From a virus, in the IMG/VR virus record IMGVR_UViG_3300037076_000416, positions 1-64,000 of that record: a stretch of DNA of 64,000 nt; one strand, written 5' to 3'. Of this stretch, positions 1-64,000 are shown piece after piece. Both the position numbers and the translations under genes were made by a program. Position 1 is the first letter of the stretch, and every line of letters begins with the position of its first letter. The notes under the pieces are model-generated. The model made no database searches. It was not told the origin of the DNA and saw only the letters and a list, made by a program, of their open reading frames with translations.

Positions 1-345
1 GGCCGCGTACTGGTGTTTGGGGCGGACCCTGCCGGCTGGTCCGTCGAAGCCGTCGCTGGTCCGCTCGTCGGCGGCTGGATCGCGCTGACGATCGTGGCCT
101 CAGCGACGCATTTGATCCCTGCGATCGGACCTGGCGATCCGACCGCTCACGGCCGGCAGCGTCACGTCCTTGGGCGTGCCTCGAACCTACGCCTTGCCGT
201 CATCAACTTCGGCGTGGCCTTCCTCTCCGCGGGGCCCCTGATTGGGATCGGAATGCTGACCGCAGCGGGTATCGTCGGCGTCGCCCTGGGCCTGGGTGCA
301 ACGGCCGTTCTACTCAGCGCCGCGATTCGGATTGGCATTGGCTGA
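1..345 (+). CDS. 3' end of an integral membrane protein (partial)
   Basis: The frame is open from the first base of the window, so this is the C-terminal part of a longer gene. The 114 visible residues are mostly hydrophobic. There is one membrane segment around the GGWIALTIVASATHLIPAI stretch and two more in the last 50 residues. A short basic loop (HGRQRHVLGRASNLR) lies between them, as expected for a cytoplasmic loop. I do not recognise the family; a polytopic membrane protein is all that can be supported. Confidence 0.55.
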   Translation, partial: GRVLVFGADPAGWSVEAVAGPLVGGWIALTIVASATHLIPAIGPGDPTAHGRQRHVLGRASNLRLAVINFGVAFLSAGPLIGIGMLTAAGIVGVALGLGATAVLLSAAIRIGIG

Positions 346-386
346 GTGGTTGGCGCCGAAGGCGTACCCAACACGATGGCGAGATC

Positions 387-614
387 GTGGGGCCGCAACG
401 GCAGCCCGTCCCGCTGCCGAGGCAACTCGCGACCATCGATGTCCTTTCGGGTGGGCGACTGAGCATCGGCCTCGAGTCGGCATTTGGAGCCGAGCTCCGA
501 GCCTTCGAGGCCTCGCTCGCCGGCCGCGAGGCGGGCACGATGATCTTGCTGGTGAGACGAACCCGTCGGCAACCTGTCGCGAGCGGATATCGAGCCAATC
601 GTGAGCGTCATTAG
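387..614 (+). pseudogene. Remnant of a luciferase-like (LLM) flavin/F420 oxidoreductase
   Basis: A short frame carries the string LPRQLATIDVLSGGRLSIGL. It closely resembles the conserved block of LLM-class oxidoreductases (typically AKQLATLDVLSGGRL). The usual neighbours of that block, an N-terminal beta barrel start and about 250 further residues, are absent in all frames. A decayed fragment is therefore the best reading. Similarity was judged by eye on one motif. Confidence 0.4.
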
Positions 615-1169
615 ACTGGCCGAGATGACATGGAACGCGCCATCCTGACCGCGCTCCACGGGGCCGACACCTGAGCGAGATGCGGGCGGTACCACTCCGT
701 CGTCTGGGTCTGGGTCAACGGGAGGACCAAGCTAAGGGCAACGCAAATCCTGGCACCTTACGCTAATCCTAGAGCGCAAAACCCGGCCGATTCTCACCTC
801 CATCCGATGGGCTCCGCAGCGTGGATGAAGTGGCTTCGCGCCGTCGGCTGGGGGCTTTTGCGCTGCATCTCAAGATCCGTGCCGCGAACCAAGGAACCGC
901 CGACGAATCGGCTGAAGGTCGTGGTGCGGACACTTGGTGGCCGCGCTTCGGATCTGCGACCCTCTGAGCCGCGCCATCTGATCGCTGTCATACGGGCATA
1001 GCACTCCGACGGCGACACGGTTCACGCTTGGAATCGGGCTCCTTGTCCTGCAGGTCACCGAGGACCGTAGTGCCCCGGGCCTGCCCCACGCTCGCCGTTA
1101 GCCCGTTTGTCAGCATGGCACGATTTAATCTGTCCTCGGCAATCTGCGCGAACTGGGTCCAAGGACGGG
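615..1169. other. Gene-poor stretch
   Basis: No reading frame here has protein-like composition on either strand, and I see no tRNA, repeat or clear hairpin. It separates the oxidoreductase remnant from the small coiled-coil gene that follows. Confidence 0.4.
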
Positions 1170-1187
1170 ATGGACGGGGGCACAGGA

Positions 1188-1640
1188 ATGGACGATCTTC
1201 GAGCCAGGTTCGACGAGGCTACACGGGCGGGGAACGAGAAGTTCGACGAGGTCCGGCGCCTCCGCGAGAAGAATGATCTCAACGTGGACGCGCTTATCAC
1301 TAAGACGATCCAGTTGCTCGAGCTGGCCGAAAAGGCCGAAGGGCTCAAGGACAACCCGGGGGTCGCGGCGGCGCTAGCGGGCATCCCAGAGTTGGTAGGG
1401 CGAGCCGAGGCCATCGATCAGCGTAACAAGGAGTTGGCCGTCAAGACCAAGGACGGGTTGGCCCGCCTATCGGAAGCGTGGCAGTACACGAATCGTGCTG
1501 GCGAGTTGTTATTCGAGGCCGCCGCCCTGGCGGCGTCGGGCACGAACCCCGCTGATCCTGCCTACCGTCGGATTGAAGAGGCGGTGGCCCTGCTCGAGGC
1601 GAACGTCGAACCGAGCGCGATCCCCGAGGATCGGGCGTAA
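1188..1640 (+). CDS. Hypothetical alpha-helical/coiled-coil protein
   Basis: About 150 residues, rich in Glu, Lys, Arg, Ala and Leu, with heptad-like spacing through DALITKTIQLLELAEKAE and the following 60 residues. It has no signal peptide or membrane segment. Two starts are possible: ATG at 1188, with GGGGG seven bases upstream, or ATG at 1170, preceded by AAGGA. The composition supports a real cytoplasmic helical protein, but I recognise no family. It lies beyond the 3' end of the Hma operon, on the opposite strand. Confidence 0.55.
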   Translation: MDDLRARFDEATRAGNEKFDEVRRLREKNDLNVDALITKTIQLLELAEKAEGLKDNPGVAAALAGIPELVGRAEAIDQRNKELAVKTKDGLARLSEAWQYTNRAGELLFEAAALAASGTNPADPAYRRIEEAVALLEANVEPSAIPEDRA

Positions 1641-1928
1641 GCAATGCAACCAAGCGATTGGATCGCCATGATCGCTATCGGACCGACCATCCTGGTCGCC
1701 TGGCGGTCTGGAGCCGTGACCGCAGCCCGCTCGACCGTGGACCGGAGCTCCGCCAGGCCGGACTTGATCAGCTCGACCGATCCGCCAGATGCGGACAGGT
1801 CCGACACGACGGCCTGGTGGCCGCCTCGAACAGCCGACTGGCCTCGGCGTGGGCCGCAGCCCGTCGCCGGTCACCTTGACCGCGAGCGGCCGCAGCCCGT
1901 CCATCATCGTCGTCAGCATCCGACCCAA
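1562..1928 (-). pseudogene. Small frameshifted gene, function unknown
   Basis: Protein-like sequence runs through three successive minus-strand frames. It begins with TMMDGLRPLAVKVTGDGL, shifts to AAHAEASRLFEAATRPS, then to SDLSASGGSVELIKSGLAEL with a hydrophobic stretch near the end. Each switch needs only a one-base change; for example, dropping one base near 1805 joins the second and third segments. Either a small gene has decayed or the assembly has indels. No family was recognised. Confidence 0.3.
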
Positions 1929-2167
1929 AGGAACCAGGGTAGGGATTCCTGGGCGGCATGTCGTTGCGATTCGCGACCCGGGTCAAGGCCAGCTGATACC
2001 TTCGTTGACGACCCGGATCGGACTGCCGCAGTGCACGTATTGGCGTCCGCTGGCGTCCATCGATGCTGCCGGTACGCACGGATCGGCGATTCGATCGAAC
2101 TTCACGACCGGGGTCGTGCGCCCCTAATGCTACCGTCGTTGCTACCGCCTCGACCCTTGACCATTGG

Positions 2168-3406
2168 CTACGCCACGCTCGATCCAGCTGTCCGGTCGAG
2201 TTCAGGTTCGGGCCATTTCGAATCTCGGAACCACCAGTCGGCAAGGGCGTCGGACATCTGCTCCGAGTCGACCTCGCGCTGGACCTCCGCGTCGCCCACC
2301 CTGGCGGTTCCGGGCAGCCTCTCAATGCTCTCAGTCGTGCCGTCAAGGTAGCTGTATAAGGCCCGCCACAGTTTGAGCAGATTCTCAACGTCGCTGTGAA
2401 GTGCCCAAATCCACCGGGCTGTGTAGCCTGAGATCTGAGCTGATGACCCGGGCCTATCGCGCTGGGCGGCTGCGAGGACCCGGGCCCGATCGCCGACGAC
2501 CGCCTTGTCCGTCCGGAATACCTCTGCAGTCCCTTCGAATTGCTGCATCGCTGCCTGGAGCGCACGCAGGCTCTCGACCGCCGACCCGGACACGAGCGTC
2601 GAGGTCGCGGGATCGTATTCAAGGAATAGGCCGCCGGTCAGAGCTTCTTGTAAAGCTGCCGCCCGAAGGACCCCAGGAGGGGGTAGCGCCATCGCTAGAT
2701 ACACGATCTTCTGCGCAGTTATGTGCTCCAGCGTGATCGAAGAAGTGAGGTCGTCCGGGATGGCTGGGAAATCGCCATCCTTCAACATCGTGATAGGCCG
2801 AGGCATGCTACCGGGCGCGACCTTAATCAGTAGCCGGGCGTTCCACCGTAATTCGTCCAACAGGTTGGCAGCTGCAACCATCCGAGGGAGTGGACCCCGC
2901 AGCCCCAGGGTTGCACGGAGCGCATCTGTTACTTCGCGAAATGAGGCGAAACCCTGAATCCAATTTGCTTCGTCGTCAGTCTCGGCCGTGCTCGCTTCGT
3001 CGATGAGATCGGTCACCGCCTGCCAGTCGTCGCTCTCGACAGGCGGCTCGACTGGGGCATTCCGATACAGGGTCAGCACGTCGCTTCTGACCAAGGTGAG
3101 CATCCGAGGACGAACGCCCGAGCTCCTCTTTAGGTCTCGCGCGTGCCGAAGCTCGGCACGAGTCACCGAGATTCCGCCCTTCGTCGTCGCGCCGGCACGA
3201 TAGCCGACGATGAGCACGTATATGTCCGCGTTGTCAATGCCAGCGAGGGACGCGGTAGCCGCCTCGCGATCCAATGGGTGAGGAAAGTCGGCGGTCTCAC
3301 TGGTTCGGACCTCGAAACCGTTCTCCTCAAACCAATACCGTAGGGCAGACCGAAGATCTCGAAGATCCTTGATCGTCGAGCTGACGAAGACGATCGGCTT
3401 GACCAT
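2168..3406 (-). CDS. DUF4062 domain protein
   Basis: A 412-residue protein whose first ~85 residues fit DUF4062. It opens with IVFVSSTIKDLRDLR, continues with an FEVRTSE segment, and has an ADIYVLIVGYRAG strand typical of this Rossmann/TIR-like fold. The remaining ~320 residues are soluble and unrecognised, with no NACHT or TPR signature visible. DUF4062 proteins are frequent in defence loci and are thought to be signalling or effector components. This gene follows the DUF499 gene in the same direction after a 252-bp gap, so it may be an accessory of the Hma operon with its own expression. The family call is firm; the role is inferred. Confidence 0.8.
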   Translation of the reverse strand: MVKPIVFVSSTIKDLRDLRSALRYWFEENGFEVRTSETADFPHPLDREAATASLAGIDNADIYVLIVGYRAGATTKGGISVTRAELRHARDLKRSSGVRPRMLTLVRSDVLTLYRNAPVEPPVESDDWQAVTDLIDEASTAETDDEANWIQGFASFREVTDALRATLGLRGPLPRMVAAANLLDELRWNARLLIKVAPGSMPRPITMLKDGDFPAIPDDLTSSITLEHITAQKIVYLAMALPPPGVLRAAALQEALTGGLFLEYDPATSTLVSGSAVESLRALQAAMQQFEGTAEVFRTDKAVVGDRARVLAAAQRDRPGSSAQISGYTARWIWALHSDVENLLKLWRALYSYLDGTTESIERLPGTARVGDAEVQREVDSEQMSDALADWWFRDSKWPEPELDRTAGSSVA

Positions 3407-3658
3407 TCGAGGAGGATAAGTCGCCCAGGGCGCTGCGGCTCGGCCAGACCGAATGACGCCGGTCCCCTAAGTCCCCGGGTTCTACAGACATCTGAGAGCG
3501 GGATCGCCGGCTTAACGCCGCCGCCTACGGGTTCACGTGCTAGGCCGTCGACGAGCGCCGGCGCTTATTTACCCAGCACGCCTATACGAATCCACCGGTG
3601 CCCGACGAGCGTCCTGGGCTGCGCGGCGCTCCATACGGCGCGCGATTTCTGGGTCGAA

Positions 3659-6600
3659 CTAATCCTTCTCCCAGTCGTAGACCCTGAAACGAAGCGTCTT
3701 CGCATTCTCCGAGATTGTGCGGACCGTGTCATCAGCGAAACCATCGGCAGCCGAATGCTCCGCCTCGACCTGAAGGGTGACGCGGAGGCGAACCTCCGTT
3801 TGCTGGGCTAGCCGGTCGATGACCTCGTCGACAATCTTCGTGAGCTCGGGAATGGGTCGTCGTGGATCGGTAAGGCTCACCTCACCATGGAAGCGCCTGA
3901 CGCGCCGGACGGCCTCGGTAGCTGCCTTGGGGTCCGACGGCGCCGGCTTCGGGAGCTGGTCGCCCGGCAATGGGTCTGGTAGAACCGAGCCGTCGACGAT
4001 CAGGCTCGTGGACGTGATAGGCGTTTCCGCGATACGGCCAGCGACGATCCCGCGGTACTCACCCGGGGCCTCTCGTGCGGCTGCGTAGGCGAACGTCTCC
4101 GACCGCCATAGAAGGCTCGACGATCCGTCCCGCACGGCACCTTCGAGGACGGAGATATCCCGCAGGCGAGGCAGATACGGGTACTGGGCGAACCAGCTCC
4201 ACAGTTGCTTCAGGCCGAAGGCGTGGTCGGCGGTCCACCTCTCCTTGAGCGCGCCATCGAGGACCAGCCGGAGATTCACGCCTCCAAACTTGGTGATCAG
4301 ATGCTCCTCGTTTCGGAGCTTGGCGCCGGCGCGTACGGCCAGGGGATCTGATCCAGACACCTTGACCGGGCGCACCGCCACCTTCGCCAGCGGGTCAGTT
4401 TGCTCCGGCACGAGGAGCCACTGGTAGGTCTCGGGGATCCGGGCGCGCGAGGACTCGTCCGCGCCGTCGCGCTGCGATTTGGCCTGGTTCCGCTGGAACG
4501 CATCGAGATTGAGTCGGCCGGCCTCACCGTCGTCGACGATTGCGCTCCAGGCGAGGTACTCGCGAACGGCCGTTGTCAGCTCGGCGAGCCGGAGGTGGTC
4601 GGCGACCAGGAAGACGAGCATGTTCTGGTTTGTGCGGGCCCCGGCTCCTCGGGAAGCGAGGATCTCTCCGGCCGCTGTGGCCGCCTTCGACGATGCGGTT
4701 TTGGCGTCGTGCGGGTACTCGGGCCCCAGCGCGACCAGCGCGACCTCGTCCTCGTCCGGCACGTCCGAGCCCGATTTCGGTGACGGATGGACACGGGCGA
4801 ACGGGCCCCGATCGGCAAGAGCGACCTTGAGCCGCCGCTCGATCTCCATCTCGACCCGGTCGTCGGCCTGCTGCTCGGCCCGGTCGCGGGCGAGCTGGTT
4901 GACTGACGGCTGGGTCGCGTACCAATAGCGACCGCTGTTCTCGTACAGGTAGGTCGCCTGGCCCGCGAGCTTGCGCAGGGCGTCACCGAAGGTCGCCGGT
5001 GTCTCGCCGGGCTGGACCGAGCCGAGGAGGATCCGTCGATCGTCGATGCCGCGGTTCGCGGCAGCTCGCAGCGGCGCTGAGCCGAGGAAGACGGTGCGTG
5101 CCACTCGGCGGGCGGCGGAGTAGCGACCGTACGTCCCGGCGTTCTCCTGGTCCAGCCGAAGCGGCAACGACCCCACGCCATCGACATCGCTCTCGATGAT
5201 CGGCTGCCAACCGTCGTCGAGGTACTGCGTCAGCTGCGGGAGGACCGCCGTGTCATCCAGGGGAACCGCGGCCGGCAGGATGAGGAGGTTGCCGTCCTGG
5301 CGCTCCCAGAGCGCGTGGACAACGGCCGCCATGAACTTGAGGACGCCGCGCGTCCGCTGGAACCGCTCGAGGGTTGACCAGTCGTCGAAGAGCCGGTCGA
5401 AGAGCTCAGGGTGGATCGGGTAGCAGTTCCGAATCCGGTCGAGGTACGCCTTTTCCTTCGTCTCGGCCGGGAAGCTCCCTTGGTGTTGCGCGTACATCTC
5501 GCCGAAACGCTGGACGACCTCGTCGCGACCCTTCGCACCATCAGGCGTGAGTGGCTCGAGGAGACGGCGGCGGACGATCTCGAACGACTCCTGCGCCGCT
5601 GCCGGGCGCCACGGGGCATCGACCCGATGGACCACGTGCTTGAGCGATTCGAGCGCCTTCTGCCCACCCTCCCCGCCGACCTCGATGGCCGAGGACGGCA
5701 GCGAGACGACGAGCAGGGCGCCCGGAACCTGATCGACCGCGCCGGTCAGCTGCTGGGCGAACGAGAGCGCGGCATCGAACGTCCCGCCCGGGAGTTCGTC
5801 CTTGCCCCACTGGAGCCGGGCATACGTCACCCACTCATCGATGAGGATGACGACCGGGGCATGGTCGGCAAGCAGCTTGCGCAGCGCGTCGGCCCCAGGG
5901 GGAACTGCTTGCCGGTCGGCCTCGGCGACGGTCGCGAACGCCTTCGCGCCGCCGAGTTTCCAGGCGAGCTCGCCCCACAACGTCCGGATCTCGGTGCCAT
6001 CCACCACCCGCGGCGTGATTGGCGAGAGCGCCGTGCCGACGAGCGCCGCCCGGGCGACGCGTGGGAGCACAGTCACCTTGGCGTCGGTCAGCACACCTTC
6101 GAGGCCCGGCAGGCTCGCGATCTGGACGGTCGGGTCGGCGAGGTGCCAGAGGGCAAGCATCGAGTGGGTCTTGCCGCCGCCGAATGTCGTCTGCAGGTCG
6201 AGGACAGATTCGCCACCGGTGCCGGTCAGTCGCCGAAGGGCACCGGTGAGCAGAAGCCGGAGCCCCTCGGTGAGGTACGTTCGGGCGAAGAACTCACGTG
6301 GATCGACGTACTCCTTGGCGCCCTCGCCCCGCGCCACCTGGGCGAGGTCTGCGGCGAACTCTGCCTGTCGGAAGTTGCCGGACGCCACATCGGGGTGCGG
6401 GGTGACGAGCGTTCGCCACGGCGCGAGTCCCTTGAGCGGCTCCGCGGAGACCGCCGTCGCCGTCGTTTGTTGCGCCTTCAGCTTCTTCGCGGCGTCGATG
6501 CTGTCGCTGAGCGCCGCGATCTTCGCCTTCAGGAGCTCGTCCGCCTGGGGCGCCGCCACGGCCCGCAGGAGCCGCTCAGCCGTGTCGAAGGCACGATAGA

Positions 6601-6925
6601 CGTCGTCGTTATTGAACGGTTTGCCGGTCCCGTGCGCCCAGCGGTTGCGGGTCTCACGGAGTTCGGCGACATAATTGCGTTCAGCCACCCCCAGCGTCTT
6701 CCCCAGGGTCTCCCTCCAGTGGAACTGGATGGCGTTGAGGAGGAACTGCGGGTCGTTCGGGTCGGACGAGGTGAACGAGCCGGTCGTCATTTCCTTCTCG
6801 GCGGCCACCGTTGACACCCAGGTCGGGCCATACGCCTTCGTGAACTCCTCCTCGACGACCGGTCTCAGGCCGGCCACGAGGACGTCGAGCATCCGCCCGA
6901 TGCGCTCCTTGTTCGTGGTAGCCAT
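3659..6925 (-). CDS. DUF499 ATPase with N-terminal Swt1-like HEPN domain (Hma system)
   Basis: A 1088-residue protein. Residues ~5-125 fit the Swt1-type HEPN domain, including the Rx4H motif RNRWAH (R93/H98) expected of HEPN RNases or their relatives. A P-loop follows (TTFGGGKTH, ~247-254), then a Walker B-like strand VVILIDEW (~358-365) and a long DUF499 body. It is the third gene of the operon, starting 11 bp after the methyltransferase stop. Together with the upstream helicase and DUF1156 methylase it forms the helicase-methylase-ATPase (Hma) defence set. The likely role is ATP-driven sensing or remodelling coupled to the methylase and helicase, with HEPN as a possible RNase effector. Domains are seen directly; the role is inferred from known Hma gene content. 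Confidence 0.88.
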   Translation of the reverse strand: MATTNKERIGRMLDVLVAGLRPVVEEEFTKAYGPTWVSTVAAEKEMTTGSFTSSDPNDPQFLLNAIQFHWRETLGKTLGVAERNYVAELRETRNRWAHGTGKPFNNDDVYRAFDTAERLLRAVAAPQADELLKAKIAALSDSIDAAKKLKAQQTTATAVSAEPLKGLAPWRTLVTPHPDVASGNFRQAEFAADLAQVARGEGAKEYVDPREFFARTYLTEGLRLLLTGALRRLTGTGGESVLDLQTTFGGGKTHSMLALWHLADPTVQIASLPGLEGVLTDAKVTVLPRVARAALVGTALSPITPRVVDGTEIRTLWGELAWKLGGAKAFATVAEADRQAVPPGADALRKLLADHAPVVILIDEWVTYARLQWGKDELPGGTFDAALSFAQQLTGAVDQVPGALLVVSLPSSAIEVGGEGGQKALESLKHVVHRVDAPWRPAAAQESFEIVRRRLLEPLTPDGAKGRDEVVQRFGEMYAQHQGSFPAETKEKAYLDRIRNCYPIHPELFDRLFDDWSTLERFQRTRGVLKFMAAVVHALWERQDGNLLILPAAVPLDDTAVLPQLTQYLDDGWQPIIESDVDGVGSLPLRLDQENAGTYGRYSAARRVARTVFLGSAPLRAAANRGIDDRRILLGSVQPGETPATFGDALRKLAGQATYLYENSGRYWYATQPSVNQLARDRAEQQADDRVEMEIERRLKVALADRGPFARVHPSPKSGSDVPDEDEVALVALGPEYPHDAKTASSKAATAAGEILASRGAGARTNQNMLVFLVADHLRLAELTTAVREYLAWSAIVDDGEAGRLNLDAFQRNQAKSQRDGADESSRARIPETYQWLLVPEQTDPLAKVAVRPVKVSGSDPLAVRAGAKLRNEEHLITKFGGVNLRLVLDGALKERWTADHAFGLKQLWSWFAQYPYLPRLRDISVLEGAVRDGSSSLLWRSETFAYAAAREAPGEYRGIVAGRIAETPITSTSLIVDGSVLPDPLPGDQLPKPAPSDPKAATEAVRRVRRFHGEVSLTDPRRPIPELTKIVDEVIDRLAQQTEVRLRVTLQVEAEHSAADGFADDTVRTISENAKTLRFRVYDWEKD

Positions 6926-6936
6926 CCGGCTCCCCT

Positions 6937-9750
6937 TCAGCTCTCGAAACCGAGGCTCGCCTGGGCCGACTCGCGCGATCGTGCCCGTTCGACACCGCGG
7001 ACGAGGTCCGGCCAGGCAACTACGAGTGTGTTGTATGCGCGGGCCTCTTCAGTCCAGCGCTTCCGCTCGGCTACGTGGTACAGGCGATAGGCGAGGTCGC
7101 GGGCGACCTCGCCGATGCCGCCGGTCTGGGCAAGAAGCGCGGCCGCGGCCGCCTCACCGTCGATGAGTAGGGCTCGGATGAGGCGCTGCATCGCCTCCCA
7201 CACAGGCACCCGCTCATCCGTCGCGGGGTCCCAATCAGCGCTGTACTCCTCGCGAGCGAGAAGCCGGACGCGGCCACGGGCCGCGGCCAGGATCCCCGCA
7301 TCGACAAGCCCTTCGATTGACGTGTTCTTCGCCTTTGAGAGGGTCTCGGACGTCCCGAACGCCGCGTCCTTCAAGCCGAACTGCTCGTACCAGGCGATCG
7401 CCCAGCGGGTGTCGGCGTCGAACTCGCCCTCCTGTTCGGTGAGGATTTCGTCTAGGGCTGTATTGATGAGCGCGAGCGCCGCGCGGACACGCATCACCGA
7501 GCCGTCGGGTTCGAGGACCTTGGGGTACCGGCTGAAGATCGCCATCCCCGGGCCGATCGACGCCTGGGCGAGATCCACCGGGGCGATGTTCCCATGCTGG
7601 AGCGTTCGGAGAGCCTCGGGCAGCTCACGTTTGAGCGCGGCAACGAAGTCCTTGCGCGTGGTGACCCCAGCCTCGCTCTGCCGTGGCCGGCACACCAGTA
7701 CGATGGACGAGGCAAGGGCGTTCGACCCGAGCGATCGCATCCTATTGCCGAGCTCGCTCCTCATGGGCCATGTCCCGTGGATGGCAAAGCCGGAGCGAAG
7801 CAGACCTTCGAGCATCGTTTCCCAGCCGGTCGATGCCAGCCCGCCGTCGCTCGCGTACCTGTCGTCGCTTTCGGTCTGCCTGAATGCGTAGTAGACGGTC
7901 ACCGGATACTCCGAGTCGACTTCCTCATGGACCTTTTCGAAAGCCTGTCCAAGGCCTCTCTCGAAGTGGTCGCGAGCTGCCTCCCGTCCTCCAAAGCGTG
8001 CGACGTCTGCAATGAGCTCGGCGGACTTAGGGCTCAGCACCGTGGCGAAGAGATCCGGCTGAACCGTCACCAGGGTCCGACGCAGCCACACGTAGAAGAA
8101 GTCGGAGAGATCGGCGTATGGGACGTTGTCGTAGTACGGCGGGTCGGTCGAGACGATCACGCGGCCAACAACTGTCGATCCTGCAGCGGCGTCTGCCTGA
8201 GTCACAATACCTGGCTGACCGCCCCCAAGTCCGGCAACCACCTTCGGTATGAACTCGAATGTCTTGTCCCAGCCACCTCCTGATGGGCCGATGGGGTTCG
8301 CCTCGGCGTAATCCCATGCCATCGGGATTGCCTGCCTCGCGAACATGTGACCCACATGCTGCTTGGCGGCATCCGGTCGCCATTGACATAGAGCGTTATT
8401 CAGGTCGGCCATTCGCCCAACCGCAAGACCGAGATAGGTCGCGACCGCATCGGCGTAGGCCTGGGCGCCGCTGTCGCCGCCGTGAAGAGCGGTCCGCTCG
8501 CTGTGGAAATCGGCCCCGAGGGCGTCGCGAAGGACACGTGAGCGCCCCTCGTGGACAAGATCGCTGTATGTCGTGAGGGCGACGAGCTGGCGGGGTGTGA
8601 ACAAGTCACAGAACCGTGTCAGCCCGTAGCGCGGCGCGCCCATATACTGCGGGTGCGTAGCAAGTTCCTCTTCTGGCCCCCATGAGGGGTTCGCCGAGTT
8701 GGCGACCCGGACCTGTTCCGCCTCGGGCGGCAGGTAGATCCGGCCACGAGTCCCTTCGGCTACGATCGCCACGAGCTGAGCGCCCATGCGCCCAGCACGC
8801 GACTCAGTCTTCATATGGTCGTCCGAAGCTGCTTGCTCACAGACGAGGCAGCGAAAGTTCGCGCCCCGGCCGGTCCTGGCCGGCTCGGGCACTACCCCAT
8901 GCGGCCCGCCGATCGTGAAGGAGATCGTCTTTGTCGCGCGGTTGACAAGGGGGACGGCCCACGCTTCCTTCCCCGGCTTCTTGCTGAGCTCGAACGAGCG
9001 GACGAGTGGCATCTGTGCGCCGCAGGCGGGGTTCGGGCAGGTCACCGTGCGGGCCCAGAGCCAGGCGACGACGGTCGCCTCCCCCCCGCCATGCTCCTTC
9101 GGGAGACGGACCATCGGGTAGAGGTGGCTAATGCGGCGCTCAGCCTCGTCACTCATCCAGGCGCCGTAGCGGCGGACATCTTCGGCGAGCCCGGCAGCAC
9201 CCTTCCAAGTGCCCGTGCCGCCCACGCCGCGACGAGCGTCAGGGTGGACCGGCGGTCGGTTGACGAACTCCGGCGGGATTTCGATGAGCGCCTTGGTGAT
9301 GAGGACTGCGACCGGGTTGAGGTCGCTCGCGTAAGCCGCCAACCCCAACCGCTGGGCCTCGAGCGGGATGCTACCGCCGCCGCAGAAGGGATCCAAAACG
9401 AGCGGCGGGTTACCGCCGGTGGAGCGGCGGATCTCCGCTCGGGCTTCTTCGAGGACCGCCTCGTTCGTGGTGTTCTCCCACTGAACGAGCCGCTCGATGA
9501 TCCCGAACAGCCTGGTCCGCTCATCCTCCTGGGCCTTCTTAGTCGGGAAGTGCTCCGCGTCAGATGAGGGATCGTCGACCAGGCTGGCGAAGAGGACGGC
9601 CCGACAGGTAGCGAGCGGCTTGCGAGACCACCATAGGTGGAGCGTGCTCGGGTGCCCGTGGCGGATGCTCTTCTCCCGAGCCGACGCGACGTTGATCGCC
9701 TCGAGCGGGAGCGCGACCTCGATGAGTTTCCGCTTGGGTTGATCGCTCAC
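6937..9750 (-). CDS. DUF1156 DNA adenine methyltransferase (Hma system)
   Basis: A 937-residue protein. DUF1156 occupies residues ~6-60, with the characteristic HPSTLHLWWSRKPLATCRAV block. The SAM-binding motif is DPFCGGGSIP (~120-129) and the catalytic DPPY is at ~536-539 (STDPPYYDNVPYADLSDFF), as expected for amino-methyltransferases modifying adenine or cytosine. Between them are a Cx4C (238-243) and a CxxC (301-304), probably a zinc ribbon. The start overlaps the helicase stop by four bases (ATGA), so translation is coupled. It probably marks host DNA as self for the helicase/ATPase partners. The target sequence cannot be read from the DNA. Confidence 0.9.
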   Translation of the reverse strand: MSDQPKRKLIEVALPLEAINVASAREKSIRHGHPSTLHLWWSRKPLATCRAVLFASLVDDPSSDAEHFPTKKAQEDERTRLFGIIERLVQWENTTNEAVLEEARAEIRRSTGGNPPLVLDPFCGGGSIPLEAQRLGLAAYASDLNPVAVLITKALIEIPPEFVNRPPVHPDARRGVGGTGTWKGAAGLAEDVRRYGAWMSDEAERRISHLYPMVRLPKEHGGGEATVVAWLWARTVTCPNPACGAQMPLVRSFELSKKPGKEAWAVPLVNRATKTISFTIGGPHGVVPEPARTGRGANFRCLVCEQAASDDHMKTESRAGRMGAQLVAIVAEGTRGRIYLPPEAEQVRVANSANPSWGPEEELATHPQYMGAPRYGLTRFCDLFTPRQLVALTTYSDLVHEGRSRVLRDALGADFHSERTALHGGDSGAQAYADAVATYLGLAVGRMADLNNALCQWRPDAAKQHVGHMFARQAIPMAWDYAEANPIGPSGGGWDKTFEFIPKVVAGLGGGQPGIVTQADAAAGSTVVGRVIVSTDPPYYDNVPYADLSDFFYVWLRRTLVTVQPDLFATVLSPKSAELIADVARFGGREAARDHFERGLGQAFEKVHEEVDSEYPVTVYYAFRQTESDDRYASDGGLASTGWETMLEGLLRSGFAIHGTWPMRSELGNRMRSLGSNALASSIVLVCRPRQSEAGVTTRKDFVAALKRELPEALRTLQHGNIAPVDLAQASIGPGMAIFSRYPKVLEPDGSVMRVRAALALINTALDEILTEQEGEFDADTRWAIAWYEQFGLKDAAFGTSETLSKAKNTSIEGLVDAGILAAARGRVRLLAREEYSADWDPATDERVPVWEAMQRLIRALLIDGEAAAAALLAQTGGIGEVARDLAYRLYHVAERKRWTEEARAYNTLVVAWPDLVRGVERARSRESAQASLGFES

Positions 9751-12700
9751 GCGGAGATCTCCACTAACTCACCCTGCGAGAGCAGTTCCTTGATTGCATA
9801 GTTCACCGACGTCGCGGCCGGATCGGGTGCGATGGCGAACGGTCGCCTGAGGTAGATCGGGTCCGCGACCTTCTCGCCGTCGACGGCGACGATCGCGAGG
9901 TACCAGCGGTCAGGCACATTCAGGCTCTTGGCGATCTCGTTGCGAGTAACGGTCAACGTCGTCGCCCCCTGCGCACGGCCCTTGACTTCGATGAGGCGGA
10001 GGCGGCCATCGGGTTGGCGAGATTCGATGTCCCAGCCGTAGTTGCGATCCGAGACATCTTGCGGGGTGCGGCCGGCCGTCCGCTCGGCGGCCGCGACCGC
10101 CTCCATCGCAAGGCGCTCGACTCGGCGGGTCTCCCGGGCGAACCGCTCAACGTCGCGGCTGGGGCTCCCGCTCAAGCGCTCGAGCAGACCCTGGGGTACG
10201 ACGATCGCACCGCCGACAACGACCGGCGGCAGGGCCTGGATCTGGGCCTCGAGGTCGAGCTCGCGCATCCGCGAGCGGAGGCGATCGGCGAGGTCATCGG
10301 CCCGTTGGCGGGCGACGCTGCTGGCGAGGCGGGTCTCCTTGCCCGCCCGTTCTTGCTCGCGGAGACGGGCGTACTGGCTGTCCCAATAGTTGATCTCGTA
10401 GGTCAGGCGGGCGTGGACCTCCCGGCGGGTCCGCTCGACCCGATCGAGCGTCCGTTCGCGGACCTCGGCGAGATGGGAGCGGGCCAGCTGCTCGATCGCG
10501 TAACCGATGGCGCGGGCTTCGAGCTTCGAGCCGGCGAGCCAGCCGGCCGCATCGATCGTCGGCGCGACGAGAGCGCGTTCCTCGTCGGAGCTCGGGCGAT
10601 AGTCGAGGTAGGGAGCAGCGCCGGCACCGTGAGCACCGTCGTCGTCGAGCTCGACGAACTCGAGGCGGCGGCTCACGACGATCGGATGCCCGTCGCGGGT
10701 CTGCCGCCCATCGACGATCGCGTGCTCAAGGTAGACAAGGGCCCGAGGGGTGGCTGAGGGGTCGGACTCGTCAACCAGGAGCGCCCCCCGGCGCAAGAGT
10801 TCACGGTGGTCCTGGAGGATGAGATCGATCGTCGCCTCGAGGAGCGGGTGACCAGGACACACGAACTCGGCGAGGGGCAACCCGGGTACGGCGACCCGGG
10901 TCTTCTCGAACGCGATTCGCTCATACGCGCCGAGGACTCCCGGACGCATCGCGGCTTCGCGAGCGCGATCGCGGATCCGACCCGGCACCTTCGTCAGCTC
11001 ATACCGATCGGGTTCGCGCTCGCGGACCTGGCCACCCAGTCGACGGTAGGCGAGCAGGAAGAAATCGCGGACGTAGAACGGCTGCAGCCGACTCGCATCG
11101 GCCCGCTCCAGCTCGTCACGGACGGAGGCGACCTTTGTGGTGTCCAGAACATCCGCGCCAAGCGCTCGTGTCGCGAGTAGGAAGCGGAGTTGGCCAACGT
11201 CGAGCGCGGCATCGATGACCTGGGTCATCTGCGCGCGAACCTCGGGGCTGTCGCCATGGCGGATCGCCTCGATCAGGAGCTGCCGCAAGGGCTTGCCCTC
11301 GAAGGTCAGTTCGCCCAGGACATCGAAGACCGTCCCGCCCAGTGCCTCGGCCTGGACCGCGAGCTTCTCCAGGAGGCGGGCATACACGTCGCCCTCACGG
11401 GTCTTGTCGGCCACGAGGTTCCACAGATGGCACGGCTCGGTTCGGCCGATCCGGTGGATTCGCCCAAACCGCTGCTCGAGCCGGTTCGGGTTCCAAGGCA
11501 GGTCGTAGTTGATCATGAGGTGGGCCCGCTGGAGGTTGATCCCCTCACCGGCCGCATCGGTCGCCACGAGGACGATGGCCTCCGGATCATTTTTGAATCG
11601 CGATTCTGCGGCCCGGCGCTGGTCGCGCGGAACCCCGCCATGGATCGCGACGATCGCCTCGGGCCGCCCCAGGAATGTGCCGATTCGCTCGACGAGGTAG
11701 TCGAGTGTGTCGCGATGCTCGGTGAAGATGATCAGCTTGCGCCGCCCGCCGCCCGCGTCCTTCATCTCGGGCGCGTCCTGGAGAACCCGCGAGAGCTCAG
11801 TCCACTTTGTGTCCGTGCCGAGCCTCCGGACTTGGGAGGCAAGGGACTCCAACTGCTTGAGCCGCTCGATCTCCAGGCGCAGCTCGGCGATCGTCGAGGC
11901 AGCCGTAGCGAGATCGACCGCAGTCTCTTCGGCGGCCTCGGCCTCCTCGGCGGTTGCCTCGTCGTCGTCGATCTCTTCGATGTCGGCGACCGTGAGCGCG
12001 GCGAGCTCGGGTTGGTTGATCCGCGCCTGGGCGCCGTCGCGCTGGACCATCGTGTCGGCGAGCGTCCGCTCGAGGCGGGCCAGTCGACGCTTCAATGACA
12101 TGTGGATCGCCGCGGGCGATGACGCCAGGCGGCGCTGGAGGACCATCAGGGCGAACCCGACGATCAGGCCGCGCTTGCCCTCCCCTGCCGCCTTGATCTT
12201 CTCGGCCCGGTTCATCTCCTCGCGGACATACGTCGTGACCTGCTGGTACAGGTCGGCCTCAGGGCCCGAAAGGTCATATGGCACGACATAGGCATAGCGC
12301 GGCGGGAAGAGCGGTGTCCCATCGAACTTGACGAGCTGCTCCTTCATCAGCCGGCGCATCAGCTCGCCTGGGTGCGAGACCGGCGGAGCGGCATCGGTCG
12401 CCTTGCGCTTGTGTCCGGCGAACCGGTCTGGGTCGAGCAAACTCATGAACAGCTCGAAGTCCTCCTCCTTGCCGTTGTGCGGCGTCGCAGTCAGGAGGAG
12501 GAAGTGACGGGTGTGTGGTCGGACCCGTTCCGCCAGCAGGCGACGCTTCGTCTTCTTGACCTCACCGGAGAAGAGCTGGGCCGAGAGTTTGTGAGCCTCG
12601 TCAAAGACGACGAGGTCCCAATCGGGAGCGTTCTCAAGAAGGAGCTGGAGGTCCTCGTCGCGGCTCAGCTTGTCGAGCCGCGCGATCTGGAGGTCCGTCT

Positions 12701-13247
12701 CGGCGAACGGGTTGCCCGAAGCCGAGCCCTCGATCCGATCGCGGCTGAGCAGGGTGAAGTCGAGGTGGAACTTCTCGGCGAGCTCGGCCTGCCACTGCTC
12801 GACCAGCGAACCCGGCGCGACGATCAAGCAGCGGCGGAGGTCGCCGCGGACGATGAGTTCGCGAATGAGCAGGCCGGTCATGATCGTCTTGCCGGCGCCC
12901 GGGTCATCAGCGAGGAGGAAGCTAAGGGGCTGGCGCGGCAGCATCGCCTCGTAGACGGCGGTGATCTGATGTGGAAGCGCCTCGACGAGGCTCGTGCTAA
13001 GCGCGAGATAGGGATCGAACAGGTAGGCGAGGTCGATCCGCTTCGCCTCGCTGGCGAGCTTAAAGGCTTCCCCATCGCCGTCGAAGGCCCAGGGCTTGCC
13101 TTCCTCGACGATGCTCAGACGCGGCTCGTCCTCGCGGTAGACGAGGCGCTCGGCGACGGCGCCGTCGGCGGTCCGGTAGGTCAGCGTTAGGACCTCGGAG
13201 CCATGCCAGCTGACGTCGACGACCGTCACGGCACGGTCCGCGACCAC
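9747..13247 (-). CDS. SNF2-type superfamily 2 helicase with C-terminal DUF3883 (Hma system)
   Basis: A protein of 1166 residues from the GTG used here. Helicase motifs in order: Walker A DDPGAGKT (~114-121), DEAH (216-219), TATPHNG (~253-259) and motif VI in EQRFGRIHRIGR. A coiled-coil region (~390-480, very Ala/Glu rich) interrupts the two RecA lobes. Near the C-terminus NYGWDIES and LRLIEVKGR match DUF3883, a nuclease-like fold often fused to defence helicases. It is the first gene of the Hma operon. In-frame, conserved-looking sequence (LEELAKGALISG) continues upstream of the GTG to an ATC codon at 13290-13292 with a strong ribosome-binding site, so the true start may be non-canonical. Transcription probably begins in the 13.3-13.5 kb gap. 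Confidence 0.9.
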   Translation of the reverse strand: MVADRAVTVVDVSWHGSEVLTLTYRTADGAVAERLVYREDEPRLSIVEEGKPWAFDGDGEAFKLASEAKRIDLAYLFDPYLALSTSLVEALPHQITAVYEAMLPRQPLSFLLADDPGAGKTIMTGLLIRELIVRGDLRRCLIVAPGSLVEQWQAELAEKFHLDFTLLSRDRIEGSASGNPFAETDLQIARLDKLSRDEDLQLLLENAPDWDLVVFDEAHKLSAQLFSGEVKKTKRRLLAERVRPHTRHFLLLTATPHNGKEEDFELFMSLLDPDRFAGHKRKATDAAPPVSHPGELMRRLMKEQLVKFDGTPLFPPRYAYVVPYDLSGPEADLYQQVTTYVREEMNRAEKIKAAGEGKRGLIVGFALMVLQRRLASSPAAIHMSLKRRLARLERTLADTMVQRDGAQARINQPELAALTVADIEEIDDDEATAEEAEAAEETAVDLATAASTIAELRLEIERLKQLESLASQVRRLGTDTKWTELSRVLQDAPEMKDAGGGRRKLIIFTEHRDTLDYLVERIGTFLGRPEAIVAIHGGVPRDQRRAAESRFKNDPEAIVLVATDAAGEGINLQRAHLMINYDLPWNPNRLEQRFGRIHRIGRTEPCHLWNLVADKTREGDVYARLLEKLAVQAEALGGTVFDVLGELTFEGKPLRQLLIEAIRHGDSPEVRAQMTQVIDAALDVGQLRFLLATRALGADVLDTTKVASVRDELERADASRLQPFYVRDFFLLAYRRLGGQVREREPDRYELTKVPGRIRDRAREAAMRPGVLGAYERIAFEKTRVAVPGLPLAEFVCPGHPLLEATIDLILQDHRELLRRGALLVDESDPSATPRALVYLEHAIVDGRQTRDGHPIVVSRRLEFVELDDDGAHGAGAAPYLDYRPSSDEERALVAPTIDAAGWLAGSKLEARAIGYAIEQLARSHLAEVRERTLDRVERTRREVHARLTYEINYWDSQYARLREQERAGKETRLASSVARQRADDLADRLRSRMRELDLEAQIQALPPVVVGGAIVVPQGLLERLSGSPSRDVERFARETRRVERLAMEAVAAAERTAGRTPQDVSDRNYGWDIESRQPDGRLRLIEVKGRAQGATTLTVTRNEIAKSLNVPDRWYLAIVAVDGEKVADPIYLRRPFAIAPDPAATSVNYAIKELLSQGELVEISA

Positions 13248-13298
13248 GCCGGAAATTAGAGCGCCTTTGGCCAGCTCTTCGAGACGGGCGATGCCGAA

Positions 13299-13305
13299 CC
13301 TCCCC
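13299..13305 (-). promoter_or_regulatory. Strong Shine-Dalgarno upstream of the helicase gene
   Basis: On the minus strand this reads GGGGAGG and sits six bases before an ATC codon (13292-13290) that is in frame with the helicase. The GTG at 13247 has no comparable site. This suggests initiation at ATC, or a base error at that codon. Confidence 0.45.
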
Positions 13306-13513
13306 TATCGGTGCCATTGGGCGACGCCTTCGCTCAGCCCGATTGTACGGGCGCGAGCGCGCGCACCGAGTTAGTTCGCGAGGATGCAGGCCGGGTCGTC
13401 AACCAGCAAGGCGCCCTATGTACATCTATGGGTTCGAGACACTTTCCTTCGTCAGGCCCTGATCGCCCGAAGGAACAATCTGACTCGTATCAGCACGGGG
13501 TTCGGCCGCCCGA

Positions 13514-13780
13514 CTACGGCCGCTTGATCCTGGCCCGCAGCAGCTCGACGAGCGCCCACACGAACAGGATCTCGTCGGCGTATGGCCCGGGGTCGTAGTC
13601 GGGCCCTGCGTCGTCAAGTCGGCTCTGCCAGTGGTGCTGGATCCCGAACATGTAGGTCCGCGCATCGTCGATCGTGATCTTGGGATCGAGATGACCCGTT
13701 CGAACGACCGATTCAGGACAGCGCCGAGCGCTGGCTGGCAGCGGGGGCGCTAGGACGGTGCGTTGACTGGGATCGACCCA
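13514..13780 (-). CDS. Small hypothetical protein, start missing
   Basis: An open frame of 88 codons with clearly protein-like sequence, including TGHLDPKITIDDARTYMFG and YADEILFVWALVELLRARIK. It opens directly after an in-frame stop with Trp-Val-Asp. There is no ATG, GTG or TTG before the internal Met of RTYMFG. An ATG at 13777-13779 is one base out of frame, so a one-base indel near the 5' end is likely. It follows the methyltransferase gene on the same strand. Function is unknown. Confidence 0.5.
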   Translation of the reverse strand, partial: WVDPSQRTVLAPPLPASARRCPESVVRTGHLDPKITIDDARTYMFGIQHHWQSRLDDAGPDYDPGPYADEILFVWALVELLRARIKRP

Positions 13781-13787
13781 TCAGCGA

Positions 13788-14357
13788 TCACCAAGCGGGC
13801 AAAGTAGTCTCCCGGTCGCCGACCAGCGCCTGCGAGTCGGTCATCTCGGGCGTGAAACCATCGGTGCCGCGGCTCACGAACCGCTCCCAGGCCTGCCCGA
13901 CGACCCCAGACCCGGGGAACAGGTCGTCGAACTCGTCGGCCGGGTCGGCACCAAGCACGTCGATGATCCAGTCGCAAAAGACATCAGGCTTCGCCCCGTG
14001 GGTGCCCCGGCGTGTTGTGATGTTCGCGACGACGTAGTCACGGACACTCGGCCGGTCCTTCGTGCCGCGCGGCCGTGCCGCGACGAACAGGACCGGCTCC
14101 CACGCATACTGGACGCGGTTGCTCGGCTTCCAGCTGCACCACGGTTTGCACCACGCTGCGACCCGGGCCTCCGGGGCGAGGCTGAGCATGTGGCCGAGCG
14201 ATGGCGATGATGCCGACAGCGCCCACCCGTCGTAGGTCCGCAACCGGTCGACCAGCGCGGGGAAGTCGACCTCGGCAGCCTCGATCCCGGACGGGTCGTG
14301 GGCGTAGTGCCGCTTGGCTTGGCCGAGGTAGGGTGGGTCGGCGTAGGCCAGCCTCAC
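13788..14357 (-). CDS. Small DNA methyltransferase (phage/plasmid type)
   Basis: A 189-residue protein. The catalytic motif comes first (YADPPYLG at the N-terminus) and the SAM-binding-like motif last (DDLFPGSGVVGQAWERF), the order of permuted amino-methyltransferases common in phages. The GTG start overlaps the stop of the preceding small gene. The last residues may be frameshifted, because the neighbouring frame continues with GDYFARLVIADGSIPV. It is not part of the Hma operon, which starts 500 bp downstream. It probably protects an element's own DNA. Confidence 0.7.
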   Translation of the reverse strand: MRLAYADPPYLGQAKRHYAHDPSGIEAAEVDFPALVDRLRTYDGWALSASSPSLGHMLSLAPEARVAAWCKPWCSWKPSNRVQYAWEPVLFVAARPRGTKDRPSVRDYVVANITTRRGTHGAKPDVFCDWIIDVLGADPADEFDDLFPGSGVVGQAWERFVSRGTDGFTPEMTDSQALVGDRETTLPAW

Positions 14358-14566
14358 GACTGCTTTCCAGATCGCTGCCTAGCGATGGGACAGGACGCGC
14401 GGCCCACGTGCTTGGCCTTGGCGGCCGGTCCGGCAAGGGAGCGATCAGATGGCGGCGGGTTGAGGCTGCCATTGACCTGCTCACACGCGCCGCCGACAGG
14501 CGACAGCGCCGCGGCAGCCAAAGCCGCCTGCGTCGCCTTCGTCGTCCTGCCTCGTTCGAGTGCCAT
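14354..14566 (-). CDS. Small hypothetical protein upstream of the methyltransferase
   Basis: Seventy residues beginning MALERGRTTKATQAALAAAA. It is Ala- and Lys-rich with two cysteines and no recognisable domain. Its stop overlaps the GTG of the methyltransferase by four bases, which supports co-translation. A longer frame reaches 14632, but the ATG at 14566 begins the protein-like part. Confidence 0.4.
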   Translation of the reverse strand: MALERGRTTKATQAALAAAALSPVGGACEQVNGSLNPPPSDRSLAGPAAKAKHVGRASCPIARQRSGKQS

Positions 14567-14614
14567 ACGACGAAAATAGGGTCCGCTATCATCGCGTCTA
14601 GCCTGCGACCATAA

Positions 14615-15934
14615 ATGAGGCCACCGATCCAATTGGTCGAGATCTCGGACTCACCCCACGCGATCGTCGTGGCGTTGTGCGCGTGCTTCCGGTCAGAGCA
14701 CGGCCACCCTCGACCCTGCGCTGCGTCTTTCAGTACCTCCGCGCGACCGGACCGCCCAGGTACATACGGCCGCTTCTGCCTCGCCTGCCGCCGAGCGGCT
14801 CGGCGATCAGGCCAGCTCAGGCGGCGGGCGCGCGAGCGACAGCTCCAGACGGTGCGCCACTGTGCCTGGGCCGACTGTAAGGAAGGAGAAGACGGGGGAC
14901 CCTGCGAGGTTCCGCCGGCGCGGACGTATTGCGGCCGCGCTCATGCTGGTGCGGCTCGGCGAGGACGGGGTCGCCACGGCGGCGACATCCGCTGTGGCTG
15001 TCGGGCGCAAGCGCATCGCGACCGCCACGGCCGACCCTGTGGCGCGCCGCTTGGCTACGTTCGTCGCTCGCGGATCAAGCGTGCCAAGCGCCATTACTGC
15101 CTCGATTGTCGGCTCGACCGCCCCTGGCTCCAGGCCGCGCCGCCACCGTGCTTCTGCCAGCGCTGCGGCCGAACCTTGAGCCGAGGGGCGATGACCCGGT
15201 GTTCAGCCTGTCGTCGACTCGAACGGGAGCGCGGGTCCTACCGCCATGAGCGGGATGGCAAGGTCCTCGACCTTCTTGCCGCCGGCTGGAGCCATCGCCA
15301 GATCGCCCGCGAGCTACCGATCGCCCGCGCCACCGTCGCCCGAATTCGCGCCCGGCTGGGCGTTCCGCCACGTCCCGCGCCGCCGATCGAGCCGACCCAT
15401 CCTGGACTCGGGACGATGGAAGGCTTCCAGTACCACGAGCGACACAAAGAAGCCCTATGCCCTGCCTGCCATACGGCGCACGATGCCTACCTGCGCGACC
15501 GTGACCATGGACGTAAGGAGGGTCGGCCCGGGGTCGGCCGGCAGCCACCATCCGCCGCGACCCTGGCCGACTACCGTCCGCTTGGCCGGCCCCGCCAACG
15601 AATCGTCCACGGGACGGCTGCTGGGTACAGCGCCCACCGGAAACACCACGAGGCCCAATGCGACGCCTGTCTGGCGGCGCGGCGAGCCGCGAACCGGCGC
15701 TACGCGGCGAAGACCCGTGCCGCGCGGCCTCCGGCGCGGCTCGGCCGACCAGCGATCTTCATCGCACCGGAGATCGTGACCCGCGTCCTGACCGAACGCT
15801 CGGCGGGTCAAAGCTACGCGGTGATCGCCGCAGGCTTCATGGCCGATGGCATTCCACCGCCCGGCACCGCGAAGCGCTGGTACCCCGGGACCGTGCGCAC
15901 GATCGAGATGCGGGCGACCCCTGAGGCGCACTGA
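14615..15934 (+). CDS. Multi-zinc-finger protein with HTH segment
   Basis: 439 residues with at least six CxxC pairs (CLAC, CLDC, CQRC, CSAC, CPAC, CDAC) plus other paired cysteines. This implies several small zinc ribbons in series. Around residues 216-250, KVLDLLAAGWSHRQIAREL followed by ATVARIRARLG fits a helix-turn-helix of the resolvase type. HGTAAGYSAHRKHHEAQCD resembles zinc-binding repeats seen in actinophage proteins. A second HTH-like block near the C-terminus (IAAGFMADGIPPPG, RWYPGTVRTI) recalls serine-recombinase DNA-binding regions. There is no catalytic recombinase domain. It is probably a DNA-binding regulator carried by a mobile element; the function is inferred. Confidence 0.55.
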   Translation: MRPPIQLVEISDSPHAIVVALCACFRSEHGHPRPCAASFSTSARPDRPGTYGRFCLACRRAARRSGQLRRRARERQLQTVRHCAWADCKEGEDGGPCEVPPARTYCGRAHAGAARRGRGRHGGDIRCGCRAQAHRDRHGRPCGAPLGYVRRSRIKRAKRHYCLDCRLDRPWLQAAPPPCFCQRCGRTLSRGAMTRCSACRRLERERGSYRHERDGKVLDLLAAGWSHRQIARELPIARATVARIRARLGVPPRPAPPIEPTHPGLGTMEGFQYHERHKEALCPACHTAHDAYLRDRDHGRKEGRPGVGRQPPSAATLADYRPLGRPRQRIVHGTAAGYSAHRKHHEAQCDACLAARRAANRRYAAKTRAARPPARLGRPAIFIAPEIVTRVLTERSAGQSYAVIAAGFMADGIPPPGTAKRWYPGTVRTIEMRATPEAH

Positions 15935-15967
15935 GTCCGGCCGGCTTCACACCCCAATCGCGATCGC

Positions 15968-15997
15968 CACCTCCGGCCACCTCCGGCCACCTCCGGT
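15968..15997. repeat. Three tandem copies of a 10-bp unit
   Basis: The unit CACCTCCGGC occurs three times head to tail, the last copy ending in T, in the gap before the carotenoid gene. It is too short and unspaced to be a CRISPR array. It may be slippage or an operator-like site. Confidence 0.7.
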
Positions 15998-16198
15998 CCA
16001 TCTCCCCCCTTGAGCCGGCGGAGGGAGGCGAACCGTTGACAGAGGCGGGCTCCGTGCTGCATACAGGAAGGTGAGGCGGGGAAGCCGCGGCGATACTCGC
16101 GGGCCGGCCAATCGTTCCAATCAGGAGGCACGCCCCACGATCGACACAATGGGCCTGTCGTCGCGGGCGGGTTCCTGGCCCTCTGCGTTCACGACGGC

Positions 16199-16979
16199 GT
16201 GTTTCGGCCGCTGCTGGCGGGGCTGGTCGCGCTGCCCGTGATCCCGGGCGGCCTGAACACCCTCACCGTCATCGTTCTGCTCTTCAGCCTGTGGCATGCG
16301 TCCTACGCGCTGGGGGTTCGGCTGACCGTCGTCTTCTTCGCGATCACCGCGGTCACGTCCTGGATCTTCGAGGACATCGGGGTGGCCACCGGGCTCATCT
16401 TCGGCCCGTACCACTACACTTCGACTCTGGGTCCGTGGCTCGGATCGGTCCCGGTCCTCATCCCCATCGCCTGGTTCGTGCTGGTCTACCCGAGTTACAT
16501 CGTGGCCAACCTGATCGTGGACCGATCGTCGGTCGGCACGCCTGGGGGCCACCGCCACCTTGTTGGCCTCGTCCTGCTCGGTGCCCTAGTGATGACGGCC
16601 TCGGATCTGGTGGTCGATCCAATCCTCTCCGGCCCGTCCGTTCGCGCCTGGGTCTGGGGAATCGGTGGTCCCTACTACGGGGTCCCGGTCCAGAACTACC
16701 TCGGCTGGATCGCGACCACCTTCACCGTCTATCTCCTGTACCGGATGGTGGAGCGACGCGCACTGCCCCAGCCAGTCGGGCAACGCTCCCGTGGTCCAAG
16801 CGGGATGCCCGTCCTGGCCTACGCGGCGATCCCGCTCGCGAACCTCGTCTCGGGCGCCGCGCCGGCGGCGATCGCAGTAATCGCGCCCCTCGCCATGGAG
16901 ACGCCCGGTCGTGGCCGGGTTCGTTCGCCTGGTGAGCCCGACGGCCGGGGCCGCCCGGGCTCGACCTCGGACCAGATGA
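16199..16979 (+). CDS. cruF: CruF-like carotenoid hydratase family protein (DUF422), frameshifted near the end
   Basis: A polytopic membrane protein of about 260 residues. It has the DUF422 signature: SWIFEDIGVATGLIFGPYHYT, then DLVVDPILSGPSVRAWVW and GPYYGVPVQNYLGW. Family members hydrate carotenoid end groups in the membrane. The start is GTG. Near position 16911 the natural sequence jumps one frame: after LAMETP the expected hydrophobic tail VVAGFVRLVSPTAGAARA is in the other frame and ends at 16979. Without that shift the frame would run on to 17131 through antisense sequence. It converges with the DUF6308-like gene on the minus strand. No other carotenoid gene is nearby. Confidence 0.7.
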
Positions 16980-17583
16980 GCATCTCGAGGAGACGTAGGG
17001 GTCCGACCGGTTTGCCTGCTTCAGCCGACAGCCGCGAGAGCGCCTCGAGTTGCACGGAGCTCCCGACGAGATCGCTCCGGAACGAGCGCAGGACGTCAAC
17101 GGCGATCTCGACCGCGTACCGCTTGTCCTGAGTTCTGTACCGCTGCTTCGCGGCTCCGGTCGCACTGAGGTAGTAGCCGAGGACGACGTTGTCCAGGACC
17201 GGGATGAGGGACCGGCGCTTCCGAGGGAGGATCTTCGTGGCAACGGGGACGAGGATGTTTCGCGCCGAGACCGCGGCGTCGAGCAGGCGATAGACGTCGC
17301 GGAGCTCGGGGTCGAAGAAACGAAGATCGGCGTCGACCGGGATGGCCACCAACACCGGCTCGCAGGCGGCCGCGACCGCGCGATGGATCCCCTGGAGCTT
17401 CCCCGCGCCCATCCCGAAACTGTAGGCGTTCATCATCACCGGAGCGAGCACATCCACGACCGTGATCTGGTCTGGCGCAAGATCCGCGATGCCGTCGTAG
17501 TACGGCCACTCCTCCCGGAGGAAGGCCAGCACCCGGTCCTCCGCGTGATCGATGCGGCACCCGGTCTGGATGGAGATCAGCAT
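16819..17583 (-). CDS. DUF6308-like protein
   Basis: The first ~210 residues look native. They include YYDGIADLAPDQITVVDVL, VDADLRFFDPELRDVYRLL and a block ending SLIPVLDNVVLGYYLS that resembles the DUF6308 consensus (kinase- or nuclease-associated proteins of unknown function). A native C-terminus probably lies near LRLLEMLIWSEVE. The rest is antisense to the 3' end of the cruF-like gene, so the stop has probably been lost through an indel. Family assignment is from memory of the pattern and is moderate. Confidence 0.5.
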   Translation of the reverse strand: MLISIQTGCRIDHAEDRVLAFLREEWPYYDGIADLAPDQITVVDVLAPVMMNAYSFGMGAGKLQGIHRAVAAACEPVLVAIPVDADLRFFDPELRDVYRLLDAAVSARNILVPVATKILPRKRRSLIPVLDNVVLGYYLSATGAAKQRYRTQDKRYAVEIAVDVLRSFRSDLVGSSVQLEALSRLSAEAGKPVGPLRLLEMLIWSEVEPGRPRPSGSPGERTRPRPGVSMARGAITAIAAGAAPETRFASGIAA

Positions 17584-17675
17584 CGCTCCCTCCTGTGGCG
17601 AACCGGCGGTGCGCGGAAATCATCGTGACGGCAGTACCAGGACTTCGCGTCCGAGACTGACGCCGATCCGCTGGC

Positions 17676-18086
17676 CTACTCCGGAAGGATCCCGAGGTTG
17701 TCGAGCATGATGGCCTTGAGGCTGTCGAGCTCGGTGTCCAGCAGGCTACCGATCCGCCTCGCGAAGGCCTTTCGGGGAATCGGCTGGAGGAGATCCACCA
17801 AGATCACCGTGTCCGCAGTCAGTCCACCCTGGCCCGCGACCAGAGTGACCTGATATCGGGAGGCTCGATCGACCAAGTGCGACGTAGGTGCTGCGAGTAT
17901 GTAGGTGAGGGACGCGTCTGCGCATCGGCTGGGGCCATCCATGATCACTACCGGTCGCTCCGGGTGGGACGTCCGATTGCCCGAGATCGAGGTGGGCAAG
18001 AAGATGGCCTCATCGTTGACCCACCAGATGTCACCTTGGACGAAGGGTCTCCGGTCGATTCCGGCTGCCCGGAGCGCCTCGTCCAC
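17676..18086 (-). CDS. MazF/PemK-like toxin
   Basis: 136 residues from a GTG at 18086. It has the MazF beta-barrel layout: QGDIWWV near the start (~17-23), RPVVIMD (~44-50), a YILAAPTSH strand (~62-71), GGLTADTVILVDLLQPIPR (~87-105) and a C-terminal helix. MazF/PemK toxins are usually sequence-specific mRNA endonucleases. It starts five bases after the stop of a Panacea-domain gene, so the two form a toxin-antitoxin pair. The toxin is downstream of the antitoxin, an order common in Panacea systems. Confidence 0.75.
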   Translation of the reverse strand: MDEALRAAGIDRRPFVQGDIWWVNDEAIFLPTSISGNRTSHPERPVVIMDGPSRCADASLTYILAAPTSHLVDRASRYQVTLVAGQGGLTADTVILVDLLQPIPRKAFARRIGSLLDTELDSLKAIMLDNLGILPE

Positions 18087-18091
18087 CGATC

Positions 18092-18844
18092 CTAGTCCGC
18101 CGTTCCCAGTACCTCGCGATTCGCGTGGGCGCGCAACCCAGCGAGATCTGCCATGACCTCCGTCTCGAGAGCTGCCCGCTCGGCGGGGGTCCCTCGATTC
18201 GGCTGCCGAACGGCGTCCGCGATGGCCTTGAACCGTTCGAGGCCCGTGCGGGGCGTTCCGAGTGCACGTCCGAACGGGATGCTCGTACCGAGCATGAGCT
18301 CGTTGTCCTTCTCCCAAGTCGCGATCAGCCGCATCGGAGGGGTGGCATAGGCGACTGCCAACAGGCGGGTCATCGAGGCCTTGCCGTAGGTATCGAGCAC
18401 CGATGCCACGATCGCGATTTCATGGTCGCGGAGTCGGGGCGCGAACCGCTTGGTGCTTCCCGGCCGGTAGTCCACGCGCTGGTGACCGGCGCCGTCGACG
18501 TACTCGCGGATGGTGATCTCGAAGCCGTCCAGCTCTCCACCGATCTCCTTGAGTCCTCGGATCATCGGGCCGTGGTCCCAACGAACCCAGGTAGCGCCGG
18601 TCAAGGTCGTTCCATGGCGCCCGAAATGCTCGAGGTCGATCAGGTAGATCAGCTTGGTGAGCTTGACGCGCCCCACCGTGCCGACCGCGCTCACGACATA
18701 GGCGATCACTTCCTGCAGTTTGGTGGGAGAGAAGTCTTCGCCTTGGTCCAGCGACACCTCAGCCGCCTCCTTCGCGGTACGAGCATGTCCGAACGGCTCT
18801 CGGAATGCAAATGGCGAGTGGTCCTGGTCTCCGGACAGCTCCAT
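18092..18844 (-). CDS. Panacea (DUF4065/SocA-like) antitoxin
   Basis: 250 residues from an ATG whose first two bases are also the last two of the upstream stop (TGATG). The Panacea core spans ~43-180: KLQEVIAYVVSAVGTVGRVK, LTKLIYLIDLEHFGRHGTTL and WVRWDHGPMIRGLKE are typical of this domain, which neutralises many unrelated toxins (PanAT systems). An extended C-terminal tail (~200-250) may bind the toxin. The adjacent MazF-like gene fits that role. A longer frame upstream of 18844 looks non-coding. Confidence 0.8.
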   Translation of the reverse strand: MELSGDQDHSPFAFREPFGHARTAKEAAEVSLDQGEDFSPTKLQEVIAYVVSAVGTVGRVKLTKLIYLIDLEHFGRHGTTLTGATWVRWDHGPMIRGLKEIGGELDGFEITIREYVDGAGHQRVDYRPGSTKRFAPRLRDHEIAIVASVLDTYGKASMTRLLAVAYATPPMRLIATWEKDNELMLGTSIPFGRALGTPRTGLERFKAIADAVRQPNRGTPAERAALETEVMADLAGLRAHANREVLGTAD

Positions 18845-19086
18845 CAGGCCGCCATGCAACTGGGGCACGGCAGGTCGTCCGCCACGCTGTTGTCCGCGAC
18901 GACCTCCGACCAGAAGTGGAACAGCGTCCCGTTGCGGATCGCTTCGACCGCGCATTCCGGCGTCGCCTGGTAGACATCGTGGACGACCTGGGTATTGCGG
19001 TCCTTCACTAAGCGACCGAGAAGCTCCCGGGTGACGTGCGCGCGGGCCGTCGCCGACCAGTCGGGAAGCGCCGGCCATCGGCGCAA
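18844..19086 (-). CDS. Short ORF opening the Panacea-MazF operon
   Basis: 80 residues, protein-like in composition (RNTQVVHDVYQATPECAVEA) and ending in a CxxC (CPSC). No family was recognised. It shares a TGATG stop/start overlap with the Panacea gene, so it is probably co-translated. The same frame stays open upstream of 19086 (VFAALRR), so it could instead be the 3' remnant of a larger gene cut at a junction near 19.09 kb. Confidence 0.45.
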   Translation of the reverse strand: MRRWPALPDWSATARAHVTRELLGRLVKDRNTQVVHDVYQATPECAVEAIRNGTLFHFWSEVVADNSVADDLPCPSCMAA

Positions 19087-19091
19087 TGCAG

Positions 19092-19610
19092 CAAATACGG
19101 CTCGATGTGAATGAAGGTCATGGCCGGCTCGCCCTTGGCGACTGCCTTGACCGCATCCAGGGTTGGCCCGCAGTCACGGCTCGTGCAGAGAGGCTGGGGT
19201 GGCGAAGACGAGTACGAATGGCTTGTGCTCGGCGAGTGCCTGATCCTCGGATAGCTGGTAGAAGCGCGGGTCGGGACTCGTGTCGCTGGTGATGCTGGCC
19301 AGCACCCCGCCGGCACGCGCGCTCGTCGGGGTGGGCACCGCGGGCGCCTTGGCCCCGACCCGGACCGCCACCGTGGTCGTGACCGTTAGGCCGAGCTCAC
19401 TCGACTCGCCCAGCTGGCCCGGTGGGGTGACGGTCACGACCGCCGCCCAGTTGCCCGCCGCGTTAACGTGGTGTCGTAGAACCAGATCGCCCGCTGGTTC
19501 GGGATCGCCCACGCGAAAGTGGCCGGAGCAGGAGCGATCACGAACGTATTCTTGTCCTTGTCAATATTGATGAAGCCGACTTCGACCCTGTAGTCCGGGG
19601 GTGCCGACAG
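19092..19610 (-). pseudogene. Broken thioredoxin-fold protein
   Basis: The signal is spread over three frames: VEVGFINIDKDKNTFVIAPA with FAWAIPNQRAIWFYDT, then NAAGNWAAVVTVTPPGQ through KPFVLVFATPA, then CTSRDCGPTLDAVKAVA and MTFIHIEPY. Joined, this resembles secreted redoxin-like proteins whose FATPAFCxxxxCGP motif carries the redox cysteines. Single-base changes near 19470 and 19185 would restore the frame. The usual C-terminal third after HIEPY is missing, and the N-terminus is cut where the methyltransferase gene begins. Confidence 0.6.
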
Positions 19611-20389
19611 GCGTCGTGCCGGGCGTCCGGTGTGCCCGTCGCAGCCTTGTCCAACGGCAATGGCAGCGTCGTTGCCGCGATGCGCCGCTCGGCCGCCTCA
19701 AAGTAGGTCGGGTCGAGTTCGATGCCGATGAACCTGCGATCCAGCCCGAGCGCTGCCACTCCGGTCGAACCGACCCCCATGAACGGGTCCAGCACCAGGT
19801 CCCCCGGGTTGGAACCGAGCTCGATGAGCCAGCGAAGTACGCGGACCGGCTTCTGGGTCGGATGCTTCGGATTCTTGAGGCGTTCGTTACCGCCGCAGGC
19901 CGGCGACTCGATGAAGTTGTGCATATCGCGCTGGCGCGTGAAGTTCCAGACGTGACCCTTGTTCCAGGCGGCGACGATCAGCTCGCAGCTGTTGAGGAAC
20001 CCGGCTCGGCGCAGTTTCGGGGCCGGGTTCGTCTTGTGCCAGACGATGAACTGGAACGTGTCGAAGGCGGGATCGAAGACCTCATGCCAATGGCCGAGGA
20101 GGTTGTAGCTGGTGAACGCGAAGATCGTTCCGGTCGGCTTCAGAACCCGCTGGAAGGGGACGAGCCACTCCCCGGGATCGAACGGATCCTGATCCCACGC
20201 GGCAATGTCGTTGTTGAAGTCAGACCTCCAGGACATTTTGATGTTGCCCGTCGTGTACATCCCGAGGTTGTACGGCGGGTCGGTGCAGATCAGGTCGATC
20301 GAATGGTCCGGAATCCGATCGAGGAGCTCGCCGCTGTCACCATTCCACATCGTGCAGTCGGGTAGGGGTAATGGGCAGGCAGGACTCAA
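19538..20389 (-). CDS. DNA amino-methyltransferase (N4/N6 class)
   Basis: 283 residues. The catalytic motif CTDPPYNLGMYTTG is at ~34-47 and the SAM motif LVLDPFMGVGSTGVAALG is near 210-227, the beta-class order typical of orphan and Type II methylases. HPTQKPVRVLRWLIE precedes the SAM motif, as in this family. The last ~25 residues are probably read-through into the adjoining broken thioredoxin-like gene. No cognate endonuclease is adjacent. It sits at the downstream end of the replication operon. Confidence 0.8.
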   Translation of the reverse strand: MSPACPLPLPDCTMWNGDSGELLDRIPDHSIDLICTDPPYNLGMYTTGNIKMSWRSDFNNDIAAWDQDPFDPGEWLVPFQRVLKPTGTIFAFTSYNLLGHWHEVFDPAFDTFQFIVWHKTNPAPKLRRAGFLNSCELIVAAWNKGHVWNFTRQRDMHNFIESPACGGNERLKNPKHPTQKPVRVLRWLIELGSNPGDLVLDPFMGVGSTGVAALGLDRRFIGIELDPTYFEAAERRIAATTLPLPLDKAATGTPDARHDACRHPRTTGSKSASSILTRTRIRS

Positions 20390-20569
20390 TCCTGGCGCTC
20401 CTCTCCTGGCATTTCGGCAGTTCTGCCGGGAATGTTGGGCCTCGTTCGCCCGTGGCGTGGTAGGGATGGCGGCGGGACCACTTCGATTGCTCCAGCATCG
20501 CGATTGGGCTGTGCGCGACCTTCGAGACGAGCCCGGTTCGCTCGCGCTGATCGCATCACGGTCCGCCGC

Positions 20570-21082
20570 TCAGTCCCTGCTCACCTGCCCGACGTTGACC
20601 TGCCGTTCGGCAATGTTCAGCTGGACGACCGGGAGCGCCAGCCGACGCACAACCGCGAGGGCCTTGATCGAGGCCAGGTGCCGCCGCTGGGCTCGGTCGA
20701 GGCGCCGATCGTAGTAGTCGGCCTGTTTGAGCGATCGGTCTCCGACGTTGAGCGCGAGCCGCTCTGCCTCGACGACCCCGAGCCAAGTCATCACGATGCG
20801 TTCGACCAGAAGCCGCTCCAGGGGCGATCCGGCAGGCCCATTGAGGTCGTATCGGAGTGCCTCTGCCCGGCGCCGCAGTGCGGCCGCCTTGACCGCGTCG
20901 TCGCCCGCGATCGAGCTGATCAGGTGCTCCTCTGCACCACTGAGGCGAACGACGACATCCCAGCTCGTAGGATGGGAGTCGAAGCTCGCCTTCACAAGGG
21001 CCAGGGCAGCTGGATCGCCAGCTTGAGCGCGGGGGAGGACATCCCCGGTCACGGGCTCGTCGCGGTCGCCAACGTCAGACAT
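20570..21082 (-). CDS. Hypothetical mobile-element protein, second of a conserved pair
   Basis: 170 residues, helical. It contains GSPLERLLVERIVMTWLGVVEA, LDRAQRRHLASIKALAVVRR and a C-terminal LNIAERQVNVG. This pattern is familiar from proteins encoded next to the MGWE-type gene upstream in mobile elements of several phyla. Function is unknown. The start overlaps the upstream gene by eight bases. Confidence 0.6.
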   Translation of the reverse strand: MSDVGDRDEPVTGDVLPRAQAGDPAALALVKASFDSHPTSWDVVVRLSGAEEHLISSIAGDDAVKAAALRRRAEALRYDLNGPAGSPLERLLVERIVMTWLGVVEAERLALNVGDRSLKQADYYDRRLDRAQRRHLASIKALAVVRRLALPVVQLNIAERQVNVGQVSRD

Positions 21083-21386
21083 CCCGTCGCCGCCGCCAGG
21101 CGCCTCGGTCGTGCCGGTGGTAGCCAGCTCCGGCGAGCGCCGCCTCGACGACCTTGTCGACTGTGAAACACAGGTCAGAGATCTCGGCCTCATTCGAGTT
21201 GAGCTGATTGCCCTCGGTCCGCTGTGCTGCCTGTTCGCCATCTCGGCGGGAGCGCCGGTGCGCGTCCTCCGCCGCCGCGGTCTCGCCCTTCGGACCGGCC
21301 CCGACATATTCGCGGACAACCCGTCCAGCCCGCCGGACGCTGCGGGTGAAGTATTGCCCCCGCCCACGGCGGGACTCCCAGCCCAT
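21075..21386 (-). CDS. Hypothetical mobile-element protein starting MGWE
   Basis: 103 residues beginning MGWESRRGRGQYFTRSVRR. It contains GGRVVREYVGAGPKGE-like residues and ends AALAGAGYHRHDRGAWRRRR. It is a small, very basic protein of a recognisable but uncharacterised type, almost always followed by the gene found just downstream here. The layout suggests a nucleic-acid-binding pair of the element. Confidence 0.6.
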   Translation of the reverse strand: MGWESRRGRGQYFTRSVRRAGRVVREYVGAGPKGETAAAEDAHRRSRRDGEQAAQRTEGNQLNSNEAEISDLCFTVDKVVEAALAGAGYHRHDRGAWRRRRDV

Positions 21387-21395
21387 TGTGTTACG

Positions 21396-21919
21396 TCACC
21401 GAGCCTTGCGCCGCTCTGCACCCTGGCCGATCTGACCAGGGACCTCCGGCGCCTGGGAGGCGGTGGGTAGCGGACCCTCGGCCGCGGCAGGACTTGAGTC
21501 CACGATGAGATCCACGTCGGAGTCGGGCGGTGGGATGGCCCTGTCAGCCTTCGCCGCGGCCGCGATGAGTTGGCGACCGAGCGCGTCGGCGTCCCGACGC
21601 GTCCAAGGTCGAATTCGAACCCGTAGCCGTCGACCAGTTTGTTCTTGTTGGACGCCGAGATCGTGACCTTCCAGAGATCGACGACCGAGACGTCCACGGC
21701 CAGATGATCAACGTCGACTTCAACGATCCGATCGCCACCGGGACGGGTGTCAGGTGAAAAATTGGGGTAGAGCCTTGCCCCGCTTGTGGGGTACCGGAGC
21801 ATTGAGTCGAACTTAACTGTCATGACGAATTTGCCTCCATCAATCCTGGTCGTGGCTTGGGCCGCCAGCCATGTACGAGGTCCTGGCGTTCGAACGAGAT
21901 TGCCTGCTCGTCTGGTCAT
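21396..21919 (-). CDS. Hypothetical protein with internal frameshift
   Basis: The start overlaps the upstream stop (ATGA). The N-terminal part (MTVKFDSMLRYPTSGARLYP to NKLVDGYGFEFDLGR) and the C-terminal part (DADALGRQLIAAAAKADRAI to QGAERRKAR) lie in different frames, separated by one base near 21600. Joined, the product would be about 170 residues ending 10 bp before the MGWE gene. No family was recognised. Confidence 0.5.
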
Positions 21920-22305
21920 CGCTCCCCCGGCGACAGCTGGTCGATGTCCATCGCCAGTCGCCAGATGTCCTTCCTCGTCAATCGGCCTCGGCGGCGCATC
22001 CGCCTTGATCTCGGGGTGCCGTCGGCCAAGTCGGCGGCGGTCTCAAGGAGGTCGGCCAGCAGACGAGCTCTGACCGGCGCTAGTCGAAGGTCGATCTTCC
22101 GGTAGTCCGCCCCGGGGGAGGTCGAGCCGGTTAGGGCGATCGGCAACCAGTCAGTTTCCGACGTGGCGACCAGGACGCCCGCCATCCCCGATGGTCTGAT
22201 GCCGATCCGGAGATCGACGCCGGGGACGAGGCGGCGACCGTCCAGTGGGTCCGGCCCGGCGATAGGGTCGGCGACCGGGACGGCCGCCGTTGACTCGGTG
22301 TCCAT
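21916..22305 (-). CDS. Hypothetical protein of the replication operon
   Basis: 129 residues from an ATG with a strong site AAGGAGGAG immediately upstream. It contains RRLVPGVDLRIGIRPSG and YRKIDLRLAPVRARLLADLL, and is soluble with a basic C-terminus (SRRMRRRGRLTRKD). The stop overlaps the next start by four bases. It may bind DNA; no family was recognised. Confidence 0.55.
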   Translation of the reverse strand: MDTESTAAVPVADPIAGPDPLDGRRLVPGVDLRIGIRPSGMAGVLVATSETDWLPIALTGSTSPGADYRKIDLRLAPVRARLLADLLETAADLADGTPRSRRMRRRGRLTRKDIWRLAMDIDQLSPGER

Positions 22306-22318
22306 GTTCTCCTCCTTG

Positions 22319-22450
22319 TTATGTCTCGGCGTGTTCATTGACTTGGCCAACCTCGCCGGGGTCGATGCGCGGCTCATCGTTGATCAGTCGCCGGCCCGTC
22401 GGTGTGAACCTCGGTCGGGGTGGCAGGAACCGGTAGATGTCGAGCGTCAC
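22319..22450 (-). CDS. Small ORF coupled to the TubC-like gene
   Basis: 43 residues from a GTG overlapping the upstream stop (GTGA). GGAGAAGGA lies seven bases before the start. The sequence LDIYRFLPPRPRFTPTGRRL looks protein-like and is Pro/Arg rich. Overlaps at its 5' end and a 13-bp gap at its 3' end make it part of the chain. Function is unknown. Confidence 0.45.
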   Translation of the reverse strand: MTLDIYRFLPPRPRFTPTGRRLINDEPRIDPGEVGQVNEHAET

Positions 22451-22788
22451 GGTCGCGTCCTTCTCCTTTTCGTCTGCGGTGGCCGCCGTGTCCGCCACGG
22501 TCGCGGCATCCAGGTCGTGGCTCCCGGACCGGCGTCACCGATCCGGATGCAGTCGACGCCCCAGCGTTCGCGCAACCAGCGCCCGAACGCTCCAACGTCA
22601 GTCGGGTCCGGACCGAGCAACGCTCGGACACCTTCACCGGGGTGCTGCTCGAGCCACTCGGCTTCCGTCGGAGTAAGCGCGTCCGGCGGGGCCCAGCTAA
22701 GCCGGCCTCCGTCGAGCCGCACATCCGCCCCTCGCTCCGTGAGGTGCCACAGCAGCTCTGCCGCCGTGCCGGTCGAGCCCCGGCCCAT
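22447..22788 (-). CDS. Small protein with TubC-like docking domain
   Basis: 113 residues from an ATG overlapping the DUF3631 gene stop (TGATG). The first ~50 residues, AAELLWHLTERGADVRLDGG followed by LSW and a LTPTEAEWLEQHPGEGVRALL helix, fit the TubC N-terminal docking fold that is common in element-encoded replication proteins. The remainder is basic and Trp-containing. It probably mediates a protein-protein contact with the neighbouring primase or ATPase (inference). Confidence 0.55.
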   Translation of the reverse strand: MGRGSTGTAAELLWHLTERGADVRLDGGRLSWAPPDALTPTEAEWLEQHPGEGVRALLGPDPTDVGAFGRWLRERWGVDCIRIGDAGPGATTWMPRPWRTRRPPQTKRRRTRP

Positions 22789-24293
22789 CAGGCTCCCCCG
22801 ACCAGGAGAAGCGTTCCGTCCGCCCGGTGCGAGATGACGAAGCCAGCGGCGCGAGCCGCGATCAGAGCGGCTCGGATCTCGTCGGGTCCCGCCCCGATCA
22901 CCCGGGCGCACTCGGACAGAGTCAGCGGCCCGGCCCGCAGTGCATCAGGCAGTGCCTGAGCCAGATGTGCGACTCGCGGGTCTGAGATCGGTACCGGGCT
23001 CGGGCGAGAGCCAGCGAGCGCGATCCCCGAGACGGCTGGCAGGTCCTCGTCGCCCAACCCGGCCGAGTAGCCCTCCTCACCGCCGACACCCGGGCCATCG
23101 AGAGTCCCATCAACAACGCTCTCGGGCTCGTCCCCGCGGCTGGGGTCCACGGCCGCTACCGTGCTACCTGCCGCACGATCGCCGTAGCGGGGTAGCGGGT
23201 CCTGGGCAGGGGTGGCAGGCTCCCGGACGTAGCGATCCCAGGCGTCGACGAAGGACTCGCGCAGGTAGCCACGGAGATTGATGCCATCGACCTTCATCTG
23301 AACCGAGCGGATCCCGAACGGTCGGAGGTAACGCGCGAGCCGTTCGGGGGTCAGGGGATGGTGGTCATCGACCCAGGGCGATTCCTCGTCGGCGCGGAGG
23401 GCGACGATTAGAAGCGCCGTCCCGAGCCGGTCGACCTCCATCCGCTCGAAGACCACCTTCGTGTCGGCCAGCACCCGCAGCCCGAGCGAGTCGTCCTCGG
23501 CGCGATCGGCATGGAGGATCAGCGCGGCCCGCCGCGCTCGAGCGGGCCACTGCCCGGCGGCCACGTCGGCGATCGCGATCAGCGGCTCCCAGGCATCAGC
23601 TGCCCGGTCCGGCAATTCATCCGGGACATTTGCCTCACGTGCCGGTGGCATGCTCGTGATCGCCGCGGCGAGGGCCAGGGCGATCGGCTCGGCCTCCCGG
23701 CTGGCCCGCGCATGGCGGAACTTCTCGACGACCTCGCTGGGCTTGCGCTTGGTCATCCGGATGGGGATGCTCCGGTCAGCGACCGTATCGGGCAGCTTGC
23801 CGATCGCAGCCAACACCTTCGGCCCGAAGACTGGGAAGAATTGCACCGTATGCTTGGTCCCCTTCGAGACGGTCCGGGGCACGGTCGCCCCACGTCGATG
23901 ACCGGCGTTGATCAGGACACGGACCGCCTCATACTTGTCCGAGCGGTCGCCGAAGACCGCATCGAGCTCGTCGAGGAGCAGCGGCGTTTCCGGGTCGGCC
24001 TCGAGCATCCGGAATATCGTCGCCGCAGTCGGAATGATGAAGATGTTCGGACGGCCGTGGGCAAGGAGGCCGAGGCATTCAAGCAGCCGGGTCTTGCCGG
24101 CACCCTTCTCAGGGGACGTTGCCGCGAGGTACGGGGTCGCGTCCGCCGATGCGACTGCGTAGGTGTGGGCGATCCAGAGGACGATGGCGACCACGGACTC
24201 CTCGCGCCCGAACACGACGAACCGGCGCAGGAATACCTCGACGGCCGCCAAGGCATCGCCGAGGGCGGTCGATCCGGGGTCAACTTCGCTCAC
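22788..24293 (-). CDS. DUF3631 ATPase (element replication)
   Basis: About 500 residues from GTG 24293, which overlaps the primase stop (GTGA). It carries a P-loop SPEKGAGKT (~60-68), a Walker B-like PLLLDELDAVFG and a sensor-like PVFGPKVLAAIGKLPDTVADRSI stretch (shown in part). All of these are DUF3631 features of plasmid/phage replicative ATPases. The C-terminal ~120 residues carry a winged-helix-like segment ending RADGTLLLVGG. It works with the adjacent primase in replication of the mobile element (inferred from neighbourhood). Confidence 0.8.
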   Translation of the reverse strand: MSEVDPGSTALGDALAAVEVFLRRFVVFGREESVVAIVLWIAHTYAVASADATPYLAATSPEKGAGKTRLLECLGLLAHGRPNIFIIPTAATIFRMLEADPETPLLLDELDAVFGDRSDKYEAVRVLINAGHRRGATVPRTVSKGTKHTVQFFPVFGPKVLAAIGKLPDTVADRSIPIRMTKRKPSEVVEKFRHARASREAEPIALALAAAITSMPPAREANVPDELPDRAADAWEPLIAIADVAAGQWPARARRAALILHADRAEDDSLGLRVLADTKVVFERMEVDRLGTALLIVALRADEESPWVDDHHPLTPERLARYLRPFGIRSVQMKVDGINLRGYLRESFVDAWDRYVREPATPAQDPLPRYGDRAAGSTVAAVDPSRGDEPESVVDGTLDGPGVGGEEGYSAGLGDEDLPAVSGIALAGSRPSPVPISDPRVAHLAQALPDALRAGPLTLSECARVIGAGPDEIRAALIAARAAGFVISHRADGTLLLVGGA

Positions 24294-25266
24294 GGCACCG
24301 ACCGTCCGGCCAACTGCGCAACGTCGTACGGGTCGACGCCGCGGCCACCAGCCTCGAAGAGGCAGCCCGGGCTGTGGCACCAGGCTCGAAGGTCGTCGCG
24401 GGCGATCGAGAGCGATGCGGTCCGGTCGGGATGAGCCGGGCAGCGAACGGTCCGGCCGGGCGCGGCTCGCTCGACTCCCCAGAAGTGGACCAGGACAGCC
24501 GAGATCCCGCGCGTGTGATTGAAGTGAGCAATCGCTGAGCTACCGACGATCTTCGGGCCAGGTCGGGTCCGGGCGCTCTGGGTGGCTGGCAGCGGAATCC
24601 GCTGGGCGAGCGCTTCGACCCGGGCCACTGGGGTGGGCTGGATCGCAGCGAGCATCGCCCCGAGTGTCCGGCCGAGTGGAGTGCCGGACGCCGGATCGAT
24701 GATCGGGTAGCGCGCGCCAGTGGCCGGGTGCGCCATCGTCGGCAACCTGAGCGCCGATCCAAGACTGCCGGGGTGCGACAGAAGCCCATGGCCGGCCGGA
24801 GCTCGACCTGGTCCGGCAGGTGATCGGCGCCGACGGCCCCGAGTCCTGCCTCGACCAGAATCGCGCGCAGGGCATTGCGCAGGATGATCCCAGGAAGCGA
24901 CCCCTCAACCGGGAACCAGAGGTGTGCACGCCCCCCTCGACTCGGCTCGGCGTACGCAGGCACCTCGGCCTTCCAGGCGGCGGTCCCAACGCGACGGGCC
25001 AGCTCCAGGCCGTCAGGTCGGTCAAAGTCGACCGCGCCGACATGACCCTGAGAGTCCGCGTCCAGGAAGTAGGCGCCGATCGGCCGACCTTCGGATACGG
25101 CCCTGACGATCACCGCGGGCGTGAGCTTTTCGTGGACGGTGCGGTAGCGACCGCAGCGCGACGTGTTGTAGACATCCTGGCGGCCGGCGAAAAGCTCAAT
25201 CAGGTTCGCGGCCACGCTGACGGGAATTGCAGTGGCCGCGGTGCGGTCCTTAGCCGAGGTGGTCAT
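24290..25266 (-). CDS. AEP-type primase with zinc finger, frameshifted
   Basis: The N-terminal frame holds an archaeo-eukaryotic primase-like domain of the TOTE/plasmid type: IGAYFLDADSQGHVGAVDFD with the metal-binding acidic cluster, then AEPSRGGRAHLWFPVEG. Near 24790 the signal shifts one frame and continues as SALRLPTMAHPATGARYPII. It ends with a CHC2-like zinc finger (RCPAHPD, AWCHSPGC). The joined product would be about 325 residues. The ATGA start overlap with the upstream gene and the GTGA stop overlap with the DUF3631 gene place it in the coupled operon. Confidence 0.65.
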
Positions 25267-25562
25267 GGCCGCCGGGTCTTCTTCGTGCGCGCCGCCGCAG
25301 ACTTGTAGGCGAGTTGCGCGTAGTGAAGGCGCCGGAGGGCATCCGCCCGGCGTTCGATCTCCGCTGTGTCAGTGAGTTCGGGGAACTGGTGGCGAACCCG
25401 CTCCTCGAAGCTCGCGTGGAACGCGTCGCGCGCTCCTGCGGTGGCCTGACGCCCGTCGTGCGTGGCCGCAAATGACAACCCGCCAAGGCGCGCGATGCGA
25501 CGGTTGTGGAGGACCCGTGCCTCCGGGACGTCGGCGCTCCTGTCTCCCACGTGCTCCCTCAT
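25263..25562 (-). CDS. Hypothetical protein at the head of the replication operon
   Basis: 99 residues, basic and helical, including ARDAFHASFEERVRHQFPEL and RRADALRRLHYAQLAYKSA. Its stop overlaps the primase start (ATGA). Several internal Met codons are alternative starts. No family was recognised. Confidence 0.55.
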   Translation of the reverse strand: MREHVGDRSADVPEARVLHNRRIARLGGLSFAATHDGRQATAGARDAFHASFEERVRHQFPELTDTAEIERRADALRRLHYAQLAYKSAAARTKKTRRP

Positions 25563-25755
25563 CCCGACCGCCGTCCGCCGCGGCCCGGGAGAGCACCATC
25601 TGCATCTGGTGGAAGAATCGCGAAACCGGCTCGTAGCGCGCGCTTAGGCTGCGGCTACTGGCCGGTCTTCTGGCCGCGCCACCTGGCGCGAATCTCGGCT
25701 CCTTCGCACCCAGTCGAGCGACTGGGCTTCGGCCGACTGGCCGAACTGGGTCAGA

Positions 25756-26151
25756 TTATGGGTCCTGCGCTTGCACTTGTCCAATGCCACCGGCGAGGGC
25801 CCTGGCCACCTGGCGGAGGACCTTCAAGTCGAGTCGGTTCAAGTGGCCACACGGGCAGCGGACATCAAGCCGGTCAAGGGGAAAGTAGTCGAGCTGGAGG
25901 TCACCACTCGAGGAACCTCGATCCAGCGGGAGCGAGTACCGAAAGTGTGACTCCACGTGGCCGAAGCGCGGACCGCGCAACGCCGCAACCCGGAGCACGA
26001 CGCCGCGACGCGGGACGTCGGCTTCGAAAATGAGGCTCGCGACCCGTCGCCGGCAGCCGCGCCCACCACACACTAACGGTCGGACCTCACGGTCCGGCAG
26101 ATCGATCCTGGGCATACCGAGGTCGCCCTCTCGGTGCCGTTTGGCTGTCAT
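25756..26151 (-). CDS. Small zinc-ribbon protein
   Basis: 131 residues. Two cysteine pairs, LVCGGRGCRR (C28/C33) and VRCPCGHLNR near residue 100, suggest one zinc ribbon. The body contains RFGHVESHFRYSLPLDRG. It lies between the replication operon and the integrase on the same strand. It is possibly a transcriptional accessory; no family was recognised. Confidence 0.5.
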   Translation of the reverse strand: MTAKRHREGDLGMPRIDLPDREVRPLVCGGRGCRRRVASLIFEADVPRRGVVLRVAALRGPRFGHVESHFRYSLPLDRGSSSGDLQLDYFPLDRLDVRCPCGHLNRLDLKVLRQVARALAGGIGQVQAQDP

Positions 26152-26184
26152 CGGCTACTCAACCGTGCTCATGAAACGATGCCT

Positions 26185-27141
26185 CTACCGCGCAGGCCGG
26201 CCGCGGTCGCGGAGACGATCGATCGGGCTGCGGTAATTCGCCCGGGCACGCTCGGCAGCCGCGGACTGGCCGTACCTGCGAAGCATACCGCGGTCGCGCC
26301 AGCCGGCCAATTCCATCAAGTCGCCTTCCTGGCCGCCGTCGGCGAGCCACTGGTGCGCGAACGAGTGCCGGAACAGGTGCGGATGGAGGTGCTCGATCCC
26401 AGCCTGGCGGCCCCGCCGTTCGATGACCTGGAGCAGGCCGCTGCCGGTCATCGGCCCACGCTTGCCGATCCACAGGGCCGTCTCGCCGGTCGTCGCGTGC
26501 GTCCGCCGGACCCGGAGGTAGCGATCGAGCGCCCGCGCCGTCCCGGCGCCGAAGCGGGTCGTTCGCTGGCGACGGCTCTTGCTCGTCGCGCCCTGGATCA
26601 CGACGGCATTGCGGTCGAGATCGAGGTCCTCGACCCGGAGGCCGGCGCACTCACCCCGACGCATCCCGGTGTCGGCGAGCAGGCTGACCAGGGCATAGTC
26701 CCGGCGTTCCTCGAAGTCGTTGCCGCGGCAGGCGGCGAGGAGACGGGCGAGCTCGTCGTCGGTGACGACCGGCGGTGGATCTTCGGGCACGAGCGGCGGC
26801 TTCATCCTGGTCATCGGTGATTCGCGCAGCTCATCTTCTTCGACGCACCAGCGCCAGAAGGGCTGGAGGCTGCGGTAGGCGAGGTTCACCGTGGCCGGCT
26901 TCCGACCGAGCGCCTGGAGAGCGACGATGTACGCCTCGACGTGCTCGCGCCGGATGGCTTGCACCGCCCGGGGCATGCCCTGATCGGCCAGGAACGCCTC
27001 GAACCGGGCCAGGGCGGGCAGGTAGGTGTGGTCAACCGTGCCGGTCGTCTTGCCTTCGGCGCGCAGATGCCGGGCGTACGAGGGAAGCAGCTCGGCCACG
27101 GTCAGGCGCGACCCGTCGACGGCGGCCTCGTGGTCGGTCAT
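26185..27141 (-). CDS. Tyrosine recombinase/integrase (XerC/D-like)
   Basis: 318 residues from ATG 27141; a longer frame to 27288 is less likely. The N-terminal core-binding domain spans ~12-105 (TVAELLPSYARHLRAEGKT). Catalytic residues in order: R161 (TGMRRGE), K188, H255 and R258 (HPHLFRHSFAHQW), W281 in the usual His/Trp position, and Tyr290 (RRYGQS). It lies 176 bp from the 5' end of tRNA-Arg and probably mobilises the element to its left. No flanking att repeat was found by eye. Confidence 0.88.
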   Translation of the reverse strand: MTDHEAAVDGSRLTVAELLPSYARHLRAEGKTTGTVDHTYLPALARFEAFLADQGMPRAVQAIRREHVEAYIVALQALGRKPATVNLAYRSLQPFWRWCVEEDELRESPMTRMKPPLVPEDPPPVVTDDELARLLAACRGNDFEERRDYALVSLLADTGMRRGECAGLRVEDLDLDRNAVVIQGATSKSRRQRTTRFGAGTARALDRYLRVRRTHATTGETALWIGKRGPMTGSGLLQVIERRGRQAGIEHLHPHLFRHSFAHQWLADGGQEGDLMELAGWRDRGMLRRYGQSAAAERARANYRSPIDRLRDRGRPAR

Positions 27142-27316
27142 CGCCGACGCGGAGGTTGACGGGTAAGATGGCGGCTGCTGACGGGCCACGGCTTGGCGAA
27201 TTCCTCGTTGATCCGGATCACGTGTTATACGCTGAACCAGCATAGGGCCCAGCGGCAAGATCGTCCAGCGGATGGAGTTTGCGCTCAATCTGAGCGTGAA
27301 CCGGCCGCTGCGCCGC

Positions 27317-27392
27317 GCGCCTGTAGCTCAGTGGATAGAGCGTCGGCCTCCGGAGCCGAAGGTCGCAGGTTCGAATCCTGTCGGGCGCGCCA
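27317..27392 (+). tRNA. tRNA-Arg (anticodon CCG)
   Basis: 76 nt with all arms. The acceptor is GCGCCTG paired with CGGGCGC (one G-U), the D arm GCTC/GAGC, the anticodon stem CGGC/GCCG with loop CTCCGGA, and the T arm GCAGG-TTCGAAT-CCTGT. The discriminator is G, followed by an encoded CCA. It reads CGG codons. A serine recombinase gene on the opposite strand runs into it, so it is a likely integration site. Confidence 0.95.
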
Positions 27393-28830
27393 TTTCAACC
27401 TTTTCGGGCAGCGCCAGCGCCAATCCGTGCGCGTAGGCCGCCTGGGTCAGCCGGACACCCACGATCAAGGGGCCCGCAACCGTGATCCGCTCGTAGATGG
27501 CGTGCATCAGGTCTGCCTTTTCCTTCGGTACGTCAGCGGCTTGGAAGGACTCGCCGAGGGCGCGGAGCCACTCGACCGCGCGCTGGCCGGATAGGCCTTG
27601 GGCTGTGCGCTCCACGACGGCGTCCCGCTGCTCGCGGAGTGCCTTGAGGCGCGTCAGGTAGGTGTCGTCACCGAGCCGGCCGCCGGCGTGCTCCAGCGCG
27701 AGCTCGCGGATCTGCCGGTCGATCCGTGCCCGGTCGATCGCGACCGGCTGCTGGCTCGACCCGAGGGCAGCGACGACCGATGCCATCGTGCGGTCGTCGA
27801 GCGCGATGCCGGCGACCTGGGCCAGCACCGGCGCTTCCCAGGTCTGGTCGCCGAGGCGGGCCCTACGACCCCAGGCCTCGCACGGCTTCGCGTGGTGCTT
27901 GCGGTGGCGGCCATCGGCGAAGGTGCCGTCGTTGCGGAGTTGCCGCCCGCAGACGCACACGAGGAGGCCGCCGAGCAGGTCGACGCGGTCCCAGTTCTTG
28001 GGTCCCCCACCGCGGGTCTTGGCGCGGCGGATCTCCTCCACCCGCGCCCAGAGCTCGTCCGACACGGGCGGCGCCGCCCGCCAGGGTGCCGGTCGCCGCG
28101 TCTCGTCATTGCCGCGGTGCCGGCGGATCCAGCCGTTGTAGAGCGGGTTCATCAGGATCATCCGGATGCCGGTCGCGGCGAGCCCGGTCTCTGCCTCGAG
28201 CTGCACCGCGCTCACGTTCCCCAGGGCGTACCGCTCGAACAGGCCGACCGCGACCGGCATGCGGTCGGGATCGATCTCGAGGGTGTGCGGCGGCTCGGGC
28301 AAGCGTCGGAAGCCGAGGCCAGCATGGCCGCCGGGATCATGTTCGTGGTCGAACTTGGCGGCGTAGCCCTCGGTGATGCGCTCGGAGAGGCGGCGGCTGT
28401 ACTTCTCCGCCCCGGCCGCCTCGGAGATCAGCTCGTCCCAGTCCGAGGGGTCGGAGCTCAGGATCTTCCGGTCGCACATGACCAAGGCGACACCATTCGG
28501 GTGCAGCTCGTCTTCGAGCAGTTCGAGGGTCCGTCGCAGGTTGCGCTGCCAGCGATCCGAGTACCCCGTGAGGAGGAGGTCGAAGCGGCCCGATCGGAGA
28601 TCGTCGACCATCGTGGCCATCGTGGCCGAGCGCCAGACGGTGCGACCGCTGTGCGCAACCTGGTACACGAGCCCCGTGTCGACGAGGCCATGCCGCTCGA
28701 TGAAGCGGTCCTGCTGCTCACGCTGGCTTGCTGGGCCGTAGCGGTCGTACTGGCCGGCCGTTGACTCCCTGATCCAGCGGGCCGCCCGGAAGCCGCCGAT
28801 CTCGTCGAGGGAGCGGGGAAGGCGCTTCAC
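27328..28830 (-). CDS. Large serine recombinase (prophage integrase)
   Basis: 500 residues. The resolvase domain has the nucleophile in RWIRESTAGQYDRYG (Ser23) and a helical linker ending at RRLSERITEGYAAKF. A recombinase domain follows (NPLYNGWIRR), then a zinc ribbon (CVCGRQL ... KPCEAWG) and a coiled coil. The last ~20 residues (RPTGFEPATFGSGG) are antisense to tRNA-Arg, so the native stop probably lay in the unintegrated form and the current one is created by the junction. The GTG start overlaps the upstream small gene (GTGA). Confidence 0.9.
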   Translation of the reverse strand: MKRLPRSLDEIGGFRAARWIRESTAGQYDRYGPASQREQQDRFIERHGLVDTGLVYQVAHSGRTVWRSATMATMVDDLRSGRFDLLLTGYSDRWQRNLRRTLELLEDELHPNGVALVMCDRKILSSDPSDWDELISEAAGAEKYSRRLSERITEGYAAKFDHEHDPGGHAGLGFRRLPEPPHTLEIDPDRMPVAVGLFERYALGNVSAVQLEAETGLAATGIRMILMNPLYNGWIRRHRGNDETRRPAPWRAAPPVSDELWARVEEIRRAKTRGGGPKNWDRVDLLGGLLVCVCGRQLRNDGTFADGRHRKHHAKPCEAWGRRARLGDQTWEAPVLAQVAGIALDDRTMASVVAALGSSQQPVAIDRARIDRQIRELALEHAGGRLGDDTYLTRLKALREQRDAVVERTAQGLSGQRAVEWLRALGESFQAADVPKEKADLMHAIYERITVAGPLIVGVRLTQAAYAHGLALALPEKVEMARPTGFEPATFGSGGRRSIH

Positions 28831-29006
28831 GCGGCTGTGACCTTCTTGATCGTGACCATCTCGAACACCTTTGCTCTGGCGTCAAGTCCCTCGCGGCGTA
28901 GCTGCTCGGGGCCATCCGGGTAGCGCCGATGCAGCGCCTCCACGTAGCGGGCGAGGGCGGCCACGAGCGGATCGCGCTCCACGGCCGGCTGGATCTGGGC
29001 CGTCAC
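28827..29006 (-). CDS. Small ORF upstream of the serine recombinase
   Basis: 59 residues from a GTG, helical (RDPLVAALARYVEALHRRYP) and ending KVFEMVTIKKVTAA. The four-base overlap with the recombinase start suggests translational coupling. It could be a recombination directionality factor, but nothing in the sequence proves that. Confidence 0.5.
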   Translation of the reverse strand: MTAQIQPAVERDPLVAALARYVEALHRRYPDGPEQLRREGLDARAKVFEMVTIKKVTAA

Positions 29007-29124
29007 GCGACGCCCCAGGGGTGAGCAGGGTGAGCAAGAACCCCGTTTCTCGGTCTCATCCTGATGTACGTGGAGGGTGCACCAGAGAATCGGTCAGATG
29101 CTCCCCCTGCTCCCCCCGGCCGCC

Positions 29125-31389
29125 TCATTCGGCGGGCCTCGCCACGATCAGCCCCTCGTAGACGGGACTGCCGTGGACCTTCCGCCGCCGCACGGGGAAG
29201 CCGAGCCGATCGTGGCGCTCCGTGAACGCTCGCCCAAAGACGGGGGCCGTCATCGGCTTGGACCCGATCGACTCGGCCCAGGCGACGTACTGCTCGTAGA
29301 TCTTGGGCCCGGGCGTCGAGGCACCCACCTGCGCCGTGACCCAGTCGCGTAGGAACCCGCCGAGGGGGTCCTCGTCCTCTCGGTAGGCGGCGGTTTCGCG
29401 GGCGACGACTGCAGGGAACGGATGGAGCGTCCCTGCGGTGGCATAGGCGACGGCGCCACGGACGGCCCACGCTAGGATGCCCGGCGCCTCGCCAGCGAGG
29501 ATGAGGGCGAGACCCGGGTCCTCCGCGGGCCCGTCCCCGGTCTCGCCGCGCTTGGCGAACCGGACCGCCCAGGGGATCAGGGCGATCCGACGCCAGAACC
29601 CTTCGGAGGCATCGTCGGCGGCGGGGAGATGATTAGTCGCGAGGTGAAGCGTGTGGGTCGGCGCCCACTCCTCCTGGCGCCCGTGGAGCTCGCGTCCGGT
29701 CATCTTGTCGATCGTCGCGAGGCGCTTGAGCGTCCCGCCCTTGAGCTTGGCCCCTTGCTCGGGTTCGCTCGTGAACGCGAGGCGTGCGCCGCGAAGGCGC
29801 ATGAGATCGGAGGTGGGGGCACCGGCCGTCCGGTTGGCGTTGATGACCGTCTCGACCGCGATCTCGACGCTGTAGTCGCCAGCGACCTCACGGCCGAGAG
29901 TCCGGAAGGCCACGGACTTCCCGTTGTTGCCCGAGCCGTAGTGGACGGCCAGCAGCTCCTTGGAGGTTCCGACGAGCGATGCCCCGATGAGCGTCGCGAA
30001 CCAGCCGACGAGTTCCTCGTCGCCGGCGAAGACCTCCTGGAGGAAGCGGTCCCAGCGCGGGCATCTGGCTCGCGGGTCGTAGTCGAGGTGGGTCGATCGA
30101 CTGACCATGTCGGTGGGTCGCCCGACTCGCAGGGCGCCGGTCCGGAGATCGACGAGCCCGTTCTCACAGCCGAGGATCCACGGGTCAAGGTCCCAAGCGT
30201 CGCCGCTCGTCGCCGCAGGCTTCATCGACGAAGTGATCCGAAGGCCGGCCGCGATCGCGTCGTCCGTGGCGCCCGCCGCCATGATCGCGGCGAGCGTCCG
30301 CGCGCGCATCTCGCTTTCGGTGATCTTGACGGCCTCCTGGTAGCGGAGGCCGAGCACATCAAGCCAGAGCCGCCGGATCTCCTGGTCACGATCCGGGCGC
30401 CAACGATGGCCATGCCAGATCAGCCAGATCCGCCGACCGTGGTCGAAGCGGATCGCAGACCCTGTTCGCTCGACGAAGTGATAGGCCGCGAGCGACTGGC
30501 GACTGAGGTGATCGATGCGGTCGCCGGACGGGTTCTCCCCGACGTCGGCTGCGGTCCACGGTTGGGCATCGTCCGAGCCGAGGTTGGGCTCGACAACTCC
30601 GGCCGATCGCCCCGGGAACGCAATGCCGGGAGGCTTGCTCCCGATCGACTCCGCGATCCTGCGGACCTCTCGCTCATCGAGCGGCGGCTGACACTGGATG
30701 CGATTTGCCTCGAGCAGCGCAGCAAGGATGACTGGCTCCGGTGCTCCACGTCCGCGGATCGAGCCGGCGAGTGAGGTCAACCTGACGTTGCGCTCACCCT
30801 CGGGGATTACCTCGGGGATGACAGGCATGGGGCCTCGGAGCACGCGACCCGCGCCCGCAAGCTCGCCGATCCATCCGGGAGCCTCCGCGAGCCCCAGCTT
30901 CGGCTCGCGGAGCCACCGGTAGCGGCGGCCGCTGTGGTGGAGCGAGGGTGGCGCGACGAGGTAGCTGCCGGGGCCTCGGAGGTCGATCTTCGGGAGGATG
31001 GCGACCTTTGGCCCGATCCGAGCGTCCGTCATGTAAATGTAGTGCCGGCCCCGACCAGTCTCGACCGTTGCCGTCTCCGGAAGCGAGTAGCCGCCCGCCT
31101 CAAGGGCGGCCACGCCTTCGGGACCGTCGACGTCAACCGCAACGACGCCGGATGGCACCGCGACCCCGATGTTCGCGTCACGCCACCTCGTCCACCACGC
31201 GCGGATCCGATCGGTGTCGGTGGCGGCATCCTTGATGCCGTTCTTGGTCCGCGGGTGCTTCCCCGGCGATGAGCAGTCGGGTCGACGGCAGTCACAGGCG
31301 CCGTCGATTGGTGTGTGCAGCGGGAACACTCCCCAACCGGTGGCGGCTATCGCCAGGGCGCCCTCGAGGAGAGTCCGCGGCGAGTTCAC
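29125..31389 (-). CDS. Prim-pol/P4-type primase-helicase
   Basis: 754 residues from a GTG overlapping the HTH gene stop (GTGA). The N-terminal bifunctional primase-polymerase domain has WGVFPLHTP, a CDCRRPDCSSPGKHPRT zinc/substrate loop, GVAVPSGVVAVDVDGPEG and the GRGRHYIY motif. The C-terminal half is a P4/D5-like SF3 helicase: a P-loop in LLAVHYGSGNNGKSVAFRTL and a Walker B-like segment in ARLAFTSEPEQ. It would initiate and unwind replication of the prophage. The frame ends 119 bp before the small ORF. Confidence 0.85.
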   Translation of the reverse strand: MNSPRTLLEGALAIAATGWGVFPLHTPIDGACDCRRPDCSSPGKHPRTKNGIKDAATDTDRIRAWWTRWRDANIGVAVPSGVVAVDVDGPEGVAALEAGGYSLPETATVETGRGRHYIYMTDARIGPKVAILPKIDLRGPGSYLVAPPSLHHSGRRYRWLREPKLGLAEAPGWIGELAGAGRVLRGPMPVIPEVIPEGERNVRLTSLAGSIRGRGAPEPVILAALLEANRIQCQPPLDEREVRRIAESIGSKPPGIAFPGRSAGVVEPNLGSDDAQPWTAADVGENPSGDRIDHLSRQSLAAYHFVERTGSAIRFDHGRRIWLIWHGHRWRPDRDQEIRRLWLDVLGLRYQEAVKITESEMRARTLAAIMAAGATDDAIAAGLRITSSMKPAATSGDAWDLDPWILGCENGLVDLRTGALRVGRPTDMVSRSTHLDYDPRARCPRWDRFLQEVFAGDEELVGWFATLIGASLVGTSKELLAVHYGSGNNGKSVAFRTLGREVAGDYSVEIAVETVINANRTAGAPTSDLMRLRGARLAFTSEPEQGAKLKGGTLKRLATIDKMTGRELHGRQEEWAPTHTLHLATNHLPAADDASEGFWRRIALIPWAVRFAKRGETGDGPAEDPGLALILAGEAPGILAWAVRGAVAYATAGTLHPFPAVVARETAAYREDEDPLGGFLRDWVTAQVGASTPGPKIYEQYVAWAESIGSKPMTAPVFGRAFTERHDRLGFPVRRRKVHGSPVYEGLIVARPAE

Positions 31390-31580
31390 CGCTGGCGGGC
31401 GGGATCGGCGAGGTAATCCTCGAGGTCTTGGGGCCTGACGCGCACCGCCCGGCCGATTCGGATCGAGCGCACGTGCCCCAGGTCGATGAGTTTCCAGGCC
31501 ATCGATCGGCTCACCGACAGTCGATCGGCGATCTGCTCGATGCGGAGCAACCGGCCGCAATCCCCGTCCACCGCATCCAT
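31386..31580 (-). CDS. Excisionase-type helix-turn-helix protein
   Basis: 64 residues from ATG 31580: LLRIEQIADRLSVSRSMAWK, then IRIGRAVRVRPQDLEDYL. This is the compact MerR/excisionase winged helix (HTH_17 type). It probably acts as excisionase or early regulator for the adjacent serine recombinase and primase. It overlaps the primase start by four bases. A longer frame to 31706 is less plausible. Confidence 0.75.
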   Translation of the reverse strand: MDAVDGDCGRLLRIEQIADRLSVSRSMAWKLIDLGHVRSIRIGRAVRVRPQDLEDYLADPARQR

Positions 31581-31725
31581 GGGCTTCCCTTGCGTTGACA
31601 CTTGTGGCATCCTCGTGTCATCGCGTCCACGACAACTGCTGCTGACGCTTGCCGATAGTCTAAGGCGCCCCGATGTCCACTGCAACCCACAATCTGTCGA
31701 TGACACCGATCGAGGCTTGGTCCGC

Positions 31726-33054
31726 GTGAGCCTGCGGCCGCGCTTCGCTGGTGAAGGCCGGCTTCGCCTGCCCGCGAGCGTCCAGGTCCTCTACCGCGCC
31801 AACGATCTCGGTTGGGCACGCGGGGACATCGTTGGGGACCTCGCGGACGCGGGCTACGACCCGTTCGAGCGCCTGTCGAGCGGACTGCTACTGGCGGAGG
31901 ACTTCGCCCGGGTCGACCTTTCGAACCGGAAGGTGACCCGGCCGTGGTACCAGGAGCACGGGGTGCTCGACCTCTCACATTTCTTCCCTGCTGACACGTT
32001 CGCCGTGTCACTCCACGTTCGTGAAGATCCACCCTTTCACGATGCTGAAGTCGACGTTCGGCGGCAGCAAGAGAACGTGCGCTGGCATCTCCTTTCACTC
32101 GCGCGCCTCAGTGATCACCTGCCGGAAGGTGGCAAGCCCCGCGCGGGCTGGGCCCCAGGCGAGGGCTGGGACACGCGTTGGGCGCAGCCCGCGCTGCGGG
32201 ACCCGAGCGGTGGCGCGCTGTGGCTCGGCGCTTCCTCGAACTTCGAGGCGCGCATCACGCCGATGATGCAGCGCTACGAGCGCTTCGAGGACGTCCCCGA
32301 CGGCGGATCACTCCACGACTACAACCTCGATGGCGTCAGGCCAAAGCGGTTCACCGAGCAATGGTGGCCGGCCGCGCACGCGGCCTGGCAGCGCATCCTC
32401 AGCGAAAGCATCCCGGTCCTATGGGTGCCCGAGATCGACTGGGCCTACGAGTGGTCGGAGTACGACATCGAGTCGGGCTCGCCGTCGGGACGATCACCGA
32501 CCGGTCGGCTCAGCTCGGACTGGTGGGGGCTCGTCGAGCTCGAGCGTCGTCTGCTGACGTCCTACGTCCGAAGGGCGGCGGAGTACCAAGTCGAAATCGG
32601 GCGACCCTGGCTGGAGCGAGACCTCACGCGCGAGGGGGAGAGTCTCGCGGACCGCTTCCCCGGTCCGCTCGTCGTTCACGAGCGGCGCTGGTGGAGCTCG
32701 CTGCTCGCGCCCGTCTACCTCCAGCTCCTCGAAGCTCTGCGTCGGGTAACGGAGGGCCAGCGCGGCGCGGCCTTGTGTCGGGAGTGTGGTCAGCCGTTCC
32801 TCACGTTGGACGCGCGGCGTTCCAGCTTCTGTACCGACCGAGAGCGCTACCGCTTCTCCCAGCGGGACCGGCGGCGGCGGCTCAGCGAAGCCGCCCACGA
32901 TCCGGAGATCGACGCGGAATTCGAACGCATCGAACAGGAGCTCGAGGAAGAGGCGCGATCTGATCGTGCGATCAAGGCGGACCTCGCCAGCCCAGAGCCA
33001 TGGCTGCCCAAGAAGGTGGCCAAGACGCTCCGGCGTCGCAAACCATACCGGTGA
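31726..33054 (+). CDS. Hypothetical protein with C-terminal zinc finger
   Basis: About 442 residues from GTG 31726; a TTG at 31717 is also possible. The N-terminal ~340 residues are Trp-rich and unrecognised (WYQEHGVLDLSHFFPADTF, TEQWWPAAHAAWQRIL). Around residue 350-385, LCRECGQPFLTLDARRSSFC followed by a Tyr/Arg-rich helix resembles the CGNR-type or related zinc finger used for nucleic-acid binding. The tail is acidic then basic. It is divergent from the early operon and is the first gene of the plus-strand cargo block. Confidence 0.6.
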   Translation: MSLRPRFAGEGRLRLPASVQVLYRANDLGWARGDIVGDLADAGYDPFERLSSGLLLAEDFARVDLSNRKVTRPWYQEHGVLDLSHFFPADTFAVSLHVREDPPFHDAEVDVRRQQENVRWHLLSLARLSDHLPEGGKPRAGWAPGEGWDTRWAQPALRDPSGGALWLGASSNFEARITPMMQRYERFEDVPDGGSLHDYNLDGVRPKRFTEQWWPAAHAAWQRILSESIPVLWVPEIDWAYEWSEYDIESGSPSGRSPTGRLSSDWWGLVELERRLLTSYVRRAAEYQVEIGRPWLERDLTREGESLADRFPGPLVVHERRWWSSLLAPVYLQLLEALRRVTEGQRGAALCRECGQPFLTLDARRSSFCTDRERYRFSQRDRRRRLSEAAHDPEIDAEFERIEQELEEEARSDRAIKADLASPEPWLPKKVAKTLRRRKPYR

Positions 33055-33258
33055 CGCCCGTCGCCCCTCACGTCACGCCGGATTGGTCATTCCACCGGCT
33101 CACAAGAAGGTGACCTGTGGCCCGCCGATCAGGTGCTATGCTCGGCGGACATGTTGCTTGGGGTAGGACCATCGACCCGTATCCGGACTTGACCTTGCCC
33201 TGCCAGGATCGGCGCCAACGGTGAATCGGATCCGCGGAGACTCTAGAACGACCCAGCG

Positions 33259-33648
33259 ATGCTGTCGTTGACCCGCGCTGAGGCGCTCACGCAGGCGCGC
33301 CTCGAGTTCCAGCGTTACGTGGAGCGTCTCCTCATGGAGAAACGGCTGCCACCTGAATACGTCGCTGACCTTGGCAAACATTGGGACAAGCGCCTAGCGA
33401 GCCTCGCCCGGCTCGGCTCGGATCTCCTGATCAATCCTGAGGTCCTGTCGTCGCTCACGGTCCTGGCAAGGGCGGTACGCGATCCGGACATGGATGCGGA
33501 CGCGGCCGTCCGGTGGCTGGACGTGTTCCCGGACCGAGTCGCAGATCTCTTCCCGCCGTCGGACGTCACCTTCCGGCTGATCGATGCGGCGGAGCAGCGT
33601 GAGAGTAGCGAGACCGTCCAAGCGGGTGCGATGGCGTCGGCTGCCTGA
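33259..33648 (+). CDS. Hypothetical helical protein, first gene of the SecB-like module
   Basis: 129 residues, mostly helical (EALTQARLEFQRYVERLLME; SSLTVLARAVRDPDMDADAA). It has no signal peptide or membrane segment. The stop is one base before the GTG of the SecB-like gene, so they are co-expressed. The position would fit an antitoxin or specificity partner, but the sequence alone does not show this. Confidence 0.6.
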   Translation: MLSLTRAEALTQARLEFQRYVERLLMEKRLPPEYVADLGKHWDKRLASLARLGSDLLINPEVLSSLTVLARAVRDPDMDADAAVRWLDVFPDRVADLFPPSDVTFRLIDAAEQRESSETVQAGAMASAA

Positions 33649-33649
33649 C

Positions 33650-34063
33650 GTGTCCGCCGACTTTAGGCGCCATCCGATCCAGGCGATTGAGGTGCGCGCG
33701 GACCGGATAATCGCAGAGCGGCGTCCTCGTGCTGCGGGAAAGACCGACGTCGCTCCCACGTCACATACCCCGCGAGTGCGGCTCGTCAACATCGCCGAGG
33801 ACGGGCGGTCGTTCACGATCGAAGTCCAAGCCAAGGTCGAAGTCCCACTTGTCGATGACGAGGTCTGGGCGGCAACGATCCGGCTGACTGCCACCTTTGT
33901 CTCTGATGTGGTCGTTCGCAGGTACGACGCGCGTGCCTTTGCGAACGCCTCGGGCGTCTTCCTCGTCTGGCCTTACGCCCGGACATATCTGAACGAGTTG
34001 GCTCGCATCGCTGGGGTCACGGCTCCGCTCTTGCCTCTTGTATCCCGGCCACCTGAGTCCTGA
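33650..34063 (+). CDS. SecB-like chaperone
   Basis: 137 residues from GTG 33650. The C-terminal half follows the SecB pattern: FTIEVQAKVEVPL, a TIRLTATFV strand, then FANASGVFLVWPYARTYLNE (WPYAR at ~107-111) and APLLPLVS. In SecB the equivalent is FPYARE followed by a helix and PPLLL. It is short and far from any sec gene. SecB-like proteins encoded away from sec genes are known as the chaperone of toxin-antitoxin-chaperone (TAC) modules, where they control antitoxin stability. The neighbours, a helical protein and a nuclease-like protein, fit such a module. Confidence 0.65.
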   Translation: MSADFRRHPIQAIEVRADRIIAERRPRAAGKTDVAPTSHTPRVRLVNIAEDGRSFTIEVQAKVEVPLVDDEVWAATIRLTATFVSDVVVRRYDARAFANASGVFLVWPYARTYLNELARIAGVTAPLLPLVSRPPES

Positions 34064-34074
34064 CGATCGCGACT

Positions 34075-34767
34075 GTGAACCACAAACCTGGCCGGCCCGA
34101 TGCCAGGCAGGAATCCGCGTTCAACCACCAAGACGTCGTTGACATCACTGATGCCCTCGTTGCGAACCCCGACCTTCGGCTGTTGAAGCTGGCCGATACC
34201 CTCTCGCTGGTTCGAGAGGTCATGAGCGACCAAGAGGTTCGTGACTTCATCGGGTTCTCTCTGCTCACCGACGTCAAGTTGGGTCCCGTGGCCATGACAG
34301 TCGCTACCAAGGCGCGCGACATCGCGACAGCGCCGAGCCGCGATGACCGAATGCGGCGGCGCGGCGCGCTCCTGGAGCGCCTGGTACACAAGCTCGTCGA
34401 GCGGCGGCTGCCTACCCATACCCACCACGAGCATCAGGTCGAGCTGACCCACAATCCTCGCTCCCGGATCCAGTGGACACGGCCCAAGGAGGTCGTGGCT
34501 GACGGCCCGGAGTTCGAGGTGTACGAGTGCAAGTCGGACGGACTCCCCGACGTGGCGGATATCGACGAACTGAGTGATGTTCGGACGACCGCGAGAGCCG
34601 AAGGCACAGATGCCCGACCGACCATCGTCACCTTAGGCAGCGAGGGGAGCCTGAGAATCCAAGCGAAGGCATGGCGGCTCACGGAAACGATCTTTGGAGT
34701 GACCGCGGACAAGATCCTCCGATTGGCATCGGAGCCTCCCGGCAAGCCGATCCAGCCGGCGCCGTAA
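34075..34767 (+). CDS. PD-(D/E)xK nuclease-like protein
   Basis: 230 residues from a GTG, 11 bp after the SecB-like gene. The second half has the arrangement of a restriction-endonuclease-like fold: a helix with E101 (RRRGALLERLVHKLVE), D143 (EVVADGP), then E151-C-K153 in EFEVYECKSD, followed by a helix (DIDELSDVRTTARAEG) and a strand PTIVTLGS. The fold call is by motif spacing only. It could be the DNA-cleaving effector of the module. The next gene, a Type III methyltransferase, begins 57 bp downstream. Confidence 0.5.
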   Translation: MNHKPGRPDARQESAFNHQDVVDITDALVANPDLRLLKLADTLSLVREVMSDQEVRDFIGFSLLTDVKLGPVAMTVATKARDIATAPSRDDRMRRRGALLERLVHKLVERRLPTHTHHEHQVELTHNPRSRIQWTRPKEVVADGPEFEVYECKSDGLPDVADIDELSDVRTTARAEGTDARPTIVTLGSEGSLRIQAKAWRLTETIFGVTADKILRLASEPPGKPIQPAP

Positions 34768-34824
34768 ACCGTAGAGCGCCCTCGGACAACGACCGACAAA
34801 TCACTTCCGTCATCAAAGGTCCAC

Positions 34825-36909
34825 ATGGCGAGCATCGAGACCCTGATTGCGCAGATCGACGACGCGGCCCTGCGCGAGAAGCTGGGCCGCGAGGTCGCCG
34901 AGATGAAGAAGCGCCTCGACTGGGGCCTCGTCTTCGAGCGCCACCTTCCCGAGAACGTGCGGGCGCTCTCCGCCCCGATCAAGCCCGGCTCAGTCGTTTG
35001 GGAGCGTCGGTCTGCGACACCCCGCCGTTTCCGGGTGCGCTCTGTCGACGGGGCCGATCTTCTGGTCGTCGTGGAGCCTGAGAAGACGACGGCATCGACC
35101 GACGCCCCGACCGAGCGGATCGCCCGGTCCGAGGTGCTCGTCGAGCAGGACTTCGCCGAGCCGATCTTCCCGGTGCCGACGCCAATCGGGGCGGTCCGAA
35201 ACGGCCCGGCTGACGCGCCCTACCACGCGGTGATGCAGGGCGAGAACTACCACACGATCCAGGCGCTACTCGCGGCATACGACCGATCGTTCGACCTGAT
35301 CTACCTCGATCCGCCCTACAACACCGGTAACAAGGACTGGTCCTACAACAACGACTACGTCGACCCGAACGACACCTACAGACCGTCGAGGTGGCTCGCA
35401 TTCATGGAGCGGCGGCTGCGCGTTGCACGCCGTCTGTTGAAGTCCGACGGCGTAATCGTGGTCACGATCGACGAGAATGAGGTTCACCGCCTCGGGATGC
35501 TCCTGGAGCAGCTCTTTCCCGAAGCGCGGACGCAGATGGTGACGATCGCGATCAACCCGCACGGCACGAGTGGCGAAGGTCTGTCACGCGTCGACGAATA
35601 CGCGTACTTCGTCTTCTTTGGTGGGACGCAGCCGAATCAGACGTTCGAGGACTTCTTCGGCCCTGAGGGTAGGACCCGTGCCCGCTGGTGGACCGAGTTC
35701 ATTAGGGGCAGCCACCAATGGACGCGGGCGGCGCGCCCCAACCTCTGCTATCCGATCATGATTGACGGTGCCGGCCGGATCGCGGGTGCCGGGGATCCGC
35801 TCCAAGGCCCCGACGAGGAGCGGCCGCTTCGGCAAGGGGACTTCGATCTTGCCTGGCCCGTCCGGGCCGACGGTCGACTCGGAATCTGGAAGCTGGAGGG
35901 CGCGCGCGTCCGCGAGATGTATCCGCAGGGCTACATCGTGGCGACCAAACCCGCGCGCGGCACCTGGTCGATCCGATATCTGCTTGAAGGCGCCTTGTTG
36001 GCGATTGAGTCGGGCGAGCTCGAAATCGCCGGCTACGACAGGTACGGTGGCGTGATCCTGCCTCCGAAACGGGGTCGCGTCGTGCCCAAGACCATGTGGC
36101 ATCGAGTGCGGCATACCGCGGGTGCCGCTGGTGGGACGGCAATGCTCGCGGCGCTCTTCGGACGCACCGGAGTGTTCTCGTTTCCGAAGTCGATTTACTC
36201 GGTACGCGACACCATCGACGCTGCCATCGGCAGCCGCAAGGACGCCTTGATCCTGGACTTCTTTGCCGGCTCCGGAACTACCCTCCACGCCACGCTGATG
36301 CTGAACGCCGGCGATGGTGGCCGGCGCAGATGCGTGCTCGTCACCAACAACGAGCTGCCGTTCCAGACGGCTCAGGCGCTCGAGCGGGAAGGGAGGTTCC
36401 GAGGCGATCCGGAGTTCGAGTCGGCCGGGGTCTTCGAGACTGCGACACGGCCGCGCGTCACGGCTGCGATCACCGGCGTTCGAGCGGATGGACTCCCGGT
36501 CGAGGGTGAGTATCTGGACGGCCGGGCGTACGCCGAGGGGTTCGCCGAGAACGTCGAGTTCTACCGCCTCGACTACCTCGATCCCGCGGAGGTCGAGTTC
36601 GGCCTGCGGTTTGCCGAGATCGAGCCTCTCTTGTGGCTCCGCGCAGGTGGCATTGGTGAGCGGGAGACCCTCGACCCGTCACAGCCGCTCGGCGTCCCCG
36701 CCCATTCTCCGTATGCCGTGCTCTTCGACCCAGCAGGATTGCCCGACCTCCTGGCCACGTTCTTGGAGCGGCCGGACGTCACCCTCGTCTTCATCGTCGC
36801 CGACTCGCCCGAGACCTTCGCCCAGATCGCCACCGAGCTGCCGCACGACATGGAGAAGGTTCGCCTCTACCGCGACTACCTCGACACGCTGCGGGGGGCC
36901 ACGCGGTGA
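34825..36909 (+). CDS. mod: Type III restriction-modification methyltransferase (Mod)
   Basis: 694 residues. DPPY at 162-165 (LIYLDPPYNTGNKDWSYNND) and the SAM motif DFFAGSGTTLHATLML near 478 give the beta-class Mod order. The long region between them is the target-recognition part. It overlaps the restriction subunit by four bases (GTGA). Mod methylates one strand of an asymmetric site and supplies specificity to the Mod-Res complex. The target sequence is not deducible here. Confidence 0.9.
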   Translation: MASIETLIAQIDDAALREKLGREVAEMKKRLDWGLVFERHLPENVRALSAPIKPGSVVWERRSATPRRFRVRSVDGADLLVVVEPEKTTASTDAPTERIARSEVLVEQDFAEPIFPVPTPIGAVRNGPADAPYHAVMQGENYHTIQALLAAYDRSFDLIYLDPPYNTGNKDWSYNNDYVDPNDTYRPSRWLAFMERRLRVARRLLKSDGVIVVTIDENEVHRLGMLLEQLFPEARTQMVTIAINPHGTSGEGLSRVDEYAYFVFFGGTQPNQTFEDFFGPEGRTRARWWTEFIRGSHQWTRAARPNLCYPIMIDGAGRIAGAGDPLQGPDEERPLRQGDFDLAWPVRADGRLGIWKLEGARVREMYPQGYIVATKPARGTWSIRYLLEGALLAIESGELEIAGYDRYGGVILPPKRGRVVPKTMWHRVRHTAGAAGGTAMLAALFGRTGVFSFPKSIYSVRDTIDAAIGSRKDALILDFFAGSGTTLHATLMLNAGDGGRRRCVLVTNNELPFQTAQALEREGRFRGDPEFESAGVFETATRPRVTAAITGVRADGLPVEGEYLDGRAYAEGFAENVEFYRLDYLDPAEVEFGLRFAEIEPLLWLRAGGIGERETLDPSQPLGVPAHSPYAVLFDPAGLPDLLATFLERPDVTLVFIVADSPETFAQIATELPHDMEKVRLYRDYLDTLRGATR

Positions 36910-39410
36910 AGATCGCGCTCAAGGACTTCCAGGCCACGGCGGTCGCCGAACTGCTGAGCCGCCTCGAGACCGCAAAGGTTGGCTACCGCGGCGGCGCGGG
37001 TCAACGGCAGGCGGTCGGACTCACGGCCACCACAGGTGCCGGCAAGACGATCATCGCTACGGCCGTGATGGAGACGATCCTTTTCGGCTCGGTCGAGGAC
37101 GGGATCACACCCGATCCTCGGGCCGTGTTCCTGTGGATGACAGACAAGCCCGAACTCAACGCCCAGACGCAGACGAAGATGCTCGACGCGTCATCCGACC
37201 TTCGCTTCGACCTGCTCCCCGAGATCGACAGCACCTTCAACTCCGAGTCGCTGGCGCCCGGCAGGGTGTACTTCCTCAACACGCAGAAGCTCGGGGCGAA
37301 GACCGACCTCGTGAAACGCGGGCCCCTCGTCAGGCGGAACTTCACCTTCTGGGACATCGTCCGCAAGACCATCGAGGACCCGACCCGGACGCTGTACCTG
37401 GTGGTAGATGAGGCCCACCGGGGCATGGTCGAAGCCCGCAAAGTCGCGGAAGCCAACTCGATCATCCAGCGCTTCATCAAGGGCTACCCGGACGAGGGAA
37501 TGCCGCCGTGTCCGATCGTTCTCGGCATCAGCGCGACCCCAGCCAGGTTTCTCGCCGTCGTCCAAGGCGCAGGGCGCACGACCAGCCAGTGGGACGTGCC
37601 GCCAGATGACGTAAAGGCCTCGGGATTGATCAAAGAGAAGACGCTCGGTGAGTGGGCCGGCGAACGCCAACACGACGCGATGGCGCTCTTCCCCGATGCC
37701 GTTCGGGCGTGGAAGGATGCGCACGATGACTGGGCGGCCTACCACGCGGCCTACGGCGCAGCCGGCGGGGAGACGCTCGTCGTCCCGGCGCTGATCATCC
37801 AGGTCGAGAACGAGGTCGGCGATCGTGTTACCGCGACCGACCTTGACGCCTTGATCCGGGCCGTCACCGATATCGCCGGGCCAATGCCCGACATCGCCTT
37901 CGCCCACGCCTTTGGCACCAACGTCCCCGAGCCCGTCGGTGGGCGGGTCATCCGCTATATCGAGGCGTCGAAGATCGCCTCGGACACGGACGCCCGCGTG
38001 GTGTTCTTCAAGACCAGCCTCGATGTGGGCTGGGACTGCCCACGCGCCGAGGTCATGTTCAGTTTCCGACGCGCGGTCGATCCGACCTCGATCGCCCAGA
38101 CGATCGGGCGGATGGTTCGCACCCCGCTGGCCCGCCGTATCGAGGAGAACGAGGACCTCAACAACGCCTACGTGTTCCTGCCCTTCTACGAGGAGGCGGG
38201 TGTCAAGGCGATCATCAAGCACCTCAACGACAGCGGGAACGAGGCGATCGCCGGCACGATCGCCCCACGACGCGAGACGATCAGCCTGCCGCTGCGGGCC
38301 GACCTCGAGCGGGCCATGGGCGCGATCCAGGCGGTGCCCTCCTACCTCGTCCCGACCCCCCGCTCGCGCCCCGAGATCCGGACCCTAGCCGACATAGGCA
38401 ACTTCCTGTCCGGCACCGGCATCGACCCGGGCGCCTTCAAGCGGGAGATGGCCGGCTGTGCCGCGCTGCTCGTTGCCCGGCGCGACGCCCTCGCGGGCGA
38501 TGCCGACTTCCAGAAGGAAGTCGGCGACCAGGGAGAGATCGTCGTGCGGCACGCCGAACTCGCCTTCGGCGCCGACGGCGGCATCGCCGAGGGCGCACGG
38601 ACGGTCCCCGCCACCGAGGAGAGCATCGGGCGGATGTTCGTCGCTGCCGCCCGGAAACTCACCAATGAAGCGGCGAGCACCTACGTCCGGCTCCGGCTCG
38701 CCGCGGATCCGACGAGCATTGGCGTCGCTCGCCTCGAAGCCTATTCGCTGGTCAACCGCGACGGAGTCATGGACGCACTGAACGCCCATGCCTCGGCACG
38801 GATCGACGTTCTGCGCGCCGAGCACGGGGCCGCGATCTCGCACCTCTCGGCCGCGCGCCAAGCGCGCTATCGCGCGATCCTGAGACAGGTCCCGGCGCCG
38901 TCACTCGTGCCGCTCAACCTGCCCGAGGTCGCGGTCTTCCGCAAAGGTGACGCTCCCCTGGCCAATCACGTCTATGCCGCTGATGGCGCTGCGGCCATCT
39001 ACCTCAACGGCTGGGAGACTGACACGGTTGTCCCGGAGACCACCAAGCCAACGACGATCGGATGGCTGCGGAATGGCGAGCGCGAGGGCTGGTTCTGCGT
39101 GCCCTGGCGCGATGGCAACATCTGGCGCGGATTCTTCCCCGACTTCCTACTCGTGCGCGAGGACGGCAATCGGGTGCTGGTGGACATTCTCGACCCCCAC
39201 GACCACACGAAGCCCGATGCAGTCGGCAAGGCGAAGGGCTTGTCCTCCTACGCCGCCACCCACGCCGAGCAACTCGGGCACGTCGACCTGGTCGCCAGGA
39301 TCGGCACCCGCTATCGCCGGCTCCACCTCGATGAGCTGGCCATCCGCAACAAAGTCGATGCGCTCTCGAGCACGGCCGAGCTGCTCAACCTCTACCAGCA
39401 TGAGGGATGA
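36906..39410 (+). CDS. res: Type III restriction enzyme, Res subunit
   Basis: 834 residues. SF2 helicase motifs: Walker A TATTGAGKT (~40-48), DEAH in LYLVVDEAHRGM (~163-174), SATPARF, and a motif VI region TSIAQTIGRMVRTPLARR. The C-terminal nuclease region carries FPDFLLVREDGNRVLVDILD, the usual PD-D/E arrangement of this Res subtype. It translocates or switches on DNA using ATP and cuts when two unmodified sites meet. No frameshift or truncation is visible, so the system looks intact. Confidence 0.9.
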   Translation: MKIALKDFQATAVAELLSRLETAKVGYRGGAGQRQAVGLTATTGAGKTIIATAVMETILFGSVEDGITPDPRAVFLWMTDKPELNAQTQTKMLDASSDLRFDLLPEIDSTFNSESLAPGRVYFLNTQKLGAKTDLVKRGPLVRRNFTFWDIVRKTIEDPTRTLYLVVDEAHRGMVEARKVAEANSIIQRFIKGYPDEGMPPCPIVLGISATPARFLAVVQGAGRTTSQWDVPPDDVKASGLIKEKTLGEWAGERQHDAMALFPDAVRAWKDAHDDWAAYHAAYGAAGGETLVVPALIIQVENEVGDRVTATDLDALIRAVTDIAGPMPDIAFAHAFGTNVPEPVGGRVIRYIEASKIASDTDARVVFFKTSLDVGWDCPRAEVMFSFRRAVDPTSIAQTIGRMVRTPLARRIEENEDLNNAYVFLPFYEEAGVKAIIKHLNDSGNEAIAGTIAPRRETISLPLRADLERAMGAIQAVPSYLVPTPRSRPEIRTLADIGNFLSGTGIDPGAFKREMAGCAALLVARRDALAGDADFQKEVGDQGEIVVRHAELAFGADGGIAEGARTVPATEESIGRMFVAAARKLTNEAASTYVRLRLAADPTSIGVARLEAYSLVNRDGVMDALNAHASARIDVLRAEHGAAISHLSAARQARYRAILRQVPAPSLVPLNLPEVAVFRKGDAPLANHVYAADGAAAIYLNGWETDTVVPETTKPTTIGWLRNGEREGWFCVPWRDGNIWRGFFPDFLLVREDGNRVLVDILDPHDHTKPDAVGKAKGLSSYAATHAEQLGHVDLVARIGTRYRRLHLDELAIRNKVDALSSTAELLNLYQHEG

Positions 39411-39677
39411 CTCGGCCACGCCCGGGCGTGAACCTCCAACACAATGGGAGCGTCGGGATGCTCGGGACGGTCTCCTTCGCGCGACGGAATGATCCGACGC
39501 CAGTTCCGGCCATCTCGTCCCGATCGGGGCGTAGCTATTTGGCGTCGGGCGACCGACCATCATCTGTCCCGAGCGCCGACAGGGTGCAGAGCTCCTAGGC
39601 CCGTCGCAGTCCTCCCACAACGAGGATAACTTGACATAATCCTTCGAGAAGCGCACGATAACTGGCGTCGACTGTCT

Positions 39678-40349
39678 ATGAACCCAGCGGGAGCCAGCGT
39701 GCAATACTCCGACGAAACGGCGCTCATCCGGGCGTTCGACACAGCCTCCCCGGCGGGTCTAACTTTGGCGATCGCCACCCTCGTTCGACGGGCGTATCCC
39801 GCTGCACGGGAAGAGTGCGAGCGCATTGCAGCCCCGCTGGAGGATCACAACCTCAGGGGCTATGTGAAGCGCGCCATCATCGAAGGCGCGCTCTTGCCCT
39901 TGCCCGTGCGCTTCCCTAGCGTTGTGGTTCGACCGGCCTCCAATCTCTTCGGTTCGTGGCATCACCGGGAGTTGCACCTCGGCGATGACTGGGTGATGAC
40001 CTTCTCGCATACCGAGCACGTTCGCGACCCCCTTCCCCAGGCAAACTTTCGTGACAACCTCGCGGCACGGCAGGCGGGCTTGTTTGAGGAGTTTGACGAA
40101 GAACAGCCGTCGCCCGGGCGCTTGTACGCCGTTGTGGTGCATGGCTCTCCCCGCCCCACCGATCTCGCTCCAAGCTTCATCAACATCGTGTTCCCGAGGC
40201 TGGGCGGCGCGCACGGGGTCGGGATCAACCTGTATGACCGTCACCCTGGCCTTCGGCCGAAGCTGCGTCCCGGCTACGCGATCGGCCAGCCTCTGCCCGA
40301 GCTGCTCGAAGTCGACATTCCTAAGGAAGGCACGGAAGGCAACGCGTGA
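39678..40349 (+). CDS. Hypothetical protein paired with an XRE/ImmA gene
   Basis: 223 residues with no recognised domain. Features: VRRAYPAAREECERIAAPL and FGSWHHRELHLGDDWVMTF. It has no signal peptide or membrane helix. The stop overlaps the next start (GTGA). Two-gene units of an unknown protein plus an HTH-ImmA/IrrE protein are often toxin-antitoxin or phage-regulatory pairs, so this may be the effector. Confidence 0.6.
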   Translation: MNPAGASVQYSDETALIRAFDTASPAGLTLAIATLVRRAYPAAREECERIAAPLEDHNLRGYVKRAIIEGALLPLPVRFPSVVVRPASNLFGSWHHRELHLGDDWVMTFSHTEHVRDPLPQANFRDNLAARQAGLFEEFDEEQPSPGRLYAVVVHGSPRPTDLAPSFINIVFPRLGGAHGVGINLYDRHPGLRPKLRPGYAIGQPLPELLEVDIPKEGTEGNA

Positions 40350-41533
40350 AGCCCGGCACACCGGGTTTCGTTGGGGCGCGACTCCGCGAAGCGCGTGAAG
40401 CCCGGCAAATGTCAATTATCACCCTCGCGGAAGTGGTCGGACTCTCCCGCCAAGTGATCTCGAGCTACGAGCATGGGGAGAGCACGCCCCAACCTGAAAG
40501 CTTGTACCGCCTAGCGGGGGTGCTTGACCTACCCGTGTCCTTCTTCTCTCTGCCCGCGCGGGAAGAGGACGAGTCGCCGACCTTCTACCGATCGCTTCAG
40601 GGCGCCTCAAAGGGATCGCGCCTCGCAGCCGATCGTCGACTCGCCTGGGTTGGGGACATCGCCACGGAGCTGGCTGCGTACGTCAGCTTTCCGGAAATCG
40701 CGTTTCCGCTCTTGGTTCGTCGGGGTTCTGTGCCGCTCGACATCCCCACCGTCGAACAAACCGCGACCACACTTCGCCAGGAGTGGAAGTTGGGCGATGG
40801 TCCCATCCACAACGTGGTAGCCCTGATCGAAGGCAAGGGTGGACTGGTAGCTCGTGCCGAAGCTGAATCCGAGGCCATCGACGCCTTCTCTAAGTGGCTG
40901 CCGACGATCGGGCGACCCTGCATCTTCCTTGGGATTGAGAAGGGCAGCCGCGCGCGGTCACGTTTTGATGCAGCGCATGAGATCGGCCACATGGTGATGC
41001 ACCGCAGCATCAGCCGAAGTCAGGTTTCGGTGCCCGCCGAGCTGAGCGTGCTGGAGTCGGAGGCGCACAGTTTCGCGTCTGCCTTCCTACTGCCCGCCGA
41101 GTCCTTTGCAGAGGATCTCTTCTTCCCGACTGTGGACGGAATGCTCGCCCTGAAGCCTAAATGGAAGGTTTCGGTCGCAGCCATGCTGAAGCGATCGACT
41201 GGCTTGGGAATCATCGATGACAACCACGCACGCCGCATGTGGATGTCCCTGTCTCGGCGCGGCTGGCGAAAGGGCGAACCGGGGGACGAAACCATCGCCC
41301 CCGAGAGTCCGATGGCGTTTCCGCGAGCCTTTGAGTTGGTAGTCCAAGCGGGCATTAAGTCGGCATCGGAGATGGTCGAATCCATGCCATTGGGCGAGCG
41401 CGATGTCGTCAGGTACGCGTCCCTACCGACCACGTTCTTTCAGTTGGACTCACCGGTGCGACTCATCGACCGAGCCACGCCCCGCGAGGCCGTGGCAGGC
41501 GGTCAAATCGTGCCCTTCAGGCGACCGAATTAA
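40346..41533 (+). CDS. XRE-family HTH protein fused to ImmA/IrrE metallopeptidase
   Basis: 395 residues. The N-terminal XRE helix-turn-helix is at ~10-62 (QMSIITLAEVVGLSRQVISS, YEHGESTPQPESL). An ImmA/IrrE peptidase follows, with the zinc motif HEIGH at 211-215 (RFDAAHEIGHMVMH) and a downstream SVLESEAHSFASAFLLP glutamate segment. The fusion binds DNA and can cleave a partner repressor or antitoxin on a signal. It is translationally coupled to the 223-residue gene. The stop (TAA) shares bases with the convergent last gene of the phage late operon. Confidence 0.88.
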   Translation: MKPGTPGFVGARLREAREARQMSIITLAEVVGLSRQVISSYEHGESTPQPESLYRLAGVLDLPVSFFSLPAREEDESPTFYRSLQGASKGSRLAADRRLAWVGDIATELAAYVSFPEIAFPLLVRRGSVPLDIPTVEQTATTLRQEWKLGDGPIHNVVALIEGKGGLVARAEAESEAIDAFSKWLPTIGRPCIFLGIEKGSRARSRFDAAHEIGHMVMHRSISRSQVSVPAELSVLESEAHSFASAFLLPAESFAEDLFFPTVDGMLALKPKWKVSVAAMLKRSTGLGIIDDNHARRMWMSLSRRGWRKGEPGDETIAPESPMAFPRAFELVVQAGIKSASEMVESMPLGERDVVRYASLPTTFFQLDSPVRLIDRATPREAVAGGQIVPFRRPN

Positions 41534-41709
41534 CACGCCCCATTCGCCCTACGCCTTTCCCACACACCACTGCGCCGGCCGTAGACATCCGGCCCGACGT
41601 CGGCCCAGGCACCGGAGCGGCGGACCTGAACGCTGTCTGCCTTGACCCACGCTCCAGAGCGTTGGACGTAGGTCTCGGAGCCGACCTCGTAGACGACGTA
41701 GGCGCCCAT
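41530..41709 (-). CDS. Small tail-associated repeat protein
   Basis: 59 residues from the first credible Met. Three related units are visible: YVQRSGAWVKAD, QVRRSGAWADVG and YGRRSGVWERR. The motif RRSGAW is common in phage tail-fibre accessory proteins. The same frame is open much further upstream, but the upstream sequence is not protein-like beyond about 41820. It is the last gene of the late operon. Confidence 0.45.
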   Translation of the reverse strand: MGAYVVYEVGSETYVQRSGAWVKADSVQVRRSGAWADVGPDVYGRRSGVWERRRANGAC

Positions 41710-41831
41710 CTGCCGGCCTGAGTGCAGGGTTGCTACGCCGTCCGTCAGGCTGTCACGACGCAGCGGACGCGCGGAGCGGGTGCCGCTAACCGTAGCGAGC
41801 GCCGAGCTGCGGCTTACGTCCTTTGGCCCGG

Positions 41832-42374
41832 CTAGCGCTGGAGCATGAACCGGATCGTGTCGGCCAGGACGTTGATCGCGGCTCGCTGGGCGGGAACGAC
41901 GTCGGCGTAGTTCGCCAGGACGCGGATGAGGGCCTTCGTCGCGGCTGCGGTCTGGACGGCCGTCGGGGCGGCCAGCGGGAGGAACGTCGCGAGGGCTGCG
42001 ATATCGGCGGCCGGCGGGTCGGGGATCGCTCGCGCCGCAGCCAGGAGCGCGAGGTTCGCGTCGAGCGCGACTGGGTCGATCGGGGTCGTCTGTAGGATCC
42101 GCAGGACCCGGCCCGCTGCGGCCTGGAGTTCGGCTGCAGCGACCTGCGGGTCTGGACCAGGATCGGGCAGCGCCGCGATCTGCGCGGGTGTCACCGGGCC
42201 GGGGAGGACGTCGAGGCCTTTCCACGTCTCGCGGGCCACGAGGTAGCCCGCGGGCGGGAGGGTGTAGCGGCCGGCGTACGCGGGCGGGATGCCCGCGATG
42301 AGGACCCCGATGGCGAGCGAGGCGCCGAGGACTTCGGGGTTGCTCACCTTGTCCGGGTCGTAGACGAGGAACAC
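41832..42374 (-). CDS. Phage hypothetical protein, tail region
   Basis: 180 residues, Ala/Pro-rich and helical in the second half. It begins MFLVYDPDKVSNPEVLGASL and contains PPAYAGRYTLPPAGYLVARE. There is no signal peptide. Its place after the fibre gene suggests a tail accessory or fibre chaperone; the family was not recognised. Confidence 0.55.
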   Translation of the reverse strand: MFLVYDPDKVSNPEVLGASLAIGVLIAGIPPAYAGRYTLPPAGYLVARETWKGLDVLPGPVTPAQIAALPDPGPDPQVAAAELQAAAGRVLRILQTTPIDPVALDANLALLAAARAIPDPPAADIAALATFLPLAAPTAVQTAAATKALIRVLANYADVVPAQRAAINVLADTIRFMLQR

Positions 42375-42384
42375 GGCGAGCCTC

Positions 42385-43317
42385 CTACTGCTGAAAGTAC
42401 ATGACGACGCCCGCGCCGCCCGTGGAACCGGCCGTCCCGATCCCGGCCCCCGCGCCGCCGTTGCCCCCTGGGCAGGAGATCGTCCCGACGTTCGACAGGG
42501 AGTCGTAGGTCAATACGATGCAGCCGCCGCTCCCGCCCCCGCCGCCCCCGGAAGTCGGTGTCGATCCCGGTGCCCCATCGCCGCCTCGCGACTTCATGGC
42601 ACCCGTCGCACTAATGACGATGCGGCGGGCGAACACCATGATCCAGCCGCCGCCATGACCACCGCCGCCCGCGTAGCCGCTTACGCACGATCCGCCGCCG
42701 CCGCCCATGCCAGCGGCCATCGGGGACATTCCGATGTTGCCAGTCATGTACGCCCCGAACCACAGGAGCGGACCCCCCGCGTGCGGCCCGTAGTAGTCTC
42801 CGCTGCCGGTGATGACGGAGCAAGGCGTGGCGGTGTAGGCACCGGCGTCGCCGCCCCTACCGCCGATGCCGCCCATCGTGAATGCGGCACCTCCGCTCCC
42901 CGCCCCCGGCTGCCACGCGCCCGCCTGCCCGCCGCCGGTACTCAGTTTCCCGTAGCCCGCCCCGCTGGGCGGGCCGCCGCCCGTCTGCCCGGAGTTGACC
43001 AGCCACGGCGTGGCGATGGTGCCGTTCAGGGTTAGGGTGCCCTTGACGAAGATGCGCCAGCCGTTGACCCACAGGGTCTGCCCGGCGTTCACGGTCAGGT
43101 TGTTGTAGTACGTGTCGCGGGTCATCGACGTGGTGCCGCTGATCGTCACGTCGCCGTCCGACCCGTCGCCGTAGGCCGACTTGGCGCCCCCCAGGAGCGC
43201 GCCGTTTGTGCCGTCGTGGACGTGCCCGGTCGTCGGGTCCAGCACGTCCGCCCGGAGGTTGTTGTACTGGGTCGCGGTCGCCTGCGCGCCGCTCGCGACC
43301 GCTCCGCTGTTCGCCAT
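42385..43317 (-). CDS. Glycine-rich tail fibre/adhesin
   Basis: 310 residues. The N-terminal ~100 residues (ATATQYNNLRADVLDPTTGH, then GDVTISGTTSMTRDTYYNNL) are typical of phage tail-fibre heads. The remainder is built of Gly-rich runs (MGGGGGSCVSGYAGGGGHGG; TPTSGGGGGGSGG), like the polyglycine-helix adhesins at siphovirus tail tips that bind the host. It sits just downstream of the tail-tip genes, as expected. Confidence 0.7.
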   Translation of the reverse strand: MANSGAVASGAQATATQYNNLRADVLDPTTGHVHDGTNGALLGGAKSAYGDGSDGDVTISGTTSMTRDTYYNNLTVNAGQTLWVNGWRIFVKGTLTLNGTIATPWLVNSGQTGGGPPSGAGYGKLSTGGGQAGAWQPGAGSGGAAFTMGGIGGRGGDAGAYTATPCSVITGSGDYYGPHAGGPLLWFGAYMTGNIGMSPMAAGMGGGGGSCVSGYAGGGGHGGGWIMVFARRIVISATGAMKSRGGDGAPGSTPTSGGGGGGSGGCIVLTYDSLSNVGTISCPGGNGGAGAGIGTAGSTGGAGVVMYFQQ

Positions 43318-43321
43318 CGCC

Positions 43322-44251
43322 CTAGCCTCCGTTGGTCGTGAGCGCCCACGTGACGCGCAGGGTCAGCCCCGCGGCCTTGTAGTAGGCGAAGGGCAGGATC
43401 GAGACGAGGACCGAGCCCGCATACAGCCCGGCGACGTAGAACTGATCGACGGCCTCGGCCATCGTCCAGAACGCGGACGCCGTCACCACCCGTCCCGAGC
43501 GCGAGACGTTCGTGAGCGCCTTCCGCGTTGGCTCGTTCGGGACCAAGAGCGCCGCTGACGTCGTGTCGATCGGCTCGATCGTCCGCGCCGCGTCGAAGTT
43601 GAGGGTCGCGGTCCCCGAGGCGTTGGCCACGACCGAGATCCCGATCCCTGTCGCGTGCGCCCAGGACGGAGTGCCGGCCCCGACCGAGAATGACGCGATG
43701 GGGATGCGCGAGAGCTTCCACGTGGCGTCCTGGAGAGCGACCCCGTTGGCCGCCTCGATCGTGGCGAGTGACGCCCGGAAGTAGGCCCCCGTCCCGCCGC
43801 CGGTGTAGATGCGGAGCTCCGAGCTCGCGAGATCGAACCGGCCGCGGAGGGCGGGCCGGAGCCAGATCTCGATCGCTGTCGCGAGCGTGGCGTTGTAGTC
43901 GGCGAGGGCGGTCGCCTGGTAGTCGGTGTTCGTCGTCGAAGCGGTCGCCGCGACCTGCAGGGATGCCGCGCCCACACGGAAGGTCGCCGGGTCGACGATC
44001 GGCGAGCCCGTCCAGCCGGTCGCGCTCTCGGCGTCGGTGATGGTCGCGCCGCCCGCCCCGAGTCCGATGTGGGTCAGCGCCAGGCTGGCGGACTCACCGG
44101 CGAGGGCCTTGGCGTGCTCCGTCGCGCCGAGCAGGGTGTAGGCATTCGGGTAGACGAGCCGCTCGACGATGCGGCCCGCCCCGTCGCGTGCCTCGAGCGT
44201 GACCACGCCTCGGACGGGACCGGGGGCGTCGGCGAGTCGGATCAGGTCCAT
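43322..44251 (-). CDS. Phage minor tail/baseplate-associated protein
   Basis: 309 residues from an ATG overlapping the upstream stop by ten bases. Mostly beta-rich, with VRGVVTLEARDGAGRIVERL at the N-terminus and a central carbohydrate-binding-like segment (YNATLATAIEIWLRPALRGR). It probably forms part of the tail tip or fibre. No precise family was recognised. Confidence 0.55.
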   Translation of the reverse strand: MDLIRLADAPGPVRGVVTLEARDGAGRIVERLVYPNAYTLLGATEHAKALAGESASLALTHIGLGAGGATITDAESATGWTGSPIVDPATFRVGAASLQVAATASTTNTDYQATALADYNATLATAIEIWLRPALRGRFDLASSELRIYTGGGTGAYFRASLATIEAANGVALQDATWKLSRIPIASFSVGAGTPSWAHATGIGISVVANASGTATLNFDAARTIEPIDTTSAALLVPNEPTRKALTNVSRSGRVVTASAFWTMAEAVDQFYVAGLYAGSVLVSILPFAYYKAAGLTLRVTWALTTNGG

Positions 44252-45921
44252 TGGGTCCAGTCCCACATCAGCGGATGCCCGGCCGGACCCCAGGTCCAGG
44301 GTCCCGAATCGACCGCCGTCGCGAGCGCCCCGTCGGTCGGCGGCGGGACGACGTCCGGCAGCACCCGCTCGGTCGGCGGGAGCGCCGGAGCCGAGTACAG
44401 GCTGCAGGTGTATCCCGCGTCCGAGGCCCGCCACTCGTTGCGGATTACCTGCAGGTAGGTCGTGACGGGCGGGCTCGTCGAGTCGTCGACGAACGCGAAG
44501 GCGTTGAAGGGGTGGAGGAACGGCACGCCGTCGAGCGCCGGGATGTCGATCCGGGTCCGGACCCCGGAGCGGAAGAAGAGGATGTCCTGGGCCCGGATCG
44601 TCGCCACGTCGGCGTTGGGGAGGTAGGCGTTGCTGATCGACTGCGGGATGATCCCGAACAGGTCCTGCGCGTCCCGGTCGTCAGCCACGATCGACCAGGG
44701 CGACGCTTCCCGCGCCGGCTTCCCGTTGACCTTCATGGTCGTGACGAACGCCGGCGCTCCCGAGACGTTGTAGAGCACCAGGTCGGCCGTCGAGCCGTTC
44801 GGCGTCAGGACGTAGTAAACGTCGGGCGTGAACGCCGTCATCGCCGGCGGAGCTCCGGCGTGGACCGCGAGCGCCGTCCCGGTCCCGTCCGCCTTTGTGT
44901 TCGCGGCGATCGTTCCCATCGTCGTGAAGAGGAGCGGGAACTCGCGCTCCCACCGCGTGAGATCCTGGCCCTTGATCTGGAGCGTGACCGAGCCCGGATA
45001 CCAGACGGCGCGCGGGACGCTGTTGTATTGGGTAACGGGTACGGACCCGTTCATGACCGTGTACGGAACCTGGTCGAAGGTCGTCCAGCCGTAGGCGGTT
45101 GGGAGCGCGACCGGCGTCTTCTGGTCATAGACGGTCTCGTCGACGAGGGCCGAGACCCGATCCTCGTAGGCGAGCAGCACCCGGGAGACCTGGCCCTGCT
45201 GCCGTCGCGCGTAGGAGAGGTCGTAGGCGACCAGGCTCCGCACGAACGACGCGACCGGCGTCGCGAGGAGCGCCCGGTGGCTCTCCCGGTTCAGGAAGCG
45301 CAGGACGCCATCGACGTCGACGTAGACGCGGCCTCCCTCCGCGATCGCGAGGTCGGCGAGCTCGGCCACCGGGCTAGCCGCGACCGCGACGGCCCACACC
45401 GCCGTCGTCTCGGCGACGTCGAGGACGAAGTGGACGCCCTCGGTCAACCCGGCCGCCACGAGGAGCCCACGAGCCACGTTGTCGAGTCGGACGGCGGAGC
45501 TGGGCCCGTAGTTGACCTGCAGGCGCGCGAGCGTCGCAAGCCGATCGAGGAGCCGCATCGAGACGCCTCGCGTTGACTCGGTCGGCGTCAGGGAGTCGAT
45601 CCAGAAGGTGCCGATCTTGGCGAGGATCCCGTTGTAGCCCAGGCGGATGTAGGCCTTCTGGCCAGGGTGGGTCAGGTAGCTGTAGAGCGGTCCGGCCGCG
45701 TTGTCGGGGTCGTAGCGACGCGTGGCATTGTCGAGCTCGACGTTGACCTCCGCGGCGTTGAGCGCCCGCGTGTTCGGATCGACCGACTCGACGCCCGCGA
45801 GCGACAGGACGTAGGGCGTCTCGTTGACGAACGTCACCCCGTCCCATTGGACCCACAGCTCGTAGCCGAACGTGTGGACCGGCGCGAGCGTGGCGGCGAT
45901 CAGGGCCGGATCCACACTCAT
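44242..45921 (-). CDS. Phage tail hub/minor tail protein
   Basis: 559 residues. The start overlaps the distal tail gene by four bases. Beta-rich N-terminus (FGYELWVQWDGVTFVNETPY; DPNTRALNAAEVNVELDNAT) and a middle region with TPTESTRGVSMRLLDRLATL resemble gp27/hub-like tail proteins of siphoviruses. Its position directly after the distal tail protein supports a baseplate hub role. Confidence 0.6.
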   Translation of the reverse strand: MSVDPALIAATLAPVHTFGYELWVQWDGVTFVNETPYVLSLAGVESVDPNTRALNAAEVNVELDNATRRYDPDNAAGPLYSYLTHPGQKAYIRLGYNGILAKIGTFWIDSLTPTESTRGVSMRLLDRLATLARLQVNYGPSSAVRLDNVARGLLVAAGLTEGVHFVLDVAETTAVWAVAVAASPVAELADLAIAEGGRVYVDVDGVLRFLNRESHRALLATPVASFVRSLVAYDLSYARRQQGQVSRVLLAYEDRVSALVDETVYDQKTPVALPTAYGWTTFDQVPYTVMNGSVPVTQYNSVPRAVWYPGSVTLQIKGQDLTRWEREFPLLFTTMGTIAANTKADGTGTALAVHAGAPPAMTAFTPDVYYVLTPNGSTADLVLYNVSGAPAFVTTMKVNGKPAREASPWSIVADDRDAQDLFGIIPQSISNAYLPNADVATIRAQDILFFRSGVRTRIDIPALDGVPFLHPFNAFAFVDDSTSPPVTTYLQVIRNEWRASDAGYTCSLYSAPALPPTERVLPDVVPPPTDGALATAVDSGPWTWGPAGHPLMWDWTQWT

Positions 45922-46289
45922 CGCGGAGCGACCTCGGTCAACACCAGCGAGAACGAGCCCCGGTCTTCAAACTGGCGCTCGAGGGCCCCGATGTCGAGCC
46001 CGACCGAGACGCCGTCGGCGCTCGGCCAGGCGTCCGTGAACGTGAAGGTGGGATAGGCACCGGCTTCGACCGCGCTGCGCCAGAGGCTGACGAGCGAGTC
46101 GTAGACGGCGAGGTCGATCCAGCCGAAGGTCAGGCGGTAGCGGTACGAGAGCGAGAGGACCATCGTCCGCAGGTTGCCGTCGAGGGTGCGTCGAGCGAGG
46201 ACCCGCTGATCGAGCTCGCGGCTGTTCCCGGATGGCCCGGGGAGGCCCAGGTCGATGGTCGTGCCGGCGTAGGTGATCGTGGGCGTCAT
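45918..46289 (-). CDS. Distal tail-like protein
   Basis: 123 residues: MTPTITYAGTTIDLGLPGPS, then SLSYRYRLTFGWIDLAVYDS. It is small and beta-rich and lies immediately after the tape-measure gene with ATGA overlaps on both sides. This is the usual place for the distal tail (Dit-like) protein. The call rests mainly on position and size. Confidence 0.55.
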   Translation of the reverse strand: MTPTITYAGTTIDLGLPGPSGNSRELDQRVLARRTLDGNLRTMVLSLSYRYRLTFGWIDLAVYDSLVSLWRSAVEAGAYPTFTFTDAWPSADGVSVGLDIGALERQFEDRGSFSLVLTEVAPR

Positions 46290-49200
46290 CCCGCCCTCGC
46301 GAGGGTGAGGCCCCGCCGGCGGGCCTCGTCGTCGAGGTGGTCATAGATCGAGCGGGCGAACGCCCGCGCCTCCGCCTCGGTGCCGGCCAGGGAGCCGGCA
46401 GAGATCGTGATCCCGCCGTTGATCGTCAGGCCGCCCCCGCCCAGACCCTCGAGCGTCGGCCGGATCGTGCCGGCGGTCTCGGGCACGAACAACTCAGCCC
46501 GGCGCTCGCCCACGATGTACGGCACGCCCGCATCGACCGCCCCACCACCGGCCCTGGCCGCGGCCTTGATCGTCGTGATGGAGAACGTGGTCTCGGCCTT
46601 GACCAGCGCCGAGGTGTACGACCGCAGGCCATCGGCGAACGACTGGCCGAGCGCCGCCCCGGCAGCCGCATAGGTCACGCCGCTCGCCGCGAGGAGTGCC
46701 ACGACCTTCGCGTTGGTCGCCTTCCAGGCCGCCGGATGCTTGTCGAGGTACGTCTGGAGCGCCGCCATCTCCTTGTCGTAGGCGGTCGTCTGCGCGGCGA
46801 AGCGGGCGTCCTCGGCGGTACTCGCGTCCTTCGCGAGCAGGTCGTTGGCGTCCTTCTGGAGCGTCAGCGCATCGATCTTGGTCCGCGCGTCGGCCTCCAG
46901 CCTCGCGATGTTCTGCTCGGCGAGGTAGTCGGAGAGGGCCTGCTGCGCCGATGCGAGCGCGGCGGGATCCGCCGCGGTCCCGACCGCGGCCTGCAACTCG
47001 GCGAGCCGACGCGCGTCCTGGACGTCCGCGAGCGCCTTCCGGGCCGCGTCCACTCCGGCGTTGATCGCGCCGATCTGGCTGTCGAGTTGCGCGTTCGCGA
47101 GGCTCCGGGTGTCATCGATCGCCCGCAGGTTCTTGGAGTGGAGATCATCGAAGAACGTGCGGGCCGCGGTGTTCACCTTCTCGAACGCCGCCGACAGGTT
47201 CGTCTTTGCGTCGTCGGCGAGGGTCCGAAGTTTCGCCTTGGCGCTGTCGGCCGCCGTCCCGGCGCCGCCGGTCGCCGTCGCGAACCGATCCGCGGCGGTG
47301 ACTCCGGATCCGCCGAGCATCGCGATCGACGCCTCCAGTTGGGCGTTCGCGGTGTTCGACCCAACCGTCTTGCTGATCGCGGCGACCTGGGCCTGATAGC
47401 TCGGGTACAGCTCCTCGGTCTTGGTGATGACCCCTTGGAGTGCCGTGACCATGGGGGCCAGCGCCGCGCCGAACAGGCCCGTGGTCGGGAGGCTCGCGAT
47501 CGTGGAGCGCAGCCCGTCGGCGAGTGCCAAGGCCGCGTTCCGGCCAGCCACGAAACCTGGCCCCTTGAGCGCATCGAGGTAGGCAAGGATGGACATCGCC
47601 GTGTTGGCCGAGGCCTCGCGCACGGCCGGGTCGCCGGCGTTGAGGCCGTCGACGAGGGCCTTCGCGTGGAGCGCGCCGGCGAGCATCGTCTTGACCTTCG
47701 CGAGGTCGAGCGGCTTGTGGAAGGCGTTCATCAGGACGTTTCCGGAGGCGACAATCGCAGCCGCCGCCGACTCGGCGCCCTTGCCGAACTCGATGCCGGC
47801 GTCCACTCCCGCGTCGCGGGCCGCGTTCGCCTTCTCCTTGATCGCGAACGTCAGATCCTCGGCCATCGCTGCACCGGCCTCCGAGGGTGCCGGGCTTCCA
47901 CGCCCGCCGGCCGCCAGGCTCTCCGCCCATCCCCGCCCGGCCGCGTCGCCGGCGTCCTTCTGCCGAGCGAGGATCTGCGCGTTGACCACGTCCAGGTCGG
48001 ACTGAAGACTCTTGAGTTGGTCGCCGTAGAGCAGCGTCCCGAAGGGCAGGTTGGCGATCTTCTCGATGCCGGCAACGATCGCCGCGCGGGCGGTCTCCAT
48101 CTCGGCGAGGGTGGCGGTCTTGACGTACTCGGTGGTCTGCGTCGCGATCGCGTCGGCCTGCTTGTTGAGGCCGTCGTTGATCATCGCCCAGGCGGCGACG
48201 ACGGCCGCCGCAGCGACGAGGGGCAGTGCCAGGGTGAGGCCGGCGCCGAAGATCGATCCGGCCTTGGTGCCGGCAGTCATCCACGGCGCCACGTTCGCGG
48301 TGAGGGCAGCGGCCAACTGGGGGGCCACCTGCGAGCCGAGGATGCCGGCCGCGCCCCCGATCCCCGCGAACAGCACGCGGGTCAACTGGGGCCCGAGGAG
48401 CGCGGCCACCATCAGCAGGTCGCCCATGTTCGTGCCGATCCCGGCCAGGCCGCCTTGGAAGTCGTGCAGCATGAGCAGCGCCTTGCCGGCGAACGTGTTG
48501 TCGTTGATCTCGCCGGCCTTCGCGACGGCATCGGTGTACTGCTCGACGGTCGGGACGAAGGACGCGAGGGCCTGCCCGGGCTTAAGCAGGGACGCGACCA
48601 GGCCGCCCACCCGCTTCCCGAACAGGTCCTGAGCCTTCTGCGTCCGCTCGAACGCGTCAGCCGTGTTGGAGATGTCGGCGATGACGGTGTTGAACTCCTC
48701 CGGCGAGTGGACCTTGGAGAGCGCCGTCTGGAAGCCCTGGGCCGCGCGGTCGGCGGTCACGCCGGCCTTCGCGAAGAGGTTGACGATCCCGAGGGTCTGA
48801 TCGGTGGACCAGCCGGCGGCGGCCATCGTCGGCGCGAACTTGATCAGGGAGTCCACCACGGCGTTCGCGTTGACGCCGAGAACCTGGGCGCTCGCGGTGA
48901 CCTTGTCCATCATCACCGGCATATCGGCGAGGGAGATGACGCCCGTCTTGACCAGGGAGTTGAAGCGGTCCACGGCCTCCGCCGCGGTCCCGCCGACGAT
49001 CTCGGCGTAGTCGAGGAAGTTGGCGGCGAGGGCCGTTGCGGCCGCCCCGGTGATGTCGAAGTGGGTCTTGAGGCCGATCTTGGTGTCCGCGATCTCGGCG
49101 TAGGTCTGGTGGGCGTTCTTGTAGAGATCGTTGAGCGCCGCGGAGAACACCTTGGCGTCCTCGGTCGAGGCGCCCGTCTGGACCCGGTACTCGCCGGCCA

Positions 49201-49414
49201 ACTCGTTGAGTTGGGTCGCGCCGGTCACGGCGGACGCGAGCCCCGCGCCAACGCCGGCCCCGATCGCGCCGCCGATCGCCTTGTTGATCTTGCCCGAGAG
49301 GCGCGCCGCCATCGTGGTGCCGGCCGAGTCGGCGGCCTTCGCGGCGGATGCTTCAAAGGCGCCCGTGTCCAGGTTGAGCCGGACGAGGGCGAACAGGTCT
49401 GCGACGACGCTCAT
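46286..49414 (-). CDS. Tail tape-measure protein
   Basis: 1042 residues, the longest late gene. It is Ala-rich and largely helical. The N-terminal part AAKAADSAGTTMAARLSGKI and the QLNELAGEYRVQTGASTEDA segment match the tape-measure repeat region. Hydrophobic stretches follow in the middle (TLALPLVAAAAVVAAWAMI), and a long coiled-coil tail ends in GGGAVDAGVPYIVGERRAEL, also typical of this family. It sets tail length and is ejected with the DNA. The length implies a siphovirus tail well over 100 nm. Confidence 0.88.
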   Translation of the reverse strand: MSVVADLFALVRLNLDTGAFEASAAKAADSAGTTMAARLSGKINKAIGGAIGAGVGAGLASAVTGATQLNELAGEYRVQTGASTEDAKVFSAALNDLYKNAHQTYAEIADTKIGLKTHFDITGAAATALAANFLDYAEIVGGTAAEAVDRFNSLVKTGVISLADMPVMMDKVTASAQVLGVNANAVVDSLIKFAPTMAAAGWSTDQTLGIVNLFAKAGVTADRAAQGFQTALSKVHSPEEFNTVIADISNTADAFERTQKAQDLFGKRVGGLVASLLKPGQALASFVPTVEQYTDAVAKAGEINDNTFAGKALLMLHDFQGGLAGIGTNMGDLLMVAALLGPQLTRVLFAGIGGAAGILGSQVAPQLAAALTANVAPWMTAGTKAGSIFGAGLTLALPLVAAAAVVAAWAMINDGLNKQADAIATQTTEYVKTATLAEMETARAAIVAGIEKIANLPFGTLLYGDQLKSLQSDLDVVNAQILARQKDAGDAAGRGWAESLAAGGRGSPAPSEAGAAMAEDLTFAIKEKANAARDAGVDAGIEFGKGAESAAAAIVASGNVLMNAFHKPLDLAKVKTMLAGALHAKALVDGLNAGDPAVREASANTAMSILAYLDALKGPGFVAGRNAALALADGLRSTIASLPTTGLFGAALAPMVTALQGVITKTEELYPSYQAQVAAISKTVGSNTANAQLEASIAMLGGSGVTAADRFATATGGAGTAADSAKAKLRTLADDAKTNLSAAFEKVNTAARTFFDDLHSKNLRAIDDTRSLANAQLDSQIGAINAGVDAARKALADVQDARRLAELQAAVGTAADPAALASAQQALSDYLAEQNIARLEADARTKIDALTLQKDANDLLAKDASTAEDARFAAQTTAYDKEMAALQTYLDKHPAAWKATNAKVVALLAASGVTYAAAGAALGQSFADGLRSYTSALVKAETTFSITTIKAAARAGGGAVDAGVPYIVGERRAELFVPETAGTIRPTLEGLGGGGLTINGGITISAGSLAGTEAEARAFARSIYDHLDDEARRRGLTLARAG

Positions 49415-49807
49415 CTAGTGGACCTTCACGATGCCCAACTCGGAGAGCTTCCCGAGCGCGGCCAGGTACTCGGTCACCGACTGGGGTGGACGCGCGGGCA
49501 GGTACGACGGGCGGGGCAGGTCCGGCAGCTTGGTCACCGCGAGGCCATACGTCGGCACCGCGGCGCGCTCGAGGGCGTCGTGGACCGCCACGAAGATCTC
49601 GCCCATCCGGTCCCTGCGCTCCCCGGTCATCCGCTCCTGCGCCTTCCGGTAGAGGAGCGTGACTTGGCGGATCGTGAGTGACCCTTCAACGTCGGCGGGG
49701 CTGCGGTAGTGCCAGTTGGCGATCGCCCACTCGTAGAACTCGCCTGGGCCGACGCGACGGCCGCCCGAGCGATCCCCACCACGAGCGCCACCTGGCTGGA
49801 TGCTTGG
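49415..49807 (-). CDS. Tail assembly chaperone, -1 frameshift extension (T-like)
   Basis: The -1 frame carries the native continuation: PSIQPGGARGGDRSGGRRV, EFYEWAIANWHYRSPADVEG and RQVTLLYRKAQERM, down to a stop one base before the tape-measure ATG. A C5 run (TTC CCC CAA, 49804-49812) lies where the two frames would join. The fused GT-like product would be about 230 residues. An internal ATG at 49630 could start a 71-residue fragment but is probably not used. Confidence 0.65.
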   Translation of the reverse strand, partial: PSIQPGGARGGDRSGGRRVGPGEFYEWAIANWHYRSPADVEGSLTIRQVTLLYRKAQERMTGERRDRMGEIFVAVHDALERAAVPTYGLAVTKLPDLPRPSYLPARPPQSVTEYLAALGKLSELGIVKVH

Positions 49808-50109
49808 GGGAATGCCACCTCGGTCAACTTGGAGTAGATCGCATCGATCTCGCGCTCGGTCGCGTTCTCCAAGTCGCCCAGGGCGTGCGTCACGTCATAG
49901 GCCAGGATCAACTCGCGCTCCGAGTCGGCGATCGCTTGGACGCCTTCCGGGGTGTCGCTCGGATAAGCCGCCAGCCTGAGGAACGACTCCTGGAGCTGGT
50001 TCTGCCAGGCCCGGTTGGCCCGCCAGACCAACTCCGGGACCAGGATCGTCTTGCCCCCGACGACGAACGGGAGGAGGCCGGATGCGACCTCCTCCTCCTC
50101 GCTCGGCAT
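49627..50109 (-). CDS. Tail assembly chaperone, short product (G-like)
   Basis: 160 residues in the zero frame, of which about the first 105 look native (VVGGKTILVPELVWRANRAW, REIDAIYSKLTEVAFPQ). The C-terminal ~45 residues are low-complexity (SGRSPTGTTAA), as expected when a downstream gene is read in the wrong frame. It lies between the major tail protein and the tape measure, the canonical site of the G/GT pair. Confidence 0.75.
   Translation of the reverse strand: MPSEEEEVASGLLPFVVGGKTILVPELVWRANRAWQNQLQESFLRLAAYPSDTPEGVQAIADSERELILAYDVTHALGDLENATEREIDAIYSKLTEVAFPQASSQVALVVGIARAAVASAQASSTSGRSPTGTTAAPPTLKGHSRSAKSRSSTGRRRSG
49804..49812 (-). promoter_or_regulatory. Candidate -1 programmed frameshift site
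   Basis: Zero frame reads TTC CCC CAA. The P-site tRNA on CCC can re-pair with CCC after slipping back one base on the C5 run, giving CCA AGC and the native-looking extension. A second possible slip (GTG GGG ATC, 49771-49779) lies 11 codons downstream. Confidence 0.5.
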
Positions 50110-50114
50110 GGCGG

Positions 50115-50873
50115 TCAGCCGACCTCGATCTTGATCGGGACCAGGGTGGGATCCGCGCCGTCATAGTGGCCGTGCATGACGACGTGGCTCCCGGCGATCG
50201 CCGAGTCCGACATCTCCACGTCGAGGGTGCCTTCGGAGAGGGCCTTGGTGACGGTGACCTTGAGGTGCCGGCCGTCCACGCCGAGCCCGTCGAGGATGAC
50301 GTCCTGGAATGCCGCCGAGGCGACGCGGCCGATCCGCCAGGTCGTGATCGTGGTGCCGGCGTCGTCCACCATGACGACGGCGTCACCGGAGTCGTGGTTG
50401 AACCGCAGCGGCTTCTCGGTCGCGACCGTCAGGCCGGACACGTAGCCGACGACCTTGACGATCTCGGTCTCACCGGCGTCGCCGACTTTGAGGAACTTCC
50501 CGGTTGCGATGTTGGTTGAGGCCGTGAGGACCAGCGCGGACGCGCCCGCCACCGAGTCCGCGCTCAGCGTCGTGGCGAGGCCGAGCGTGACCGTGATGGT
50601 GCCGGTCCCGACGACGGACGTGGCACCCGGCATCGACCAGGCGATCTTGGCGGCCGACAACTCATTGACGTCGAACTCGACCGAGACATCGACCTTGGTG
50701 TTGAACACGGCGCCCGCGAGCGCCCCGCCGGCGCCCTGGAACTCGGGCTTGATCTGGGTGGCCTTGACCGACGCCTTGGGCGCCGTTTCGGTGGCCCCGA
50801 CCTCGACGCCGCCAACCGTGAGGCTGGCCGGCGCGCCGAAGAACAGGGCAGTCGTGTCGATGACCGTCGCCAT
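50115..50873 (-). CDS. Major tail protein
   Basis: 252 residues from ATG 50873, with AAGGAG just upstream. N-terminus MATVIDTTALFFGAPASLTV, then FNTKVDVSVEFDVNELSAAK. A middle insert (TLGLATTLSADSVAGASALV) resembles the small beta domain seen in other proteins of this cluster, and the C-terminus is KVTVTKALSEGTLDVEM. Size and position between the tail-completion proteins and the chaperone indicate the tail-tube subunit. Confidence 0.75.
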   Translation of the reverse strand: MATVIDTTALFFGAPASLTVGGVEVGATETAPKASVKATQIKPEFQGAGGALAGAVFNTKVDVSVEFDVNELSAAKIAWSMPGATSVVGTGTITVTLGLATTLSADSVAGASALVLTASTNIATGKFLKVGDAGETEIVKVVGYVSGLTVATEKPLRFNHDSGDAVVMVDDAGTTITTWRIGRVASAAFQDVILDGLGVDGRHLKVTVTKALSEGTLDVEMSDSAIAGSHVVMHGHYDGADPTLVPIKIEVG

Positions 50874-50887
50874 GCTGGTACTCCTTC

Positions 50888-51313
50888 CTAGGGGATGGGC
50901 TGGGTGCTGACGTTGAGCCGGAACACGCCGTAGGCGTAGGGCTGGCTGGTGCCGGGATCCTTGCCGAGCGTCGGGCCTCCCTCCACGACGCTGCCGAAGA
51001 TCGGAAGGCCGGAGGCGGCGACGCGCGGGCCTCGCCGATGGAACACGCCAGCGCAGGCGAGATAGAGCACTTCGGCCGCCGGGAAGGTGGCCGCGTAGCA
51101 GCGCAACGCGAGCGTGACGCTCGACGTGGCGGTCCCGGCCTCCCACGGCGGGTCGAGGACCGCAAGGACGATGAAGGGCAGATACGCACCGGCGCCCTTG
51201 GCGTCGCCGGCCGATGGCTCGGTGGGACGGATCCGGGTCGTGATCTCGGTCACGCCGGGAGCCGCGTACAACTCATCGATGGCCGCGCCCAGGGGCGAGA
51301 GGATCGGGGTCAT
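50888..51313 (-). CDS. Tail terminator/completion protein
   Basis: 141 residues: AIDELYAAPGVTEITTRIRP, a VTLALRCYAATFPAAEVLYL helix and a C-terminal YAYGVFRLNVSTQPIP strand. The start overlaps the gp10-like gene (ATGA). Location between the HK97 gp10-like gene and the major tail protein fits a tail-terminator. The family call is positional. Confidence 0.55.
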   Translation of the reverse strand: MTPILSPLGAAIDELYAAPGVTEITTRIRPTEPSAGDAKGAGAYLPFIVLAVLDPPWEAGTATSSVTLALRCYAATFPAAEVLYLACAGVFHRRGPRVAASGLPIFGSVVEGGPTLGKDPGTSQPYAYGVFRLNVSTQPIP

Positions 51314-51783
51314 GACATGCCCGGCTTCACGCGCCGAGCGACCGCCGGAGCGATGACCGCCTCCGAAGCGCCCGCGACGTTGCGGTTGACAGCCGGCGTG
51401 AGGAACGGGCGGGCGATCTGGTGGATCGTCCCGAGTTCGTTGAGGTGGCCGAGCCGTGACGAGAAACCCACGAACAGCACGACCTGGTTGAGCGGCGTGG
51501 CGAGGCCGCGGGGCTTGCCTTGGGTGTTGCCGGCGACCTTCTTCCCGAGCGCCCACACGCCGAGGACTCCGGTGTCGGCCAGCATCGGGACGCCGCGCTC
51601 CGCGGCTCTCTCGGGATCTCGGGGGGCGTTGGCGACGGCATCGTCGAGGATCCGTTGGCCGACGATCGCGAGACCGTCAGCCGCCCCGAGCATCACGTCG
51701 TTGAGCGCGGCCCGGTTCATGACGACCTTCTTCGCCCGGTTCGCGATGATCTTGGCGGAGGGAGCGCGGCTGTACGGCATCAC
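51310..51783 (-). CDS. HK97 gp10-like tail-completion protein
   Basis: 157 residues: a basic N-terminal helix region (KIIANRAKKVVMNRAALNDV), then IVGQRILDDAVANAPRD and FVGFSSRLGHLNELGT. The pattern AxxxAP.DTG..GHL.E.GT is the HK97 gp10 signature. It overlaps its neighbours by four bases on each side. Confidence 0.7.
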   Translation of the reverse strand: MMPYSRAPSAKIIANRAKKVVMNRAALNDVMLGAADGLAIVGQRILDDAVANAPRDPERAAERGVPMLADTGVLGVWALGKKVAGNTQGKPRGLATPLNQVVLFVGFSSRLGHLNELGTIHQIARPFLTPAVNRNVAGASEAVIAPAVARRVKPGMS

Positions 51784-52367
51784 TCGATCGCCTGGAGATC
51801 GAGCTTCAGATGGTGGTCCTGGCCGGCCTGGTCGTGGATCCCGAGGATGTCGTAGCGGATCCCGTCATGGCTGACCCAGGCCGCCGTCGTCAGGCCCGCC
51901 AGGGGCCAGATGTAGGCCACGTGGCTGCTCACGACGGCGCCACCCTGGGACAGGATGGCCGCCTCGCGCGCCGTACGTGGCTGGATCAGCCCGTCAACGG
52001 TCGCCAGGATCGCGGGGCCTTCGACGGGCTGGTGGTACGCATCGAGGATCGGGACGCCGGTGCCGTCGACCTGTCGGATCGGATCGCCCTGGTGGTGGCG
52101 GACGGCGAGCGGCGTAGTGAGCGCGGCGCTCGTGGTGGTCGCGGTGATGACCTGGACGATCTCGGATTCGCCGGGATCTCCCACCCGAAGGTACGCGCCA
52201 TCCGACGGGGCGACGAGAAGCGCGGCGTAGGCGAGCGCGGCGGTTCCGGTCGGGGCGTCCGCGGTAAGCGTCGTGTCCGCGCCACCGGCGGTGTCAGGCC
52301 CGCCGGCGGTTTGCGTGGCCGTCCCGTGGATGACCAACGTGTCCCGGAACAGATCGCCGAGGCTCAC
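51780..52367 (-). CDS. Head closure/head-tail joining protein
   Basis: 195 residues. It begins MSLGDLFRDTLVIHGTA and carries an inserted beta domain (TLTADAPTGTAALAYAALLV; RVGDPGESEIVQVITAT) like the one in the major tail protein. It ends YDILGIHDQAGQDHHLKLDL, typical of phage head-closure proteins, where a similar terminal strand occurs. Confidence 0.6.
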   Translation of the reverse strand: MSLGDLFRDTLVIHGTATQTAGGPDTAGGADTTLTADAPTGTAALAYAALLVAPSDGAYLRVGDPGESEIVQVITATTTSAALTTPLAVRHHQGDPIRQVDGTGVPILDAYHQPVEGPAILATVDGLIQPRTAREAAILSQGGAVVSSHVAYIWPLAGLTTAAWVSHDGIRYDILGIHDQAGQDHHLKLDLQAIE

Positions 52368-52936
52368 GTCGGCTCCATCGCGGAGTGGATCCGCATGGCG
52401 TAGGCGGGCCGGCGGAGGAGGACGGAGCGGGCCAGGTTGCCCCGGCTCATCCGGCCCGCCGACAGCCCGCGGGTGTACTGGTAGTCGCCGATCGTCTCGG
52501 AGTCGAGGCCCGTCTCGCCGACGGTGCCGCGGACGAGCTCGATCACGGCGCGCTTGACCGCGGCCGTGTCGGAGGGCGTGTACGTGGCGGTCACGGTGCC
52601 CTGCCAGCCGAGGTAGAGCTGTCGCCAGGGTGGATCATCGGCAAGGTCCGGGGTCCAGATCCGCCGGATCATCCCGCTCGAGGGCGTGAACAGGAACTCG
52701 CTGGCGGCGAGCGTGCGGCCGGCATCCGTCATGACGACGGACTCGGCCCGGCGCCGGAGGTAGAGCGGCGTGTCGCCAATCCCGGGCATGAACGTGTCGG
52801 TGCGCTCGCCCGTGAGGGGGCCAACGCGACCGGCGAGCCATGCCTCTTCCCGATCGATGACCGCCTGCAGGTCGACATCGCTGAGGCGCGAACGCACGAG
52901 CGCCCGAACGGCAGCGATGTCGACGAGAGACGGCAT
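52364..52936 (-). CDS. Head-tail connector (adaptor) protein
   Basis: 190 residues: MPSLVDIAAVRALVRSRLSD, helical, with VIDREEAWLAGRVGPLTGER, a YTPSDTAAVKRAVIELVRG helix and a basic C-terminus. This is the helical gp6/gp15-like adaptor layout. It overlaps the head-closure gene by four bases. Confidence 0.6.
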   Translation of the reverse strand: MPSLVDIAAVRALVRSRLSDVDLQAVIDREEAWLAGRVGPLTGERTDTFMPGIGDTPLYLRRRAESVVMTDAGRTLAASEFLFTPSSGMIRRIWTPDLADDPPWRQLYLGWQGTVTATYTPSDTAAVKRAVIELVRGTVGETGLDSETIGDYQYTRGLSAGRMSRGNLARSVLLRRPAYAMRIHSAMEPT

Positions 52937-52938
52937 GG

Positions 52939-53229
52939 CTACTTCCGCCCGCGCCTGGCAGGGGCCGGCTCAGGTTCGGTGACGAGCGCCTCCACGGCGA
53001 GCGCCGTCTCGGCGGCAGCCTGCTTGGCTGGGTTGCCCACGAACACCTCGCCCCCGCGGATCGGCTTGGGGCCGACTCCGTGGATGCCAGGCGCGACGAC
53101 GAGCGGCCCGTGAGGGTCCGCCTCGCCGGCGTTCGTCGGCGGGAGGAAGTCCTGCGGCTGCGGGTCCACCGCGGCGTCGCGGAGCGGCGTGCCGATGAGG
53201 ATCGGCACGCCCGCGTCGCGAGCATCCAT
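52939..53229 (-). CDS. Small phage protein downstream of the capsid gene
   Basis: 96 residues: DAGVPILIGTPLRDAAVDPQ, PGIHGVGPKPIRGGEVFVGN, with a low-complexity acidic/basic tail. No family was recognised. Small proteins of this kind between capsid and connector genes are common. Its ATG touches the capsid stop. Confidence 0.55.
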   Translation of the reverse strand: MDARDAGVPILIGTPLRDAAVDPQPQDFLPPTNAGEADPHGPLVVAPGIHGVGPKPIRGGEVFVGNPAKQAAAETALAVEALVTEPEPAPARRGRK

Positions 53230-54512
53230 CAGGCCACCTTGACGTTGCGGAGGACGGCGGCCGCGCGGCTCGACTTGAGCACGACGGCAACCGGCCCCAT
53301 CTCGACCTCGCCGGTCTTGACTGCGCCCGCGGTGGAGAAGTCCGGGAGCCAGGTCTGGATCAACTGGCCCGGAACGGCAACTCCGTGGAAGCCGTCCATG
53401 CCGAACCGCACCGCGTAGATGCTGGTCAGGCCGCCGGGGTTGACGCTGTACGCGCCGGGCGTGGTCTCGGCCACGACGGCCGCGTGGCCTGCCCCGACGA
53501 TGCCCGAGGCATCGATCGAGAGGAGCGGGACATCCACGCCGGCGTAGCGGCCGGCGAAGGTGACGACGAGCGGCGTGGTCCCGATCGGCGCGGCGCCGGT
53601 CGCCGACACGTCGCCGGAGTCGATGTTGGACAGCGCCTCAAGGGCGGTGACGATCGTCGCGGCGGTGGCCCCGAAGGCGATCGGCGCGGTCGTTTGCCCC
53701 TGGAACGTCAGGGTGAACGTGCCACTCGTCCAGGTGCCGGAGGCGGTGATCGTCTGGACCTCGTTGGTCCCGGCTGCGCGGTTCGGGATGACGAGATCGG
53801 CCACGCCGGCCTTCTCGCCCAGATCCACGAGCGGGATCCCGCGGAACGTCTCCTGCTCGACGCCGAAGGCGTCGGTGGCGGAGCGCAACTGGCCGGAGAA
53901 CGCCGCGACCATGCCGAGGAGGGCCTTGGCGGTCCCGTTCATCAGGAGCGCGTCGGGCCGGCCGTCCATGAGCGCCAGCCAGGCGTTGATCCGGGCGACC
54001 GCGGCGATCGCGAGGGCCTGGGTGTTGACCGCGGTCAGGTCGAGAACCGGGCCGGCGACCTCCGTCGCGGTCCCCGAGAGCGCCTGGTTCAGGCCATCGA
54101 AGCCGTCCGTTGTCACGGAGTCGTTGCCGTTGATGACCTGGTCCGAGAAGTACGCCTTGGTCGCCTTGACCAACTGCGTCAACTGGAACGACACCTCCGA
54201 CACGGCACCGATCCCGGTCAGCACGCGGTCGATCTGGAACGAGCCACCGAGCGGCCGCAGGTTGACCGTGTACTGCGCCTTGGTGACCTCGGTCGGGCTG
54301 TATTCGGCGTTGATCGCGCGGAACGCGGCGGCCCGCTGGCTCACCTGGCGGGTGTAGCCGTAGACCAGCGTGGATCCGCCGCCGGCCGGGTTCACCGACT
54401 GGTCGAACGGGAGGCGGTCGAGGATGAACGACGACTTGCGAAACTCGTCGATGATCTGGTGGTCGATGGCGGTCGCTGCGTTCAGCGACGCCTGGGCAAG
54501 CGTGACTGGCAT
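53229..54512 (-). CDS. Major capsid protein, HK97-like, with inserted beta domain
   Basis: 427 residues. The shell-forming parts are ~1-248 (IDEFRKSSFILDRLPFDQSV; QIDRVLTGIGAVSEVSFQLT; MDGRPDALLMNGTAKALLG) and ~354-427 (IYAVRFGMDGFHGVAVPG). Between them a ~105-residue module (~249-353) begins NEVQTITASGTWTSGTFTLT and resembles beta-sandwich modules found in other phage structural proteins. It probably projects from the capsid surface. The gene order (portal, scaffold, capsid) supports the call. Confidence 0.8.
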   Translation of the reverse strand: MPVTLAQASLNAATAIDHQIIDEFRKSSFILDRLPFDQSVNPAGGGSTLVYGYTRQVSQRAAAFRAINAEYSPTEVTKAQYTVNLRPLGGSFQIDRVLTGIGAVSEVSFQLTQLVKATKAYFSDQVINGNDSVTTDGFDGLNQALSGTATEVAGPVLDLTAVNTQALAIAAVARINAWLALMDGRPDALLMNGTAKALLGMVAAFSGQLRSATDAFGVEQETFRGIPLVDLGEKAGVADLVIPNRAAGTNEVQTITASGTWTSGTFTLTFQGQTTAPIAFGATAATIVTALEALSNIDSGDVSATGAAPIGTTPLVVTFAGRYAGVDVPLLSIDASGIVGAGHAAVVAETTPGAYSVNPGGLTSIYAVRFGMDGFHGVAVPGQLIQTWLPDFSTAGAVKTGEVEMGPVAVVLKSSRAAAVLRNVKVA

Positions 54513-54548
54513 ATTTGGTGCTCCCGCGAGTAGGGAGACATCCCGCGT

Positions 54549-54595
54549 TCCGCCTTCACTCGCACTCGGGCGGAGGGATGGCGGCTAGCGCCGCC
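54549..54595. other. Two small hairpins between capsid and scaffold genes
   Basis: A TCCGCC/GGCGGA stem (about 54549-54575) and a GGCGG/CCGCC stem (54580-54595) lie in the 91-bp gap. Neither is followed by a T run, so they are not obvious terminators; they may act on mRNA processing or translation of the capsid gene. Confidence 0.35.
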
Positions 54596-54603
54596 GGTTC
54601 ATT

Positions 54604-55209
54604 TCAGTGCTTCGTGTAGTGCGCTGCGATGGCCGACTCGAGGTCCTTGGCCTGCGCCGGTGCGCCCGTCTGGGCTCCGCGGGTGGGGCCGCCGGCTCCC
54701 CCCTGGGTGAACATCTCGGGGATGTCCGACTTCAGCTGTTCGACGGCCTTGTCGAGGTCTGTGACCTTGCCGGACTCGTCGACCTTCAGGCCTGCGATGA
54801 GGTCCGACCGCAACGCCAGCTCGAGGAGCGTCTCGTTCGTGGCGCCTGCCACCCGGAGGGCGGCCTCGACGCGGACCGACCGGATGCTCGTCTGCCACTT
54901 GGCCCGTTCCGCAGCCGTCGCGGCGTTGGTGGCCTCCTTGATCGCCTTCTCGGTCTCGGACAGGCCAGCGGCCCGCAGGGCCTCGAGCTCGGCCTGGACG
55001 GCCCGGAGGGCGTCCTGGGCTTCCTTGGCTGCCTTGCGCTCGGCGGCGATCGCCTTCTTCCCGGCCTCCCCCAGGGCGTCCGTGTCGCCCGTCGCGGGCG
55101 TGGCGGTCGCAGGCGTGGGATCGGATGCCGGGCTGACCGGCGTGGTCTGGGCCGGCGTCGCACCGGCCGCGGCGGGCGTCGCGCCCGCGGGAGTGGTCGT
55201 TTCGGGCAT
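54604..55209 (-). CDS. Capsid scaffold protein
   Basis: 201 residues from ATG 55209. The Pro/Thr/Ala-rich N-terminus is followed by a long coiled coil (~50-110: EAGKKAIAAERKAAKEAQDA) and a C-terminal region containing LDKAVEQLKSDIPEMFTQGG. This matches siphovirus scaffolds (gp8-like/GP20 type), which nucleate capsid assembly and are removed. It is located between portal and capsid. Confidence 0.75.
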   Translation of the reverse strand: MPETTTPAGATPAAAGATPAQTTPVSPASDPTPATATPATGDTDALGEAGKKAIAAERKAAKEAQDALRAVQAELEALRAAGLSETEKAIKEATNAATAAERAKWQTSIRSVRVEAALRVAGATNETLLELALRSDLIAGLKVDESGKVTDLDKAVEQLKSDIPEMFTQGGAGGPTRGAQTGAPAQAKDLESAIAAHYTKH

Positions 55210-55216
55210 GGTGGTC

Positions 55217-56734
55217 CTAGTTGCCTCCTCGCGCAAGGGCTGCCTGGACGTCCGGCATCATCGGCGCCACGGCGGGCGCGGGAGCCGGCTGGGTTGCTGG
55301 CGGAGGGGCCGCGGCGAGCCGCTCGCGGATGAGGGCGATCTGGCGCGGCGAGAGGCCGAGCTCCTCCCAGATGGTCTCCTCGTCGATGCCGAGCGCCTTC
55401 CACTTGGTCATCGCGTCGGTGTGGGTGGCCTCGGTCCGGCTCTCCGGGTCCTTCCAGATGATCTCGGCACCGAGGTCCTTCCCGCGCGGGTCGTCACGGA
55501 ACGCGAAGTTGAGCCGGAAGACCTCCTCCCAGGACTCGCCCTTGTAGAGCTGCGAGTCGAGGACCTTGGCGACGAGGCCCGTCTCGGCGCTCTTCAGGGA
55601 CTCGCCCGAGGGCGGCTGGCCCGACTGCGGCAGGAGGTAGTGGTACGGCGTCCGGCTGATCGCGCCGAGGTGCTGCACCTCCATCTGGACGCCGGAGATC
55701 ATCGGCGCGAGGTCGGTCTGCTCGAACTCCCCGAGCTCGGGAGTCGCCGGGTTCGGGTCCTCGGGGTCGGGCGGGGGCAGGATCCACAGGCGATCCACCG
55801 CGGCCTTGAACGGCTCGATCGGCTGGCCCGTCTTCTCGTCGATCTCGACCTCCCAGTTCTTGAGCCAGCGCTGGCGGAAGGCGGCGAGGTCCGACGCGTT
55901 GATCGTGTCGGCACGCAGCTTGTTGATCGCGTCCTGGTTGCTCATCACCATCGCGATCTCGGACTGCCCCTCGTCGGGCCCGAAAACGCCCGGGATCGGC
56001 CGGCCGTAGGCGTCGAGGACCGGGGCGGTGAGGCGCGGCCGGTTGACGAGCGGCACGATCGGGATGACGCGCAGCGGGTTCCGCACCGGCCACGGCTCGC
56101 CCGGGACCTCGTCGCGGGTCCACTGCGCGACCCGGCCCCAGGAGGCGGCGCTGAACTCGACCGCCTTCTGCTCCGATCGGAACTTGTAGATGCCGTCTGG
56201 GAGGTACAGCTCGGCGCGGTAGCGGCCGTCGTCCGCGAGCCAGCGCTTGAGGGCCGCGCGGCGCTTCCAGCTCTTGCCGGGCTCGGTCTCGACGGTGACC
56301 TGGAGCGCCGACTCGATCGTGGCCTCGGGCTCGCCGCTGACCGCGTCGGGCCAGACGAGCACGTAGGCGAGGCCCTTGACGAGCGACTCGGTGTGCGCGA
56401 TCTGCGACTCCGCGTCGAGCCGGTTGCGCTGCCACCAGTCCCAGGCGTCGGTGTCGCCGCCCCGGTTGTCGCCGATGCGAATGCCCTGCACCTGCAGCCG
56501 CTCGCGGTGGGCGTCCACGACGAGGGACATGAAGTTGGAGCTGAACTCGCGGAAGCGGTCGCCGAAGGCTGCCCGGAAGGTGTCCGACACGAACGCGAGC
56601 GGCTGGCGCCCGGCGTAGTACGCCTCGTACCGCTCCATCCGGTCGCGCCGATCGTCGAGGCGCTTGCCGAGCCGGGCGAGCCACCAGGGGAGCGAGCCGG
56701 GGTCGAGCGTGACGGGCGCCATCGGGTCGATCAT
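55217..56734 (-). CDS. Portal protein (SPP1 gp6-like)
   Basis: 505 residues: RRDRMERYEAYYAGRQPLAF, then SNFMSLVVDAHRERLQVQGI (the conserved N-terminal portal helices), IAMVMSNQDAINKLRADTIN (the C-terminal signature) and MISGVQMEVQHLGAISRTPY. It forms the dodecameric DNA entry ring. The ATG touches the terminase stop (TGATG). Family identity is firm from the combination of motifs and place. Confidence 0.85.
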   Translation of the reverse strand: MIDPMAPVTLDPGSLPWWLARLGKRLDDRRDRMERYEAYYAGRQPLAFVSDTFRAAFGDRFREFSSNFMSLVVDAHRERLQVQGIRIGDNRGGDTDAWDWWQRNRLDAESQIAHTESLVKGLAYVLVWPDAVSGEPEATIESALQVTVETEPGKSWKRRAALKRWLADDGRYRAELYLPDGIYKFRSEQKAVEFSAASWGRVAQWTRDEVPGEPWPVRNPLRVIPIVPLVNRPRLTAPVLDAYGRPIPGVFGPDEGQSEIAMVMSNQDAINKLRADTINASDLAAFRQRWLKNWEVEIDEKTGQPIEPFKAAVDRLWILPPPDPEDPNPATPELGEFEQTDLAPMISGVQMEVQHLGAISRTPYHYLLPQSGQPPSGESLKSAETGLVAKVLDSQLYKGESWEEVFRLNFAFRDDPRGKDLGAEIIWKDPESRTEATHTDAMTKWKALGIDEETIWEELGLSPRQIALIRERLAAAPPPATQPAPAPAVAPMMPDVQAALARGGN

Positions 56735-58260
56735 CAGAACCCCACGGCCTTCCGGGGCGTGCGCACGAACGCGACAGGCGCTTCCTGCATGGCCATCGCG
56801 ACGGCGCGGACGAGCGCGACGCAGGCGACGTTGGGGCGCGTCGAACCGTGCTTGGAGCGGGTGACCTTCATGCCGCGGTCGGTCAGAACGGCGGTCGTGT
56901 TGGCGACGTGCTCAGCGAGGACCGGATCGTCGGCGTGGACCAGTCGCCCCGTGGTGATGAGCTCGAAGGCCATCGTCGAGGGCGGGGCCATCACGGCCGC
57001 CGTCATGGGCACGTCGACCATGTTCAGGCCGTCCTGCTCGAGCATCTCGGCCGACTCGCCGAAGGCCACGCGGTCGAACGCGAAGGCAGGTCCTGGGATC
57101 GCCCGCCTCGTCTTCTCGTCGCGGGTCTGCGCCAGCGGGTAGGTCGTTCGGAGCGTGCGGAGGGCGACCCGCATCGCCTCGGCCGACACGATGCCCGTGG
57201 CCGCCTCGGGCGCGAACACCTGCGACCTCACCACGACGCGATCTCCCTGGCGTTGCGCGACCGCGACCGCGCCAAGCTCACCGTCCGGGCTCCGATCGAT
57301 GCCGACCCCGATCGGCAGAGCGACGTTGAGCGGCAGGTCGCCGCGCGTCGCAGACCACGCCCCTTCGCGCAACCAGGTGTCCTCGGTGCCCAGGAACTGG
57401 TTGAGGTGGTAGCGGCGCCATTCGAGGAGCGCACCGCGAGCCCGAAGCCTCGCGAACTCCCGACCGAGGTACTTGCCGTCCGCGAGCCAGGACGCGGGAT
57501 TGCAGGCGAGCCAGACCGCGGGGTCCTCGATGTCGGCGTCGCGCGGAGCGCCGTACCAGTAGATGAGGGTCCCGTTGACTCGGTCGCGGTAGATGAGCAG
57601 GGAGCCCCGCACCTCGAGCTCGCCGGTTCCGGAGAACATCGAGTCGTACAGGTCGGCGAGGATGCCCTCACCGGCGACGCCAGCGGTCGTGATCCACAGG
57701 GTGAAGGGCTGCTCACGGGCGCCGGTCCCGGTCGTGAGGGCCGTGTACAGCTCGGCTGACTTGTGGGCGTGCAGCTCGTCGATGATGTTGGCCGAGGGGT
57801 TGAGGCCGTGCTGGAGGGCGCCGTCGCTCGACAGGGAGCGCATGATCCCGCCGTTGCGGGCGCACTCGATTCGGAGGGAGCGGTAGGGCCGCAGGCGATC
57901 GAGCAGGAGCGGGGACCGGCGGACCATGCTGATCGACTGGCCCATGACGATCCCGGCCTGGTTGCGGGCCGCCGCGGCGACATAGACCTCGGGCTCGGAT
58001 TCGCCGTCGGCGTCGAGCATGTACAGCCCGGCACCGGCAGCCATGGTGCTCTTGGAGTTCTTGCGGGGGAGCCCGAGGCCGACCTCGTTGTAGATGCGGA
58101 GGCCGGTGGCGGGATCGAACTCGAGGGCTTCCCACCAGAACTCGCGCTGCCAGTCCTCGTAAATGAGGGGGCGTCCCGCCCATCGGCCCTTGGTGTGGCG
58201 GATGTACCGCTCGCAGTACGCGGCGAAATGGGGGCCGCCGGACAGCGCGTCGGGGACCAC
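56734..58260 (-). CDS. terL: Terminase large subunit
   Basis: 508 residues. ATPase motif GLPRKNSKST (~63-72), Walker B-like NIIDELHAHKS, and the nuclease half with IGVGIDRSPDG plus a later acidic patch. YDSMFSGTGELEVRGSLLIY lies in between. The layout is that of P27-associated HK97-type large terminases, which package DNA by headful or cos cutting. No frame break is visible. Confidence 0.88.
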   Translation of the reverse strand: MVPDALSGGPHFAAYCERYIRHTKGRWAGRPLIYEDWQREFWWEALEFDPATGLRIYNEVGLGLPRKNSKSTMAAGAGLYMLDADGESEPEVYVAAAARNQAGIVMGQSISMVRRSPLLLDRLRPYRSLRIECARNGGIMRSLSSDGALQHGLNPSANIIDELHAHKSAELYTALTTGTGAREQPFTLWITTAGVAGEGILADLYDSMFSGTGELEVRGSLLIYRDRVNGTLIYWYGAPRDADIEDPAVWLACNPASWLADGKYLGREFARLRARGALLEWRRYHLNQFLGTEDTWLREGAWSATRGDLPLNVALPIGVGIDRSPDGELGAVAVAQRQGDRVVVRSQVFAPEAATGIVSAEAMRVALRTLRTTYPLAQTRDEKTRRAIPGPAFAFDRVAFGESAEMLEQDGLNMVDVPMTAAVMAPPSTMAFELITTGRLVHADDPVLAEHVANTTAVLTDRGMKVTRSKHGSTRPNVACVALVRAVAMAMQEAPVAFVRTPRKAVGF

Positions 58261-58263
58261 GGC

Positions 58264-58758
58264 TCAGCCCACATCGCCGACCACCCGAAGTCGTGGCGGG
58301 AGGCCGATGTCGGCCGTGAGCGAGTCCAGCGCATGCTCACGCTCGATCCGAAGGCCCGTCCGAGCCGAGGGCGACAGGCCGAGTTCGCGGGCGAAGAGGC
58401 GGATGGCATCGCGGTAGTCGCGGACGATCTGGTGGAGCGGGTTCTTGACCAGCTCGCCCTTCTGTCCACGGACCAGGGGGCCCGACTGCGCCAGCAGCCG
58501 AACTGCGTATTCGTAGCCCGCGACGCCCTCGCAGTACGCCCGCAGGATGTCCCTATCGGCCGCCCGGATGACGCCCGTGTGGCGCATGTCGCGCAGGACC
58601 CGCCGCCAGACGGCCTTCGCCGCGTCGTCCATGTCGGCCGGGATCTTCGGGACGTCGGGCGAGGGCATCGGCTCGCGCAGGTTGAGGCGGCTCGGGCGCG
58701 TCTCGCCGCGGAGCTGCTTCACCTTCGTCGGGGTCGGGGCCGGACCCCGCCTACCCAT
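58264..58758 (-). CDS. terS: Terminase small subunit, P27 family
   Basis: 164 residues. The N-terminal RRGPAPTPTKVKQLRGETR is the hallmark of the P27 family. It is followed by MDDAAKAVWRRVLRDMRHTG, DRDILRAYCEGVAGYEYAVR and HQIVRDYRDAIRLFARELGL. It recognises the packaging start and hands DNA to the large subunit 3 bp downstream. Confidence 0.88.
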   Translation of the reverse strand: MGRRGPAPTPTKVKQLRGETRPSRLNLREPMPSPDVPKIPADMDDAAKAVWRRVLRDMRHTGVIRAADRDILRAYCEGVAGYEYAVRLLAQSGPLVRGQKGELVKNPLHQIVRDYRDAIRLFARELGLSPSARTGLRIEREHALDSLTADIGLPPRLRVVGDVG

Positions 58759-60121
58759 CGACGCGCTCCGCCGTCCGCCCGGTGAAGTTCTGCCAGCGCT
58801 CGATCGCCACCTGGACGTACTTGGGGTCGATCTCCATCGCGTAGCAGCGCCGGCCGAGCGTCTCTGCCGCCATCAGCGTCGTGCCGGAGCCGCTGAAGGG
58901 CTCGTAGACGGCCTCGCCCGGGCGCAGGTGGTTCCGGATCGGGATCTCCGAGAGGAGCACCGGCTTCTGGGTCGGGTGGTCCTCCTTGTGCTCCTTGCTG
59001 CCGCCACCGATCCGCTTGGGACTGGGTGCGCGCCAGATCGTCGCCTGGTCGCGCTCGCCGATGAACAGGTTGGGAACGCCCGGCCGCCGGACCACGACGC
59101 ATGGCTCGTGGGCCCAGTGGTACCAGGATCGGCCCACTGAGAAGAGGCCCTTGTCCCAGATGATCTGGCTGGCGACCTCGAACCCGATGTCGAGCAGGCC
59201 CTGCAGCACCTCGAGGGTGTGGACGCTCGCGTACCAGACGTAGCCGACCCGGAGGGACGGCACGAGGGCGAACGCCTCGGACCAGTCGGCGCGGGTGTCC
59301 ATGCTGATCGAAGTGTTGCGGTGGCCCGCGGTGTGGTGGCCCCGGATCGCCCGTGGGGCGTCCTCGCCCTCGGGCCGGCCGTCGGCGGCGTCGCGCATCA
59401 TGTACGGCTTCTCGGCGCCCGCTACGACGCCCCAGCCCTTGACCCGCTTCCGCGGTCCGTTGTACACGCCGTCGCGCCAGGTCTGGTCGAGCTGAACGCC
59501 GTAGGGCGGGTCAGTCGCGAGGAGTGTGGGTTCCGCTCCGGCCAGGAGTCGCGTCACGTCCGCGGGGCTCGTCGCGTCACCGCAGAGGATGCGGTGGTCG
59601 CCGAGCACGTAGAGCTCGCCGGGCTTGACGTATGACTCCTCGGGCGGCTCGGGCACGTCGTCGGGATCGGTGAGGCCCGCCTTGGGGTCGTTGCCCTTGA
59701 GATCGCCGAGGAGGGCGAGCAGCCCGGCATCGTCGACCGTGACGTCTGCGAGCAGCGCCCGGAGCTTCTCCTCGTCGCGCCCTGCCATCGCGCCGATCGG
59801 GTCGAGGGTCGCGAGGACGAGCGCCTCCTCGGCGAGCTCGAGGTCGACATAGAGGACCGGCACGGTCGGCTCGCCCCGTCGCAGGGCGAGCGCGACCCGG
59901 GCATGGCCGTCGACGACGAAGCCGGTGCGCCGGTTCACGAGGACCTGCTGGACCCAGCCCACCTGGTCGAGGGCGCCGGCGAGGGCGTCCTGCTGCGCCT
60001 TCGGGTGAATCCGCCAGTTCGCCGGGTTGGCGAGCAGCTGGTCGGGCGCCTCCTGCCCGGAGCCGGTGATCCGGTTGCGCCACGTGGCGGTCTGCGTCGG
60101 CGCGGTGGTCTTGGTGGCCAC
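58751..60121 (-). CDS. ParB-like nuclease domain fused to DNA methyltransferase
   Basis: 456 residues from GTG 60121. Residues ~20-120 are a ParB/Srx-like domain (PANWRIHPKAQQDALAGALD; VVDGHARVALALRRGEPTVP). The second half is an amino-methyltransferase: LLATDPPYGVQLDQTWRDG, then HPTQKPVLLSEIPIRNHLRP and EPFSGSGTTLMAAETLGRRC. Such fusions are common next to phage terminases and probably protect packaged DNA from host restriction. It overlaps the P27 gene by eight bases. Confidence 0.85.
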   Translation of the reverse strand: MATKTTAPTQTATWRNRITGSGQEAPDQLLANPANWRIHPKAQQDALAGALDQVGWVQQVLVNRRTGFVVDGHARVALALRRGEPTVPVLYVDLELAEEALVLATLDPIGAMAGRDEEKLRALLADVTVDDAGLLALLGDLKGNDPKAGLTDPDDVPEPPEESYVKPGELYVLGDHRILCGDATSPADVTRLLAGAEPTLLATDPPYGVQLDQTWRDGVYNGPRKRVKGWGVVAGAEKPYMMRDAADGRPEGEDAPRAIRGHHTAGHRNTSISMDTRADWSEAFALVPSLRVGYVWYASVHTLEVLQGLLDIGFEVASQIIWDKGLFSVGRSWYHWAHEPCVVVRRPGVPNLFIGERDQATIWRAPSPKRIGGGSKEHKEDHPTQKPVLLSEIPIRNHLRPGEAVYEPFSGSGTTLMAAETLGRRCYAMEIDPKYVQVAIERWQNFTGRTAERVDG

Positions 60122-60129
60122 GCGCGGGC

Positions 60130-60621
60130 TCACCGCGCCACTCCGGCGCCCTGTGGCGCCCGTGGGCGAACCGGGGCCGCGGCGGGCACGGATATTTCTG
60201 GCGAAACTCGGCCGCGTGCACACGATTGGGAGGCGCGGACGTCCAGGAGCGCAGAACCCGCGTGTGGGGACCCCCGGTCGACCCTTCGTGCGTTCACGAG
60301 GCGCGCTCCGTTGGCGGAGTTCCTCGATCGGCAGAGCACCCGGGTGTTGGCGGGGTCGAACGGCCCGCCGCCATCGATCAGCGCATGCACGTGATCGAGC
60401 GTCAGGTCATGAGATGCGTGGGCAGGGTGCTCGACGCCATCGCCCGGACAAACCCAGCCGTACTGCCCGACGTGGCGGGCGATCATCCGCTTGGACAGGC
60501 GAGTCCATCGCGGATCAGCGTGAAGGTGATGGTTGGCCCCGATGCCCGACAGCCGCGGGTGCTGGCCGCAGCGTCCAGTCGTTCGGCTCGTGACGACGCC
60601 ACAGACGGTGCAGAGCTTCAC
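60130..60621 (-). CDS. HNH endonuclease
   Basis: 163 residues. The HNH motif is DLTLDHVHALIDGGGPFDPA plus NTRVLCRSRNSANGA, with CTVCGVV and CGQH cysteine/histidine pairs at the N-terminus. HNH proteins next to terminase genes are needed for DNA packaging in many siphoviruses. The last ~55 residues are low-complexity and may be a frame extension. Confidence 0.75.
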   Translation of the reverse strand: MKLCTVCGVVTSRTTGRCGQHPRLSGIGANHHLHADPRWTRLSKRMIARHVGQYGWVCPGDGVEHPAHASHDLTLDHVHALIDGGGPFDPANTRVLCRSRNSANGARLVNARRVDRGSPHAGSALLDVRASQSCARGRVSPEISVPAAAPVRPRAPQGAGVAR

Positions 60622-60815
60622 TCGCTAGACCACGACCGCCGTGCGGTTGGGCTGCCCTCGGGCGTCAAGACCTCGACCACCGTGCCCTCGGGCAGGGTCG
60701 GGTTGGACACGGGCGTCGTCTTCGCGCTCGCGCGGTTGACGGCGCGGACGTACCCGAGGTCGCGACAGGCAGGGGAGCCCGGGAGTCGGTGTGGATCTGA
60801 CCAGCGCGCCGTCAT
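60618..60815 (-). CDS. Small phage protein at the head of the late operon
   Basis: 65 residues, with an ATGA overlap to the HNH gene. Sequence such as PTLPEGTVVEVLTPEGSPTA looks protein-like. Its first ~23 codons lie inside the direct repeat whose second copy is 1.6 kb away. Function is unknown. Confidence 0.45.
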   Translation of the reverse strand: MTARWSDPHRLPGSPACRDLGYVRAVNRASAKTTPVSNPTLPEGTVVEVLTPEGSPTARRSWSSE

Positions 60816-60828
60816 GCCCGCAAGCGTG
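60746..60828. repeat. Direct repeat, copy 1 (83 bp)
   Basis: About 79 of 83 positions match the copy at 62325-62406, with one single-base gap and a few substitutions. It starts GGACGTACCCGAGGTCGCGA and ends CAAGCGTG. It covers the 5' part of the small phage ORF on the minus strand. Confidence 0.9.
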
Positions 60829-60941
60829 CGGACGGCGGGCCGCGATTCCTATTCGGTCGATTGGGCCATGCATGTCACCCGACCACTACCGCGTGTACTG
60901 CGCGGCGAGGCATAGCACCGCCGAAAACAACCCCTTGACTC

Positions 60942-60967
60942 GGAACCGTGAAACCGGGATGGCCGTC
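60942..60967 (+). promoter_or_regulatory. ECF-type promoter for the first sigma gene
   Basis: GGAACC, 16 bases, CGTC. This is the classical -35/-10 pattern of group-IV (ECF) sigma factors and suggests autoregulation. It also argues that translation starts at 60993, not at the upstream 60948. Confidence 0.6.
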
Positions 60968-60992
60968 GCGGACACTACGGGGTGTGGCGGAG

Positions 60993-61568
60993 ATGGAGCA
61001 CGACGAGGCGCGACTCTGGTCGCTGGCGCGCGGTGGCGATGCCCTGGCGTTCGCCGCCATCTTCGACCTGCACCGGGACCGCGTGTTCCGCCAGGCCGTC
61101 CGCCTGCTGGACGCCGGGCCTGACGCGGAGGACGTGTCGGCCTCGGCGTTCCTCGAGCTGTTCCGCAGGCGGGACGACGTCCGGATCGTCAACGGGTCGG
61201 TCCTGCCGTGGCTGCTGGTCACGACGGCCAACCTGGCGAGGAACTCCACGCGGGCACGGCGCCGCTACCGGGACTTCCTGGCGAGGCTGCCTCGAGACGG
61301 CACGGAGCCCGCATCGGCCGATGTGGCCCTGTCGGTCGTCGACCTCGACCTGGACCCCCGGCTCCAGCGCGCCCTGCGGCAGCTCTCGGAGGAGGACGTC
61401 GTGCTCCTGACCCTGGTGGCGCTCGAGGACTTCACGATCGCGGACGCAGCCGCAGTCCTCGGCCTGAGCCCGGGAGGGGCCAAGACGCGACTGCACCGCG
61501 CGAGGCAGCGCATCCGCAAGACCCTGCCCGAATTCCAGGTTGCCTACGACCAGGCGGGAGCCCCGTGA
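60993..61568 (+). CDS. ECF sigma factor
   Basis: 191 residues from ATG 60993. Sigma region 2 is at ~17-60 (IFDLHRDRVFRQAVRLLD; AEDVSASAFLELFRRRD) and region 4 at ~130-178 (LSEEDVVLLTLVALEDFTIA; LGLSPGGAKTRLHRARQRI). There is no C-terminal extension. The stop overlaps the next start by one base (TGATG), coupling it to a membrane anti-sigma-like protein. It probably directs transcription of its own cassette through the upstream ECF-like promoter. Confidence 0.85.
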   Translation: MEHDEARLWSLARGGDALAFAAIFDLHRDRVFRQAVRLLDAGPDAEDVSASAFLELFRRRDDVRIVNGSVLPWLLVTTANLARNSTRARRRYRDFLARLPRDGTEPASADVALSVVDLDLDPRLQRALRQLSEEDVVLLTLVALEDFTIADAAAVLGLSPGGAKTRLHRARQRIRKTLPEFQVAYDQAGAP

Positions 61569-62323
61569 TGACGATCCAGATGGACGACCGCTACGCGAGC
61601 GCGCTGCGCGAGGCGCTCATCGACCACGTCCAGACCGCGTCGGGGCGTCGACGCGGCGCCGCACGCCGCCTGGCCATCGGCGCCGCCGCCGGCCTGCTGC
61701 TTGTCGCGGGGGCAGCTGCCGGAGCGGTCGCGACCGGCATCCTGCATTTCCCGGGCACGCCGGACGTAGCGCCTCTGGCGCCGAGCGTCACGGTGACGGG
61801 CGAGGGGACCCAGACGGTGGAACTCGGCGCGCCGCCGGCCGGCACGACGGAACTCGAGATCAGGCTGGCATGCCTGACGGCCGGGGCCTTCCAGACGGCC
61901 GACGGCGCCTCGCTCGTGTGCGACGCCTCCAGCGCGGGCACGGGCGCGATGGACTGGCACCTGGCCGTCGTCGCCGGCCAGCACTCGACGGTCATCACCG
62001 CGCGCGCGGGCGAGCGGTGGCGCCTCGTGGCGACCTACTCACGCGTGACGGACACCGCGTGGGGCGTCAACGCGGACGGGCTCACCTACGGGGTCCCCAA
62101 CGACCGCGGCACGCCCGACCTCGTGGCGGCCGTCGCCAGCAACGGAAGGGTGGGCTACGTCTACAGCCGGGACATGTTCCCGCCGACCCCGTCCTCGCTC
62201 CAGATCGGGGGCGACCCCGAGCCTCGCACCATCACTGTCTACACCTCCGACGGCCACACGGTCATCGGGCAGATCCGCACCGGCGTCAACCCGAGCACCG
62301 CCCCGGCGAGCACCGCCCCGTAA
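61568..62323 (+). CDS. Membrane-anchored anti-sigma-like protein
   Basis: 251 residues. A short cytoplasmic N-terminus (~1-34) with ASALREALIDHVQTASGRRR is followed by one transmembrane helix (~36-57, AIGAAAGLLLVAGAAAGAV) and an extracellular beta-rich domain with LACLTAGAFQTADGASLVCD and RAGERWRLVATYSRVTD. No zinc HxxxCxxC motif is seen. Genetic coupling to the sigma gene and topology support an anti-sigma or sensor role. Confidence 0.6.
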   Translation: MTIQMDDRYASALREALIDHVQTASGRRRGAARRLAIGAAAGLLLVAGAAAGAVATGILHFPGTPDVAPLAPSVTVTGEGTQTVELGAPPAGTTELEIRLACLTAGAFQTADGASLVCDASSAGTGAMDWHLAVVAGQHSTVITARAGERWRLVATYSRVTDTAWGVNADGLTYGVPNDRGTPDLVAAVASNGRVGYVYSRDMFPPTPSSLQIGGDPEPRTITVYTSDGHTVIGQIRTGVNPSTAPASTAP

Positions 62324-62324
62324 T

Positions 62325-62406
62325 GGACGTACCCGAGGTCGCGACAGGCAGGGGACCCGGGAGTCGGTGTGGATCAGACCAGCGCGCCGCCATGCCCCCA
62401 AGCGTG
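62325..62406. repeat. Direct repeat, copy 2 (82 bp)
   Basis: Begins two bases after the stop of the anti-sigma-like gene and matches the copy at 60746-60828 in the same orientation. Together they bracket the first sigma/anti-sigma pair. Confidence 0.9.
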
Positions 62407-62456
62407 GGGTAGGTTTGGGCCATGCCTTCGGGGCTTCCGGGCGATGGGGCGAAGAT

Positions 62457-62482
62457 TGAACCGGGCAGGGTCCGCTCGCATC
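62457..62482 (+). promoter_or_regulatory. ECF-like promoter for the second sigma gene
   Basis: TGAACC, 16 bases, CATC. It is similar to the promoter of the first pair. The -10 ends only eight bases before the ATG at 62491, so the transcript may be nearly leaderless. Confidence 0.45.
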
Positions 62483-62490
62483 TGTAGAGC

Positions 62491-63063
62491 ATGGTGGCCA
62501 TCGAACGACTGGAGGGCCTGATCAACGTGGGGCCTCGCGCGTCCGGGGGGACGGAGGTCGAGCGGAGGGCAGCCTTCGAGCGGTTCACCCAGAGCCGTTT
62601 GGAGCGCGCCTACCGCTTGGCTGGTCTCCTTCTCCGCGATCGAACGGATGCCGAGGATGCCGTCCATGACGCCGCGGTCCTGGCCTGGCTCCACTGGGGG
62701 GAGCTGCGCGATCCCGAGCGGGTCGACGCCTGGTTCGACCGGATCCTCGTCAACGGCTGCCGCGCGCGGATGCGCCGAAAGATGATCCGCCCGCTCGTCT
62801 TTGCCAACGGAGCCGAGGCGCCGGGCCCCGACGCATTCGCCGGCCTGCACGAGCGCGAGATCCTCCATCGGGCTCTCGCGACCCTCGACGCCGACCACCG
62901 CGTGGCGGTCGTCCTGCGCTACATCGCCGACCTGTCGCCCGCCGAGATCGCCGCCCGGACGGGCGAGCGCGAGGGCACCGTGAAGTCGCGGCTCCACTAC
63001 GCGCTGCGCCAGATGCGTGCGGCCCTCGACGCCGCGGAGCGGGCGCCCGGAGGTTCCCGATGA
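62491..63063 (+). CDS. ECF sigma factor (second pair)
   Basis: 190 residues. Region 2 is RLERAYRLAGLLLRDRTDAE with DAAVLAWLHWGELRDPERVD. Region 4 is ILHRALATLDADHRVAVVLR, then LSPAEIAARTGEREGTVKSR. It is clearly different in sequence from the first sigma gene, so this is not a recent duplication. Its stop overlaps the following gene (ATGA). Confidence 0.88.
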   Translation: MVAIERLEGLINVGPRASGGTEVERRAAFERFTQSRLERAYRLAGLLLRDRTDAEDAVHDAAVLAWLHWGELRDPERVDAWFDRILVNGCRARMRRKMIRPLVFANGAEAPGPDAFAGLHEREILHRALATLDADHRVAVVLRYIADLSPAEIAARTGEREGTVKSRLHYALRQMRAALDAAERAPGGSR

Positions 63064-64000
63064 ACGACGAGCGCCTTGAGCGCGAGGTGCGTGCCGCCCT
63101 CCTCGAGGACGATCCCGGCCCGGTCGGCAGCGGACTCCGGGCGCGCATCGCCGCGGTGCCCGACGACGCGGCGCTTCGGCCCAGGCTCGTCCGGTCTCCG
63201 CGCGTTTCCCGGCTGATGGTCTCGGCGGCGGCAGTCGCCGCGGTGGTCCTCGTCAGCGCCACGCTCGTCATCGGGTTGGGCGCTCGCCGGACCTCGGTCG
63301 GACCGGCGCCGAGCGTTCTTCCCTCGGTTATGCCGATCAGCCCGGCGCCGTCAGCCGTGCCATCTGTGTCGCCCGCTCCCACGCCGAGTCCGTCGGGGTT
63401 GACTCCCGTGCCTGCCCCGTGGGGTGGCCTGCGCTGGCCGGCACCGATCGTCTTGCCCGACGCCAACTCGGTCGAGGGCGTCACCACATTCGACGGACAG
63501 CTCTTCGCAGTCGGCCACATCGTCGGAACGGGTGGCCAGAACCCGGTCGCTGTCTGGCGATCGTCGGACGGGACGACGTGGACGCCACTCGCCCAGAGTG
63601 GAGCGACGTTTGCGGGGGACGCCTTTGTCGAAAGCCTCGTCGCGACCCCGGACGGCCTTCTCGCCTGGGGGCCGGCCGGCGGATCAACCTGCACCGGACA
63701 GGGAGAGGGGCAGGCAACGTGCGTGCCGCCTTCCGACGTCATCTGGAGGTCGCCCGACGGGAGTAACTGGACCCGGGATGCGTCTGCCTTCGCGGGCGCG
63801 TGGCTCCAGGCGATCGCCAGAGGAACGCACGGTTTCGTGGCCATCGGGGACATGGGCTGGGACAGGCCGGCTATCTGGCTCTCGGACACCGGTGCGACCT
63901 GGCAGCGGCTCGCCCTGCCCGCCGCCGTGTTCGCCGACGCGCACTTCTCCACCGTCCGCGCGACGTCGACCGGTTACGTCCTCGCCGGCGGGACGGGTTC
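63060..64000 (+). CDS. Anti-sigma-like membrane protein with sialidase-like repeats (partial)
   Basis: The frame runs off the end of the window (313 residues visible). A cytoplasmic N-terminus of ~52 residues is followed by one transmembrane helix (~53-76, MVSAAAVAAVVLVSATLVIG) and a Pro/Ser-rich linker (~82-120). An extracellular domain then has repeated Trp-containing units (VWRSSDGTTWTPL; IWRSPDGSNWTRD; IWLSDTGATWQRL) that resemble Asp-box/BNR propeller blades. ATGA coupling to the sigma gene makes it the probable anti-sigma sensor. Confidence 0.7.
   Translation, partial: MNDERLEREVRAALLEDDPGPVGSGLRARIAAVPDDAALRPRLVRSPRVSRLMVSAAAVAAVVLVSATLVIGLGARRTSVGPAPSVLPSVMPISPAPSAVPSVSPAPTPSPSGLTPVPAPWGGLRWPAPIVLPDANSVEGVTTFDGQLFAVGHIVGTGGQNPVAVWRSSDGTTWTPLAQSGATFAGDAFVESLVATPDGLLAWGPAGGSTCTGQGEGQATCVPPSDVIWRSPDGSNWTRDASAFAGAWLQAIARGTHGFVAIGDMGWDRPAIWLSDTGATWQRLALPAAVFADAHFSTVRATSTGYVLAGGTG

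Follow-up and report, generated by a model that had tools for sequence, protein, structure and literature searches.

Two copies of a conserved phage lysis-leader element bracket an ECF sigma/anti-sigma pair inside a prophage at tRNA-Arg

The DNA analysed here (the window, 64,000 nucleotides) is the first 64 kb of the 71,171-bp virus record IMGVR_UViG_3300037076_000416. Integrase, terminase, portal, capsid and tail genes lie between two att cores, as in a temperate siphophage prophage, and near the right end of the window an ECF sigma/anti-sigma pair is followed by a second such pair, the first having a near-identical direct repeat on either side (Table 1). The phage sides, when joined, reproduce the uninterrupted attP of a near relative, UViG_3300037086_000245, with zero mismatches through the core, where the BLAST segments meet; together the att half-sites are nearly palindromic, GCGCGCCCGACA-GG-TGTCGGGCGCGC in relatives. 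From the identical att cores and this attP match, the prophage is about 43.3 kb long (27.38-70.69 kb), and the three ECF pairs of the record (60984-62323, 62491-64559 and about 68729-70310, in record positions) therefore all lie inside it. The original prediction had considered that the cassette was inserted next to the prophage, or that the repeats were an att duplication equal to the phage core. Neither holds: the cassette is internal, the true att core has another sequence, of 23 bp, and the 83-bp repeat lies at neither prophage end.

Table 1. Features of the prophage ends, the late region and the two sigma/anti-sigma pairs of the window.
Feature	Position	Strand	Evidence
tRNA-Arg (CCG), integration target	27317-27392	+	ARAGORN, Rfam RF00005
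Large serine integrase	27328-28830	-	PF00239 2.4e-11; phrog_95 2.4e-38
attL core CCTGTCGGGCGCGCCATTTCAAC	27377-27399	+	exact 23-bp match to attR
Terminase large subunit	56734-58260	-	phrog_9 3.4e-84
Terminase small subunit, late operon marker	58264-58758	-	phrog_83 4.9e-31
HNH endonuclease, minus-strand downstream of copy 1	60130-60621	-	phrog_589 1.9e-6
Residual C-terminal tail of membrane (holin-like) phage gene	60648-60722	-	96 % over 25 aa to longer L035 gene
Repeat copy 1, lysis-leader element of about 140 nt	60730-60873 (83-bp repeat 60746-60831 inside)	-	nhmmer and alignment of 31 copies; leader ORFs
ECF-type promoter-like site GGAACC-N16-CGTC, upstream of sigma-1	60942-60967	+	pattern search
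ECF sigma factor 1	60984-61568	+	PF08281 1.6e-12; PF04542 6.9e-8; TIGR02937 above its cut-off
Presumed membrane anti-sigma 1	61568-62323	+	position only; no known family
Repeat copy 2, degenerate lysis-leader element	62325-62426	-	self-BLAST, copy alignment, leader-ORF reading
Weaker ECF-like promoter GAACC-N16-CATC, upstream of sigma-2	62458-62482	+	pattern search
ECF sigma factor 2	62491-63063	+	PF08281 5.3e-13
Presumed anti-sigma 2	63060-64000 in window (to record 64559)	+	PF13088 1.9e-5, below its cut-off; hydropathy
attR core, identical to attL CCTGTCGGGCGCGCCATTTCAAC	record 70666-70688, beyond window		exact 23-bp match

At the left end, the 3′ end of the serine integrase gene runs into attL and the tRNA-Arg. 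Joining the two halves gives a free-phage integrase frame that spans attP, ends in ...ARPTGVGRAISTYDMPIEGRDEWEAAARVRSA (unbroken in L044, L058 and L136) and overlaps the start of a LuxR-type HTH gene by GTGA, whereas in the lysogen, both in the window and in relative G100, the integrase tail is the tRNA-antisense ...ARPTGFEPATFGSGGRRSIH. Integration thus swaps about 25 C-terminal residues of the integrase and parts it from the HTH gene (27328-28830; record 70336-70688). To the left of the tRNA, the window matches genome G081 at 99 % over 140 nt at the tRNA and at about 81 % over 2.7 kb, so that the host probably belongs to the Chloroflexota family of G081; the G081 site (left flank plus tRNA match 99 %) is already occupied by a related integrase, and a joined host-flank query yielded no empty attB with the same right flank. 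A tyrosine integrase gene just left of the tRNA-Arg (26185-27141, phrog_1) suggests another element at the same locus. Elsewhere on the record, the host flank carries a complete-looking Hma-type candidate defence operon, HmaA/B/C (3659-13247; PADLOC, E 0 to 2e-294), and the prophage a type III restriction-modification pair (34825-39410).

The repeat pair is real, as originally noticed: self-BLAST of the 71,171-bp record aligned 62325-62409 with 60746-60831 at 94.2 % identity over 86 columns (E 6e-30), and these are the only two copies in the whole record. Exact sub-patterns of 20-23 nt occur at both copies and nowhere else (chance expectation 0.00-0.05); a candidate third copy at 42547 was rejected, being a weak match with 2 mismatches to the 20-nt part alone that longer searches did not support. 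The reported length of 83 bp describes the core correctly and falls short of the homologous unit, which extends over about 60730-60873. Likewise, the left copy does overlap the first phage ORF, as stated, and more exactly it encodes the start of that minus-strand ORF (60618-60815). No tRNA or Rfam origin of the repeat was found with ARAGORN and Rfam.

Between the repeats lies a compact two-gene unit. The ECF assignment reflects a protein of about 190 aa with sigma-70 regions 2 and 4 only, and the promoter-like site stands about 41 nt before the sigma-1 start and about 70 nt from the end of copy 1, with 1.1 such sites expected in the whole window. The gene for the presumed anti-sigma 1 overlaps that of sigma-1 and its product has one TM segment, at about residues 37-55 by hydropathy; it had no match in Pfam, NCBIfam or PHROG, nor in 107 genomes of the Chloroflexota family, and its presumed role rests on position and the TM segment. 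The presumed anti-sigma 2 combines a TM segment with a BNR-like extracytoplasmic part, and the partner of sigma-3 belongs to the CU044_5270 family; the zinc-type HxxxCxxC motif and known anti-sigma families are absent from the partners of sigma-1, -2 and -3, and neither sigma-1 nor the sigma-3 partner matched anything in the viral contigs. By its gene order and promoter, the sigma-1 unit looks like a signal circuit that is complete in itself and auto-regulated, and is plausible as lysogenic-conversion cargo.

What the repeats themselves are became visible through a third copy in a Chloroflexi MAG. The corresponding element, about 140 nt in an alignment of 31 copies, gave 36 matches in 21 of the 107 genomes of the MAG's Chloroflexota family, with 1-4 copies each; among viral contigs, exact repeat patterns occurred in two relatives only. 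Its minus strand carries a ribosome-site-like stretch, a start codon and a leader ORF of 28-32 codons whose product reads MTARWSDPHRLPG...GYVRAVN...R. Fourteen copies directly precede phage lysis genes, and in 12 of these the leader stop overlaps the start of the next gene (ATGA, GTGA or slightly longer). The genes that follow are either a small membrane protein, holin and Amidase_2, or a coiled-coil protein with a papain-like peptidase, or a GH25-like lysin (Amidase_2 and Peptidase_C1 are Pfam assignments; the holin, coiled-coil and GH25 labels come from sequence inspection). Length variants of the leader preserve the reading frame, and changes fall more often at third codon positions (33, vs 15 and 18 at the others). 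Synonymous changes make up 45 % vs 27 % expected, an excess that is only suggestive of coding, 78 of 1000 permutations being as high. Read from sequence, the repeats are the conserved start-piece (5′ leader) of a minus-strand lysis/late operon. A Chloroflexi MAG locus (L005:1531-4062) holds, within 2.5 kb, a tRNA-Pro with what looks like an att remnant, the C-terminal remnant of a serine integrase, the HTH gene and a truncated leader element.

In the present record, the leader ORF of copy 1 has its minus-strand start at 60815 and is fused to the residual holin-like tail, which is frameshifted; copy 2, with a 1-nt and a roughly 30-nt internal deletion, has a frameshifted leader and no lysis gene after it. 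Searches of this record with other lysis proteins gave no match, and the prophage may be lysis-defective. Single-copy loci without sigma genes are common, which is the cassette-free arrangement that the original prediction had proposed to look for. Its two grounds for doubt, a widespread repeat unrelated to the cassette and relatives with both copies lacking sigma genes, each proved partly true: the element is indeed widespread, and one related phage, UViG_3300035523_000137 (L136), carries the element twice, 1.54 kb apart, with a piece of the HTH gene in between, and lacks sigma genes. The repeats are thus landmarks of the phage and not the ends of a cassette.

The non-lysis side of the element faces variable accessory genes, followed by the small LuxR-type HTH gene and attR. 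Relative G100, which has both att cores, gives the full order: tRNA-Arg/attL (30967), integrase, and then, further on, amidase, holin, element, ECF sigma, HTH and attR (51179). The element occurs in 21 genomes and the HTH gene in 22, with both in 16. Cargo in this slot differs among G100, G008, L136 and L058, as in a moron slot, and in the corresponding stretch of UViG_3300037086_000245 the element and ECF genes are both absent, different cargo lying between HTH and HNH. Four relatives (G100, G007, G023 and G074) have an ECF sigma gene no more than 1.5 kb from the element, the one in G007 being sigma-3-like (58 %, its partner 66 %). Against a background of 123 region-4 matches per 22.4 Mb in seven family genomes, about 0.3 would be expected near the element (33 copies, 1.5 kb each), giving a hand-calculated Poisson probability of about 1.5e-4 for copies that are not fully independent. 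The slot of the present prophage holds ECF pairs 1 and 2, the third pair lying in a further right-end fragment.

For the second copy, unequal or other recombination, one of the options in the original prediction, stays the best account, in the following form. Accessory units, each a leader with its cargo, would accrete stepwise at tRNA-Arg as prophages that are related, or stacked in tandem, recombine with each other; copy 1 would then be part of the present late operon and copy 2 a decayed relic ahead of an older sigma-2 unit. Three observations favour accretion. In G008, stacked remnants leave att sites at 23632, 28121 and 34644 at one tRNA-Arg. In the present record, a 61-bp repeat (97 %; record 66985-67045 and 70611-70671) consists of an att half-site with the start of the small HTH gene, and its 66985-67045 copy is joined directly to a truncated ParB/methyltransferase gene (67001-67855), so that the right end of the record is already composite. 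The third is the two-element layout of L136. A direct ancestor (a sigma-1 unit with one element, or a sigma-2 unit alone) was found at none of the loci examined, which makes the order of events a reconstruction. Within the accreted unit, sigma-1 would be transcribed from its own ECF promoter and held by its membrane partner until an envelope signal frees it, and the lysogen would so acquire an extra signal-responsive regulon (lysogenic conversion). Taken as a whole, the explanation by a conserved lysis-leader element present twice, an accessory slot, accretion and signal-responsive cargo has in our estimate a probability of about 0.78.

Alternatively, the leader element may first have been duplicated locally and then have taken in, between its two copies, a sigma-1/anti-sigma-1 operon from a host, phage-phage recombination playing no part. 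The nearest relatives of sigma-1 (70-74 %) sit in loci without the element within the 2 kb examined, so that sigma-1 could have been captured separately from a host, and copy 2 begins only 2 nt past the anti-sigma-1 stop (62323). We nevertheless consider this course unlikely: the L136 layout, with different cargo and an HTH fragment between its two copies, is that expected of fused right ends, and stacked prophage remnants are present at the locus both in G008 and in this record.

It is improbable that the repeat is a regulatory region of sigma genes (a shared promoter/operator) duplicated along with paralogous ECF operons. Although both sigma-1 and sigma-2 have it upstream, and in L053 and L054 it adjoins sigma genes, its conservation tracks the lysis genes and the opposite strand, the sigma operons of L048 and L050 are oriented toward it, sigma-1 and sigma-2 are not close paralogues, and sigma-1 has a promoter of its own at a shorter distance. 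Less credible still is an att or insertion duplication, in which the cassette would be a mobile unit with its own 83-bp boundary sites. The direct orientation, tight bracketing and rare cargo would fit such a unit, but the true att core is another sequence, most relatives have a single element beside lysis genes and without sigma genes, no recombinase lies inside, and copies that occur singly are whole elements rather than vacant sites. A transposon, MITE or integron cassette was likewise rejected, as these are direct copies of a phage leader in a unit lacking a recombinase. An assembly artefact of the metagenomic contig, conceivable for a single assembled record with a 351-bp inverted repeat (97 %) at its ends (record 1-351 and 70736-71086), is the least credible of all, given that indels and a divergence of 6 % separate the copies and that a similar layout with two copies occurs in an independent phage assembly. 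The inverted repeat lies outside the prophage and may be a host duplication or an assembly effect.

ECF sigma/anti-sigma pairs are usually taken to be chromosomal envelope-stress circuits; three pairs in one att-bounded prophage, with others in this slot of related prophages, suggest that some ECF circuits of Chloroflexota, a little-cultured phylum, are phage cargo. We would tentatively go further and suppose that one group of temperate phages of Chloroflexota collects and shuffles complete operons of ECF sigma and membrane anti-sigma genes in the slot between leader and attR, the leader possibly serving as the homology for shuffling, and that lysogens might thereby gain stackable regulons for extracytoplasmic signalling. 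The leader element, the att-side HTH gene and the palindromic att could serve as landmarks for spotting such Chloroflexota prophages.

We found no direct precedent in the open-access literature for prophage-borne ECF sigma/anti-sigma cargo, and among the nearest known arrangements is the moron region between the lysis genes and attR of temperate siphophages, for example in streptococcal and staphylococcal prophages. In both, the stretch from the lysis cassette to the attachment site holds variable cargo with its own transcription, whereas here the cargo is ECF sigma/anti-sigma operons, three deep, in Chloroflexota hosts, and a conserved leader ORF and an HTH gene on the att side close off the slot. 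Sporulation-type sigma factors encoded by phages alter host development (PMC9429907); there, as here, host-type sigma factors are carried by phage and could reprogramme the host, but the present ones are ECF sigma factors with presumed membrane anti-sigma partners, in a prophage. Finally, BPs-type mycobacteriophages have attP inside a coding gene and an attB overlapping tRNA-Arg, such that integration alters the C-terminus of the gene product (PMC9262239). Their integration-dependent immunity shares with the present prophage an attP in a gene, a tRNA-Arg attB and a C-terminus swap, a likeness of sequence layout and not of family: in BPs the components are a repressor gene and a tyrosine integrase, and here they are a serine integrase gene and an overlapping HTH gene.
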